From the NCBI GenBank assembly GCA_015488215.1, contig WFOE01000228.1, forward strand, positions 1-33,648: a stretch of DNA of 33,648 nucleotides. The letters run 5' to 3'. The position numbers and the translations under genes were made by a program. Source of the DNA: Planctomycetales bacterium. Lineage in GTDB: Bacteria; Planctomycetota; Planctomycetia; Pirellulales; S012-138. Positions within the stretch are counted from its first letter, which is position 1. Each line of letters starts with the position of its first letter. Below the pieces are notes generated by a model. That model did not search any database and was not told where the DNA came from. It saw only the letters and a program-made list of their open reading frames with translations. Shown here in pieces: positions 1 to 33,648 of this stretch.

Positions 1-137
1 CTGCCGCACCGGACATGAATGGGCTTGCGGCTTGCGCCCTGCGCCTTGCGCGGGAGCTTCCGCTCCAGCGGTAATACACTCGCTCGTGCTCGTACTCCTA
101 CTCGTGCTCGGTAGTTCGTCATCGGCAATCGCGTCGC
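1..137 (+). repeat. dispersed intergenic repeat, copy A
   Basis: Non-coding segment with the order CTGCCGCACCGGAC, GCGCCTTGCGCG, GAGCTTCCGCTCCAG, then a run of GTGCTCGTACTC-type hexamers and ATCGGCAATCG. The same blocks in the same order occur at 7634-7945 and, inverted, at 12290-12499. It carries no plausible gene, because the open frame across it is low complexity. The copy is cut by the left edge of the window. Its function is unknown. Confidence 0.7.
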
Positions 138-238
138 GGATCGGCAGCTCAGCGAGTCGGTACTCGGCGATCCGTGGACCTGATAAGCAGCCGGCGGGTG
201 CTCAGTTCCCCCCCTCGCCGGAGCCAAGCAGCCCGGGC

Positions 239-244
239 TATAAT
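239..244 (+). promoter_or_regulatory. possible -10 box of the ribBA promoter
   Basis: A perfect TATAAT lies 59 nt upstream of the ribBA start codon. No convincing -35 hexamer is found 16-18 nt further upstream, so only the -10 element is supported. The leader of about 55 nt is too short for an FMN riboswitch, and none is seen. Confidence 0.35.
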
Positions 245-303
245 GAAAATGAAATCGCCGCCGTTTTGTGCCCCGCTGATTGTTCCCTCCGCCCGGCAGA
301 GCC

Positions 304-1524
304 ATGTCGCCCGATTCCCGTTTCTCCACTGTTGAACAGGCCGTTGCGGCAATCGCCCAGGGGCGAGTGGTCATCGTGGTCGATGCCGAGGACCGGGAGA
401 ACGAGGGGGACTTCGTCTGCGCGGCCGAAAAAATCACTTGCGAGACGCTCAACTTCATGCTCAGCGGCCGGGGGCAGTTGTGCATGTCCATCCTGCCGGA
501 CGTGGCCGCCCGGCTGGAACTGGTCCCGATGGTGCAGACCAACACCGCCCCCTTGCGCACCAGCTTCACCGTGCCGGTGGACCACCGCACGGCCAAGACG
601 GGCATCACGGTTCCTGAGCGGACCAAAACAATCAAGGCCATCCTCGATCCCCGCAGCAAGCCTTCGGACTTTGTGCGTCCCGGCCATCTGTTCCCCATCG
701 TGGCCAAGGAAGGCGGAGTGCTGCGGCGCGCCGGCCACACCGAAGCGGCTGTCGATCTGGCCCGGATGGCCGGACTCAAACCGGCCGGCGTGCTGTGCGA
801 GATTCTGGACTCCAGCGGCAATCGGGCCGATCGGGAGTACCTGTTCCAACTGGCCCAGAAGCACCAGTTGCCCATCATCTCCATCGAACAACTAATCCGT
901 TACCGCCGCGTGCGGGAAAAACTGGTCCGCCGCGTGGCCGAAGCCCAACTGCCCACGCGCTACGGCATGGGCCGGATTATCGTGTACGAAGTGCAGTACG
1001 AAAACCAGAACCCGCTGGCCTTGGTCTTCGGCTCCCCGGAGGAAGTGGACGCCCCACTGGTGCGGCTCCATTCGTCCTGTTTTACGGGCGACTTGATTGA
1101 TTCGCTCCGCTGCGACTGTGGAGACCAACTGCACATGGCCCTGGCCCAAATCAGCCAGGAAGGGGCCGGCGTGCTGGTCTATCTGCCGCAGGAGGGCCGC
1201 GGGATCGGGCTGGTGGAAAAGATTAAAGCCTACCAGCTTCAGGATAACGGGTTGGACACGGTGGAGGCGAACCTGGCCCTGGGCCATCGGGCCGATATGC
1301 GGGACTACGGCATCGGCATCCAGATTCTCAAGGACCTGGGCCTGTCCCGCGTGCGACTGCTGACCAACAACCCCAAAAAGACCGACGCCTTCATCTACGG
1401 CGGCTACGACCTGACCGTGGTGGACCAGGTGCCAATCATCGCTCCCAGCAACCAGTTCCGCGTGCAGTACCTGGCCACCAAGAGGGACAAGCTGGGCCAC
1501 CGCCTGCCGGCCAACCTGGATTGA
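304..1524 (+). CDS. ribBA: bifunctional 3,4-dihydroxy-2-butanone-4-phosphate synthase / GTP cyclohydrolase II
   Basis: Cytoplasmic enzyme (406 aa) that feeds both branches of riboflavin synthesis. The N-terminal half converts ribulose 5-phosphate to dihydroxybutanone phosphate. The C-terminal half opens GTP to the diaminopyrimidine. Residues about 1-205 show the RibB signature VDAEDRENEGD (near 26-36) and RAGHTEAAVDL with H145. Residues about 206-406 show the RibA zinc site in SSCFTGDLIDSLRCDCG (C259, C270, C272), the LPQEGRGIGL loop and LTNNPKKTDAF. The ATG at 304 is chosen over an upstream in-frame TTG at 280 because the RibB fold begins directly after it. Length is normal for RibBA. It converges with the next gene with only 10 nt between stop codons. 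The second riboflavin gene, ribD, lies 6.5 kb away rather than in the same operon. Confidence 0.97.
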   Translation: MSPDSRFSTVEQAVAAIAQGRVVIVVDAEDRENEGDFVCAAEKITCETLNFMLSGRGQLCMSILPDVAARLELVPMVQTNTAPLRTSFTVPVDHRTAKTGITVPERTKTIKAILDPRSKPSDFVRPGHLFPIVAKEGGVLRRAGHTEAAVDLARMAGLKPAGVLCEILDSSGNRADREYLFQLAQKHQLPIISIEQLIRYRRVREKLVRRVAEAQLPTRYGMGRIIVYEVQYENQNPLALVFGSPEEVDAPLVRLHSSCFTGDLIDSLRCDCGDQLHMALAQISQEGAGVLVYLPQEGRGIGLVEKIKAYQLQDNGLDTVEANLALGHRADMRDYGIGIQILKDLGLSRVRLLTNNPKKTDAFIYGGYDLTVVDQVPIIAPSNQFRVQYLATKRDKLGHRLPANLD

Positions 1525-1534
1525 AGGCCAGCGC

Positions 1535-2014
1535 TCAGGCTTCCTGATCCAGCGGCGTTCCCTGCCGCCGGCGCTGTTGGTACTTCTGCACCCAAAGCAG
1601 TTGCCGTTGCAAGCGCAGCGCTTCCTGGGCCGCGGCCACCGGGTCCTCTTCTCCCAGGCGGGTTTGCCGCTGGAGAGCTTCTTCGAGCCGGTCTTGAAGA
1701 TACGCTACCAGGTCCAGCGGCTCGTCGGCCTCGTAGCCTTCCCGGTCCAGGTCCAGCCGCAACTGGCCCAGCAGGCGGTACTCGTCCTGCGAAATCATTC
1801 CCTGGCGGTAGAGCTGCTGGACCAGTTGCCCGAACTGCCGCGGCGTAATCTGCCGCAGGTCATACTGGACCAGCAACGCAGGCTCGGCGGGCACCGCCCC
1901 GGCGGCGGCCTGCGTTACCCCGGAACGCCCGGTGGCGGAAAGCCCAGCCGCATTGCCCAAGTAGTTCAACAGTCCGGCAGCCTGTGTGCCCAAAGCAGCC
2001 AGAGGGACTTGCAC
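1535..2014 (-). CDS. conserved-looking protein of unknown function
   Basis: Unrecognised 159-residue protein. It begins with GTG, supported by AAGGAG at 2024-2029 with 9 nt spacing. The first 45 residues are Ala/Gly-rich and weakly amphipathic. The rest is charged and probably helical, rich in Gln, Arg, Leu and Glu, with the segment LVQQLYRQGMISQDEYRLLG resembling a short helix-turn-helix or EF-like pair. There is no signal peptide, membrane segment or catalytic motif. It stands alone, convergent with ribBA. Codon use and the strong ribosome-binding site make it a likely real gene, but no function can be assigned. Confidence 0.65.
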   Translation of the reverse strand: MQVPLAALGTQAAGLLNYLGNAAGLSATGRSGVTQAAAGAVPAEPALLVQYDLRQITPRQFGQLVQQLYRQGMISQDEYRLLGQLRLDLDREGYEADEPLDLVAYLQDRLEEALQRQTRLGEEDPVAAAQEALRLQRQLLWVQKYQQRRRQGTPLDQEA

Positions 2015-2331
2015 CGGTAGGTACTCCTTGTGGCAGGGGGGAAACTTGCTCAGCAGACTCGGGGGGGTGTGTTTCGGAACCCGGAAAGAGCAACCCCGGT
2101 GCCATGAGTTGTGGAAAAGAAGCCTCTTTTACGTAAGCTCAGCGCCGGCTGGCTACTTGCGGCTTGCCGATAGCACCGCTGGCTTGGTCGCGGTGGGGGC
2201 TGCTATGGCAAAAACGGCGCTTGGCCCGGGCAGATTTTGCCGCTTGTCCCGACAAGAGGATGGCACGGAAACAGGGTAAGGAGGAGGTGAGGTCCCCTGC
2301 CCTTGCAAGTCGGCTGCCGCCGGGGGAAGGG
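2015..2331. other. intergenic region, nothing identified
   Basis: About 320 nt between the start of the unknown minus-strand gene and the end of aroE. Apart from the ribosome-binding site at 2024-2029, I see no convincing promoter, terminator, RNA gene or repeat. Open frames crossing it are shadows on the opposite strand of aroE. Confidence 0.5.
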
Positions 2332-3180
2332 CTACAGGCCGAAGAACTCCTCCAGGGCGTCGCGCATCACCGACACTTCCGGCTCCTGGCCCGTCCACCG
2401 CTGGAAGCAGATGGCCGCTTGATTGACCAGCATCCCCAGCCCGTTGAGCGTTCTGGCTCCCGCGGCGGCCGCTTCCTGCAGAAAGCGGGTTTCCACCGGG
2501 TTGAACACCACGTCGGCCACCACCTGGGCCAGTTCCAGCGAATGGGGATCCACGGGCACGCGGGCTTCCGGATCGAACAGCCCGATGCTGGTGGCGTTGA
2601 CCAGCACCTGGCAGGGCTGCTCCAGCACGAAGTGGTTTTCCCAGGGCTGGAATCGGGCCTGGGCAGGCGTTTTTTCGTTGAGCAGTTGCACCAGCTCCTC
2701 GCCGCGCTGGGGGGTGCGATTGACCACGGTAATCTGTTCGGCCCCGGCCTGGGCCAGCTCGACGGCGATGGCCCGGGCGGCTCCGCCGGCGCCCAGCACC
2801 ACGGCGTGGATGCCCTGGGGGTCGAGCAGTTCCTGAAGCGACATCAGGAACCCCTTGCCGTCGGCGTTGTCGCCCAGCAGTTTGTCTCCCTGGCGGTCGA
2901 TGCAGTTGACTGCTCCCATGAGCCGGGCCGTTTCGGTCAGCTCGTCCAACAGGGGGATTACGCTCACCTTGTGGGGTTTGGTCAGATTGGCTCCCCGAAA
3001 CCCCATGGCCCGCATCCCCCGGATTGCGTCCTCCAGGTCCGCCGCGTCCACCTCCAAGGTCAGATAGCGCCAGTCCAGAGCGTGGTGCTCGAAGGCCCGT
3101 TCCATCATGTACTGGGTGGGATTGCCGGCCACGGGTTTACCGAAGCAGGCCACGATGGTTTGCAGTTGGTCGTTGCTCAT
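2332..3180 (-). CDS. aroE: shikimate 5-dehydrogenase
   Basis: Reduces 3-dehydroshikimate to shikimate with NADPH, the fourth step of the shikimate pathway (282 aa, normal length). Visible motifs are the substrate-domain NLTKPHKVSV with its catalytic lysine, GAVNC, DNADGKGF carrying the catalytic Asp, the nucleotide-binding VLGAGGAARA and VNRT, VNATSIGL, and the C-terminal GMLVNQAAICFQRWTG. The ATG at 3180 starts just before the first beta strand. The open frame runs upstream, but that extension is Arg/Ser-rich and unlike AroE. The substrate loop near the N-terminus reads AGNPTQYMMERAF instead of the usual SLSPxxHN, so the two shikimate-binding serines are missing. From memory, planctomycete AroE proteins share this form. 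No close partner gene is in the same operon. Confidence 0.93.
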   Translation of the reverse strand: MSNDQLQTIVACFGKPVAGNPTQYMMERAFEHHALDWRYLTLEVDAADLEDAIRGMRAMGFRGANLTKPHKVSVIPLLDELTETARLMGAVNCIDRQGDKLLGDNADGKGFLMSLQELLDPQGIHAVVLGAGGAARAIAVELAQAGAEQITVVNRTPQRGEELVQLLNEKTPAQARFQPWENHFVLEQPCQVLVNATSIGLFDPEARVPVDPHSLELAQVVADVVFNPVETRFLQEAAAAGARTLNGLGMLVNQAAICFQRWTGQEPEVSVMRDALEEFFGL

Positions 3181-3451
3181 GGGGAGGGCACACCTGGCGT
3201 GGAAAAGAACCCCTGGCATCAAAGGGCCCCGTCGGAAGCGGAACCGCCCAGGTGCTTCCACCGGGGCAAAGGAGCGTTCTCCGGGCTTCCGGGATTCCCT
3301 TGTCAGTGTACCGCGTAGTGGTTTCGCTCGAAAAGTGCTCCCCCCGGCGCTTGCTGCAGGAGAGAAACGGTTTTCGCTCGGGAACACGGTTTCCCTCGCG
3401 GCGGCTCCCCCGGAGAAAATCCGCAAAGGGCTGGGCGTATCGATAGCGGGT

Positions 3452-3919
3452 TCAGGGAAGCGTCGGGAGGGACACCCCGATGCGGCGTGGGCGCAGGTAG
3501 CGCACCTTGGGTTCCAGTTGTTCTCGGCCAGGAAGGTCAGCCGGGTGGAGTCGTCCGAGCAGTTCCAGCCCCATCTGCCAGAACGGTCCGCCCAGGTGTT
3601 CCAGGTGCCGCACTTCGGCCAGAGCATAAAGGGGGCCATGATCCCAGAAGGCCAGCAAAAACTGGTCGTGATGGACCGGGTGGTGCAGCAGCACGCAAAC
3701 GCCGTTGGCGGCCAGGTCTTTGGTCAGGGCGTAGAACGCTTCCTCGGGACAAGGGGCGTCCTGTTCCCAGGGGGCCAGCAGCACAGGCAGCGAGCGGTTG
3801 GCCCGACCCTGTTGCCGCGAGTTGATGTCCAGCCTGGTGTAGTTGGGCGTGGTCAGGTTGATCAACCGCTGGATGAGTCGTTGCAGTTCCTGTTGCTGTA
3901 CCGGGTCTATTGCGGGCAT
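3452..3919 (-). CDS. divergent PilZ-like domain protein
   Basis: A 155-residue cytoplasmic protein. The ATG at 3919 is chosen because GAGGAG lies at 3928-3933, 8 nt upstream. A longer in-frame start at 3982 lacks such support. The N-terminal 35 residues are helical and Gln-rich. After that, RANRSLPVLLAPW followed by DLAANGVCVLLHHPV resembles the RxxxR and D/NxSxxG elements of PilZ (c-di-GMP binding). ALAEVRHLEHLGGPFWQMGL resembles the closing strands common in PilZ proteins. If the assignment is right it would sense c-di-GMP, but the second motif is degraded (D-AANG), so binding is uncertain. It sits alone between aroE and the thioredoxin-like gene, all leftward. Confidence 0.5.
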   Translation of the reverse strand: MPAIDPVQQQELQRLIQRLINLTTPNYTRLDINSRQQGRANRSLPVLLAPWEQDAPCPEEAFYALTKDLAANGVCVLLHHPVHHDQFLLAFWDHGPLYALAEVRHLEHLGGPFWQMGLELLGRLHPADLPGREQLEPKVRYLRPRRIGVSLPTLP

Positions 3920-4108
3920 GGGCACAGCTCCTCGTAACAACGGAAACCCGCTGGGCGGAAACATCACCCGGAAAAACCGCACGTTGCCCGTCCATTACAA
4001 ACCTAGCACAGGGTTTTTACGCCAGGACGGCCCAGGCTAGGTGCCTGCCGCAATGGGGTGGAACGTTCCCCGTAACCCAAGGGGGGCTTCCGGGTTGGCT
4101 CCGGCAGT

Positions 4109-4148
4109 AAAAAAACGGCTTGGGCTTTGCACCAGGCCACCCAAGCCG
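4109..4148 (-). terminator. intrinsic terminator of the thioredoxin-like gene
   Basis: Arms CGGCTTGGG (4116-4124) and CCCAAGCCG (4140-4148) form a perfect 9-bp stem. On the minus strand it is followed by seven T (A run at 4109-4115). It lies 54 nt past the stop codon of the gene at 4202-4627 and fits a Rho-independent terminator for that transcript. Confidence 0.85.
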
Positions 4149-4201
4149 CAAAAGCGCGTTGCCACCAAGGCCGCCGAACCGGCGGCTGTTGTCGTCTAAC
4201 G

Positions 4202-4627
4202 TCACGTAAAGCAAATGGCCGGCGAAGCCGAGCCGGAGCGGGACGATGCAGGGGCGGAAGACCACCGGGCCACGAGGAGTTGAACCTGCTGGGTATCCAC
4301 CGGACCAGTGTGACGGTGGAGAATAACCATCTCCCGGGCGTCGATTACGGCCAGATGCGGAAAGCGGTTGCACCCGAACGCCTTGGCAAGAGCCGCTCCG
4401 TAAGGAGTGTTCACGTTCACCCGGCAAACCACAAAGTGCTTCCGCAACAAGGCGGCGGACCTTCCCACCGGCGTGGCCCGAGAGGGTTGTGCTCCTTCTT
4501 GCAATACGACCACCAGCAGCCGCCCCTGCGCCCGAGCCGCCTTCAGGGCTTGGGCATAGTCGTCGTACTCACCGGCGACTGCCAGCGATGAACCCACCAG
4601 TCCCATCCACACGATCAAGCTACTCAT
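4202..4627 (-). CDS. secreted thioredoxin-fold protein lacking the CXXC site
   Basis: A 141-residue protein. Residues 1-19 form a signal peptide (hydrophobic SLIVWMGLVGSSLAVAG). The remainder follows a thioredoxin-like order: helix YDDYAQALKAARAQG, strand LLVVVLQEGA, then CRVNVNTPYGAALAKAFGCN and RFPHLAVID with the position-specific proline before a strand. There is no CXXC, so disulfide exchange is unlikely. The cysteines at CRVNV and FGCN are isolated. The start is firm: AAAAGGAGG at 4635-4643 lies 7 nt upstream of the ATG. It is followed by a clear terminator and appears monocistronic. It probably acts in the periplasm; its partner is unknown. Confidence 0.7.
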   Translation of the reverse strand: MSSLIVWMGLVGSSLAVAGEYDDYAQALKAARAQGRLLVVVLQEGAQPSRATPVGRSAALLRKHFVVCRVNVNTPYGAALAKAFGCNRFPHLAVIDAREMVILHRHTGPVDTQQVQLLVARWSSAPASSRSGSASPAICFT

Positions 4628-5334
4628 GCGTCAACCTCCTTTTGCTTCCGTGTGCCGCCGTGCAGGAGGAATGTGGGCCATCCAGCACCGAACCGCTATG
4701 GCTCCCCCTGGACCTAGCAGGGATACAAGCAGGTGTCGCCAGCAGAGAAGCGGCAAGGCAGAACCCGAAAGGCCGGCAAGCCGTTTTGGCTCATTCCTTG
4801 CCGAACGCCCAGAGACAGCCGATCCAGTCCTTGACCCAACCTCCCGAACAGCGGAACCCACCATGACGAGATAGCCAAGCCCTGGGTTTCTCTCGCTGCC
4901 GCATTTTCTCCAGGGCACTCAGACTGGGCAGTCTAGTCGCCTGGGGAGGAGCAGGCAAGCATTTTTCCTGAAGTGCGTATCTTTTCTGTTTTGTGCCCAG
5001 TTATCTCCCATCTACCGGGGCGTTTGGCGGCTTCGATTGCCCGCCGCAAGATCGATGACCGGGCACGAAGGGGCAGGAAGGAGTATGCTCGGGGCATACT
5101 GCGAGCGGGCCCCAGGGCGCCCCCGGAACCCCATCCCGACCGGGAGCAAGGCTCCCCGAACGCCCTGGGCTGTGGTACGATGCAGACCGTTTCGGTGCTC
5201 CCCGCCGGGAGTTTCCCAAGCGGCCAGTGCGGGACGCCCCCGCTTGTTCGGATTCAAGCGTTGCGGAAGCAAACGGTCTGTTCGCTGGGGGCCGTTGGCT
5301 GAGTTTGTTTCACTTGGTAAACGAGTCGCGATTC
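4628..5334. other. 700-nt intergenic region with a structured segment at 5082-5169
   Basis: Divergent intergenic region between the thioredoxin-like gene and the SEC-C gene, without a credible coding frame. Near its right end are stackable inverted repeats: AGTATGC (5082-5088) with GCATACT (5094-5100); CCCAGGGCG (5111-5119) with CGCCCTGGG (5161-5169); and, enclosed by the latter, GGGAGC / GCTCCC around 5142-5156. Together they could form a small RNA or a structured leader of the downstream gene. It does not contain the conserved loops of SRP RNA, tmRNA or 6S RNA that I know. The left part, 4660-5080, shows nothing recognisable. Confidence 0.4.
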
Positions 5335-7536
5335 ATGGCAACCAATGTCGATGTGTATGCTCCTTGTCCGTGCGGATCGGGCAAGAAGATAAAGTTCTGC
5401 TGCCGGGACCTGGCTCCCGAGTTTGAACGCATCGGGCAAATGCTCGAAGGAGGGCAGCGGAAGGCATGCCTGGAGCACGTCGAACGCCTGTTGCAAAAAC
5501 ACCCGCAAAACCGCTTCCTCCGCTCGTTGCAAATCGAGCTGCTCTACGCCCTGGAAGAGTATGACCGCGGGGACGAGCTAATCCAGCAGTGGGTCAAGCA
5601 GGAGCCGGAGAACCCCACCCCATTGGGTTGGAGTGCCGTTTCGCTGCTGAGTCAGGCCTACGAGGAAGAAGACGACCAGCAAGCCCGCAAGCTGTTCCGT
5701 ACGGCTTTGCTGTGGCTGCAGCGGGCATTGCAGTTCAGCCAGGATTCGGTGCCTGTAACCGTAATTCGGGCATTGACGCTGGCGGTGCGGCTGGGCCTGG
5801 AGAGGGAATGGTTCTTTCCGGCCGTGGGCCATTTGGCCATTGCGCGAATGCTGGACGTGGGCAACGCGGAGGAACTGGCGGAACTGTTTGCCGGCGCTCT
5901 GGTGGAACAAGGCATCCCGCTGCCGGTGCGTATGTTTCTGATGGATTCCCTCCCGCAGCATCCTCAAGGGGCCGAAATCCCCGGATGGGAAGACATCCAG
6001 AATCACGTGCTTCGGGGGCGGTTTCTGCAAGCCGAGCAGCAACTGGCCGAGCTGGCCGAGCAACGTCCCGAAGACGACCGCTGCTGGTATTACCTGGGGC
6101 TGATGCGTGCTTACCTGGGCGACGATCCGCGGGCCGTGGAGGCGTGGAACCGCTGCGCGGAAGTAACCTCCTCACCGCATCGGCGGATCGAAGCCCTGGC
6201 GCTAGCGCTTTGCGCCCAGGGGGTGTTTTCCGAAGGTCCCGAACACGTAGGAGTGGAAATCCCGGTCGAAGACGCCGACGCCCTGTTGGAGCAGTTGCAA
6301 GCTCTGCCCCAACTGCGTCCTACGCCTGCTCGGCTGCCGGCCCTGAATCTGGAACGGATGTTCGAAGGCGCCGCAGAGGATGCAGTCGATGAAACGAGCC
6401 CTCCGCCTCGGGCATCGTTCGACATCGTGGATGCCGAAGCCGTAGAGGAAGGGGAGGGCAAATCGCCGGTGTCGGTGGGACTGCTGTTGCTTTACGGTAA
6501 GGAAACCGACCGGCCCGCCCGAGTGCAAATGATTGGTGCCCGCTGGAAGACCGAAGAAGCGCCCCCGGAATGGAAGGCCATCGCCGAGCAAGTGCCCCAG
6601 TTACGGTGGCGCCCCGAAGACGTGATTGGGATGGGCACCTCGCCGTTCCATCGCTGGCTTTCCCCAAGGCTGATTGAAAGAGAAGCGCTGGACCCGGCTC
6701 AGAAAATCCGCTTCTACGAATACCGTCTGCGGCGCTGGACCGAATCGCACCGCCTGCCTCAGTTGGGCAACCGCACGGTGGCCGAGGCGGCTCGGGACGC
6801 CCAGAGTCGGGACCTGGCCCAGGCCATGTTGCTGCTGGTCGAGGGATACTCCGACCAGGCTTGGCTCCTTCCCGCGGTGGACGTGGATGCGCTTCGCCGC
6901 GAGCTGGGACTGGAACCTCCGCCGCCGGTTCGAGCCGAAACCGAAGAAGAACTGGCGTGGATTTCCCCCTGCTGGCTGCATCGCCTGGACACCTCGGCGT
7001 TTACGGTGCCGGTGTGGGAAAGGGCACTGAACAAGGCCAGGCTTCTGGCTTTCCGCCGGGCGGCTCGCAACCTGGCCCTGGCGTGCCTTGCCTCTGGAGC
7101 TTGGAAAGAAGCCCCGGGGCTGGCCCAACAAGTCGCCAAGGCCCTGATCGAAGCCGAGCCGGAGCCGGAAAAGGCCAGGGAACAGGTCGAGGCAATCTAC
7201 CAGGAAATAAAGAACCGAACGGAGTTCGACGACGACGCCTGCGCCGTCTGGGACGGATTGCGGCTGGGAGCCCTGATGCGAGGCGGTCCGCAGTACGTTC
7301 CGCAGATGGTGGAGATTGCCGACCACATACTGCACACGCACCGCCGCCATCCGGAAGCAGTGGCGGTGGCAACCCAGACCATGAGTCTGGTCCAGATGGT
7401 GGCCCAATTGATTCAGTCGGCCCAAGGACAGCAAGAACAGCAAGTCCCGGCTCCCCGAGAAGAATCCGGGCTGTGGACTCCCGACCAGGGACAGCCCCCG
7501 GTGGCCAAGCCCCAGAAACTTTGGACCCCGGACTAA
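5335..7536 (+). CDS. SEC-C motif protein with TPR-like helical repeats
   Basis: A 733-residue cytoplasmic protein. It opens with a zinc-binding SEC-C motif, CPCGSGKKIKFCC (C11, C13, C22, C23), which in SecA and other proteins binds zinc and contacts ribosomes or partners. Residues about 35-270 form TPR-like helix pairs (LLQKHPQNRFLRSLQIELL, YYLGLMRAYLGDDPRAVEAW). A mid region (about 330-420) is acidic and probably disordered, and the C-terminal half is again helical. The tail repeats WTPDQGQ / LWTPD. The ATG at 5335 is used because the SEC-C motif normally sits at the extreme N-terminus; an upstream in-frame ATG would add 36 unrelated residues. It is a single gene, with a possible structured leader upstream. 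The exact role is unknown; it may be a scaffold or ribosome-linked factor. Confidence 0.8.
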   Translation: MATNVDVYAPCPCGSGKKIKFCCRDLAPEFERIGQMLEGGQRKACLEHVERLLQKHPQNRFLRSLQIELLYALEEYDRGDELIQQWVKQEPENPTPLGWSAVSLLSQAYEEEDDQQARKLFRTALLWLQRALQFSQDSVPVTVIRALTLAVRLGLEREWFFPAVGHLAIARMLDVGNAEELAELFAGALVEQGIPLPVRMFLMDSLPQHPQGAEIPGWEDIQNHVLRGRFLQAEQQLAELAEQRPEDDRCWYYLGLMRAYLGDDPRAVEAWNRCAEVTSSPHRRIEALALALCAQGVFSEGPEHVGVEIPVEDADALLEQLQALPQLRPTPARLPALNLERMFEGAAEDAVDETSPPPRASFDIVDAEAVEEGEGKSPVSVGLLLLYGKETDRPARVQMIGARWKTEEAPPEWKAIAEQVPQLRWRPEDVIGMGTSPFHRWLSPRLIEREALDPAQKIRFYEYRLRRWTESHRLPQLGNRTVAEAARDAQSRDLAQAMLLLVEGYSDQAWLLPAVDVDALRRELGLEPPPPVRAETEEELAWISPCWLHRLDTSAFTVPVWERALNKARLLAFRRAARNLALACLASGAWKEAPGLAQQVAKALIEAEPEPEKAREQVEAIYQEIKNRTEFDDDACAVWDGLRLGALMRGGPQYVPQMVEIADHILHTHRRHPEAVAVATQTMSLVQMVAQLIQSAQGQQEQQVPAPREESGLWTPDQGQPPVAKPQKLWTPD

Positions 7537-7633
7537 GGGGGGAGCCGTCGGTCTTTGAGCAGACACAGATGGCGGAGCTCCCCGGCGAGCCGTCAGCTTC
7601 GGGGAACGTGGGGGCTGGGGGGATGGAGGGATG

Positions 7634-7945
7634 CTGCCGCACCGGACGAGAATCGGCTTGCGCCGTGCGCCTTGCGCGAGGAGCTTCCGCTCCAGTGGAA
7701 AAGCAAGCGTGGGTACTCGTGCTCGTACTCGTGATTCGTAATCGGCAGCTCGTTACCGGCGATCGGCAATCAGCGAGCCGCCGACTTCAGTCGGCGGTGC
7801 ACGGCACGGCCGTGTGCGACTAGGAGCTTCTGCTCCGATGCAAGAACAAACGCTGATTCTCGCCTTCGGCGAGCCGGAAGCGTAAGCTTCCGAAGGCGCC
7901 CGTGGCCGAAGCCATTGGGAGCTTCCGCTCCAGCGGTAAAAATCA
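7634..7945 (+). repeat. dispersed intergenic repeat, copy B (longest copy)
   Basis: Same blocks as copy A: CTGCCGCACCGGAC, GTGCGCCTTGCGCGAGGAG, CTTCCGCTCCAGTGG, CTCGTGCTCGTACTCG and ATCGGCAATCAGCGAG. It continues with a hairpin CCGCCGACTTCAGTCGGCGG (7776-7795) and further GAGCTTCNGCTCC units near 7825 and 7920. It fills most of the 475-nt gap between the SEC-C gene and ribD. It has no coding potential and no transposase. An expanded or mobile non-autonomous element is possible. Confidence 0.7.
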
Positions 7946-8011
7946 ACAAGAAATGTCGGCACTCGCCGGGCGAAAGCCCGGGCCGGCCGCACAGAGCATT
8001 TCTCACGGTCT

Positions 8012-9145
8012 ATGAACTCACAGGCTAGTTTGGATCGCTGGCACATGGAGCTGGCCTTGCAGTTGGCCGCCCGAGGTCAGGGCCGCGTGGAGCCCAACCC
8101 GATGGTCGGCTGCGTGGTGGCCCGAGGGGCCGAAGTGGTGGGCCTGGGCTGGCATCGCCGCTTTGGCGGACCGCATGCCGAAGTGGAAGCCCTCCGCACC
8201 GCAGGCCCGCTGGCCCGGGGGGCCACGCTCTACGTCACCCTGGAACCATGCTGCCACCAGGGAAAAACGCCCCCCTGTACCAAAGCCATTCTCCAGGCCG
8301 GAGTGCGCCGCGTGGTGGCCGCGATGGAAGACCCTTTTCCCCAAGTGGGAGGCCGCGGCTTGCAACAACTGCGACAGGCCGGGCTGGAGGTCCATTGCGG
8401 CTTGCTCCAACACGAAGCCAGGCGGCTGCTGGCCCCCTATCTGAAACGCTTGCAGACCGGACGCCCCTGGGTGATTGCCAAATGGGCCAGCACCTGGGAT
8501 GGCAAACTGGCCACCCATCAGGGACACAGCCGCTGGATTTCCAACGAGGCTTCGCGCCGCGTGGTGCATCGGCTTCGGGGGCGCGTGGACGCGATCCTGG
8601 TCGGCTCGGGGACAGTTCGGGCCGACGATCCCCAGCTTACGGTCCGCCCGCCCGGGCCGCGCACTCCGGTGCGAGTGGTGCTCGATTCCCAGGGGCTCAC
8701 CCCGCCGGAAGCCCAGGTGGTCCGCACCGCTCGGGAAGTCCCCACGCTGATAGCCACAAGCGGGCAAGCCCCCCCGGAGCTACGCCGCCGCTGGGAACAG
8801 GCCGGGTGCGAAGTGCTGCCGCTTTCCGGTCGGGACCACTCGGAGCGGTGGCACCAACTCATGCTTGAGCTGGGCCGGCGCGGCATGACCAACGTGCTGG
8901 TCGAAGGCGGGCCGCGGCTGCTGGGCCATCTGCTGGCCGCCGGCGAAGTGGACGAAGTGCATGTGTTTCTGGCCCCCAAGCTCCTGGGCGGGCAAGCCCC
9001 TTCGCCCCAAAGCTCCCTCTTGCCCGGGGCCGATACGATCCACCATGCTTTGCAATTGGAAGAGCCCCAGGTGCAATTGCTTCAGGGGGACGTGTATCTT
9101 CAAGCGCGTGTGAAGCGCGCGGCGGAGCGTCCCGAGCCGGATTGA
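8012..9145 (+). CDS. ribD: bifunctional riboflavin deaminase/reductase
   Basis: Carries out two successive steps after GTP cyclohydrolase II: deamination of the pyrimidine, then NADPH reduction of the ribose side chain (377 aa, normal). The deaminase domain (about 8-150) shows H55-A-E57 in PHAEVEAL and PCCHQGKTPPC with zinc cysteines C80 and C89. The reductase domain (about 153-370) shows KWASTWDGKLA, SRWISNEASR, ILVGSGTVRADDPQLTVR and VLVEGGPRLLG, plus VFLAPKLLGG. The ATG at 8012 lies just before helix DRWHMELALQLA. It is followed 119 nt later by the moeA-like gene. It works with RibBA, which is encoded elsewhere in the window. Confidence 0.97.
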   Translation: MNSQASLDRWHMELALQLAARGQGRVEPNPMVGCVVARGAEVVGLGWHRRFGGPHAEVEALRTAGPLARGATLYVTLEPCCHQGKTPPCTKAILQAGVRRVVAAMEDPFPQVGGRGLQQLRQAGLEVHCGLLQHEARRLLAPYLKRLQTGRPWVIAKWASTWDGKLATHQGHSRWISNEASRRVVHRLRGRVDAILVGSGTVRADDPQLTVRPPGPRTPVRVVLDSQGLTPPEAQVVRTAREVPTLIATSGQAPPELRRRWEQAGCEVLPLSGRDHSERWHQLMLELGRRGMTNVLVEGGPRLLGHLLAAGEVDEVHVFLAPKLLGGQAPSPQSSLLPGADTIHHALQLEEPQVQLLQGDVYLQARVKRAAERPEPD

Positions 9146-9264
9146 AAAACCGGCGCGGCGCCCCGGCCGCCCGCTTGCACCGGAAACGCCGTTGGCTCCC
9201 CGCCGCACGGAACTCCGTCGGCTCCTTCCAACGACAGACCACCAGCCCTCAGCCGGTACTACCC

Positions 9265-11217
9265 ATGGAGCGACAAGAACAGTTCCTGGAAGTGATTCCC
9301 CGCCACGTGGCCCAGCAGCGGTTTCATCAGGCGGTGGACCTGGACCCGCTGGGCGAAGAAGAAGTGCCGCTGGAGGCGGCTCTGGGCCGGGTGCTCAGCC
9401 GCGACGTGGAAGCCCCGGTGGATGTGCCCTCGTTCGACCGGTCGAACTTCGACGGGTTTGCCGTTCGGGCCGAGGATACGTTCGGGGCCGCGGAACATCA
9501 GCCCAAGCGGCTTAAGCTCACCGGCGAGGTAATCACCCCGGGCCTGCGCCCCCGGCATGTGGTGCGGCCGGGCCAGGCCAGCTCGATTGCCACCGGGGGG
9601 ATGATGCCTCGGGGGGCCGACGCCGTGGTGATGGTCGAGCACACCGAGGTGGAACAGGGCCATCTGCTGGTGTTCCGGCCCGTGGCAGCCGGGGCCGGCG
9701 TGAGCTTTGCCGGCACGGACATCGGCCGCGGCGAGGTGATTCTGCGTCGCGGGCAGGAACTAACCAGCCGCGAAACCGGCGTGCTGGCCGCGGTGGGGCT
9801 CCGGCACGTTTGGGTCCAGCGTCGGGTCCGCGTGGCCATCATCTCCACCGGCGACGAGCTCATCCAGCCGGGCGAACCGATGCAGCCGGCCCTGGTTTAC
9901 GATTCCAACGCCCGCATCCTGGCCGATGCGGTGCGCGAACTGGGGGCCGAGCCGGTCCCGCTGGGTGTGGTGCGCGACGACGAACAACAACTACGCCGCG
10001 TGCTGGCCCAGGCCCTGGAAGAAACCGACGTGGTGGTCCTTTCCGGGGGCACGAGCAAAGGGGCCGGCGACCTCTGCTACCGCGTGGTGGAACAGATGGT
10101 GCGGCCCGGTATCGTGGCTCACGGCGTGGCGCTCAAGCCGGGCAAGCCCATCTGTCTGGCCGCCCACGGTCGCAAGCCGGTGGTCATCCTGCCCGGCTTT
10201 CCCACTTCGGCCGTGTTTACGTTCCACGAGTTCGTCGCCCCGATCATCGCTCGTCTGGGCGGAAGGGCCCTGGATCCCCGCAGCACCGTACCGGCCCACA
10301 TGGCCGTGAAGGTCAACTCGGTGGTGGGCCGGACCGAATACGTGCTGGTAAGCCTGTTTCGGGACGACGCGGGCCGCTGGGTCGCCTGGCCCATGGGAGC
10401 CGGGTCCGGCTCGGTCACCACGTTCAGCCGGGCCGACGGATTCGTAACCATCGACCGACATCAGGAACTGCTCGACGCCGGCGAGGCGGTCGAGGTGCAA
10501 CTGCTGGGCCAGCACCTGCGCCTGGCCGACTTGGTAACCATCGGCAGCCACTGTGTGGGATTGGACCTGCTGCTCAGTCGGCTCCAACAGCAGGGCGTGC
10601 AGACCAAGTCGCTGTGGGTGGGCAGCACGGCCGGGCTGCGGGCGGCTCGGGCCGGACAATGCGATGTGGCCGGGGTGCACCTGCTGGACCCGGAATCGGG
10701 CCAGTACAACGCCCCGTTCATCCAGGAGCAGGACGAGCTGGTGCTCGTGCCCGGCTACACGCGAGTTCAAGGCGTGGTGTTCCGGCCGGGCGATGCGCGG
10801 TTCGTGGGCACTTCGGCCCAGGAGGTAATCCGCCGGGTGCTGCAACGGGACGACGTGGTGATGGTCAATCGCAACCAGGGTTCCGGTACCCGCGTGCTCA
10901 TCGACCAGTTGCTCCAGGGGGCCCGTCCGCCCGGCTACGCCGTCCAGCCCAAGAGCCACAACGCGGTGGTGGCCGCGGTGGCCCAGGGTCGGGCCGACTG
11001 GGGCGTGGCCATCGAGCACGTGGCCCAGGCGGCCGGATTGCAATTTCTGCCGCTTCAGGAGGAACACTACGACTTCCTCATTCCCCGGCGGCGGCTCCGA
11101 CGCCCGGCGGTCCAGCAATTCTTGAAACTGCTGGAAGACCCGCAGGTAATCGAACAACTGGCCCGGCGTGGACTGCGGGTCAAGCCCCGAAGCGACGGTT
11201 CCCACCCCGGCGATTGA
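9265..11217 (+). CDS. moeA: MoeA molybdenum insertase fused to a PBP-like domain
   Basis: A 650-residue two-part protein. Residues about 1-415 are MoeA, which inserts molybdate into adenylylated molybdopterin: DRSNFDGFAVRAED, ATGGMMPRGADAVVMVEHT, STGDEL, VVLSGGTSKGAGD (MoCF-binding loop) and ILPGFPTSAVFTFHEF. Residues about 425-650 are a periplasmic-binding-protein-like domain without a signal peptide (GSHCVGLDLLLSRL, VNRNQGSGTRVLID, SHNAVVAAVAQGRADWG), as in LysR substrate domains and ModE-linked proteins. It could bind molybdate or tungstate in the cytosol. The ATG at 9265 starts the first MoeA helix. An upstream in-frame start adds basic low-complexity sequence and is rejected. Such MoeA-PBP fusions occur in archaea and some bacteria. 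Confidence 0.9.
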   Translation: MERQEQFLEVIPRHVAQQRFHQAVDLDPLGEEEVPLEAALGRVLSRDVEAPVDVPSFDRSNFDGFAVRAEDTFGAAEHQPKRLKLTGEVITPGLRPRHVVRPGQASSIATGGMMPRGADAVVMVEHTEVEQGHLLVFRPVAAGAGVSFAGTDIGRGEVILRRGQELTSRETGVLAAVGLRHVWVQRRVRVAIISTGDELIQPGEPMQPALVYDSNARILADAVRELGAEPVPLGVVRDDEQQLRRVLAQALEETDVVVLSGGTSKGAGDLCYRVVEQMVRPGIVAHGVALKPGKPICLAAHGRKPVVILPGFPTSAVFTFHEFVAPIIARLGGRALDPRSTVPAHMAVKVNSVVGRTEYVLVSLFRDDAGRWVAWPMGAGSGSVTTFSRADGFVTIDRHQELLDAGEAVEVQLLGQHLRLADLVTIGSHCVGLDLLLSRLQQQGVQTKSLWVGSTAGLRAARAGQCDVAGVHLLDPESGQYNAPFIQEQDELVLVPGYTRVQGVVFRPGDARFVGTSAQEVIRRVLQRDDVVMVNRNQGSGTRVLIDQLLQGARPPGYAVQPKSHNAVVAAVAQGRADWGVAIEHVAQAAGLQFLPLQEEHYDFLIPRRRLRRPAVQQFLKLLEDPQVIEQLARRGLRVKPRSDGSHPGD

Positions 11218-11383
11218 TCCCGCCGGCGGGAAGTGCACTTCGGCGGCAAGAAGCGGGGTGGTGTCCGTGCCGGTTGGGCGAAACGGCCGCCCGGTGGAAA
11301 CGCCGCCCGGGGGCGGGAATAATGGCCGGGCCACTGCTTTGCGCGGAAAGCCGTTTCACTCCCCGCACGAGGGTCCAACGCTC

Positions 11384-12202
11384 GTGGCTTCTTCTCACTA
11401 CTGGCGCGGCAAGCGGGTATTAATCACCGGCGGCTCCAGCGGGTTGGGGCTGGCCCTGGCCCAGGAGTTTGCAACCCAGGGGGCCCATCTGGCCCTGGTG
11501 GCTCGGGACCGGCAGCGCTTGCAGCAGGCGGCCGCCACGCTGGAGCAGGAGCCGGGAGAGGTGCTGCTGCTTCCGGCCGACATCACCCGCGCCGAGCAGG
11601 TCGCCACCGCCTTCGAGACGCTGCGACAGCGCTGGGGGCGGCTCGATGCCCTGGTCAACTGCGCAGGCCGTTCCGCCCGGGGCACTCTGGAGCAAACTTC
11701 TCCCGAACAGTTCCACGCCATGATGGAGCTGAACTTTTACGCCCTGGTGCGCTGCACCCAGGCGGCTCTGCCGTTGCTGCTGGAATCGCAGGGGCACGTG
11801 GTCAACATCGGTTCGCTGGCCTCGAAGGTGGCTCCGCGGTACATGGGACCCTATCCGGCCAGCAAGTTCGCCGTGGCCGCTTACAGCCAGCAGTTGCGCT
11901 TGGAGCTGAGGGAGCGCGGCTTGCACGTGTTGCTGGTGTGTCCTGGCCCGATCGCCCGGGAAGAGCCGCGCCGCTACGAAACCCAAACTGGTGACGCGTT
12001 GCCCCCGGAAGCCCAACGCCCCGGAGCAGGTGCCCGCGTGCGGCGTCTGGACCCCCATCAGTTGGCCCGGCAAATCCTCCGCGCATGCCAGCGGCGTCAG
12101 GTGGAACTGGTCGTGCCGGGCAAGGCACGGCTGTTGTTCGTGCTGGGCGCACTGTGGCCCAGCCTGGGCGATCGGCTACTGCTGCGGTTTACTTCTTCCT
12201 GA
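11384..12202 (+). CDS. short-chain dehydrogenase/reductase
   Basis: Classical SDR of 272 residues. The nucleotide-binding TGGSSGLG lies near residue 15, NCAG follows, and the catalytic set is Ser in NIGSLAS and YPASK (Tyr and Lys). An unusual basic C-terminus (CQRRQVELVVPGKARLLFV) resembles the membrane-leaning tail of DHRS7-like and ketosphinganine-type SDRs. The substrate is unknown; a lipid or ketone is plausible. No ATG lies near the domain start. The GTG at 11384, 10 nt after GAGGG, is preferred over an upstream GTG at 11168 that overlaps moeA and encodes low-complexity sequence. It follows moeA by 166 nt. Confidence 0.8.
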   Translation: MASSHYWRGKRVLITGGSSGLGLALAQEFATQGAHLALVARDRQRLQQAAATLEQEPGEVLLLPADITRAEQVATAFETLRQRWGRLDALVNCAGRSARGTLEQTSPEQFHAMMELNFYALVRCTQAALPLLLESQGHVVNIGSLASKVAPRYMGPYPASKFAVAAYSQQLRLELRERGLHVLLVCPGPIAREEPRRYETQTGDALPPEAQRPGAGARVRRLDPHQLARQILRACQRRQVELVVPGKARLLFVLGALWPSLGDRLLLRFTSS

Positions 12203-12289
12203 GCAGGCAACTGGTAGTCTTTGAGCACGCCGCCAGTTCGCAGCCCATACAGGCAGACATGGTGGATGACTACACGTGTATTCCTGCCC

Positions 12290-12499
12290 GGAGCGGAAGC
12301 TCCCCGTGGCCGCGGCCCGGCCGTGCGTGCTCCGCTGACTGAAGTGGGCGGAGCACCAAGTGCCGATTGCCGGTAATGAACTGCCGATTACGAGTCACGA
12401 GTAGGAGCACGAGTACCCACGCTTGCTTTTCCACTGGAGCGGAAGCTCCTCGCGCAAGGCGCACGGCGCAAGCCGCAAGCCTATCCTCGCCCGGTGCGG
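12290..12499 (-). repeat. dispersed intergenic repeat, copy C (inverted)
   Basis: Reverse-complement copy of the elements at 1-137 and 7634-7945. Read on the minus strand it gives CCGCACCGGGC, CGCAAGGCGCACGGC-type blocks, GAGCTTCCGCTCCAGTGG, ACTCGTGCTCCTACTCG, AATCGGCA, then GACTTCAGTC-like and GAGCTTCCGCTCC units. It occupies most of the gap between the SDR gene and the histidine kinase gene. Confidence 0.7.
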
Positions 12500-12621
12500 A
12501 AGCACCCTCTGCTCAAGACCCAAGCCCCAAGACACAAGACCTTCTGGTGCGGAAGCCCTTACGCCCCCACGTTTCTCATCATACCTTCCGCCGCGCACCG
12601 TGTGACGACGCTCGTATGCTC

Positions 12622-12651
12622 TTGGCCCCGCGTGCGAGCCTGCCGTACAAT
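12622..12651 (+). promoter_or_regulatory. possible promoter of the histidine kinase gene
   Basis: TTGGCC (12622-12627) and TACAAT (12646-12651) are separated by 18 nt and lie 43 nt upstream of the chosen ATG. The hexamers match the sigma-70 consensus only partly, so this is tentative. Confidence 0.35.
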
Positions 12652-12693
12652 AAGTACTCGGCGGCGTCTTTCCTGTTGGGAAACCCATCGGGT

Positions 12694-14466
12694 ATGTCGT
12701 ATCGTTCGTTCAAACGCGTGCTGGGCGAAACGTACCTGGAGCTAAAGCTCCTGGTGCTGTTTGCCATCTGCCTGTTCGTGCTCACGGTGGTCAGCTTCTG
12801 GATCTACGGCAGCCTGACCGAAAAGCTGGTCTATCAGCAGAACCGCACCAAGGGGTGGCTGCTGGTCGATGGGATTCTCAAGGAGATCCACTGGCGGGAG
12901 TTTGAAAACCGCAGCCCTTCGCTCGTCGATGCGCTGCGGCAGGAACTGAAAAACCACCCGGAACGCTACCAGTGGTACACCATCCGCCCGCAAACCGTCG
13001 AAGGCAAAGGCCGCCCCCAGGACGAATACGACTATGAAATCCTCCAGCGTTTTCCTCCGGTGGTGTACCCGTTGCCCGAGCAGGTGGAATACGCCGAACG
13101 CCTGGTCCCCGAGACGCAGGAATACCACTACTACCAGGCCATCCGAGCCAAGCGGGGCTGCGTGGATTGCCACCGGGCGCTGAGCGGCCAGAACGACTTG
13201 ACCGAAGGCGAGCTAATCGCCGTGGTCAAGGTAAAAATCTCCGATGCTCCGGTGCGTCGGGCCATCCTCTGGAACCGAGTGTGGCTGTTCACTGCGGCCA
13301 TCGTCACGGCGTTTTGCCTGGTGCTGGTTTCCTACCTGATTATTCGCTACGTAATCGTCAAGCCGCTGAAGCACTTGCAGGAAGTCAGCGACGCGATTAG
13401 CCGGGGCGACCTGGATAAGCGGGCCGAAATCCACACCGGGGACGAGTTCGAAGCCCTGGGCACCGCGTTCAACCGCATGGTGCGCCACCTGGTGGCCGTG
13501 CAGGAGGAGCTGCGACGGCTGAACGTCAGCCTGGACGCCAAGGTGGACGAGCTGGCCGAAAAGAACATGCAGCTTTACGAGATGAACCGGCTCAAAAGCG
13601 ATTTTCTGGCCATGGTCAGCCACGAGCTGCGCACGCCGCTGAACAGCATCATCGGCTTCAGCGACGTGTTGCTCTCCATGCCCAAGCTCGACGCCCGCCA
13701 GCGCCGCTACGTGCAGAACATCCAGCGTTCGGGCCGGAGCCTGCTGGAGATGATTAACGACATCCTCGACCTGGCCAAAATCGAAGCCGGAAGAATGGAA
13801 ATCCGGCCCGAGCACTTCCGCATCCACCACCTGGTGGGCAGCCAATGCGACATGGCCCGCCCCCTGGCCGAAAAGAAAAACATCGACCTGGAAGTCCGCA
13901 TCGACCCGGAGCTGCCGGAACTGTACCAGGACGCCGGCAAGATTCAGCAGATACTAAGCAACCTGCTTTCCAACGCCATCAAGTTCACGCCCGAAGGGGG
14001 GCGGGTCGTCGTCGAAGCCCGCCGCACCGACGACGGGATGCTCGAACTGGTGGTCAGCGACACCGGCATCGGCATCCCCGAGGAAGAACAAACCCACATC
14101 TTCGACAAGTTCCGCCAAGGTAGCGCCGTCTCGACGGCCGGAGACGCGATGACGCGGGAATATTCCGGCACGGGGCTTGGGCTTTCCATCGTCAAAGAGA
14201 TGTGCCGGCTGTTGGGGGGACGCGTCAGCGTGCAGAGCGAACTGGGCAAAGGGAGCACCTTCACCGTGGTGCTGCCCTGGGAACTGCCCGAACACCTGCA
14301 CCAGCACGACGTGGACCACGTGAGCATGGTTTACGCCCAGCACCGTACATTGCTTTATCGCGGGGAACGAGCCAGTTCGCCGGGGCAGCAAGAATCGGGC
14401 GAAAAGGAACCCGACGCCCAGGAACCACTCTCGCAATCCGCCTCGCCGGAGCAGACAGCCGAGTAG
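12694..14466 (+). CDS. membrane histidine kinase with a c-type haem sensor domain
   Basis: A 590-residue sensor kinase. Transmembrane helix 1 is at about 13-37 and helix 2 at about 193-220. The external loop between them is a Tll0287/DUF3365-like domain containing CVDCH (C156, C159, H160), the haem c attachment motif. It then has HAMP (about 215-270), a coiled linker, HisKA with phospho-acceptor H310 in MVSHELRTPLNSIIGFSD, and HATPase_c with NLLSNAIKF, SDTGIGIPEEE, FDKFRQ and GTGLGLSIVKEM. The tail after residue 530 is polar and low in structure. It probably reports redox state or a gas such as NO or oxygen. No response regulator is adjacent. The ATG at 12694 immediately precedes the first membrane helix. 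Confidence 0.9.
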   Translation: MSYRSFKRVLGETYLELKLLVLFAICLFVLTVVSFWIYGSLTEKLVYQQNRTKGWLLVDGILKEIHWREFENRSPSLVDALRQELKNHPERYQWYTIRPQTVEGKGRPQDEYDYEILQRFPPVVYPLPEQVEYAERLVPETQEYHYYQAIRAKRGCVDCHRALSGQNDLTEGELIAVVKVKISDAPVRRAILWNRVWLFTAAIVTAFCLVLVSYLIIRYVIVKPLKHLQEVSDAISRGDLDKRAEIHTGDEFEALGTAFNRMVRHLVAVQEELRRLNVSLDAKVDELAEKNMQLYEMNRLKSDFLAMVSHELRTPLNSIIGFSDVLLSMPKLDARQRRYVQNIQRSGRSLLEMINDILDLAKIEAGRMEIRPEHFRIHHLVGSQCDMARPLAEKKNIDLEVRIDPELPELYQDAGKIQQILSNLLSNAIKFTPEGGRVVVEARRTDDGMLELVVSDTGIGIPEEEQTHIFDKFRQGSAVSTAGDAMTREYSGTGLGLSIVKEMCRLLGGRVSVQSELGKGSTFTVVLPWELPEHLHQHDVDHVSMVYAQHRTLLYRGERASSPGQQESGEKEPDAQEPLSQSASPEQTAE

Positions 14467-14494
14467 GTGGAGCCTGCTCCGCAAACGCGACCTT

Positions 14495-15232
14495 TCACAG
14501 CGGGCGGCGAGCCAGGGAGAAACTCTGGCCCGTGGGTCCTCCCGGCGGGCAACTGGCCAGGAACAGGAACAACTCCACGCAGTCCTCAGGTGTTTTCACC
14601 CGTTCGCTGGGGGCCAGCGGAGGCGTTTTGCCGGTGGGATCGAAGATCTCGGCCGTCAGGTCCGTATAGACCGGCCCGGGCACCACCTCGTTGACTTCGA
14701 TCTGGTGTTCCCAAAGTTCCAGAGCCAGGCAGCGGGTAAGCATCCACACCCCTGCTTTGGCCGAGCAGTAGGCCGAGTTGCCGGGTCGAGGCTCGTGTCC
14801 TACGCCGGAACCGACGTTGATAATCTTCCCTCCGCCGCTGCGGATCATATGCGGCACCGCGTAGCGGCAGCAGTGGAAGGTGCCCAGCAGGTTGACTTCG
14901 ATGCTGGTGCGCCACAGTTCCGGCTCGGTTTCCCAGAGCTTTTTGCGCACCAGCGCCCCGCCGGCGTTGTTCACCAGCAGGGTGAGTTTGCCCCAGTGGC
15001 GAACTACCTCGTTCATTGCTTGTTCGACGGCCGCCGGGTCGGTCACGTCGCAGGGGATGGCCAACCCTTGGCCCCCTTCGGCTTGGATGCTGGCGACCAC
15101 CTCGTCCAGTTGGCTGGCGGTTCGGGCCATGACGGCCACCTGGGCCCCCTGGCGAGCGAAGGCCAGGGCCACGGCCCGGCCTATTCCCCGCCCACCCCCG
15201 GTGACAACCGCCACTTGCTCTTTTAGTTTCAT
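14495..15232 (-). CDS. short-chain dehydrogenase/reductase (FabG-like)
   Basis: A 245-residue classical SDR, NAD(P)-dependent. It shows VVTGGGRGIGRAVA at the N-terminus, CDVTD, LLVNNAGG, the catalytic Ser in INVGSGVG, and YCSAKAGVWML with Tyr and Lys. VPGPVYTDL follows the active site. The ATG at 15232 starts right before the first strand; an upstream in-frame start adds only a Pro/Gly stretch. It is convergent with the histidine kinase gene, 28 nt apart. The substrate cannot be inferred. The C-terminus departs from FabG (SLARRPL), so a role in fatty acid synthesis is not claimed. Confidence 0.85.
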   Translation of the reverse strand: MKLKEQVAVVTGGGRGIGRAVALAFARQGAQVAVMARTASQLDEVVASIQAEGGQGLAIPCDVTDPAAVEQAMNEVVRHWGKLTLLVNNAGGALVRKKLWETEPELWRTSIEVNLLGTFHCCRYAVPHMIRSGGGKIINVGSGVGHEPRPGNSAYCSAKAGVWMLTRCLALELWEHQIEVNEVVPGPVYTDLTAEIFDPTGKTPPLAPSERVKTPEDCVELFLFLASCPPGGPTGQSFSLARRPL

Positions 15233-15700
15233 TCCACCGGCTCCTGGCAAAAGCAGCCCGGGCGGCACGCTCGGGACAACGAACCAACAGCTACCAGCGT
15301 GCCGATGGCCCGGTGGCTGTCAAGAGAGAGGCCCGTCTTGCCTCAAGCAAACAGCCCGGACAGCCAAGCGCTCCGCACCGCGGCGTGGAACCATGGCGGC
15401 AGAGACGCTTTGGCCAAAGACAGTACTCTGGCAACCGTCTTGGCTGGAAAACCAAGAAATGCAGTCCCTTTTCGGAGCGCTCCACAGGGCTATCGTCTCT
15501 GTTGTAAGAAAAATTACCGAAGCCGGAGAGAACCCGTCTGTTCGTTTTCCTGTTCCGTTACATGTTCCCCGGAACACTTTTAAGGACGCCGAAAAAGAAG
15601 TGCCCTGCTGCGGCATAAGTGAATAGTGAATATGGTGCGAGTTGACCGGAACCCAATCAACAAGAACGGCGCCGGATCTTCCGCGTTCTGTGGGAACACA
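15233..15700. other. intergenic region at the left boundary of the CRISPR-Cas island
   Basis: About 470 nt between the SDR start and the end of the DHH-like gene. I see no tRNA, insertion sequence, direct repeat or good terminator. Composition is less GC-rich towards 15480-15660. It marks the transition from housekeeping genes to the CRISPR-Cas operon. Confidence 0.4.
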
Positions 15701-16531
15701 TTACTCTTGGGCCAAGGCTTGTTTGAGCACTGCGATAAGCTGAGCAATATTTTGTGGCGTTTCCACTGGAGGCCGCTCCGGACGGGGAGCTTTGCGCGTT
15801 CCCCAACAAGCCAGAAACCCCGCTGGATGAATGAACCAACCGGGCAAGTAAGGGCGGAGCTTCCGCAGGTCCGGTTCGCGGTACCCGGGTAAACGGCACA
15901 CACCCAGCCCGTGCTTGTCGTGAAACAGCACCCCTACGGGCCTTTCCCCAGCCGTCGGCACTTGAGCTTCCGGAGCCCAGTGGGGCTGATCGCTGATCTG
16001 GTCGCGTATGGCAAACACCCAAGGTCCGATACGGATCGAGGCAAGTTCCGATTCGCGGAGTCGGATCGTCAACTGTGCCAGGCCGCGGAGGATGGGCAGC
16101 ATGGTTCGCAACACGGACCGGTCCAGCGCGTCACCTTCGAGGCCTTGGGTTTCGAAATAGCAACGCGTCGCCGCTACGATCTGCGCCAGCGAAAAGTGAG
16201 GCACGGCCCCACCAAAGCGGTCCTGGGCTTCGATTTCTGCAAGCAGCGCCGAGCCCCGCAGGGCCGCGGCCTCAGGCATCTCCACCGAAGCAGCTTGAAC
16301 CGTGCCGTCGGCGCTCTGCGTTCCTTTCTGGCCCAAGGGGTGGTCCAGCACCCGAGCATCTCTCCACTCGGGTGGTAATTCCTGAGCATGGGCTGGCAAG
16401 AAACCAACTTCTTCCGGCTCCACTCCAGCGAAGGCCACGCACGCACAAGCGTCCAGATCAACGGCCGGATGAACCACGACCTTTATGGTTCGCGTGGGCT
16501 CAGACACCGAGTTGTGATCAGAGTTCCGCAT
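15701..16531 (-). CDS. DHH-superfamily phosphoesterase-like protein coupled to the CRISPR operon
   Basis: A 276-residue protein with a degenerate DHH phosphoesterase pattern. VVVHPAVDLDACACVAFAG supplies H21, D25 and D27, and VLDHPLG supplies D63-H64 with Pro in place of the second His. The C-terminus GWFIHPAGFLACWGTRKA (from residue 231) resembles the DHHA1-like end of MYG1-type members. DHH enzymes cut small phosphodiesters such as pApA and nanoRNA. A DHH/NrN enzyme degrades SAM-AMP in some type III CRISPR systems. Its ATG overlaps the stop of the Cas7-insertion gene (TAATG at 16529-16533), so translation is coupled. I infer a role in degrading the Cas10 messenger or its products. Caution: similar proteins may occur outside CRISPR loci. 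Confidence 0.55.
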   Translation of the reverse strand: MRNSDHNSVSEPTRTIKVVVHPAVDLDACACVAFAGVEPEEVGFLPAHAQELPPEWRDARVLDHPLGQKGTQSADGTVQAASVEMPEAAALRGSALLAEIEAQDRFGGAVPHFSLAQIVAATRCYFETQGLEGDALDRSVLRTMLPILRGLAQLTIRLRESELASIRIGPWVFAIRDQISDQPHWAPEAQVPTAGERPVGVLFHDKHGLGVCRLPGYREPDLRKLRPYLPGWFIHPAGFLACWGTRKAPRPERPPVETPQNIAQLIAVLKQALAQE

Positions 16532-19020
16532 TACAGCTTTTTCAACGGAAGAAGTCCACCTGGAATTGCCTTTTTGTCGCCTTTTGGCAGTTTTCTTCCT
16601 TTGGCGTGTTTTTTTCTCAATTCTTGGTGGTACTCGAAGATCGACCCGCCTATTCGTGGATAGTCGAACCTGCGGCGCCCGACGAATCGGTGAACTTCAA
16701 GCCAAGAGCAGAAAACTTCTTGGACCCACCGATGCAAGTCCCCTTGAAGTTTGTCCTTAAGGAACCTGACAAAGGCTTCCAGGCAACGGCGCTGGATGTC
16801 TTCGGAAAGCTCGGCTTCTCCTGGCAGGCCGTCCTGTTGTTTTACTAGGATGCGCCCCTGGTTCAATCTGATGGCTATGCTGCCTAATCCCAGCGGACGC
16901 CCGTGGCCGATCTTATGTGCAAGCACCGGTTGTTTCCCGGGCTGGTTCCCCAAGTAACGATTGACCCATCCCTGTAAATCCTCCGAATCTCCGGCCGCTT
17001 CCTTCATAAGCAGATCAGCAAATGTCTTCAGGTCCTCCGGACGTTGGAAAAGCACCAAGAGCAGGGCACCAAGTTCCCAAGGTTGCAGGTTGACGAACCG
17101 CAGCGTGAAGCGGAACCGGCGTCCCGGCTTGGAGATAAAACGGCCGAAAGGTGCCTGATTGCTGGTAAGGAAGATTGTGTTGCCAGACTGCCAATCGGGC
17201 TGGCTTGAATCGAGCAGCTCATAGCATTTAGGGTCCCGTGCAGCGTCGGGCTGGTGCAAATAAAACTTTCGACCGCGGAGGTTACCGGCTGATTCGTCCT
17301 TTTGAGTATCACCATAAGTGCACAAAATGCCCGCATCCTTACGTTTGCACAAGCGTTCCTTGTCCTGTGTCAAGTAGTGCTCTACGGCACTGGTTTTTGG
17401 CGCTCCCAAGGGGCGAAGGGGAACCAGGCACTCATGCTCCGGATTGAGAAACCGTTTGCCCACCGCCTCGCCTTCGGATAGCTGCTCTACAGCATGGTTC
17501 AAAGCGATCCGTCCTGCCAGTTGGGCAAAATCGGTCTGCTTCCCCCCGCAGTAGCCGATGCCGAACGAGAGCACTTCGTCCGGGGAGTAGTTTCCACCGC
17601 TAGGGCCCACATACCCGAAGAACAAGCGAGCCGCACTAAGCTGCGACGGACGGCCGGATGGATCGGATTCAAGTTCGGCTGGCCGAGGCGCAAGCAAATC
17701 CCGCAACGTGGCCAACTGATTGTACTTTTGTGCCAGGTGCTTCGCCTGATAGTCCGACTCCTGAGTGTGGTGTACGGTGTCCCGATACCGCTGGCGGTAA
17801 TAGACGTGATGGCCAAGGGTGCACAACGCCCAGGTGTTCTGCCCCTGGTATTTGAGAGGCAGCAATTCCACAACCAGAACGTCTCCTGGTAAAATCCCTC
17901 GATTACGTAGTTTTTCAAGCTGTGTTTTTATTCTCTCTACGTCCGCAGCATCGACCAATGGGTGATCCCGAAGATGTCCGTATTTTTCGTCACTTAGATG
18001 GATAAGCGTTTCGTTCCGCCAAAAATCCACTTGCGTCATTGCCAAGGGAACAATTCTTATGTACTCCTCGTAACCGATTTTTATGTGGTCTTCCTCAGGC
18101 ATTTCCAGCAACAGATAGTTATAGCCAAATGGGCCCTCGCTGATCGAATCGGGATGCTGCTCAGCGAACCGGGAAGCAAGAAGCCCTTGTGTGTCGATTC
18201 CGTTAAAATAGTAAGCAAGCACCAGCCGTTCGACATTTTCGCCCTTCCGTATTTTTCCGGTTTCATCCAGTTGCTTCTTTTCCTTGCGTGAGAGGAACGG
18301 GCGAGAGGTGGACGATGAAAATGTGTTCAGACCGTTGTAATGCTTGCGGTCCGACTGGCTGTCATCAAACTTCGGTTTCCAATCGGGAAGAAACTGTTCT
18401 ACATCCTGTGGCACGTAGTACGCGCGGTCCAACTCAAACAGAAGGAGAGTGACCGCAGAATCGGTAACACCGGTTACCAGCCCCAGGAACACGTAAGAAC
18501 GCGGCTTTGTCTTCGGTCCAGCAAACCACAAGTTGGGACGGTAAGAATGGGTCTTTTCCCACACGCGTTCCATCGGGGCCGAAAGCAGCGCTGAGAGGCT
18601 GTGACGCAGCATCCCTTTGAGTTGAGTGGCTGGGATGAGCACCGGGCCGGGTTTATTTGACTGGGAGTTTAACAACAGGGGCTCGATGATCTTCTTCTCG
18701 CTCGTTTTGGGAGTCTGCGCGGCTCTCCTTTTTCTGAAAATCTGGTACGCCGCCTCGCGCACACGCTGCAATGCCACCGGCTCCTGGAGTGCAGTGGCAT
18801 CGCCTTGCTGAGCACTTCCCAGCGCGTACTGGTAATTGCCGGGCAGCAGCGGCGTAAGCGTTTCCAATTCGCAATACAGCGTACCGGTAAACGCTTGACC
18901 CTGGCCGCCAGAGCCGGAATCGAGCCCTTGGAGCACATCGTGCGGTTGAGGTTCCGCGGTAAGGGAAACCTTCGTGTTGACCGGGACAAAGTGGTAGGGT
19001 GCAGGTTTTTGTTCTGACAT
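16531..19020 (-). CDS. cas7: large type III Cas7 protein with insertions (TIGR03986-like RAMP)
   Basis: An 829-residue RAMP protein. The N-terminal part has HDVLQGLDSGSGG and LYCELETLTPLLPGN, a Cas7 beta strand and loop. VLIPATQLKGMLRHSLSALL (about 128-147) is the conserved RAMP helix after the 'IPGSxLKG' strand. A long middle insertion (about 200-480) is charged and unique. The C-terminus carries NQAPFGRFISKPGRRFRFTL and HKIGHGRPLGLGSI (from residue 702), typical of TIGR03986. It matches the 'Cas7-insertion' subunit of III-Dv complexes, which lies along the crRNA backbone. It is fifth in the leftward operon, 18 nt after the csx19-like gene, and overlaps the start of the DHH-like gene by one base. 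Confidence 0.8.
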   Translation of the reverse strand: MSEQKPAPYHFVPVNTKVSLTAEPQPHDVLQGLDSGSGGQGQAFTGTLYCELETLTPLLPGNYQYALGSAQQGDATALQEPVALQRVREAAYQIFRKRRAAQTPKTSEKKIIEPLLLNSQSNKPGPVLIPATQLKGMLRHSLSALLSAPMERVWEKTHSYRPNLWFAGPKTKPRSYVFLGLVTGVTDSAVTLLLFELDRAYYVPQDVEQFLPDWKPKFDDSQSDRKHYNGLNTFSSSTSRPFLSRKEKKQLDETGKIRKGENVERLVLAYYFNGIDTQGLLASRFAEQHPDSISEGPFGYNYLLLEMPEEDHIKIGYEEYIRIVPLAMTQVDFWRNETLIHLSDEKYGHLRDHPLVDAADVERIKTQLEKLRNRGILPGDVLVVELLPLKYQGQNTWALCTLGHHVYYRQRYRDTVHHTQESDYQAKHLAQKYNQLATLRDLLAPRPAELESDPSGRPSQLSAARLFFGYVGPSGGNYSPDEVLSFGIGYCGGKQTDFAQLAGRIALNHAVEQLSEGEAVGKRFLNPEHECLVPLRPLGAPKTSAVEHYLTQDKERLCKRKDAGILCTYGDTQKDESAGNLRGRKFYLHQPDAARDPKCYELLDSSQPDWQSGNTIFLTSNQAPFGRFISKPGRRFRFTLRFVNLQPWELGALLLVLFQRPEDLKTFADLLMKEAAGDSEDLQGWVNRYLGNQPGKQPVLAHKIGHGRPLGLGSIAIRLNQGRILVKQQDGLPGEAELSEDIQRRCLEAFVRFLKDKLQGDLHRWVQEVFCSWLEVHRFVGRRRFDYPRIGGSIFEYHQELRKKHAKGRKLPKGDKKAIPGGLLPLKKL

Positions 19021-19038
19021 GGTTGGCTTCGCATTTGT

Positions 19039-19614
19039 TTAAGGGGAGACGATTCTCCAAAAAATCCTTCGCCCGCGGCAAAAATACTGGCGCACAACGC
19101 AATCGGTGTTCTCTTTCCAGGTAGGAGGCTGCAAGCCGTAACGGTTCCAATCGCGTAGCGCCATTACCCGGCGATCGGCAAAGTAAATCGGCACGAAGGC
19201 CGATTGCTGGTCTGGCCAGGTAGTCCACTGTTGCGACGAGTTGAGCTGATCCAGAAGACCGGACGGTACAACCTTTTGTGGGGTCTGCCCCTGCGGCACT
19301 TCAGCCCAAAGCGCCCAGCGAGTCAGACCGTCGGCTGCGGCCAGTTGCAAGGCGGCATGGTTCCAGTAGAGCCGGGCTTCTTCCAAGGGAGGAAATGTTT
19401 CCGTATTCCATAGCTGTCCTCCCCAAGGCACAAAGCCGGGAAAGGTAGCGGGGGTCCATACTCTTTGAGCGGCTGGAGCTGGCTCCAGCCAGGCTGCTTT
19501 GGGCTTGAACGCCAGCAGTTGGGCCATCCACATGTGGAGCAACTGCTTCCGGACGCCGGAAAGGCATTCCAGCCGGCCGTTGAGTTTTTTCAGAGAAAGC
19601 GTGGTGGAACTCAT
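19039..19614 (-). CDS. csx19: Csx19-like small subunit
   Basis: A 191-residue protein between two Cas7 genes. EEARLYWNHAALQL resembles the 'ELRLFG...ELHLWR' region of Csx19. The closing VVRQYFCRGRRIFWRIVSP resembles its 'VRNYL' end, and RVMALRDWNRYGL lies between. Csx19 is characteristic of type III-D and a structural member of III-Dv complexes. The similarity is weak and is supported mainly by length and gene position. The ATG at 19614 is preferred to an in-frame TTG at 19629. There is no strong ribosome-binding site, so it may depend on coupling to the upstream cas7-2x gene, whose stop lies 26 nt before it. Confidence 0.5.
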   Translation of the reverse strand: MSSTTLSLKKLNGRLECLSGVRKQLLHMWMAQLLAFKPKAAWLEPAPAAQRVWTPATFPGFVPWGGQLWNTETFPPLEEARLYWNHAALQLAAADGLTRWALWAEVPQGQTPQKVVPSGLLDQLNSSQQWTTWPDQQSAFVPIYFADRRVMALRDWNRYGLQPPTWKENTDCVVRQYFCRGRRIFWRIVSP

Positions 19615-19640
19615 CTCACTACGACTCAAGATGTTCTTGC

Positions 19641-21239
19641 TTATTTTCTAGAGGTATGGAAAAACCTGTCCACATCTGAAATGGAACACACATCAAGCGA
19701 TTCGAACAAAGGCCGAAGTCTTCCAGCCTGAGTGAGGGCAGCTCGGGTCAATTGCCAGCGAATCCATCCGTGGCCTCGCCATTTTCCGCCGCCCAAGGCA
19801 CAGTACCCCAGCTCGGCCAGGCGGAGGGCCGGACGGAGTGTCGCGAACATTTGTTGCAGTTCTTCTTGAGAACAGGCTTCCAACACCAGTTGCGTCCCCA
19901 GTTGACCTTCCAGCAGCGCAACCCGATCGAACTTGCCATGTCCCCAAACCCCGCCGGCGAACTCGTCTTCGGCGTGGTGGTGGAACCAGGCAATGTGCCA
20001 TGGGTTTCCTCGGTCGTCACTGTTGAGAAGCAAAGCGTCTCGAATCAACAAACGACCGCTTTGTGTGCCTAAACCGAATACCTGAGCTATCGAATCCAGA
20101 TTCCGCCTGTCTTTACCTTCCTGGCCGGGTTGGAAATCGGGGGCGTTGGGATCTTGCACCGGTGTCCCCTGTCCTCGGTGCCAGGCCGAAGCCACATGGC
20201 GCAGCGGACCGCGAATGCCACTGCCGGGCAGGAAAGGTTCTTCCTGGTAACTTTGCGAGCGGAGCACATAGGTGGTGGCGGGAACAAAGTCCGGCTCATA
20301 ATACCGGAGAAACTCTTCCTGGTCGATTCCTTCCGGTCCGAGCAGCCCTTGTTGCAAAGCTGCCACCTGGCCAGCCAAATGGCCTCCGGCAGAGAGAGTG
20401 TTCCAGCCATAGCTTTCCGGTTCCGGACCAGTGCAGAACTTTACATCGAGAATCAAGTAGTGGAACGGATCATAAAGCGATTCGAGCTCGGGACTGAGAG
20501 TTAAAGAGTCCAATTGCGGTTGGCCCATCGGGCGTGCCAGTTTTCCAAAGCGAGCCATAGCGCTGCGGAGGCTGTCGATCTTCAGCGTATTGTCCGGCCA
20601 TTGTTGGACTACCTGGGGCCTAAGAGGAAGCCGGAAGGCACAGAACTCTTCCAGTCGCATCCATCCTAAGCCCCGGGCTGCTCCAGCTCCTAACCAGCAG
20701 CGTCCTTGGGTCCACTCTCGCAGTGCAAGCAGAACCATCTGTTCCAGTTCCGGCCCTCCGCGTGCCGTGTCGATTTCCAGCATGAACCACCAGCGAACCC
20801 CCGGCGGAACCACCTCCAAATCGTAAAGGGCTTTACGTTGCGATGCGGTACCTCCGGTGGCCTGACGAACGCCGACCCCCTGGCGCAATTGCCGCAACTG
20901 GGCAGGCGCCTTGACGGGATGAGCAGACCAGAAGCGAACGCAGGATTGCCGCAGTGTCAGCTCGCCCCGCCCCGGTGGTTGCTTTCCCTTGCCAGTGAGC
21001 GTCCAACGCAGCCATTCGTTGTGCCTCGTGGTAAACAATTTGGGGAACAGTCGGGCCACAGTTTCGACCAGGGCTCCGGCGATCCCCGAGCCGGGAATCG
21101 TCAGCCGTCCCTGGCCATCCACGGCACACTGCATATCCGGCCCGTGCCACTGAAGACTACTCCCCCCCACCAGTAAGCCGGACTGCTGGACCAGGTGTCC
21201 GCAAACCAACGTGCGATAGATTTTGTCCTGCTGGGTCAT
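19641..21239 (-). CDS. cas7-2x: tandem double-Cas7 RAMP protein (Cas7-2x)
   Basis: A 532-residue protein made of two Cas7 (Csm3-like) domains. Domain 1 (about 1-205) has GLLVGGSSLQWHGPD with D35 in the place of the Csm3 catalytic aspartate, LTIPGSGIAGALVETVARLF and the Gly-rich loop WLGAGAARGLGWMRL. Domain 2 (about 255-532) has EEPFLPGSGIRGPLRHVASA (from 333) and ends with LGYCALGGGKWRGHGWIRW. I could not place a second catalytic Asp with confidence. Cas7 subunits form the backbone over the crRNA and cut target RNA every 6 nt. The ATG at 21239 is used: GAAGG overlapping the stop codon of the upstream gene is its ribosome-binding site, with an 11-nt gap. A longer upstream start would overlap that gene heavily. 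Confidence 0.82.
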   Translation of the reverse strand: MTQQDKIYRTLVCGHLVQQSGLLVGGSSLQWHGPDMQCAVDGQGRLTIPGSGIAGALVETVARLFPKLFTTRHNEWLRWTLTGKGKQPPGRGELTLRQSCVRFWSAHPVKAPAQLRQLRQGVGVRQATGGTASQRKALYDLEVVPPGVRWWFMLEIDTARGGPELEQMVLLALREWTQGRCWLGAGAARGLGWMRLEEFCAFRLPLRPQVVQQWPDNTLKIDSLRSAMARFGKLARPMGQPQLDSLTLSPELESLYDPFHYLILDVKFCTGPEPESYGWNTLSAGGHLAGQVAALQQGLLGPEGIDQEEFLRYYEPDFVPATTYVLRSQSYQEEPFLPGSGIRGPLRHVASAWHRGQGTPVQDPNAPDFQPGQEGKDRRNLDSIAQVFGLGTQSGRLLIRDALLLNSDDRGNPWHIAWFHHHAEDEFAGGVWGHGKFDRVALLEGQLGTQLVLEACSQEELQQMFATLRPALRLAELGYCALGGGKWRGHGWIRWQLTRAALTQAGRLRPLFESLDVCSISDVDRFFHTSRK

Positions 21240-21250
21240 ACGATTCGCCT

Positions 21251-23626
21251 TCAATGAGCTCTGCCGGATTGATTTTCCTTGGCCTTCAGGGCTGCCAAGG
21301 CCATGAGAAATAGTTGTTTCTCCCGAAAGGAATGTAATTGTCGGGTTGCTTTTTGAAGGTCTTGCAACACACTTTGCCAAGGAGAGCCGGAAATCCGCCG
21401 GGAATGTTCTAGGAGTTCGTTATATAGCGCATCCAATTCTTCCTGGTTCCGACACAGCTCTGCTCGATGGCGTAAGAATTGCCATTGATTGACATTCAAG
21501 GAACCCACTTTCTTTTTGTATTGAAAAACTTGTTCCAAAACGCATTCTTTTTTCCAATCGTCTTCCTCGTCGAGCTGAGAGGATGGCTCGGACGCGGCCC
21601 CAGGCAGGTTCACCCGCCCAGCAACTTGCGGCAGTGTCTTCCACCACGAAAGTTGGTGTAGGTTCAAATTGACCGTAAAGCGGCCGAACCCTTCAGCGGT
21701 GCGTTCTCCCAGCCCCAGGCCGTTTGCCGCCACGAGGTTCAGTGCGTGGGCAAAGGAGTCCAGCGAGCTTTGTTCCCCTTGAAAGACAAACACCGACCCA
21801 CGCCGCACCGCCACCGCCATGGCCCGAGGCAATCCGCTGGCAGAGTTGAAGCCCAGGACGGGCACGGATTCCACGACGCTTAGGTCCGGAGAAAGTTTAA
21901 TCTGGTGAGGATCAATCTTTTCTAAATCCAGGTTGAGCCAGGGGTGGACTACTTGTACCTGTTCCAACATGGAGTACCAAAGTTCCGGACCGGGGCAGGT
22001 GGAATAAGTCAGCCGGGGCGTACGGCAGATTAGCTCGCTAGCCAGGGTAACGGTGAGGAATCCCGGACGGCTTTGTTGTGGAACTTGCCGCTGGGGCCGG
22101 GGCAGGGCGGCCACGTTGCGGACCACGAGGGGCTGGCCCCCGCGACCCAAACGCAAACACCAGCATGCATGTCCGTTGGAAGCTACTAGCGGAGCAAGAA
22201 GTTGCAAAAACCGACGAGCGCACTGGGCCGAAGCAAACCCGATGTGAGCCTGGAAAACCTGGTCGGGCACCAGCATTTTCTGACTGAATAGGGCATCTTC
22301 TTGACAGCCAGGAGTCCCTTGATCCACATACGATTCCTCTCCGGTCGATGGATTGGGAGCAAGTTTCCCCCGGCGGTCGGGATCAATGCGCCCGGTCGGT
22401 ACCCGGTTCCGCAGGTGGACTTGGGTTTGCGCGGTTCCGCGTACCCACCAGGAGTCGCCGATTTTAGTCGCGAGGACGTCGGGCCGCTTAATGCGTTTGG
22501 TTTTTTCCGCAGCGGGAAACCGGCCGTTCTTCGAGCCGGCTTCAATGTTCCGTGCCACCTGGTCTTGCTCTCGGGAAGCTCCCAACAGCTCGTCGGGGGC
22601 TCCGGCCGGCCAGTTGGAAGGGGGCCCCTTGCTTTTCGGTTCCCGTAACGACAGTGGGATGGGCACCACCTGGCGGTCTGCAAGCGGGATTTCGGAGGCT
22701 GGAGGCGGAACCGCCAGCCCATCACTCACCCACATCTGCTGCGGTTGGGCCAGCTCTTCGGCCAGTGTTGGATCCTGGCTGCGGATAAAGTGCAACAGTC
22801 CCCCGCGGAGCGAAGAGCCGGGAATGTAGGCCAGCGTTTCGCCAATGTTCCCTACCACCACGGCATTGGCAAAAAACAGCGGTTCTAGGTTCTTCAACTC
22901 TAAAGTAAGCACAACCGGCTCGCTGGTTCCTTCGGGAATCAGCTTTTCCACGTCGATCTGTTCCGCTTGTACCGGGCGAAATTCCTCTCCTTGAGGAAAC
23001 CGAAGCTGGATGGCTCCTGTTCCCCGTTGCCGCCGACCTCCTACGGCGCTGATTCGCTTCAAACATGCCAGCACGGCTCGCTGGATATCTGCAAGTTTTA
23101 TGCTCCCTTCCTGCCAAGGACCTCCGGAGGCCGGATCGGCTAGAATCACATAGCCGGAAAAACAAGTGCCTGCCTTGACGGTTTCTACCGTGCGGAGCGT
23201 TTTTTCCATGGGGCTGCGGCTGTGCAGTTCCCGGGCCGTAAAGCTCCAGGTGGTAATTGCCTTTTGGGTTTGCCGTGCGTCGGGGCGCAGCGAGGAGACG
23301 ATCAGCGCCCCGCGCTCCCGAGAAGCATTTTGCGAGGCCTTGTTAACCGGGTGACCCAGCAGGTAATAGAGGAGCTTTCGGTCCCGGTTGAGATTGCTTG
23401 GATTCTCCCCGGCATCGGCTCGGGCCAGCAGCCACTGCTCGCCCGCTTCGCGCATCAGCCCTCGCCAGGTGGACCACCAGATGACGGGCTTTCCGCGGTG
23501 GTCCCGGGCCACGGTGGAATCCACCATCCCCAGGCGGCCCAACCCTGAGCCGCAGGAGGTGTCTTCCAACAGCTCCACTTGGAAATCCAGCCGCCACTGA
23601 ACGGGCTGTTGGGTGGTTGCACTCAT
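21251..23626 (-). CDS. cas7-cas5-cas11: Cas7-Cas5(Csx10)-Cas11 fusion subunit
   Basis: A 791-residue fusion. Residues 1-215 are a Csm3-like Cas7: DTSCGSGLGRLGMVDSTVARD, with D36 aligning to the catalytic Asp of Csm3, WWSTWRGLMREAG, and the Gly loop SAVGGRRQRGTGAIQL. Residues about 236-690 are a Csx10-type Cas5: ETLAYIPGSSLRGGLLHFI, VPPPASEIPLADRQVVPIPL, then DALFSQKMLVPDQVFQAHI and GLGLGERTAEGFGRF. Residues about 690-791 are a charged all-helical bundle (NQWQFLRHRAELCRNQEELD), as expected for Cas11. The same order is known from the III-Dv complex of Synechocystis. Cas5 caps the crRNA 5' end, Cas11 lines the filament and Cas7 cleaves target RNA. It follows cas10 by 13 nt. Confidence 0.82.
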   Translation of the reverse strand: MSATTQQPVQWRLDFQVELLEDTSCGSGLGRLGMVDSTVARDHRGKPVIWWSTWRGLMREAGEQWLLARADAGENPSNLNRDRKLLYYLLGHPVNKASQNASRERGALIVSSLRPDARQTQKAITTWSFTARELHSRSPMEKTLRTVETVKAGTCFSGYVILADPASGGPWQEGSIKLADIQRAVLACLKRISAVGGRRQRGTGAIQLRFPQGEEFRPVQAEQIDVEKLIPEGTSEPVVLTLELKNLEPLFFANAVVVGNIGETLAYIPGSSLRGGLLHFIRSQDPTLAEELAQPQQMWVSDGLAVPPPASEIPLADRQVVPIPLSLREPKSKGPPSNWPAGAPDELLGASREQDQVARNIEAGSKNGRFPAAEKTKRIKRPDVLATKIGDSWWVRGTAQTQVHLRNRVPTGRIDPDRRGKLAPNPSTGEESYVDQGTPGCQEDALFSQKMLVPDQVFQAHIGFASAQCARRFLQLLAPLVASNGHACWCLRLGRGGQPLVVRNVAALPRPQRQVPQQSRPGFLTVTLASELICRTPRLTYSTCPGPELWYSMLEQVQVVHPWLNLDLEKIDPHQIKLSPDLSVVESVPVLGFNSASGLPRAMAVAVRRGSVFVFQGEQSSLDSFAHALNLVAANGLGLGERTAEGFGRFTVNLNLHQLSWWKTLPQVAGRVNLPGAASEPSSQLDEEDDWKKECVLEQVFQYKKKVGSLNVNQWQFLRHRAELCRNQEELDALYNELLEHSRRISGSPWQSVLQDLQKATRQLHSFREKQLFLMALAALKAKENQSGRAH

Positions 23627-23639
23627 GGTTTCTCAAACG

Positions 23640-25502
23640 TTACGGCGTGGAAGGCACCGGCTGAAGCTGAGACGGTACCGACTGGCTTTGGAGCCCTTGG
23701 AGTCGTCGTAGTTCGTACAGTTCCATCAGATCGAGCAAACAGGTGGACCAGGTATTGGCTTGGCCGGAAGCGGTCCAGAGGAGCTGTCCCTGGTCGTGGA
23801 GCCGGGCCAAATCGCTCTTTACTTGCTCGTCGGCCCACAACATGGCGGCCAGGCGCCCCTGATTGCGTCCCCGGCGGGCATATTCGGCCAGCACGTGCAG
23901 CTTGCTTCGTGGAACCCGGCCGGCCCAACGTTCGGCCATTTGGAGCAGTTTTTCCAAAGAGAGCGGGCCGTTTCCCGATTCAGTTTTCAACACGCGATAC
24001 GGCTTGCTGGTAAGCAGAATCGTCTCGATTGAGTTGCCGGAAACACGGTAGCGGCGGGAATAGTCCTGGCGGCGGACCTGGTCCACGTCTTCGTACCACG
24101 CTTCGCTGGTTACCAGCCAATCGATTGTGGAAAATTCGCCTTCGCCCCGGTCACACAAGCTGCGATGGAGCTTTTTGGCGCTGCTGGCCAGTTCTTCGGC
24201 CAGATCATGGGCACGATAAAAGGGGAACGAAGGTTTGACAATGGCCACGCCGATTCCCACGGTCAATCGGCTCGAGGCATCACTAGACTGCTCTGTTGAT
24301 TCCGCGGTGGACCTCTCTGTATTTGTGGTCGGCTGAACGCCGCCACTTTCGATGGCCCGGGCATACGCCGTGGCAAACGGTAGGGCGAAAGCCGCGTCGC
24401 ACACCATGACGAAATCATCCCCGCCGAGCATCAGCAACCGGAAAGGTGGAGCCCCCTGATTTTGCTCCAAGAAGGCGTGAAAGGTATCCTTGATCGCCTG
24501 TTGCAATGCCCGACGCGTGGCCGTGCGACATTCAAAGTAGAAGCGCTCTCCTGCCGCTTCTGCAATCAGCCCGGCAATGTTCCGGAGGTTCGCTGCGTCG
24601 GACTTCAGCGCCTGTTGCTTTGCCTGGTTGCGTAGCTGGGTTCCTCGTTGGCCCAGGCCGTTGCCGTCGGCTACCGCCACGGCCAGGTAAGAGCTTACCC
24701 GGGCCACTTCGTGGAACTCGGTGGGCCAATCTCCCTTGCCTTGTTGCGGGAGCAGGGAGTCCCGCAACAAACCGATCAGGTCGAACGACCGCCCGTTGTT
24801 GAACCGATCCGCAGCCTGCCGGCGTTGCTCCACGGCAGGGCTGATGCGTTGCAGACGCCCCAACTCTTCCTTTTCGGTATACGCCCAGTCGGTAAGTGAT
24901 ACTTCACAGGGCTGCCAGAGTGGCAATCCCCAGGCGGCTTCTTCGGCCGGAGGGGCAATCGTTTCTCGGGTAGTCTGGTGTTTGGCTTCGCTTCCTGCTT
25001 GCTCCTGCGCTTTGCAAAACTCCTCCCACCGGAAGAGACTCATGCCGATCTGCAAACCGGGCAGCTTCTCAGTGATCAGCCGCCAGGCGTCTTCGGCAAA
25101 CGCCAGGGCGTTTTCCCGGCTGGGAAACACAGCGCGAAAGTGCCCCCCGTCCCGTGCAAGAATCCCTTGACGATAGGCCGTCCGGGGATCGTCCCAATCC
25201 TGCCCCGAGCTTCCGACAGGTTCTCCATTGCTGGGCAGATACTCTTCGACGGCCCTGAGCTGCTGCTGGTCCAGAGGCAGGCACGCCCCGTGTTCGAGAG
25301 CCAAGCCCGGAAGCGTTTGTCTGTCTTTTACAAATTGTCGGCTTCCTCCTTGGTCGCACAGTTTCCCTCGGAGCACTTCGCCAAGGAGAACATTGGCTCC
25401 GATGATCGACTTGAGCTCCGGAACGGAAAATAAAAAAGTCTGCACCCGCTGGAAGTCGATTGCCACCACGTAAGGCTCTGCGCATGCATCCCCTTGGGGC
25501 AT
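23640..25502 (-). CDS. cas10: Cas10, type III signature protein with an active-looking palm
   Basis: A 620-residue large subunit of the interference complex. The N-terminus YVVAIDFQRVQTFLFSVPEL and IIGANVLLGEVL is the typical start of a Cas10 without an HD nuclease domain; no HD pair is present. Palm 1 has VAVADGNGLG with D279. Palm 2 has LMLGGDDFVMVC with GGDD at 360-363, so synthesis of cyclic oligoadenylate or a related messenger is plausible. A Ser/Thr-rich insertion lies at about 388-411. The C-terminal helices (about 500-600) fit domain D4. The ATG at 25502 has AGGGAG at 25511-25516, 8 nt upstream. It is the first gene of the six-gene leftward operon; the promoter must lie in 25503-25858. 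Confidence 0.92.
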   Translation of the reverse strand: MPQGDACAEPYVVAIDFQRVQTFLFSVPELKSIIGANVLLGEVLRGKLCDQGGSRQFVKDRQTLPGLALEHGACLPLDQQQLRAVEEYLPSNGEPVGSSGQDWDDPRTAYRQGILARDGGHFRAVFPSRENALAFAEDAWRLITEKLPGLQIGMSLFRWEEFCKAQEQAGSEAKHQTTRETIAPPAEEAAWGLPLWQPCEVSLTDWAYTEKEELGRLQRISPAVEQRRQAADRFNNGRSFDLIGLLRDSLLPQQGKGDWPTEFHEVARVSSYLAVAVADGNGLGQRGTQLRNQAKQQALKSDAANLRNIAGLIAEAAGERFYFECRTATRRALQQAIKDTFHAFLEQNQGAPPFRLLMLGGDDFVMVCDAAFALPFATAYARAIESGGVQPTTNTERSTAESTEQSSDASSRLTVGIGVAIVKPSFPFYRAHDLAEELASSAKKLHRSLCDRGEGEFSTIDWLVTSEAWYEDVDQVRRQDYSRRYRVSGNSIETILLTSKPYRVLKTESGNGPLSLEKLLQMAERWAGRVPRSKLHVLAEYARRGRNQGRLAAMLWADEQVKSDLARLHDQGQLLWTASGQANTWSTCLLDLMELYELRRLQGLQSQSVPSQLQPVPSTP

Positions 25503-25858
25503 AGAGTTTACTCCCTGAATCCCTCGAAAGCTGGCTCAAGCGTCCCAGAAGCTGTTACCGTACACCTCCGCGCCCCGTATCCTGGAGCACCCCTCCCGCT
25601 GTCGGGCTACCGTAACACTGAGAGTTGTTGCCACGGTAACAAAACCGCTACTCTCACAACGCAGGCGTGTCCAGCAACCGCCTGCCCCTTTAAAACAGGG
25701 GTGGTCATTGTACCACGCCCGGAAGCAAAAGCAACAAAAACATTCTGAAAAAACCTTAGCAGTCCAGCGGGCTCTTCGCTATAAAAGAATCCCGGCTTCA
25801 CGGTCTTGGGGTTTCCGAACTTCTTGGAGTTTCGTTCCCACACTGCTGGAGAGATATC
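25503..25858. promoter_or_regulatory. divergent promoter region between cas10 and cas6
   Basis: A 356-nt non-coding region driving the Cas operon leftward and cas6 rightward. It holds an inverted repeat GTGGT (25701-25705) / ACCAC (25712-25716) around CATTGT. The flanks GGG and CCC extend it to about 8 bp with a bulge. This could be an operator, a hairpin or a protein-binding site. The A/T-rich stretch 25725-25760 is unusual for this GC-rich window. Confidence 0.45.
25756..25785 (+). promoter_or_regulatory. possible cas6 promoter
   Basis: TTAGCA (25756-25761) and TATAAA (25780-25785), 18 nt apart, lie 73 nt upstream of the cas6 GTG. The -10 is good and the -35 partial. No mapping data, so tentative. 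Confidence 0.35.
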
Positions 25859-26857
25859 GTGTTGGACTACACATCGATGCTCTGGCCGCAAGACTCCCCG
25901 GCATCAACCAGAACGGAAAAGGACCCACGAGAACAGGCTCCTTCGCAGACTCAGCAAGGGGAGCCCCTGCTTGTGTCGATCACTGAATTGGCGCTGGAGT
26001 TCCTTTCCGCCGGTCGGCTGGTTCCTTGGTTGGGACCGGCTTTGCGAGGGTTGATCACCCGCGAACTGAAAAGCCGTAGTTGCGTTTTCGGGTCGCGTGG
26101 GCGGTTCGGCATCCAGTGCCACCGCTTCTGCGCCGCACCGGAGCGTTGCTCTTACGGGCGATTGTTCGAGCCAGGGCAGAACGCTCCCCGGATGGCTGTG
26201 GTGGCCCCCTATTTCCCCTGCCCCGAGCAAGCCGAACCAGGCATGTCCATTTCGGTGCGAATCATCCTGGTGGGGCAACAAGCTGCAGGCGACCTAAACT
26301 GCTTGCTCGAAACGTTGGATACCACCGGCCGGGCGGTGGGCATCGGGCCGGACAAGGTTCGCTTTTGCTTAAGGGAACGGCTGTGGAAAGCGAGTACGTC
26401 CCTTGCTCCGCAGGCCTTGGTGGAACCAAGAGATCCGCAGGAGGTATATCCCCGGGTGGCCATCGGATTGCGCAGCCCCTTGATCCTCCGCCGCAAAAAC
26501 GAAGTCGGCAAACGCTACACCGTCAATCGGCCGGAGCTGGAAGACTTTTATTCGTCTGCGGCCATCACCTTGCAGCAGCTCTTCGCGGCGCATGGCACCG
26601 AGCTGAATGCTCCTTACCGCCACTTGCGTCAACTGGCCGAAGGAGTTCGCCGCTGCGAGCAGCACTACCAACCATTCCGACAGGTGCGATGGTCCAGTCG
26701 CTCCCGGCAGCGATTCGAAATGTTCGGCTGCGTGGGAGGTGCCGTGTTTACCAACGTACCGGCAGCGCTTGTGCCCTGGTTGTACTGGGGTGGGCTGCTC
26801 CACGTGGGTGCCCACCGCGTTGCCGGGGCAGGAGGATGGCGCGTTATCCTTGATTGA
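25859..26857 (+). CDS. cas6: Cas6 pre-crRNA endoribonuclease
   Basis: A 332-residue RAMP-fold nuclease that cuts repeat RNA to release crRNAs. It shows WLGPALRGLITREL near 56, the Cys-rich stretch with CSYGRLFEPG ('CpYxxLFE' of Cas6), LRSPLILRRKN and the C-terminal Gly-rich region FGCVGGAVFTNVPAAL, followed by WLYWGGLLHVGAHRVAGAGG, typical of pfam10040 Cas6. The GTG at 25859 is used, with GGAGAG at 25848-25853 only 5 nt upstream; an ATG at 25877 is an alternative. The first 35 residues are polar and probably disordered. It is transcribed divergently from cas10 and convergently with the glycine-zipper gene. It is the only repeat-processing enzyme in the window. Confidence 0.88.
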   Translation: MLDYTSMLWPQDSPASTRTEKDPREQAPSQTQQGEPLLVSITELALEFLSAGRLVPWLGPALRGLITRELKSRSCVFGSRGRFGIQCHRFCAAPERCSYGRLFEPGQNAPRMAVVAPYFPCPEQAEPGMSISVRIILVGQQAAGDLNCLLETLDTTGRAVGIGPDKVRFCLRERLWKASTSLAPQALVEPRDPQEVYPRVAIGLRSPLILRRKNEVGKRYTVNRPELEDFYSSAAITLQQLFAAHGTELNAPYRHLRQLAEGVRRCEQHYQPFRQVRWSSRSRQRFEMFGCVGGAVFTNVPAALVPWLYWGGLLHVGAHRVAGAGGWRVILD

Positions 26858-26958
26858 GGGAAAAGACGCCCGTCGGCAACGGTCGAACTGCCGCGCTGCC
26901 GTGCGGAACGTCTCCGGCGGTTCATGCCCGAACATTCGCTCCAGCTTTCCACCGGCGC

Positions 26959-26997
26959 AAAAAAAATCCCGCCAGGCCCCGAAGGACCTGACGGGAT
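26959..26997 (-). terminator. intrinsic terminator of the glycine-zipper gene
   Basis: Arms ATCCCGCCAGG (26966-26976) and CCTGACGGGAT (26987-26997) form an 11-position stem with one mismatch. On the minus strand eight T follow (A run 26959-26966). It ends the leftward transcript 24 nt beyond the stop codon at 27021 and protects cas6 from read-through. Confidence 0.88.
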
Positions 26998-27020
26998 GGA
27001 CAGGGGAGTTCAACACGGGG

Positions 27021-28253
27021 TTAGCGGACGATCGATCCGGCTACGGCTTCGCCGGCCTTCTCTCCGGCCCAGGCTCCACCGATGCCTCCCACGATCGCCC
27101 CAACGCCCCCGCCAATGGCCGTACCAATAGGACCGAAGAAGGAACCGATCGCAGCTCCGGTGACCCCACCGGCCTTGGCTCCCGCCCAGGCTCCGGCGGC
27201 TCCCCCGGCGGCTCGACCGGCTGTTTGCGCGTGGCGCTGCAGGCGCTGCTTGTGGGTGATGCGGCCCTCGCGGTAGACCTTTTCGGTGTTGTACACCTCA
27301 AGGCCCCCCGTACCGATCTCCACAGCAACGCCTACAGGACCTGCCACACGCTCAAGCGCTCGGCCCAATTGCTTGGCCATCCGGCCTGCCCGACCGAGCA
27401 CTCCCAGGGCATCATCAGCAGCGCTGCTTACCCGGGGACGAACCCGCCCCGCCCTGGCCGAAGCGGTTCCTTTGACACGCGGACGCTTCGGCATGGGCGA
27501 TGCGGTAGCGCGGACCTTGGCAGAACCGGAGACCGAAGCGTGCCGCCCCAGGTGCTTGCTTGCCCGGGACCAGCACCTGCGGACGTGTTTGGACACAACC
27601 TTCTCCAGGTGCCGTTTCTTAGGCAACGGAGCACCACAGGGCAGCTTCGACATCACGCGCCCTTGCTCCAAGGCCTGTTTGAGCCGAGCATACTCCGGGG
27701 ACAGTGGGATGCCTCGGTAACGGGACAAGTACACCTTGCGTTTAAGTTCCCTCTCCAAGGCACGGTAAGTTTCTGCGTCGGTCAGAAAGTGCATCCCGCG
27801 ATACTTGGGGTCACTCAACGCGTTGATAATCGTCTTGGGACTGCCACTTTTGGCCTGAATCCGACGCAGCACCTTGCCGGTGGAAGTATCCACTTCCAGG
27901 ATGTCCGCCGCATGGTGCGGCTGCCCCAAAACGCTGGTGGGAACCCAGCGGGTTGCCTGGCCGGTGGCCTTCATCCGGGTGTTGACGGTGTGGGAGGCCA
28001 CCGCTTCCAAGGCTTTGCCCCGACGCGAATTGAGCGTCTCCTTCAGGTACTTCTCAGCCGAACCGTACCGCTCCACGGCCTTGGGGCTTACCCGGCCTGC
28101 GGTCCGGTCCAGCAAATCCGGAAGGGAGTAGATTTCCCCCGGAACGCGAACATGCTGGCCCACAGCCAGCGCAGGTTGGGCCACCGTTTGGGCCGAAACG
28201 TTGCCGGTAAAGGCAACCAAGGCAATCAACAACGAAAGAACGAGCGTCTTCAT
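27021..28253 (-). CDS. secreted protein with nuclease-like motif and C-terminal glycine zipper
   Basis: A 410-residue protein, not recognised as a named family. Residues 1-21 are a signal peptide ending VSA-Q. Residues about 70-170 form a compact domain with GQPHHAADILEVD and VLRRIQAKSG (D117, Q133, K135), then YRGMHFLTDAETYRAL. This resembles PD-(D/E)XK-like nucleases of polymorphic toxins in which QxK replaces ExK. Residues about 180-275 are very basic and low in structure (KRPRVKGTASARAGRVRPRV). Residues 344-409 are a Gly/Ala zipper such as GGVTGAAIGSFFGPIGTAIG, which could insert in membranes. The ATG at 28253 is firm: AAGGAG at 28260-28265 with 6 nt spacing. It is preceded by three micropeptide genes and closed by a clear terminator. 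A toxin or effector role is inference only. Confidence 0.6.
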   Translation of the reverse strand: MKTLVLSLLIALVAFTGNVSAQTVAQPALAVGQHVRVPGEIYSLPDLLDRTAGRVSPKAVERYGSAEKYLKETLNSRRGKALEAVASHTVNTRMKATGQATRWVPTSVLGQPHHAADILEVDTSTGKVLRRIQAKSGSPKTIINALSDPKYRGMHFLTDAETYRALERELKRKVYLSRYRGIPLSPEYARLKQALEQGRVMSKLPCGAPLPKKRHLEKVVSKHVRRCWSRASKHLGRHASVSGSAKVRATASPMPKRPRVKGTASARAGRVRPRVSSAADDALGVLGRAGRMAKQLGRALERVAGPVGVAVEIGTGGLEVYNTEKVYREGRITHKQRLQRHAQTAGRAAGGAAGAWAGAKAGGVTGAAIGSFFGPIGTAIGGGVGAIVGGIGGAWAGEKAGEAVAGSIVR

Positions 28254-28299
28254 TTGCTTCTCCTTTCTTTTGCTAGTAGACACGGGAGCCGGATTCGTG

Positions 28300-28344
28300 A
28301 AAAAGCGGCCCGAGCCGCCGGCTCCCGACGGGGCGACTCGGGCC
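28300..28344 (-). terminator. terminator or attenuator between micropeptide A and the glycine-zipper gene
   Basis: Arms GGCCCGAG (28307-28314) and CTCGGGCC (28337-28344) form an 8-bp GC stem. On the minus strand GC then TTTTT follow (A run 28300-28304). It lies between micropeptide A (ends 28380) and the start of the larger gene (28253). It could end most micropeptide transcripts and allow only partial read-through, making peptides more abundant than the large protein. Confidence 0.65.
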
Positions 28345-28379
28345 ACAAGGCACAACACGTAGTGGGGGGCAGGGGGCGT

Positions 28380-28460
28380 CTAGAACAGCTTCATCAACGC
28401 TGCGCCGACACCGACCCCAATGAGGTAGTAAACTACTTGGCTGGCGACCAATCCGACCAT
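28380..28460 (-). CDS. hydrophobic micropeptide A (26 aa)
   Basis: ATG at 28460, TAG at 28380-28382. AAAGGAGG at 28470-28477 lies 9 nt before the start, a near-perfect Shine-Dalgarno. The peptide has a single membrane-spanning stretch, VASQVVYYLIGVGVGAAL, and ends with MKLF. It shares the pattern VVYxLxG followed by small residues with micropeptide B, suggesting duplication. Too short for routine gene calls. The role is unknown; a small membrane protein, holin-like peptide or partner of the glycine-zipper protein are options. Confidence 0.7.
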   Translation of the reverse strand: MVGLVASQVVYYLIGVGVGAALMKLF

Positions 28461-28491
28461 CGCCTAGTTCCTCCTTTACGAAACTGCCTCC

Positions 28492-28529
28492 GACGCCGGC
28501 CGAAAACCGCTTTCGGCTACCGCGGCGTC
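28492..28529. other. nested hairpin between micropeptides A and B
   Basis: Outer arms GACGCCG (28492-28498) / CGGCGTC (28523-28529) enclose an inner perfect hairpin GCCGAAA-ACCGC-TTTCGGC (28499-28517). There is no T run on either side, so it is more likely a processing or stability element than a terminator. It falls in the 3' region of micropeptide B and just upstream of the ribosome-binding site of A. Confidence 0.6.
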
Positions 28530-28554
28530 GAGGCCGACCTGGCTTTCCCTGCGG

Positions 28555-28641
28555 CTAGTTCAGCCAGGCCACACCGACGCTGGTGGCGATGCCCAGCAGG
28601 ACATAAACCACCTTGGCTGAGATGTAGAGGGTGGTGAACAT
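28555..28641 (-). CDS. hydrophobic micropeptide B (28 aa)
   Basis: ATG at 28641, TAG at 28555-28557. AAAGGAGG at 28649-28656 lies 7 nt upstream. It is one predicted membrane helix, ISAKVVYVLLGIATSVGVAW, similar to micropeptide A in the VVYxLxG core. The strength and exact spacing of the ribosome-binding site, repeated in all three small genes, are the main reason to call it real. Confidence 0.7.
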   Translation of the reverse strand: MFTTLYISAKVVYVLLGIATSVGVAWLN

Positions 28642-28674
28642 GAATCCACCTCCTTTCTTTGAAAGGAACCGGTA

Positions 28675-28710
28675 CCCCCTGCCAGGGAACGTTCCTGGCA
28701 ACCCAGGGGG
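28675..28710. other. hairpin upstream of micropeptide B
   Basis: TGCCAGG (28680-28686) pairs with CCTGGCA (28694-28700) around GAACGTT. The outer CCCCC (28675-28679) can pair with GGGGG (28706-28710) over a short internal loop. It lies 20 nt upstream of the Shine-Dalgarno of micropeptide B, so it may shape the leader RNA. Confidence 0.55.
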
Positions 28711-28772
28711 CCGGCCTTCGCTTTGGAGCCGCACCGGGCTTTGGGCGCCCGGCTGCTCGGCCTCTCGCTATG

Positions 28773-28796
28773 TAGGCAACAATTGCAGACCTATTC
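28773..28796. repeat. short interspersed repeat, copy 1
   Basis: TAGGCAAC followed by the 16-nt core AATTGCAGACCTATTC (28781-28796). The same core occurs exactly at 28881-28896 and as a variant at 29146-29161. It lies upstream of micropeptide B on its strand. Function is unknown; promoter, operator or recombination site are possible. Confidence 0.65.
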
Positions 28797-28872
28797 CGCA
28801 ACACAGGCCCACGGATGAGCCATGCTTCGCCGCCTCGCCTCACAGCGAGGCTTTGCGGGTAGGTCTATTCAA

Positions 28873-28896
28873 TAGGCGCCAATTGCAGACCTATTC
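28873..28896. repeat. short interspersed repeat, copy 2
   Basis: TAGGCGCC plus the exact core AATTGCAGACCTATTC. It is preceded by AGGTCT at 28861, inverted relative to AGACCT in the core, giving a palindromic frame around the site. Confidence 0.65.
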
Positions 28897-28906
28897 GGCG
28901 ACCACG

Positions 28907-28936
28907 GGGCGGGCCCCTAGCAAGCGGAGCCCGCCC
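28907..28936. other. GC-rich hairpin downstream of micropeptide C
   Basis: Perfect 8-bp stem GGGCGGGC (28907-28914) / GCCCGCCC (28929-28936) with a 14-nt loop, 30 nt past the stop codon of micropeptide C. No T run follows on the minus strand, so it is not a standard terminator. Confidence 0.5.
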
Positions 28937-28965
28937 TGCAGCCCCTTTGCTCGGTCATGCCAGAG

Positions 28966-29055
28966 TCACAGCAAGATAGGCGGCACAACCACAATCACTT
29001 TGGCAAGCTGGGCCAACAGATAGCCCACCGGACCGAGAGCCAATGCCGTAAGCAT
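28966..29055 (-). CDS. hydrophobic micropeptide C (29 aa)
   Basis: ATG at 29055, TGA at 28966-28968. AAAAGGAGGG at 29063-29072 lies 7 nt upstream. It is hydrophobic throughout: ALGPVGYLLAQLAKVIVVV followed by PPILL. It lacks the VVYxLxG core of A and B, so it may be a distinct partner. A longer in-frame start at 29274 exists, but it would include the short repeat and has no comparable ribosome-binding site. Confidence 0.65.
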   Translation of the reverse strand: MLTALALGPVGYLLAQLAKVIVVVPPILL

Positions 29056-29141
29056 TGTCTCGCCCTCCTTTTGCGGAGAAATGCTGCTGGTTCCCAGGCT
29101 CCACTGCCCAGGCTCCCAAACCAGCAGCTTCACTAAATAAG

Positions 29142-29161
29142 CGCCAATTGCAGACCCAATC
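29142..29161. repeat. short interspersed repeat, copy 3 (variant)
   Basis: CGCC followed by the core variant AATTGCAGACCCAATC (29146-29161). It lies 91 nt upstream of micropeptide C on its strand, supporting a regulatory role. Confidence 0.55.
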
Positions 29162-29356
29162 CGGTGGTCACGAAACACGAAAACAGCGCTACGACGAAAA
29201 GCGACTCCCCGGCCTCGGGGAAATCCCGTGTCCGCCAACCTCCGAATGCCCAAAGAAAACGGGAAGAACGACAAAAATGCGCAAGATGGAAAACGCAGAA
29301 AGCCCCTTCCGGCTCAGCGCCGTCCCGGCCCCAGCCGCCTCCCCTTCAGAGGGGGA

Positions 29357-30952
29357 TCAACCGGTGTGCCGCCGGACGAACTCCTCCAGTTTTTCCCGGA
29401 GCTGGTCCACCGGTACGATGTCCACTCCTTCTTCTTCCAACCGCTCTAGCGTATTCCACCAGTCCGACGGCTTGGCAAACTTCTTGGCCCGAAGCGACTT
29501 CTCATCGTGTGCTTTGAGCTGGCGAATGTCTTCTTCGGTCAGCGGGAACACGATGGAAAACTCGCTGTAAGCCCCGGTGTAGTCCTCCAGTGCCTTGACC
29601 CGCGATTTGATGTCCTTGAGAAAAGACCCCTGCGCTTGGTTCCCAGAGTGATAGTGCGTTTTACATTCCAGGTGCAGCAAGTCCCCGGTCCGAAGCAGCA
29701 CAAGCACATCCAGCTCCATCACCACACTTGTCTCGGAAACCACCTCGACCCGGGAAGCCACCTCTTGCACTTTCTCTCGCAACGCCGCCTCTTGGCGAAC
29801 CAGATGTTCCACTTCGCACGCAACCCATTGCTCAAAAAGGTCTGCAAGCGAGTTTTCTTCCAACAAGGGGACCAATTCGGAGGAGGCCTCCCGAGCTACC
29901 AACAGATGAATCGGTTCGCCACAGATCAATTGGCGCGCTTCCTGGTAAAGCCAATCGTCGGTTTCGCGGGCGTGGGAACGCCACTCCAATATCAATCTTT
30001 TTTTCGAGAAAATTGCTTCCAAACGCTGATGGGCAGCCATGCGGATTTCCTGTTTGAGCAAAGGCTGCACATGTTCTTTCCACGCGGGCAAAAAGGTTAC
30101 GGCATCCTGGGCACATTGGAGCAACGCAGCGACAAGACGCTCTTCATATCCGTCGCGGAGCTGAGTTGCTTCGGCGGCTACACGGGCCTTCCTTCGAGGC
30201 AGCAAAGGAGAAAACAGCTTCGAAAAATACTCTTCGACTCGTTTCCGAAGCAATGGTTCGAGTGCGGTTACCTGCTGTCCCCAATCATCCCGGCGCTGCT
30301 GGGCCCGCTCGGAACCAGAGTGCAGCCAGGACCGGAACTCCGCATTGGTGCAAATCGACTCGCGGAACGCCTCCCGCTGCCGATCCGTCAGTCGAAGCCG
30401 GTCATTCCACTTTGGTTCCACCCCATACGGCTTCAACCGCTGTGCAAGCCAGCTCCCCACATCCTCGCCAAAAGGGAACTCAACCGCCAGCCAGCTCTGA
30501 CGAAACCTGCCGTCCAACGGCATCAGCTCCACTCGGGATGGGGGCGACGTGCAATACACGACCGAAACCCGGTCGAACAACTTGCGGGCCACCTCCACCA
30601 GCAGGACACGGTCCAATCCCCGCCCGGTGGTTACATCCACCGCCACGCCCCTCGGCTGGGCCCGGCTGTTCCCTGCTAGCTTCTGCGCCAATTCCTCCGG
30701 AACACCATGCTCCGGAGAAGGAAGCGAATACCATTCCACAGCCGTGTTGGCACACAGCCGCGTAACCTGCCGAGCGCGATCTTCCCAGCCTTTCCGTCTG
30801 GCCTCCGGCGTGACAAACAACACCAGCCGCCCTGGTCGGAGCGTGCCCAACAATTTACCCAGCACCAAGGGGTCCTTGGAAACTTGGGCAATCAACAGCT
30901 CGAAATAAGAACAAAACCCTTTCACCAGCAATTTATCTGAATTGCTTTCCAC
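29357..30952 (-). CDS. CARF-domain PD-(D/E)XK nuclease (Card1/Can2-like type III effector)
   Basis: A 531-residue protein. The N-terminal domain (about 1-150) is Rossmann-like with LVLFVTPEARRKG and GVAVDVTTGRGLDRVLLVEV, in the place where CARF proteins carry 'TGGTK'. A helical linker (about 180-370) follows. The C-terminal nuclease core is SLADLFEQWVACEVEHL, then ELDVLVLLRTGDLLHLECKT with E413, D415, E429 and K431, matching DUF1887/Card1. Card1 and Can2 bind cyclic tetra-adenylate and then cut DNA and RNA. With a GGDD Cas10 in the same island, this is the likely effector. The GTG at 30952 lies 15 nt after AAGGAG, a long spacing, so the start is uncertain. It is divergent from the CRISPR array. 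Confidence 0.75.
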   Translation of the reverse strand: MESNSDKLLVKGFCSYFELLIAQVSKDPLVLGKLLGTLRPGRLVLFVTPEARRKGWEDRARQVTRLCANTAVEWYSLPSPEHGVPEELAQKLAGNSRAQPRGVAVDVTTGRGLDRVLLVEVARKLFDRVSVVYCTSPPSRVELMPLDGRFRQSWLAVEFPFGEDVGSWLAQRLKPYGVEPKWNDRLRLTDRQREAFRESICTNAEFRSWLHSGSERAQQRRDDWGQQVTALEPLLRKRVEEYFSKLFSPLLPRRKARVAAEATQLRDGYEERLVAALLQCAQDAVTFLPAWKEHVQPLLKQEIRMAAHQRLEAIFSKKRLILEWRSHARETDDWLYQEARQLICGEPIHLLVAREASSELVPLLEENSLADLFEQWVACEVEHLVRQEAALREKVQEVASRVEVVSETSVVMELDVLVLLRTGDLLHLECKTHYHSGNQAQGSFLKDIKSRVKALEDYTGAYSEFSIVFPLTEEDIRQLKAHDEKSLRAKKFAKPSDWWNTLERLEEEGVDIVPVDQLREKLEEFVRRHTG

Positions 30953-31174
30953 CTGGGCACATACGCTCCTTGGAACTCACATCTGGTTCAAGAACAGCGC
31001 AGTCCCACCTCGGGACGAACTGCCTGCCAGACTACTGTTTGGGGCAGTGTCCTGTCAAATACTCTGCAAACTAAACCAAGCGGGCAGGCATACCACCAGC
31101 CTGAGCCCCGAGGCGGCACCGGCCCTCCTATCACCCACTGCCGCTTCCCTAGGCACCCGCACTGTTTTTGCACG
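30953..31174. other. gap between the CARF nuclease gene and the CRISPR array
   Basis: A 222-nt region containing the CARF gene ribosome-binding site near 30968. It is not AT-rich, and I see no convincing leader promoter pointing into the array. This fits the idea that it is the distal (trailer) side of the array rather than the leader. Confidence 0.4.
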
Positions 31175-33648
31175 GTCTCAGCGACCTCTGGTGGCCCTAA
31201 GGGCATTGAGACACGAGCGGGTAGAAGTGCAGTTGATCCCCTTGTTCACGCCGGTTTCAGCGACCTCTGGTGGCCCTAAGGGCATTGAGACGTCCGCCTC
31301 GAAACTGGAACACCAGCACCACGCCTCCTACCGCGTTTCAGCGACCTCTGGTGGCCCTAAGGGCATTGAGACGTCGTACGTGGTGGCCATCACGCACGAC
31401 CCGGCCCTTCCCCTCGGTTTCAGCGACCTCTGGTGGCCCTAAGGGCATTGAGACGGTCCGGACGGTGAAGTACAACCGCCGATCCCGGGTTTCAGCGACC
31501 TCTGGTGGCCCTAAGGGCATTGAGACCGGGGCCAGCCGGTCTGGTGGTAGGCCTATTTGGTAGTGCCAGTTTCAGCGACCTCTGGTGGCCCTAAGGGCAT
31601 TGAGACGGCGTCCCCAGGTGGGGACGCCGAGCTTACTTCCCGCCGTTTCAGCGACCTCTGGTGGCCCTAAGGGCATTGAGACTACGATCACGCCCCCTCG
31701 GGGGCGTGATCTTTTGGGGTTCTCGTTTCAGCGACCTCTGGTGGCCCTAAGGGCATTGAGACCATCCAAAAGGAAGGTGATTTTCACCTTTCCTGACGAG
31801 TGGAGTTTCAGCGACCTCTGGTGGCCCTAAGGGCATTGAGACTGGTGGATCACTGCAATGTTGCAGTGATCCACCAAGAGTCCGGGTTTCAGCGACCTCT
31901 GGTGGCCCTAAGGGCATTGAGACTCGTAGGATGCTTGCATTAGAGAAAGGAGTTATTTTCCGTTTCAGCGACCTCTGGTGGCCCTAAGGGCATTGAGACG
32001 AAGTAATGCCGATGGATCCTAGCATGATGGGAGGGTTTCAGCGACCTCTGGTGGCCCTAAGGGCATTGAGACCCACCACTCGATCCAGGGCGCAGGCAAC
32101 CACTTAGGGTTGCCGTTTCAGCGACCTCTGGTGGCCCTAAGGGCATTGAGACCTTTCGATTCCCAGACCAATGGGAAGTCGATTTTGGTAAGTGTTTCAG
32201 CGACCTCTGGTGGCCCTAAGGGCATTGAGACCCATCGTTATCGCGTCTGGTGAAGCCGGTAACGATGGCCACGGGTTTCAGCGACCTCTGGTGGCCCTTA
32301 GGGCATTGAGACTTCGGTTCAAAGCCACTCCGGATCAGGTGTTCGAGTTTCAGCGACCTCTGGTGGCCCTAAGGGCATTGAGACGAGGAACCGCTGATGC
32401 CAGCGGACATCATCGTACTCTTTGGCCACGTTTCAGCGACCTCTGGTGGCCCTAAGGGCATTGAGACTCGGCGGTTGTACGTGGACGGCAACCTCTGTGA
32501 CGGTTTCAGCGACCTCTGGTGGCCCTAAGGGCATTGAGACAGGTGGAGGGGATAGATATGAGGGTGTCTTACGGTTACGTTTCAGCGACCTCTGGTGGCC
32601 CTAAGGGCATTGAGACAAGGGGGGAAGCATCTGAAACGCTTCCATGATGTCATCGTTTCAGCGACCTCTGGTGGCCCTAAGGGCATTGAGACATGGCGTG
32701 GGAGGCGAATACCGGCCGGGCATGCTGGAAAAGGTTTCAGCGACCTCTGGTGGCCCTAAGGGCATTGAGACCGCGCAAGCGGGCCACCGTACGACGATCC
32801 TGACCCGGTGTTTCAGCGACCTCTGGTGGCCCTAAGGGCATTGAGACGCGGTCTTTTGCTCCTGGCCGCCACCGCTGTCGCCCCCGCCGGAAGGGTTTCA
32901 GCGACCTCTGGTGGCCCTAAGGGCATTGAGACTTCCACAGGCCGTCCTGGCTGCCGGAAGTCGCCCGGGCCTCGTTTCAGCGACCTCTGGTGGCCCTAAG
33001 GGCATTGAGACATGCCCGTGCGTAATATTCGTTACAACCGGCGCTCGCGCGTTTCAGCGACCTCTGGTGGCCCTAAGGGCATTGAGACTGCAACATCGCA
33101 GCCATCGACGGGGAAACCGGCCAGGTAATGTTTCAGCGACCTCTGGTGGCCCTAAGGGCATTGAGACTTCATGCGGGTGGAAATCTTAGCAAGATAATAG
33201 GTTTCGTTTCAGCGACCTCTGGTGGCCCTAAGGGCATTGAGACGAAGCCCCTTATCGGTTGAGCCTGCCCCCGGTATCCGGGTTTCAGCGACCTCTGGTG
33301 GCCCTAAGGGCATTGAGACCTGTTCCTTGGGTTGGGAGGAGCCGGTTTTTGTGTACTCCGTTTCAGCGACCTCTGGTGGCCCTAAGGGCATTGAGACCCA
33401 GCGTCAAAGCGGGAGGTGATATTCCGCTTTCCGAACGTTTCAGCGACCTCTGGTGGCCCTAAGGGCATTGAGACAACCTCTGTGATGAGGTTGCCATCCA
33501 AAACATTCGGGAGGCGTTTCAGCGACCTCTGGTGGCCCTAAGGGCATTGAGACAAGGTCGTCTTCCGATTTCCCAATCGATGGACAGTTTACTTGTTTCA
33601 GCGACCTCTGGTGGCCCTAAGGGCATTGAGACCCGTCCTGTTTGAAAA
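31175..33648. CRISPR. CRISPR array, 32 repeats of 38 nt, truncated at the window end
   Basis: Repeats start GTTTCAGCGACC and end GGGCATTGAGAC (plus strand). There are 32 copies from 31175-31212 to 33595-33632, then 16 nt of a further spacer. The 31 complete spacers are 34-47 nt, the variable length typical of type III. Repeats are identical except the first (31175, T to C at position 3) and the fifteenth (32275-32312, A to T in the central loop). Both repeat ends can give a plausible crRNA handle: ATTGAGAC after hairpin GCCC-TAA-GGGC on the plus strand, or GCTGAAAC after GGCC-ACCAGA-GGTC on the minus strand. The decayed left repeat and the coding sense of spacers favour minus-strand transcription. 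Short open frames in the array are repeat artefacts. Confidence 0.98.

Follow-up and report, generated by a model that had tools for sequence, protein, structure and literature searches.

The window, by which we mean the whole stretch of 33,648 nt analysed here, is one entire contig (C228) of a 303-contig planctomycete genome, and its minus strand carries a cas operon (25502-15701) of six tightly packed ORFs, all of them open. This locus raises two questions: which kind of interference complex its first five genes encode, and what the uncharacterised sixth gene, p276, does beside them. Taking both parts together, we consider it quite probable that the locus is a type III-Dv CRISPR-Cas system to which p276 is linked as an accessory gene. 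An earlier note on this DNA had claimed five genes in one order, and all five were found at the place it gave: cas10 (23640..25502; 620 aa), of III-D type with a GGDD cyclase motif and without an HD domain; the cas7-cas5-cas11 fusion (21251..23626; 791 aa); cas7-2x (19641..21239; 532 aa counted from the ATG, with a longer frame opening at TTG 21380); csx19 (19039..19629; 196 aa, TTG start; PADLOC Csx19 E 3.9e-11); and cas7-insertion (16531..19020; 829 aa). The same span also holds p276 (15701..16531; 276 aa), which is absent from that note's description. Intergenic gaps in the cas operon are 11-18 nt, and the cas7-insertion/p276 junction reads TAATG, the ATG of p276 overlapping the stop codon of cas7-insertion by 1 nt. 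On the plus strand, divergent from cas10, lies cas6 (25859..26857; PF10040 E 9.6e-7; PADLOC Cas6 E 8.6e-35), and at 31175..33632, reaching the contig end, is a CRISPR array with 32 copies of a 38-nt repeat. Its 31 spacers, of 34-47 nt, are all different, and none of them matched phages.

The reading of the operon as a III-Dv-like complex built of fusions, also put forward in the earlier note, was upheld by comparison with the III-Dv system of Synechocystis PCC 6803 (pSYSA; PDB 8s9t-8s9x; PMC11026444), in which these five genes recur in identical order and with identical fusions. Both loci combine a Cas10 that has GGDD and lacks HD with a nearby Cas6 and a Cas7-insertion that is the last of the complex genes, and in both the first fusion is 791 aa long. 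PADLOC and NCBIfam named the products, far above chance, as Cas10/Cas10d, Cas5_IIId/Csx10 plus Cas7, Cas7_IIId, Csx19 and a TIGR03986 RAMP. Profiles built from the window and its relatives, with Synechocystis left out, were then searched against every ORF in the III-Dv and III-B regions of pSYSA. For four of the five subunits the best match was the protein's own counterpart (E values of 2.5e-42 for cas10, 1.6e-32 for cas7-cas5-cas11, 6.3e-24 for cas7-2x and 9.9e-16 for cas7-insertion); the exception was Csx19, whose profile gave no significant match to Synechocystis Csx19 in this search. Cas7-insertion matched TIGR03986 above the cut-off (E 1.7e-51), its large insertion is also backed by the alignment, and it lacks the N-terminal ~110 aa of the Synechocystis protein, residues that are not visible in the Synechocystis map. 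The complex itself is a new member of III-Dv, and the new points are the recurrent sixth gene and an altered third slicing site. The III-Dv structures that we found (8s9t-8s9x) all come from one cyanobacterium, for which the planctomycete clade provides a distant comparison.

Downstream of cas7-insertion, Synechocystis has a CARF-RelE (Csm6) gene, whereas the window has p276 instead. The nearest named III-Dv loci belong to Thermoguttaceae/Thermogutta MAGs, which might hint at the thermophily that the earlier note thought probable, but the window genome is of another family of the same order. These closest relatives are JANXAQ010000286.1 (locus L026 of genome G468; 34-42% identity to the window), contigs of G564, and G703; in all of them a CARF-AAA-HTH gene precedes cas10, and in two of the three p276 follows cas7-insertion. 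Counting the window, three out of the four related III-Dv loci thus have p276 after cas7-insertion, one of them across a presumed contig junction. In G468 it begins 640 nt past cas7-insertion and is followed by a CARF-HEPN gene. The III-Dv operon of G564 ends within a CARF-like gene (weak PADLOC matches) on contig L093, and contig L027 starts with a 616-aa frame that has a CARF_PDDEXK-type nuclease as its first part (E 1.1e-8) and p276 at its end, after which come CARF-HEPN (1e-48) and Cas6. The L093-L027 junction is presumed, since the two contigs do not overlap, and the nuclease assignment rests on PADLOC, since a PDB search with the nuclease part found nothing. In the G703 locus p276 is absent and CARF-HEPN comes directly after cas7-insertion. 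On L115 of G703, after position 2732, the end of CARF-HEPN is overlapped by a protein that, judged by eye, resembles a RelA/SpoT-type HD hydrolase; it is a further possible nucleotide hydrolase, close to the place where p276 is missing.

Among 396 genomes of the order, p276 occurred in 8 and a III-Dv system of the window's clade in 4, with both present in 3. Its homologues in Thermogutta and other Thermoguttaceae share 45-52% identity. The protein had no match in Pfam, NCBIfam, PADLOC or the PDB sequences, none to families of described CRISPR ring nucleases or SAM-AMP enzymes (PADLOC, NCBIfam, Pfam), and only chance-level matches when its profile was compared with the PDB. We found no copy in phage and plasmid records. 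A homologue of 37% identity lies on a contig of the IMG/VR collection (L042 7983-8777; IMGVR_UViG_3300030397_000458), where ten neighbouring proteins were scanned, yielding some PHROG matches and no hallmark structural gene; this homologue is possibly a counter-defence gene.

Three motifs are common to nine relatives of p276: HxxxDxDA, then a DH pair some 40 residues further on, and GWFxHxxGFxxCWG. Taken in sequence, they resemble the DHH and DHHA1 motifs seen in NrnA-like proteins of the same bacterial order, with a shorter first spacing. Set against the ordered HxxxDxD, DHH and GGGH motifs, the first matches, the second reads DHP or DHD, and the third is GWFxHxxGF. However, hhalign gave a probability below 1% against the relatives' NrnA-like and RecJ proteins, and no DHH match appeared in Pfam even at E 10. 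Because the profile comparison gives no support for homology, we treat the likeness as a motif-level lead. The same holds for the DHH-DHHA1 enzymes MAD, which degrades cOA (PMC7854544), and NrN, of the DHH family, which degrades SAM-AMP (PMC10600005): p276 resembles them in the order and wording of the three motifs and shares a CRISPR signalling context, but differs in the lack of profile-level homology, the smaller distance between motif I and DH, the replacement of the second H by P or D, and the altered glycine-rich motif. Separately, in a Euryarchaeal protein (L041 1169-2032) only the GWFIHPxGFLACxG end and the HxxxDADA start are common to p276; it adjoins a CARF-like gene (337-1050) and a MkoA-like gene.

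The position of p276, the frame it shares with a nuclease and its motifs together make breakdown of a messenger its likeliest role, over that of a passenger or an effector. We therefore tentatively put p276 forward as a candidate off-switch phosphodiesterase that would degrade the messenger made by Cas10. A fusion of an effector with a ring nuclease has a precedent in Csx1-Crn2 (PMC7293037). According to the 2025 classification (PMC12669027), III-D loci do not encode known SAM-AMP-cleaving enzymes, and new messengers and nucleases may come to light in loci whose ring nucleases do not follow the common pattern; p276 is a concrete candidate for a missing enzyme of this sort. The wider claim that p276 founds an undescribed, III-Dv-tied family of messenger-degrading enzymes, joined in one host to a CARF nuclease and used by a virus for counter-defence, is more doubtful.

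The distribution of p276 could also be read differently. In at least four other genomes it lies far from CRISPR genes, and in three of these it adjoins a 2'-5' RNA ligase-like gene; the copies of Thermogutta and its relatives that stand away from CRISPR have folD, thpR, recA and similar genes as neighbours. In the p276 tree the window copy groups with Thermogutta chromosomal copies (support 92/90), and the fourth III-Dv locus, that of G703, has no copy. All this would be in keeping with p276 being a housekeeping enzyme, native to Thermoguttaceae-like planctomycetes, that ended up in CRISPR operons and plays no part in immunity. We nevertheless find this rather unlikely, as p276 occupies the identical slot after cas7-insertion in three loci (one through the presumed junction), overlaps cas7-insertion by its first nucleotide in the window and, in G564, shares its reading frame with a CARF-type nuclease.

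A different possibility, to which we give equally little credence, is that p276 itself acts as an effector or belongs to the complex as a subunit, and is not an off-switch. Its tight coupling to cas7-insertion in the window would agree with this, as would the fact that the relatives' CARF-HEPN was not found in the window genome. On the other hand, no CARF/SAVED or known toxic domain was detected in p276, and the homologues of p276 are retained as single genes on chromosomes and on a contig from a viral collection.

Whereas the Thermoguttaceae III-Dv loci carry CARF-HEPN, no such effector was found in the window genome; the three relatives, each of which has one, served as positive controls. 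The nearest CARF candidate in the window genome is an RtcR-like CARF-AAA-HTH protein encoded on contig C169, and genes similar to it stand directly before cas10 in G468, G564 and G703. At its end, C169 carries 12 copies of a repeat identical to that of the window array, adjoining cas1 and cas2. Since the ends of C228 and C169 do not overlap, their joining is an assumption. We regard the C169 regulator as the likely sensor, although what links it to the locus is the repeat shared by these two contigs. On the same contig (L012), a 1340-aa protein (5953-9975) combines, within a single chain, domain 6 of the RNA polymerase subunit Rpb2 with domain 2 of Rpb1; its gene adjoins that of the CARF-AAA-HTH protein (10954-12924) and a 316-aa gene, and the protein had no match among 145 relatives.

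As for the slicing subunits, the 791-aa fusion matched PDB 8s9t_A (E 7.8e-6) and Csx10 (E 9.3e-20), and the match of its profile to Synechocystis covers Cas7 (4-291) and Cas5 (390-693). Its C-terminal 120 residues have a Cas11-like position and length but alone gave no significant match to Synechocystis (E 4.3); the Cas11 domain is therefore a putative one, proposed from position, length and the end-to-end alignment. The site-1 aspartate is kept in the fusion, D36 aligning with Synechocystis D26, and the site-2 aspartate of Cas7-2x is probably kept as well (PDMQ, with a register ambiguity of one residue). The site-3 aspartate (Synechocystis D246), in contrast, aligns to Asn 282 of the window Cas7-2x. 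Three alignments of nine sequences, made in different modes, agree on this placement in a gappy region; an earlier alignment of six sequences had placed it elsewhere in the same loop region. Three catalytic Cas7 aspartates are a property of the Synechocystis type member, not a defining one, and the window departs from it at this site, which we predict to be inert. The Asn is common to the window, L026 and L093, while L031, L032, L096 and the Thiodictyon protein have Asp. A natural D-to-N change of this kind at one slicing site would be useful for the question of how III-D relates to III-E.

Together with the missing CARF-HEPN, the site-3 Asn might be taken to mean that the locus is decaying, with one slicing site and its effector lost. 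This seems improbable to us: the six genes are all open and closely spaced, the array holds 31 different spacers and GGDD is intact, and the presence of the same Asn in L026 and L093 implies that it is no recent lesion.

The Cas10 phylogeny proposed in the earlier note as a check placed the window protein with III-Dv Cas10s and not with III-B. Window Cas10, which begins at palm 1 and whose GGDD aligns with that of Synechocystis, matched PADLOC Cas10d with E 2.4e-53 (180 bits, versus 24 for III-B and 14 for III-A) and PDB 8s9t_C with a phmmer E of 1.7e-10. In a tree of 13 sequences it fell with the Thermoguttaceae, Thiodictyon and two planctomycete III-Dv proteins (support 98/99), apart from a group formed by Synechocystis III-Dv, Planktothrix III-D and L095 (96/95), and with the III-B protein far off; neither the root nor the branching order of the clades is certain, owing to long branches among the outgroups. 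The Thiodictyon sequence comes from the III-Dv-like locus on plasmid pTs485 of Candidatus Thiodictyon syntrophicum (NZ_CP020372.1), which agrees with the window in its five genes and their order and has 27-35% identity to it, but keeps the site-3 Asp and has, in place of p276, CARF-HEPN and a cas1 gene of 1052 aa downstream. It is very improbable that the window locus is a III-D1 or III-A/B system only resembling III-Dv, as might be thought from the mere 21-26% identity to the Synechocystis proteins and from the matches of its Cas7 domains to Csm3 models too, given that fusion pattern, gene order, Csx19, the insertion-bearing Cas7 and the Cas10 tree all fit III-Dv. In the Planktothrix III-D locus (L104 9974-12270), which belongs to the Synechocystis Cas10 group, Cas7 is separate from the next fusion; the Cas7-Cas5 fusion was thus either split there or made twice.

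The type III-E effector gRAMP/Cas7-11 is weakly matched by the window Cas7-2x (2.3e-9) and Cas7-insertion (3.8e-11) with the gRAMP model. Type III-E, however, is a single effector without Cas10 and Cas5, whereas the window has several proteins and retains both, and we rejected membership in it. In the 2025 classification, 'III-D2' is used as a label, with Cas7-11c as an example (PMC12669027).

By analogy with Synechocystis, we infer that one copy of each fused subunit would assemble on a Cas6-cut crRNA into a complex of single stoichiometry, and that this complex would bind foreign RNA and cleave it at the first and second Cas7 sites, the third being predicted inert. Binding of the target RNA would, again as in Synechocystis, switch on the GGDD cyclase of Cas10 and give rise to a nucleotide messenger. 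In the absence of an HD DNase, immunity should depend on signalling and on the cutting of RNA. The C169 regulator would be the likely sensor of the messenger, and p276, last in the operon, may handle it, its likeliest role being that of an off-switch phosphodiesterase.

Three further observations concern the surroundings of the locus. Between cas6 and the array, 27021-28358 encodes a signal-peptide-like protein with a glycine-rich tail and without a match in a Pfam search. Close to the array, 28773-29167 contains three imperfect 30-nt direct repeats (TAGGC..CAATTGCAGACC). On the short contig C229 (L001) of the same genome, a Cas7-like end precedes cas4, cas1 and cas2; this is apparently a second, type I-C-like system.

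Follow-up and report, generated by a model that had tools for sequence, protein, structure and literature searches.

A divergent DHH-fold protein encoded at the end of a planctomycete type III-D cas operon, a candidate for clearing CRISPR signalling molecules

The window analysed here, a stretch of 33,648 nucleotides from a Planctomycetales bacterium (GenBank assembly GCA_015488215.1, contig WFOE01000228.1), carries a type III-D CRISPR locus with a minus-strand operon in the order cas10, csx10, cas7, csx19, cas7 with insertion and a gene for a DHH-like protein (Table 1). The last two genes overlap in the pentanucleotide TAATG, in which the TAA of the cas7-insertion gene occupies positions 16533-16531 and the ATG of the DHH-like gene positions 16531-16529. 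Sequence inspection detected no strong Shine-Dalgarno sequence just 5' of this ATG, which fits translational coupling to cas7. An initial annotation of this DNA had described the TAATG coupling and had recognized the upstream gene as a Cas7 with an insertion; the coordinates and the profile matches bear out both points, and place the genes on the minus strand, which that annotation had not mentioned. No HD was found within the first 150 residues of the window Cas10. Between cas6 and the CARF-PDDEXK gene, positions 27021-28358 of the minus strand encode a 445-residue protein that begins like a signal peptide and has a C-terminus rich in glycine; for it, Pfam returned no match and PADLOC a chance match only.

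Table 1. Genes, repeats and putative active-site residues of the window.
Feature	Position	Strand	Basis or remark
Divergent DHH-DHHA1-like protein gene, 276 aa	15701..16531	-	ATG start; last gene of the III-D cas operon
Motif I, H21-x3-D25-x-D27	16451..16471	-	Alignment; pattern of NrnA H20/D24/D26 (PMC5593865)
D63-H64-P65, "DHP" site, motif III or motif II by reading	16337..16345	-	Alignment
Q79, His in 8/9 close members	16295..16297	-	Alignment; a ligand may have been lost from the window copy
H235 in GWFxHxxGF	15827..15829	-	Counterpart of DHHA1 GGGHxxASG / MYG1 C-terminal FxHxxGF
cas7 with insertion (III-D)	16531..19020	-	TIGR03986 1.7e-51; PADLOC Csm3/Cas7_IIId
csx19	19039..19629	-	PADLOC Csx19 3.9e-11
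cas7, two RAMP stretches, Cas7_IIId	19641..21380	-	Pfam, NCBIfam and PADLOC searches
csx10 / cas5-type RAMP of III-D, apparent cas7 + cas5 composite	21251..23626	-	Profile matches
cas10, GGDD cyclase motif at offset 359	23640..25502	-	PADLOC and motif inspection
cas6	25859..26857	+	PADLOC Cas6 8.6e-35
CARF-PDDEXK effector, related to the G564 protein bearing a fused DHH-like domain	29357..30952	-	PADLOC and comparison
CRISPR array, repeat GTTTCAGCGACCTCTGGTGGCCCTAAGGGCATTGAGAC	31175..33632	.	Repeat detection

None of the Pfam, NCBIfam, PADLOC and PHROGs libraries holds a model that matches the DHH-like protein, so its family has probably been annotated as hypothetical so far. Pfam gave nothing for the window protein at E<=1, and none of the nine close family members matched DHH at E<=10; in the source genome, PF01368 matched another gene only. 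The family likewise leaves the PF03690 (MYG1) sequence model unmatched, and hhalign comparison to NrnA and RecJ profiles returned nothing significant. Sequence matches in the PDB, sought with the window protein and with profiles as queries, were at chance level and were discarded.

Structure prediction, drawing on three sequences (the window protein and its homologues L002 and L027), points to a DHH-type fold. The AlphaFold model of the window protein has a mean pLDDT of 72.7, and the better model of the L002 relative (81.4) yields the same match list. Foldseek searches of the PDB with these two models ranked DHH proteins top (best E 3.9e-4 and 1.2e-4), the leading matches being the DHH-like H. 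pylori protein 6mtz, NrN (9lq9, 9lqa and 9lqb), RecJ (2zxr) and a PAP phosphatase. VIA-align, with match lists made up almost wholly of DHH/DHHA1 proteins for both models, matched both halves of the protein, DHH (residues 13-158) and DHHA1 (163-276), to DHH proteins with Z of 5-7; each Z is below 8 and thus modest, and whole-chain TM is low (0.2-0.3), so that the assignment of a DHH plus DHHA1 fold comes from the coherent ranking of the matches and not from close superposition. The models thus favor the DHH-type fold of the initial annotation over an unrelated fold. For the C-terminal half, hhalign also gave an alignment to a profile of MYG1-like proteins (E 7e-4) that scored 32-33, where 60 column-shuffled controls reached 19.3 at most. 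Because a literal DHH motif and a Pfam match are lacking, we file the protein with a divergent DHH-fold family and not as a classical DHH member; as modelled, the window gene belongs to a new family of nine close members with a MYG1-like C-terminal half.

An alignment of the nine close members and a distant copy from genome G207 (10 sequences) delineated the putative active site. Residues H21, D25, D27, D63, H64, D104 and H235 are kept in all nine close members; including the distant copy, D63 is present in 10/10 and H64 in 9/10 sequences, while the third triad residue is Pro or Asp and never His. The triad reads DHP in seven close members, DHD in two and DMD in the G207 copy, and neither the canonical DHH triad nor the MYG1 DHHQ motif occurs in any aligned member. 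H21-x3-D25-x-D27 and D63-H64-P65 had both been noted before and are present as described. The accompanying caution, that DHP in place of DHH may alter activity, holds as to the DHP itself; the substitution is a trait of the family, with its DHP or DHD, and is not peculiar to this copy. Peculiar to the window copy is another change that had gone unremarked, as had the family-wide triad: residue 79 is Gln here alone among the nine close members. For reference, the NrnA residues are H20, D24, D26, D80, H103 and D156; H104 faces the substrate, and H284 lies in GGGH (PMC5593865). Two readings of D63-H64 are possible from the sequence: i) DHP is motif III and motif II is lost, or ii) D63 is motif II and a degenerate "DGxxH79" lies near the motif III position. 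The spacing from motif I to D63 fits MYG1 motif II (36 vs 34), and that from D63 to D104 fits MYG1 motif III (41 vs 41). With D63 as motif II, the window copy would be missing one metal ligand; given the loss of His79, it may be weakened.

A scan of a collection of genome contigs with patterns specific to the window protein returned a single locus. Homologues were found in L002 (SKYB124, 52% identity) and in genomes G564, G167, G689, G429, G439 and G485, with the distant one in G207 and another on a viral contig, L027; relatives at 44-53% identity in seven other genomes place the reading frame beyond chance. Three of the eight cellular copies (window, L002 and G564) lie in III-D loci of one lineage, whose cas genes are collinear and 30-42% identical, and the other five are solitary (G167/G689 and G429/G439/G485). 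In G703, whose III-D system belongs to that lineage, a CARF-HEPN gene comes directly after cas7, and a DHH-like homologue was not detected. Among the 119 genomes of the taxonomic family, 7 carry the DHH-like gene, 16 have a strong III-D-like Cas10 match and 6 have both; III-D Cas10 is thus present in 6/7 carriers vs 10/112 non-carriers (Fisher p=1.5e-5, uncorrected for kinship and overstating the evidence because the genomes are related). The carriers cluster in four genera, and one, G485, gave no Cas10 match. Specificity for III-D surroundings, a point raised in the initial annotation, is therefore only partly right: co-occurrence within genomes favors it, and it fails for the immediate neighborhood of the five solitary copies. 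In the tree, the window copy sits on a longish branch (0.88) and groups with two solitary copies (support 95/93); the III-D-linked copies are not united, which implies repeated gain or loss of the linkage.

The viral-contig copy (L027:4995-5774, IMGVR_UViG_3300030397_000458) is a full-length homologue at 37-38% identity to the window protein that keeps His79, and is possibly a counter-defence gene; it adjoins aminotransferase and glycosyltransferase-like genes. Phage and plasmid collections gave no relative of the DHH-like protein, and a weak match in L005 (37% over 90 residues) was rejected as a frame artefact. The distant homologue of G207, another planctomycete, is solitary (L004:967-1803, 26% identity) and shows H-x3-N-x-D for motif I, DMD for DHP and no His79. 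Several further observations concern the genomes with solitary copies. In G167, the III-D cas7-insertion gene appears to be split by a transposase gene (L026:16940-20000 and L046:2-1351); in G689, of the same genus, it is whole, and both genomes keep the solitary DHH-like gene. The cas10 of G429 (L048:9462-11158) may be broken: it is spread over two frames that overlap, and the search reported a TGA in frame. Three genomes of a single genus (L023:9001-11328, L024:8514-10447 and L025:9897-12160) have the solitary homologue oriented divergently to a gene for a ThpR-like RNA 2',3'-cyclic phosphodiesterase. Enzymes of this type could open the cyclic phosphate that remains after CARF ring cleavage; the L023 homologue is also near recA.

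A fusion in G564 joins the DHH-like protein to a CARF effector type. Contig C411 of this genome contains an uninterrupted 617-residue frame in which a PDDEXK nuclease part (PADLOC CARF_PDDEXK 4.1e-9, similar to window 29357-30952) leads into a DHH-like domain with 49% identity to the window protein; a CARF_m10-HEPN gene and cas6 follow downstream. The III-D operon of G564 lies on contig C23, which ends within a CARF domain similar to that of the window effector. As the ends of C23 and C411 share no overlap, the PDDEXK-DHH part of the fusion is observed directly and its CARF half would be that on C23. Directly 5' of the III-D cas10, G564 also encodes an RtcR-type CARF-AAA-HTH regulator (L050:2870-4651, PADLOC 1e-121). 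In L002, the DHH-like gene shares an ATGA overlap with the start of a CARF_m10-HEPN gene. The link to type III signalling drawn at the outset is thus strengthened by operon position, the CARF-PDDEXK fusion and the adjoining CARF-HEPN genes. One effector common to all carriers was sought and rejected: CARF_m10-HEPN occurs in 3/22 genomes, and 2 have the CARF-PDDEXK type of the window. No report of a CARF-DHH fusion was found among the open-licence papers searched.

Taken together, a functional model can be put forward tentatively, as one that may well be right: the DHH-like protein would be a two-domain phosphodiesterase that clears cyclic oligoadenylate (cOA) or its linear products in III-D signalling. 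In this model, Cas10, a GGDD cyclase devoid of HD, would make cyclic oligoadenylate to which the CARF effectors respond; the DHH-like enzyme would hydrolyse either this messenger or the linear oligoadenylates that CARF ring cleavage leaves behind, thereby limiting and resetting the response. Its coupling to Cas7 translation would keep the amount of enzyme in step with that of the complex, and in the G564 relative the enzyme would be built into the CARF-PDDEXK effector itself. The coupling, locus membership, fusion, co-occurrence with III-D Cas10, conserved metal-type residues and predicted fold are direct results of the analysis; catalysis, substrate and off-switch role we infer by analogy with known pairs of an effector and a messenger-removing enzyme and with MAD, a DHH-DHHA1 nuclease acting on cOA. 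Counting against clearance of a messenger are the five solitary copies among eight, the Cas10-less G485, the missing triad, Q79 and the polyphyly of the linked copies; with the canonical triad absent and His79 missing, activity is not assured.

The solitary copies also suit a different, rather unlikely explanation, namely a general short-RNA exonuclease of MYG1 or nanoRNase type with an incidental III-D link, as gene-rich defence regions pick up genes. ThpR beside three copies of one genus and RecA near one are ordinary nucleic-acid genes, the C-terminal half resembles MYG1-like proteins, and MYG1 is described as a 3'-5' RNA exonuclease (PMC11167044). Three III-D placements, including the fusion to a CARF nuclease, speak against an incidental link, as does the co-occurrence with III-D Cas10; presence in 7/119 genomes is very sparse, unlike a housekeeping gene, and a classical DHH protein already exists in every genome searched for one. 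Slightly less probable is a nuclease effector damaging RNA or DNA, or a crRNA processor that, for example, trims 3' ends during complex assembly, in either case without acting on the messenger. Such a role would suit the last gene of a complex operon, coupled to Cas7 and fused to a nuclease effector in G564, and the DHH families do include RecJ and RNA exonucleases; yet the window copy has no sensor domain of its own, and 10/16 III-D Cas10 genomes of the taxonomic family do without the DHH-like gene, so III-D crRNA maturation does not generally require it.

It is doubtful, more so than for either nuclease role, that the window protein has little or no catalytic activity and, as a subunit of the III-D complex, binds the messenger or acts as a scaffold. 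Gln in place of the His79 of 8/9 close members, the DHP triad and the branch length would agree with such a loss, whereas all seven conserved residues are kept and the relatives in III-D loci retain His79. SAM-AMP degradation as by NrN, the analogy first drawn for this gene, is very improbable despite the NrN crystal structures among the top fold matches, because the neighbors are CARF proteins, which sense cOA, and no CorA, the partner of NrN (PMC10600005), was recognized among the large open reading frames of the window; NrN also has a true DHH, D85/H86/H87 (PMC10600005).

Clearance of cOA or linear products thus stays our preferred proposal. III-D systems act through second messengers and mostly lack an HD nuclease (PMC11229360), which makes switching off the signal matter. 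Fusing a CARF nuclease to an enzyme of DHH fold would give a second, unrelated design for a self-limiting effector, and, if the virus-borne copy clears the messenger, viruses would have a new way of evading CRISPR. The broadest version of the idea, in which a signal-clearing class has arisen on a MYG1-like DHH fold devoid of the DHH motif, with a self-limiting CARF-PDDEXK-DHH effector in one lineage and viral carriage as counter-defence, is speculative and, taken whole, improbable.

DHH enzymes in type III signalling were already known; new here are the family, its missing DHH triad, the III-D context and the CARF-PDDEXK fusion. NrN, the DHH phosphodiesterase of CorA-type III-B systems, degrades SAM-AMP and leaves pApA and cA2-6 uncleaved, and fusion of nrn to corA sets a precedent for joining an effector to a messenger-removing enzyme (PMC10600005), as does fusion of Csx1 to the ring nuclease Crn2 (PMC12409355). 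The DHH-like protein is similar to NrN in size, predicted two-domain fold and type III link, and the nrn-corA fusion parallels the CARF-PDDEXK fusion; in contrast to the true DHH and CorA partner of NrN, it has DHP or DHD and CARF effectors in III-D. MAD from Sulfolobus islandicus, a DHH-DHHA1 nuclease, degrades cOA (PMC7854544) and, compared by its description, shares the DHH-DHHA1-type fold and the cOA clearance proposed here, but is membrane-associated with broad substrates, whereas the present family is small, diverged in motif and only partly within III-D loci. MYG1 (PF03690) aligns over the C-terminal half, including FxHxxGF, with a comparable motif I-D63 spacing, and differs in that the family leaves PF03690 unmatched and has no DHHQ. 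Crn1-4 and Csx1-Crn2 resemble the proposed off-switch in role, in adjoining or being fused to a type III effector and, for Crn2 and Crn4, in having viral copies; Crn4, a ring nuclease linked to III-D that has orthologues in viruses, shows the same usage pattern on an unrelated fold (PMC12830947). The folds of Crn1-4 are all unrelated to that of the DHH-like protein, and the putative DHH-type enzyme may have linear products as its substrates instead of cyclic ones. On the best reading, the DHH-like family would resemble NrN or MAD in role and not in family.

Follow-up and report, generated by a model that had tools for sequence, protein, structure and literature searches.

Hairpins and repeatedly sampled coding segments in the spacers of a type III-D CRISPR array from a Planctomycetales bacterium

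The CRISPR array at the end of this contig raises the question of why an immune memory should hold several slightly different versions of the same short protein-coding segments. An earlier note, made from the letters alone, had described groups of spacers as coding variants that differ largely at wobble positions, and had taken them for strong repeated sampling of a single virus family. The array lies in a window (the whole stretch of DNA that was analysed, 33,648 nt) and is considered here together with its continuation on another contig, its cas genes, its closest relatives, and the possible sources of its spacers.

Coding variants among the spacers

31175–33648, minus strand (the probable direction of reading): CRISPR array, 32 repeats of 38 nt and 31 complete spacers within the window

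The array starts at 31175, runs past the end of the window and contig, and continues in contig C169 (L034) of the same genome, where 12 further complete spacers with the identical repeat bring the total to 43. In the plus orientation of the window, the 38-nt repeat (GTTTCAGCGACCTCTGGTGGCCCTAAGGGCATTGAGAC) has a GCCC-TAA-GGGC stem and then an 8-nt ATTGAGAC end, which we take to resemble the type III repeats of Thermus in plus orientation. The repeat at 31175, the window-side terminus of the array, is a mutated variant (GTCTCAGC). A scan of GTDB contigs for the repeat returned three single chance matches and nothing else, and Rfam gave no match on the array. Other repeats, of 30–65 nt around GTCTGCAATTGGCGCCTA, are dispersed on both contigs flanking the CRISPR region (L034 12971–14020; window 28773–28802, 28873–28902, and 29138–29167).

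The spacers that were proposed to be coding variants are as follows.

31455–31488, plus strand: spacer 4, group 1, VRTVKYNRRSR
33012–33050, plus strand: spacer 24, group 1, MPVRNIRYNRRSR (VRNIRYNRRSR), starting with ATG
31763–31804, plus strand: spacer 8, group 2, SKRKVIFTFPDEW, hairpin p 0.016
33398–33436, plus strand: spacer 29, group 2, PASKREVIFRFPN, hairpin p 0.038
33554–33594, plus strand: spacer 31, group 2, KVVFRFPNRWTVY
32153–32193, plus strand: spacer 13, group 2, FRFPDQWEVDFGK, hairpin p 0.02–0.035
32468–32502, plus strand: spacer 17, group 3, RRLYVDGNLCD
33475–33515, plus strand: spacer 30, group 3, NLCDEVAIQNIRE, hairpin from nt 1

All 903 pairs of the 43 spacers were compared in 6 × 6 frames with both orientations allowed, and the six highest-scoring pairs were exactly those of groups 1 and 2, all in plus/plus orientation; the best pair scored 46 and the sixth-best 37, against maxima of 43 and 32, respectively, in 120 dinucleotide shuffles. 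Nucleotide identity within the two groups is 60–73%, and the differences at codon positions 1/2/3 fall mostly on the third position, both in group 1 (2/2/9 for spacers 4 and 24) and in group 2 (2/0/5 for 31 and 29, 2/2/5 for 13 and 31, 2/1/5 for 8 and 13, and 4/2/6 for 8 and 31), the sole pair lacking a third-position majority being spacers 8 and 29 (4/1/4). The description given in the earlier note thus largely stands: its coordinates are correct within one base (the exact bounds of spacers 30 and 31 are those listed above), the final six codons of the group 1 spacers differ at third positions only and both spacers end at the same codon, the four group 2 peptides tile a single segment, and wobble differences dominate overall, albeit more weakly between spacers 8 and 29. 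Its view that the spacers are coding sequence from several related genomes is likewise borne out by this level of identity and by the synonymous character of the divergence.

Group 3 gave no signal by protein similarity in the all-pairs comparison, and its membership follows instead from an end overlap: spacer 17 finishes with the 11 nt (AACCTCTGTGA) with which spacer 30 begins, and 1.25% of shuffles contain at least two 11-mers shared on the same strand. In addition, the GGC that precedes the overlap in spacer 17 and the GCC that follows it in spacer 30 lengthen the hairpin of spacer 30 to 9 bp (GGCAACCTC-TGTGAY-GAGGTTGCC). Because the overlap and the flanking bases extend one and the same hairpin, the two spacers probably sample one segment, and this part of the earlier proposal is retained as probable. 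The nine readable coding spacers (groups 1–3 and spacer 2, described below) all read in the plus direction; judging the coding strand from codon usage across the whole spacer set was uninformative (21 of 43). Spacers 4 (31455–31488) and 17 (32468–32502) also have a 13-nt stretch in common, in opposite orientation (GTACAACCGCCGA, p ~0.02).

Hairpins in this array and in related arrays

The spacers have a second property, absent from the earlier note, that offers a reason for the resampling of the same segments: many of them fold. Relative to their own dinucleotide shuffles, the spacers have a mean folding z of −0.9 (host DNA windows, −0.07), and 12 of the 43 fold at p<0.05. Perfect stems of at least 6 bp are found in 15 of 43 spacers where 4.6 are expected, the longest measuring 15, 11, 11, 9, and 9 bp. 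The stems are also placed one-sidedly: six spacers have the base of the stem at nt 1–2 of the plus 5′ edge against 0.7 expected, in a test that was designed after seeing the data of this array and whose sole independent replication is the pair of related arrays described below, and stems at the 3′ edge (plus) show no excess. Apart from the group members, the clearest cases are as follows.

31843–31885, plus strand: spacer 9, perfect 15-bp hairpin from nt 1
31683–31724, plus strand: spacer 7, 11-bp hairpin followed by TTTT, terminator-like
31607–31644, plus strand: spacer 6, 9-bp hairpin from nt 1
32232–32274, plus strand: spacer 14, 9-bp stem from nt 1

Folding and coding are intertwined, as the coding spacers (groups 1–3 and spacer 2) fold more than synonymous recodings of themselves (combined p 1.5e-4); therefore, the wobble choices that separate the variants are partly hairpin-making ones. 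Taken individually, spacers 2, 13, 24, and 31 are not significantly more folded than their recodings. An origin of the hairpins in fold-back synthesis was considered and rejected, given that spacers 17 and 30 independently show one hairpin native to the source.

The closest Cas1 relatives with arrays, G294 (type III-D) and G128, belong to the same Cas1 clade and repeat the pattern, with stems of at least 5 bp in 17 of 26 spacers (7.6 expected) and six edge stems (1.5 expected) of the same polarity as in this array. In contrast, neither a stem excess nor edge polarity is seen in 15 other arrays of the order, with 120 spacers among them (Fisher p 9e-5 for stems of at least 8 bp). Two further relatives, G054 and G084, have no clear hairpin excess in a small sample of 8 spacers. 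The G294 array (L085) also holds variant coding spacers of its own (SSDWSLVWDK, ASDWVMVWDQ, WVLVW, and IIWDQS), all in one orientation and with a best pair score of 44 against a null maximum of 39; the segment is unrelated to groups 1–3, and thus this genome is not alone in resampling a single coding segment.

The type III-D locus and the direction of its array

The cas genes that accompany the array in the window, together with an ancillary nuclease, are listed below.

23640–25502, minus strand: Cas10, type III-D-like (PADLOC Cas10 E 1e-70, Cas10d E 2e-53)
21251–23626, minus strand: fused RAMP protein with Cas7-like and Csx10/Cas5 III-D parts
19641–21380, minus strand: double Cas7 (Csx7/Csm3-like, III-D)
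19039–19629, minus strand: Csx19 (E 4e-11)
16531–19020, minus strand: TIGR03986 type III RAMP (Cas7 III-D), above cut-off
29357–30952, minus strand: CARF-PDDEXK ancillary nuclease (Can/Card-like), a weak match

Among type III-D models, Cas5_IIId (E 1e-21) and Cas7_IIId (E 1e-29) were matched, the matches to the Csx10 and Csx7 models falling below their cut-offs, and cas2 and cas1 lie on C169, ~300 bp from the other end of the array. No reverse transcriptase (RT) fused to or adjoining Cas1 was found at the CRISPR locus, and the sole RT in the assembly, which is 96.5% complete, is retron-like and lies on another contig (L035, G000 C297, 5605–6816, minus strand). The system behind the array is accordingly of type III-D and has no CRISPR-linked RT, and as far as this assembly shows it is not one of the RNA-acquiring RT-Cas1 type III systems. 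Those systems (Marinomonas III-B and Vibrio III-D) resemble the present one in their type III effector and coding targets but carry an RT with Cas1, whereas none is fused or beside it here.

Several neighbouring genes merit record. A 445-aa protein with a glycine-rich C-terminus (window 27021–28358, minus strand), located between cas10 and the CARF nuclease, has no family match. On the contig of cas1 and cas2, a 1340-aa single-chain RNA-polymerase-like protein (L034, G000 C169, 5953–9975, minus strand) matches Rpb2 domain 6 (E 2e-21) and Rpb1 domain 2 (E 5e-10) and carries the motifs GDKLANRHGHKG and ADFDGDQ; no close relative was found among 296 other genomes of the order, where the matches look like ordinary RpoB, and phages and plasmids yielded weak RpoB-like matches. 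Near this gene lies an RtcR/PspF-like CARF-AAA protein (L034 10954–12924, minus strand; PADLOC CARF_AAA_HTH E 1e-63) with a sigma-54 activator domain, possibly a transcription switch under the control of a CRISPR second messenger.

The layout of cas1, ~300 bp, and array is the same in G294 and G128, whose repeats end in ATTGAAAC in the cas1 direction, and mutated repeats are common at leader-distal array ends. Given this shared cas1-leader-array geometry and the variant terminal repeat at 31175, the array is probably transcribed from the minus strand of the window, in which case the nine readable coding spacers would give antisense crRNAs. The repeat itself, with its stem and 8-nt end, fits the plus direction and argues for transcription from the plus strand, under which the crRNAs would be sense; no sigma-70 promoter was found by scanning either flank of the array. 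An antisense crRNA is needed by a type III system, as interference must pair with the transcript.

Sources of the spacers and competing explanations

One spacer leads to a source.

31292–31334, plus strand: spacer 2, SASKLEHQHHASYR, matching a conserved tail-region protein of tailed prophages (G002 C410, G001 C120, G044 C52)

Spacer 2 matches a prophage gene of a same-genus genome over 28 nt at 89%; the gene, which encodes a 174-aa protein, lies between those for the major tail protein and for the tape measure. Homologs from the genus and the order also carry the motif A-x-I-x-A-x-K-L-Q-H-Q-H, and the target family is also present in IMG/VR. The prophage call relies on terminase, head, and tail genes, and the element in G002 C410 (L109) encodes a terminase, a portal, a protease-capsid fusion, a tail tube, and a tape measure. 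As judged from this match, at least part of the array appears to record tailed DNA phages. When all 43 spacers were compared with tail loci from IMG/VR (15 related ones) and with 12 prophage loci, spacer 2 alone matched.

For groups 1–3, searches of phage records, plasmids, IMG/VR patterns, and about 300 genomes of the order yielded no protospacer. Scanning IMG/VR with degenerate codons gave chance matches only or none for each of the three groups, phage and plasmid records contained no convincing match to the peptides or the DNA, order-wide peptide searches with groups 2 and 3 returned the array itself as the sole match, and the spacer peptides matched nothing in PHROGs or Pfam. Short segments have truly been resampled, then, while their attribution to one virus family is not supported as it stands, no source having been found for the groups. 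The earlier note left the choice between DNA and RNA open; DNA is the default, because there is no RT at the locus and spacer 2 matches tailed DNA prophages.

Slightly favoured over all other accounts taken together, and the simplest to cover all of these observations, is a hairpin-biased, RT-free type III acquisition from phage DNA, coupled with selection for antisense crRNAs. Under this reading, Cas1-Cas2 would take spacers from the DNA of a diverse phage set and would preferentially capture stretches with a hairpin-forming strand, often with one spacer end placed where the stem begins; the flush position of stems on one side hints that a prespacer may be trimmed at one end up to the hairpin. 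Conserved coding segments that form hairpins across related phages would be captured repeatedly as wobble variants, and selection would then retain those spacers that give crRNAs antisense to the coding strand, owing to the pairing that type III interference requires. We infer that the hairpin acts at acquisition, not through selection, and that the substrate of acquisition is DNA. Against this account it counts that the structure of the source is not directly visible where groups 1–3 have no protospacer, that selection or target choice (terminators or structured genomes) could also yield a hairpin excess, and that, as noted above, four coding spacers and the 8 spacers of two relatives do not stand out.

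The components of such a process have precedents. In the RT-free type III-A system of Streptococcus thermophilus, ssDNA hairpins, attenuators, and terminators are preferred during acquisition, and the spacers show a coding-strand bias with enrichment just after start codons (Zhang 2021, as covered in the review PMC9048733). The present system shares the lack of an RT, the hairpin enrichment, and the coding-strand bias, and its spacer 24 begins at an ATG; nevertheless, the streptococcal data concern laboratory acquisition from plasmids and host DNA, whereas natural type III-D arrays with phage-like coding targets are at issue here, and the one-sided flush stem at the spacer edge is not described in that review (PMC9048733). 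In Thermus thermophilus, an antisense strand bias of type III spacers is produced by selection, and protective spacers lie in a narrow hot region, antisense to transcripts (PMC7515739), much as proposed for this array; the study deals with single phages rather than with variants from several related genomes, and hairpins go unmentioned in it.

A plainer account, which we consider rather unlikely, is repeated exposure of the host to many related phages from one or a few tailed families, the sampled segments being their most conserved genes and the hairpins incidental or phage terminators. It draws on the conserved tail-region gene matched by spacer 2, on the terminator-like spacer 7, and on the resemblance of the G294 variants to a motif carried by IMG/VR viral proteins (DADWVFVWDTAGAISKKVS). 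Four of 43 spacers within one 60-nt segment are, however, hard to explain if they were drawn from a genome of tens of kb that had no hotspot, and exposure leaves unexplained the hairpin excess, its one-sided edge position, its recurrence in relatives, its absence from the 15 other arrays of the same order, and the folding of the coding spacers beyond that of their recodings.

Less probable by far is a structured RNA replicon (an RNA phage or an Obelisk-like, rod-like circular RNA) reverse-transcribed by an enzyme encoded away from the locus. An RNA genome would fit the strong folding, the small size and overlap of the segments, the rapid synonymous divergence, and the coding in one sense; the retron-like RT encoded elsewhere could be recruited to the argument, and both hot-spring RNA replicons and spacers of other bacteria against Obelisks have been reported (PMC13096302, PMC10847044). 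Yet no RT is present at the CRISPR locus, spacer 2 comes from a DNA prophage family, the complementarity between spacers that a rod would entail is not in excess, and no RNA virus was matched, albeit in collections thin in RNA viruses; the specific claim that what the array records is a family of structured RNA replicons of its host, captured via an RNA-to-DNA route without RT-Cas1 is more doubtful still. Least credible is an origin in repeated host or plasmid genes, for although mobile elements often contain hairpins and repeated gene families, the array itself was the only significant match in the host genome (in a search that scored the best candidates only) and no plasmid matched.

Hairpin-biased acquisition from DNA, joined to antisense selection, is therefore the reading carried forward. 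As a type III-D memory the array is ordinary, apart from how unusually clearly it shows the footprint of hairpins and resampling, and we read its hairpins as the natural footprint of a preference known from the laboratory; the locus suggests that DNA folding guides what immune systems of this type store. If hairpins do steer acquisition, natural arrays would show how type III prespacers are made, without experiment, and would reveal which prespacer end is trimmed to the stem. Such steering would also provide a reason for the repeated sampling by type III arrays of the same gene segments from diverse phages, a claim that can be checked immediately in thousands of public type III arrays.
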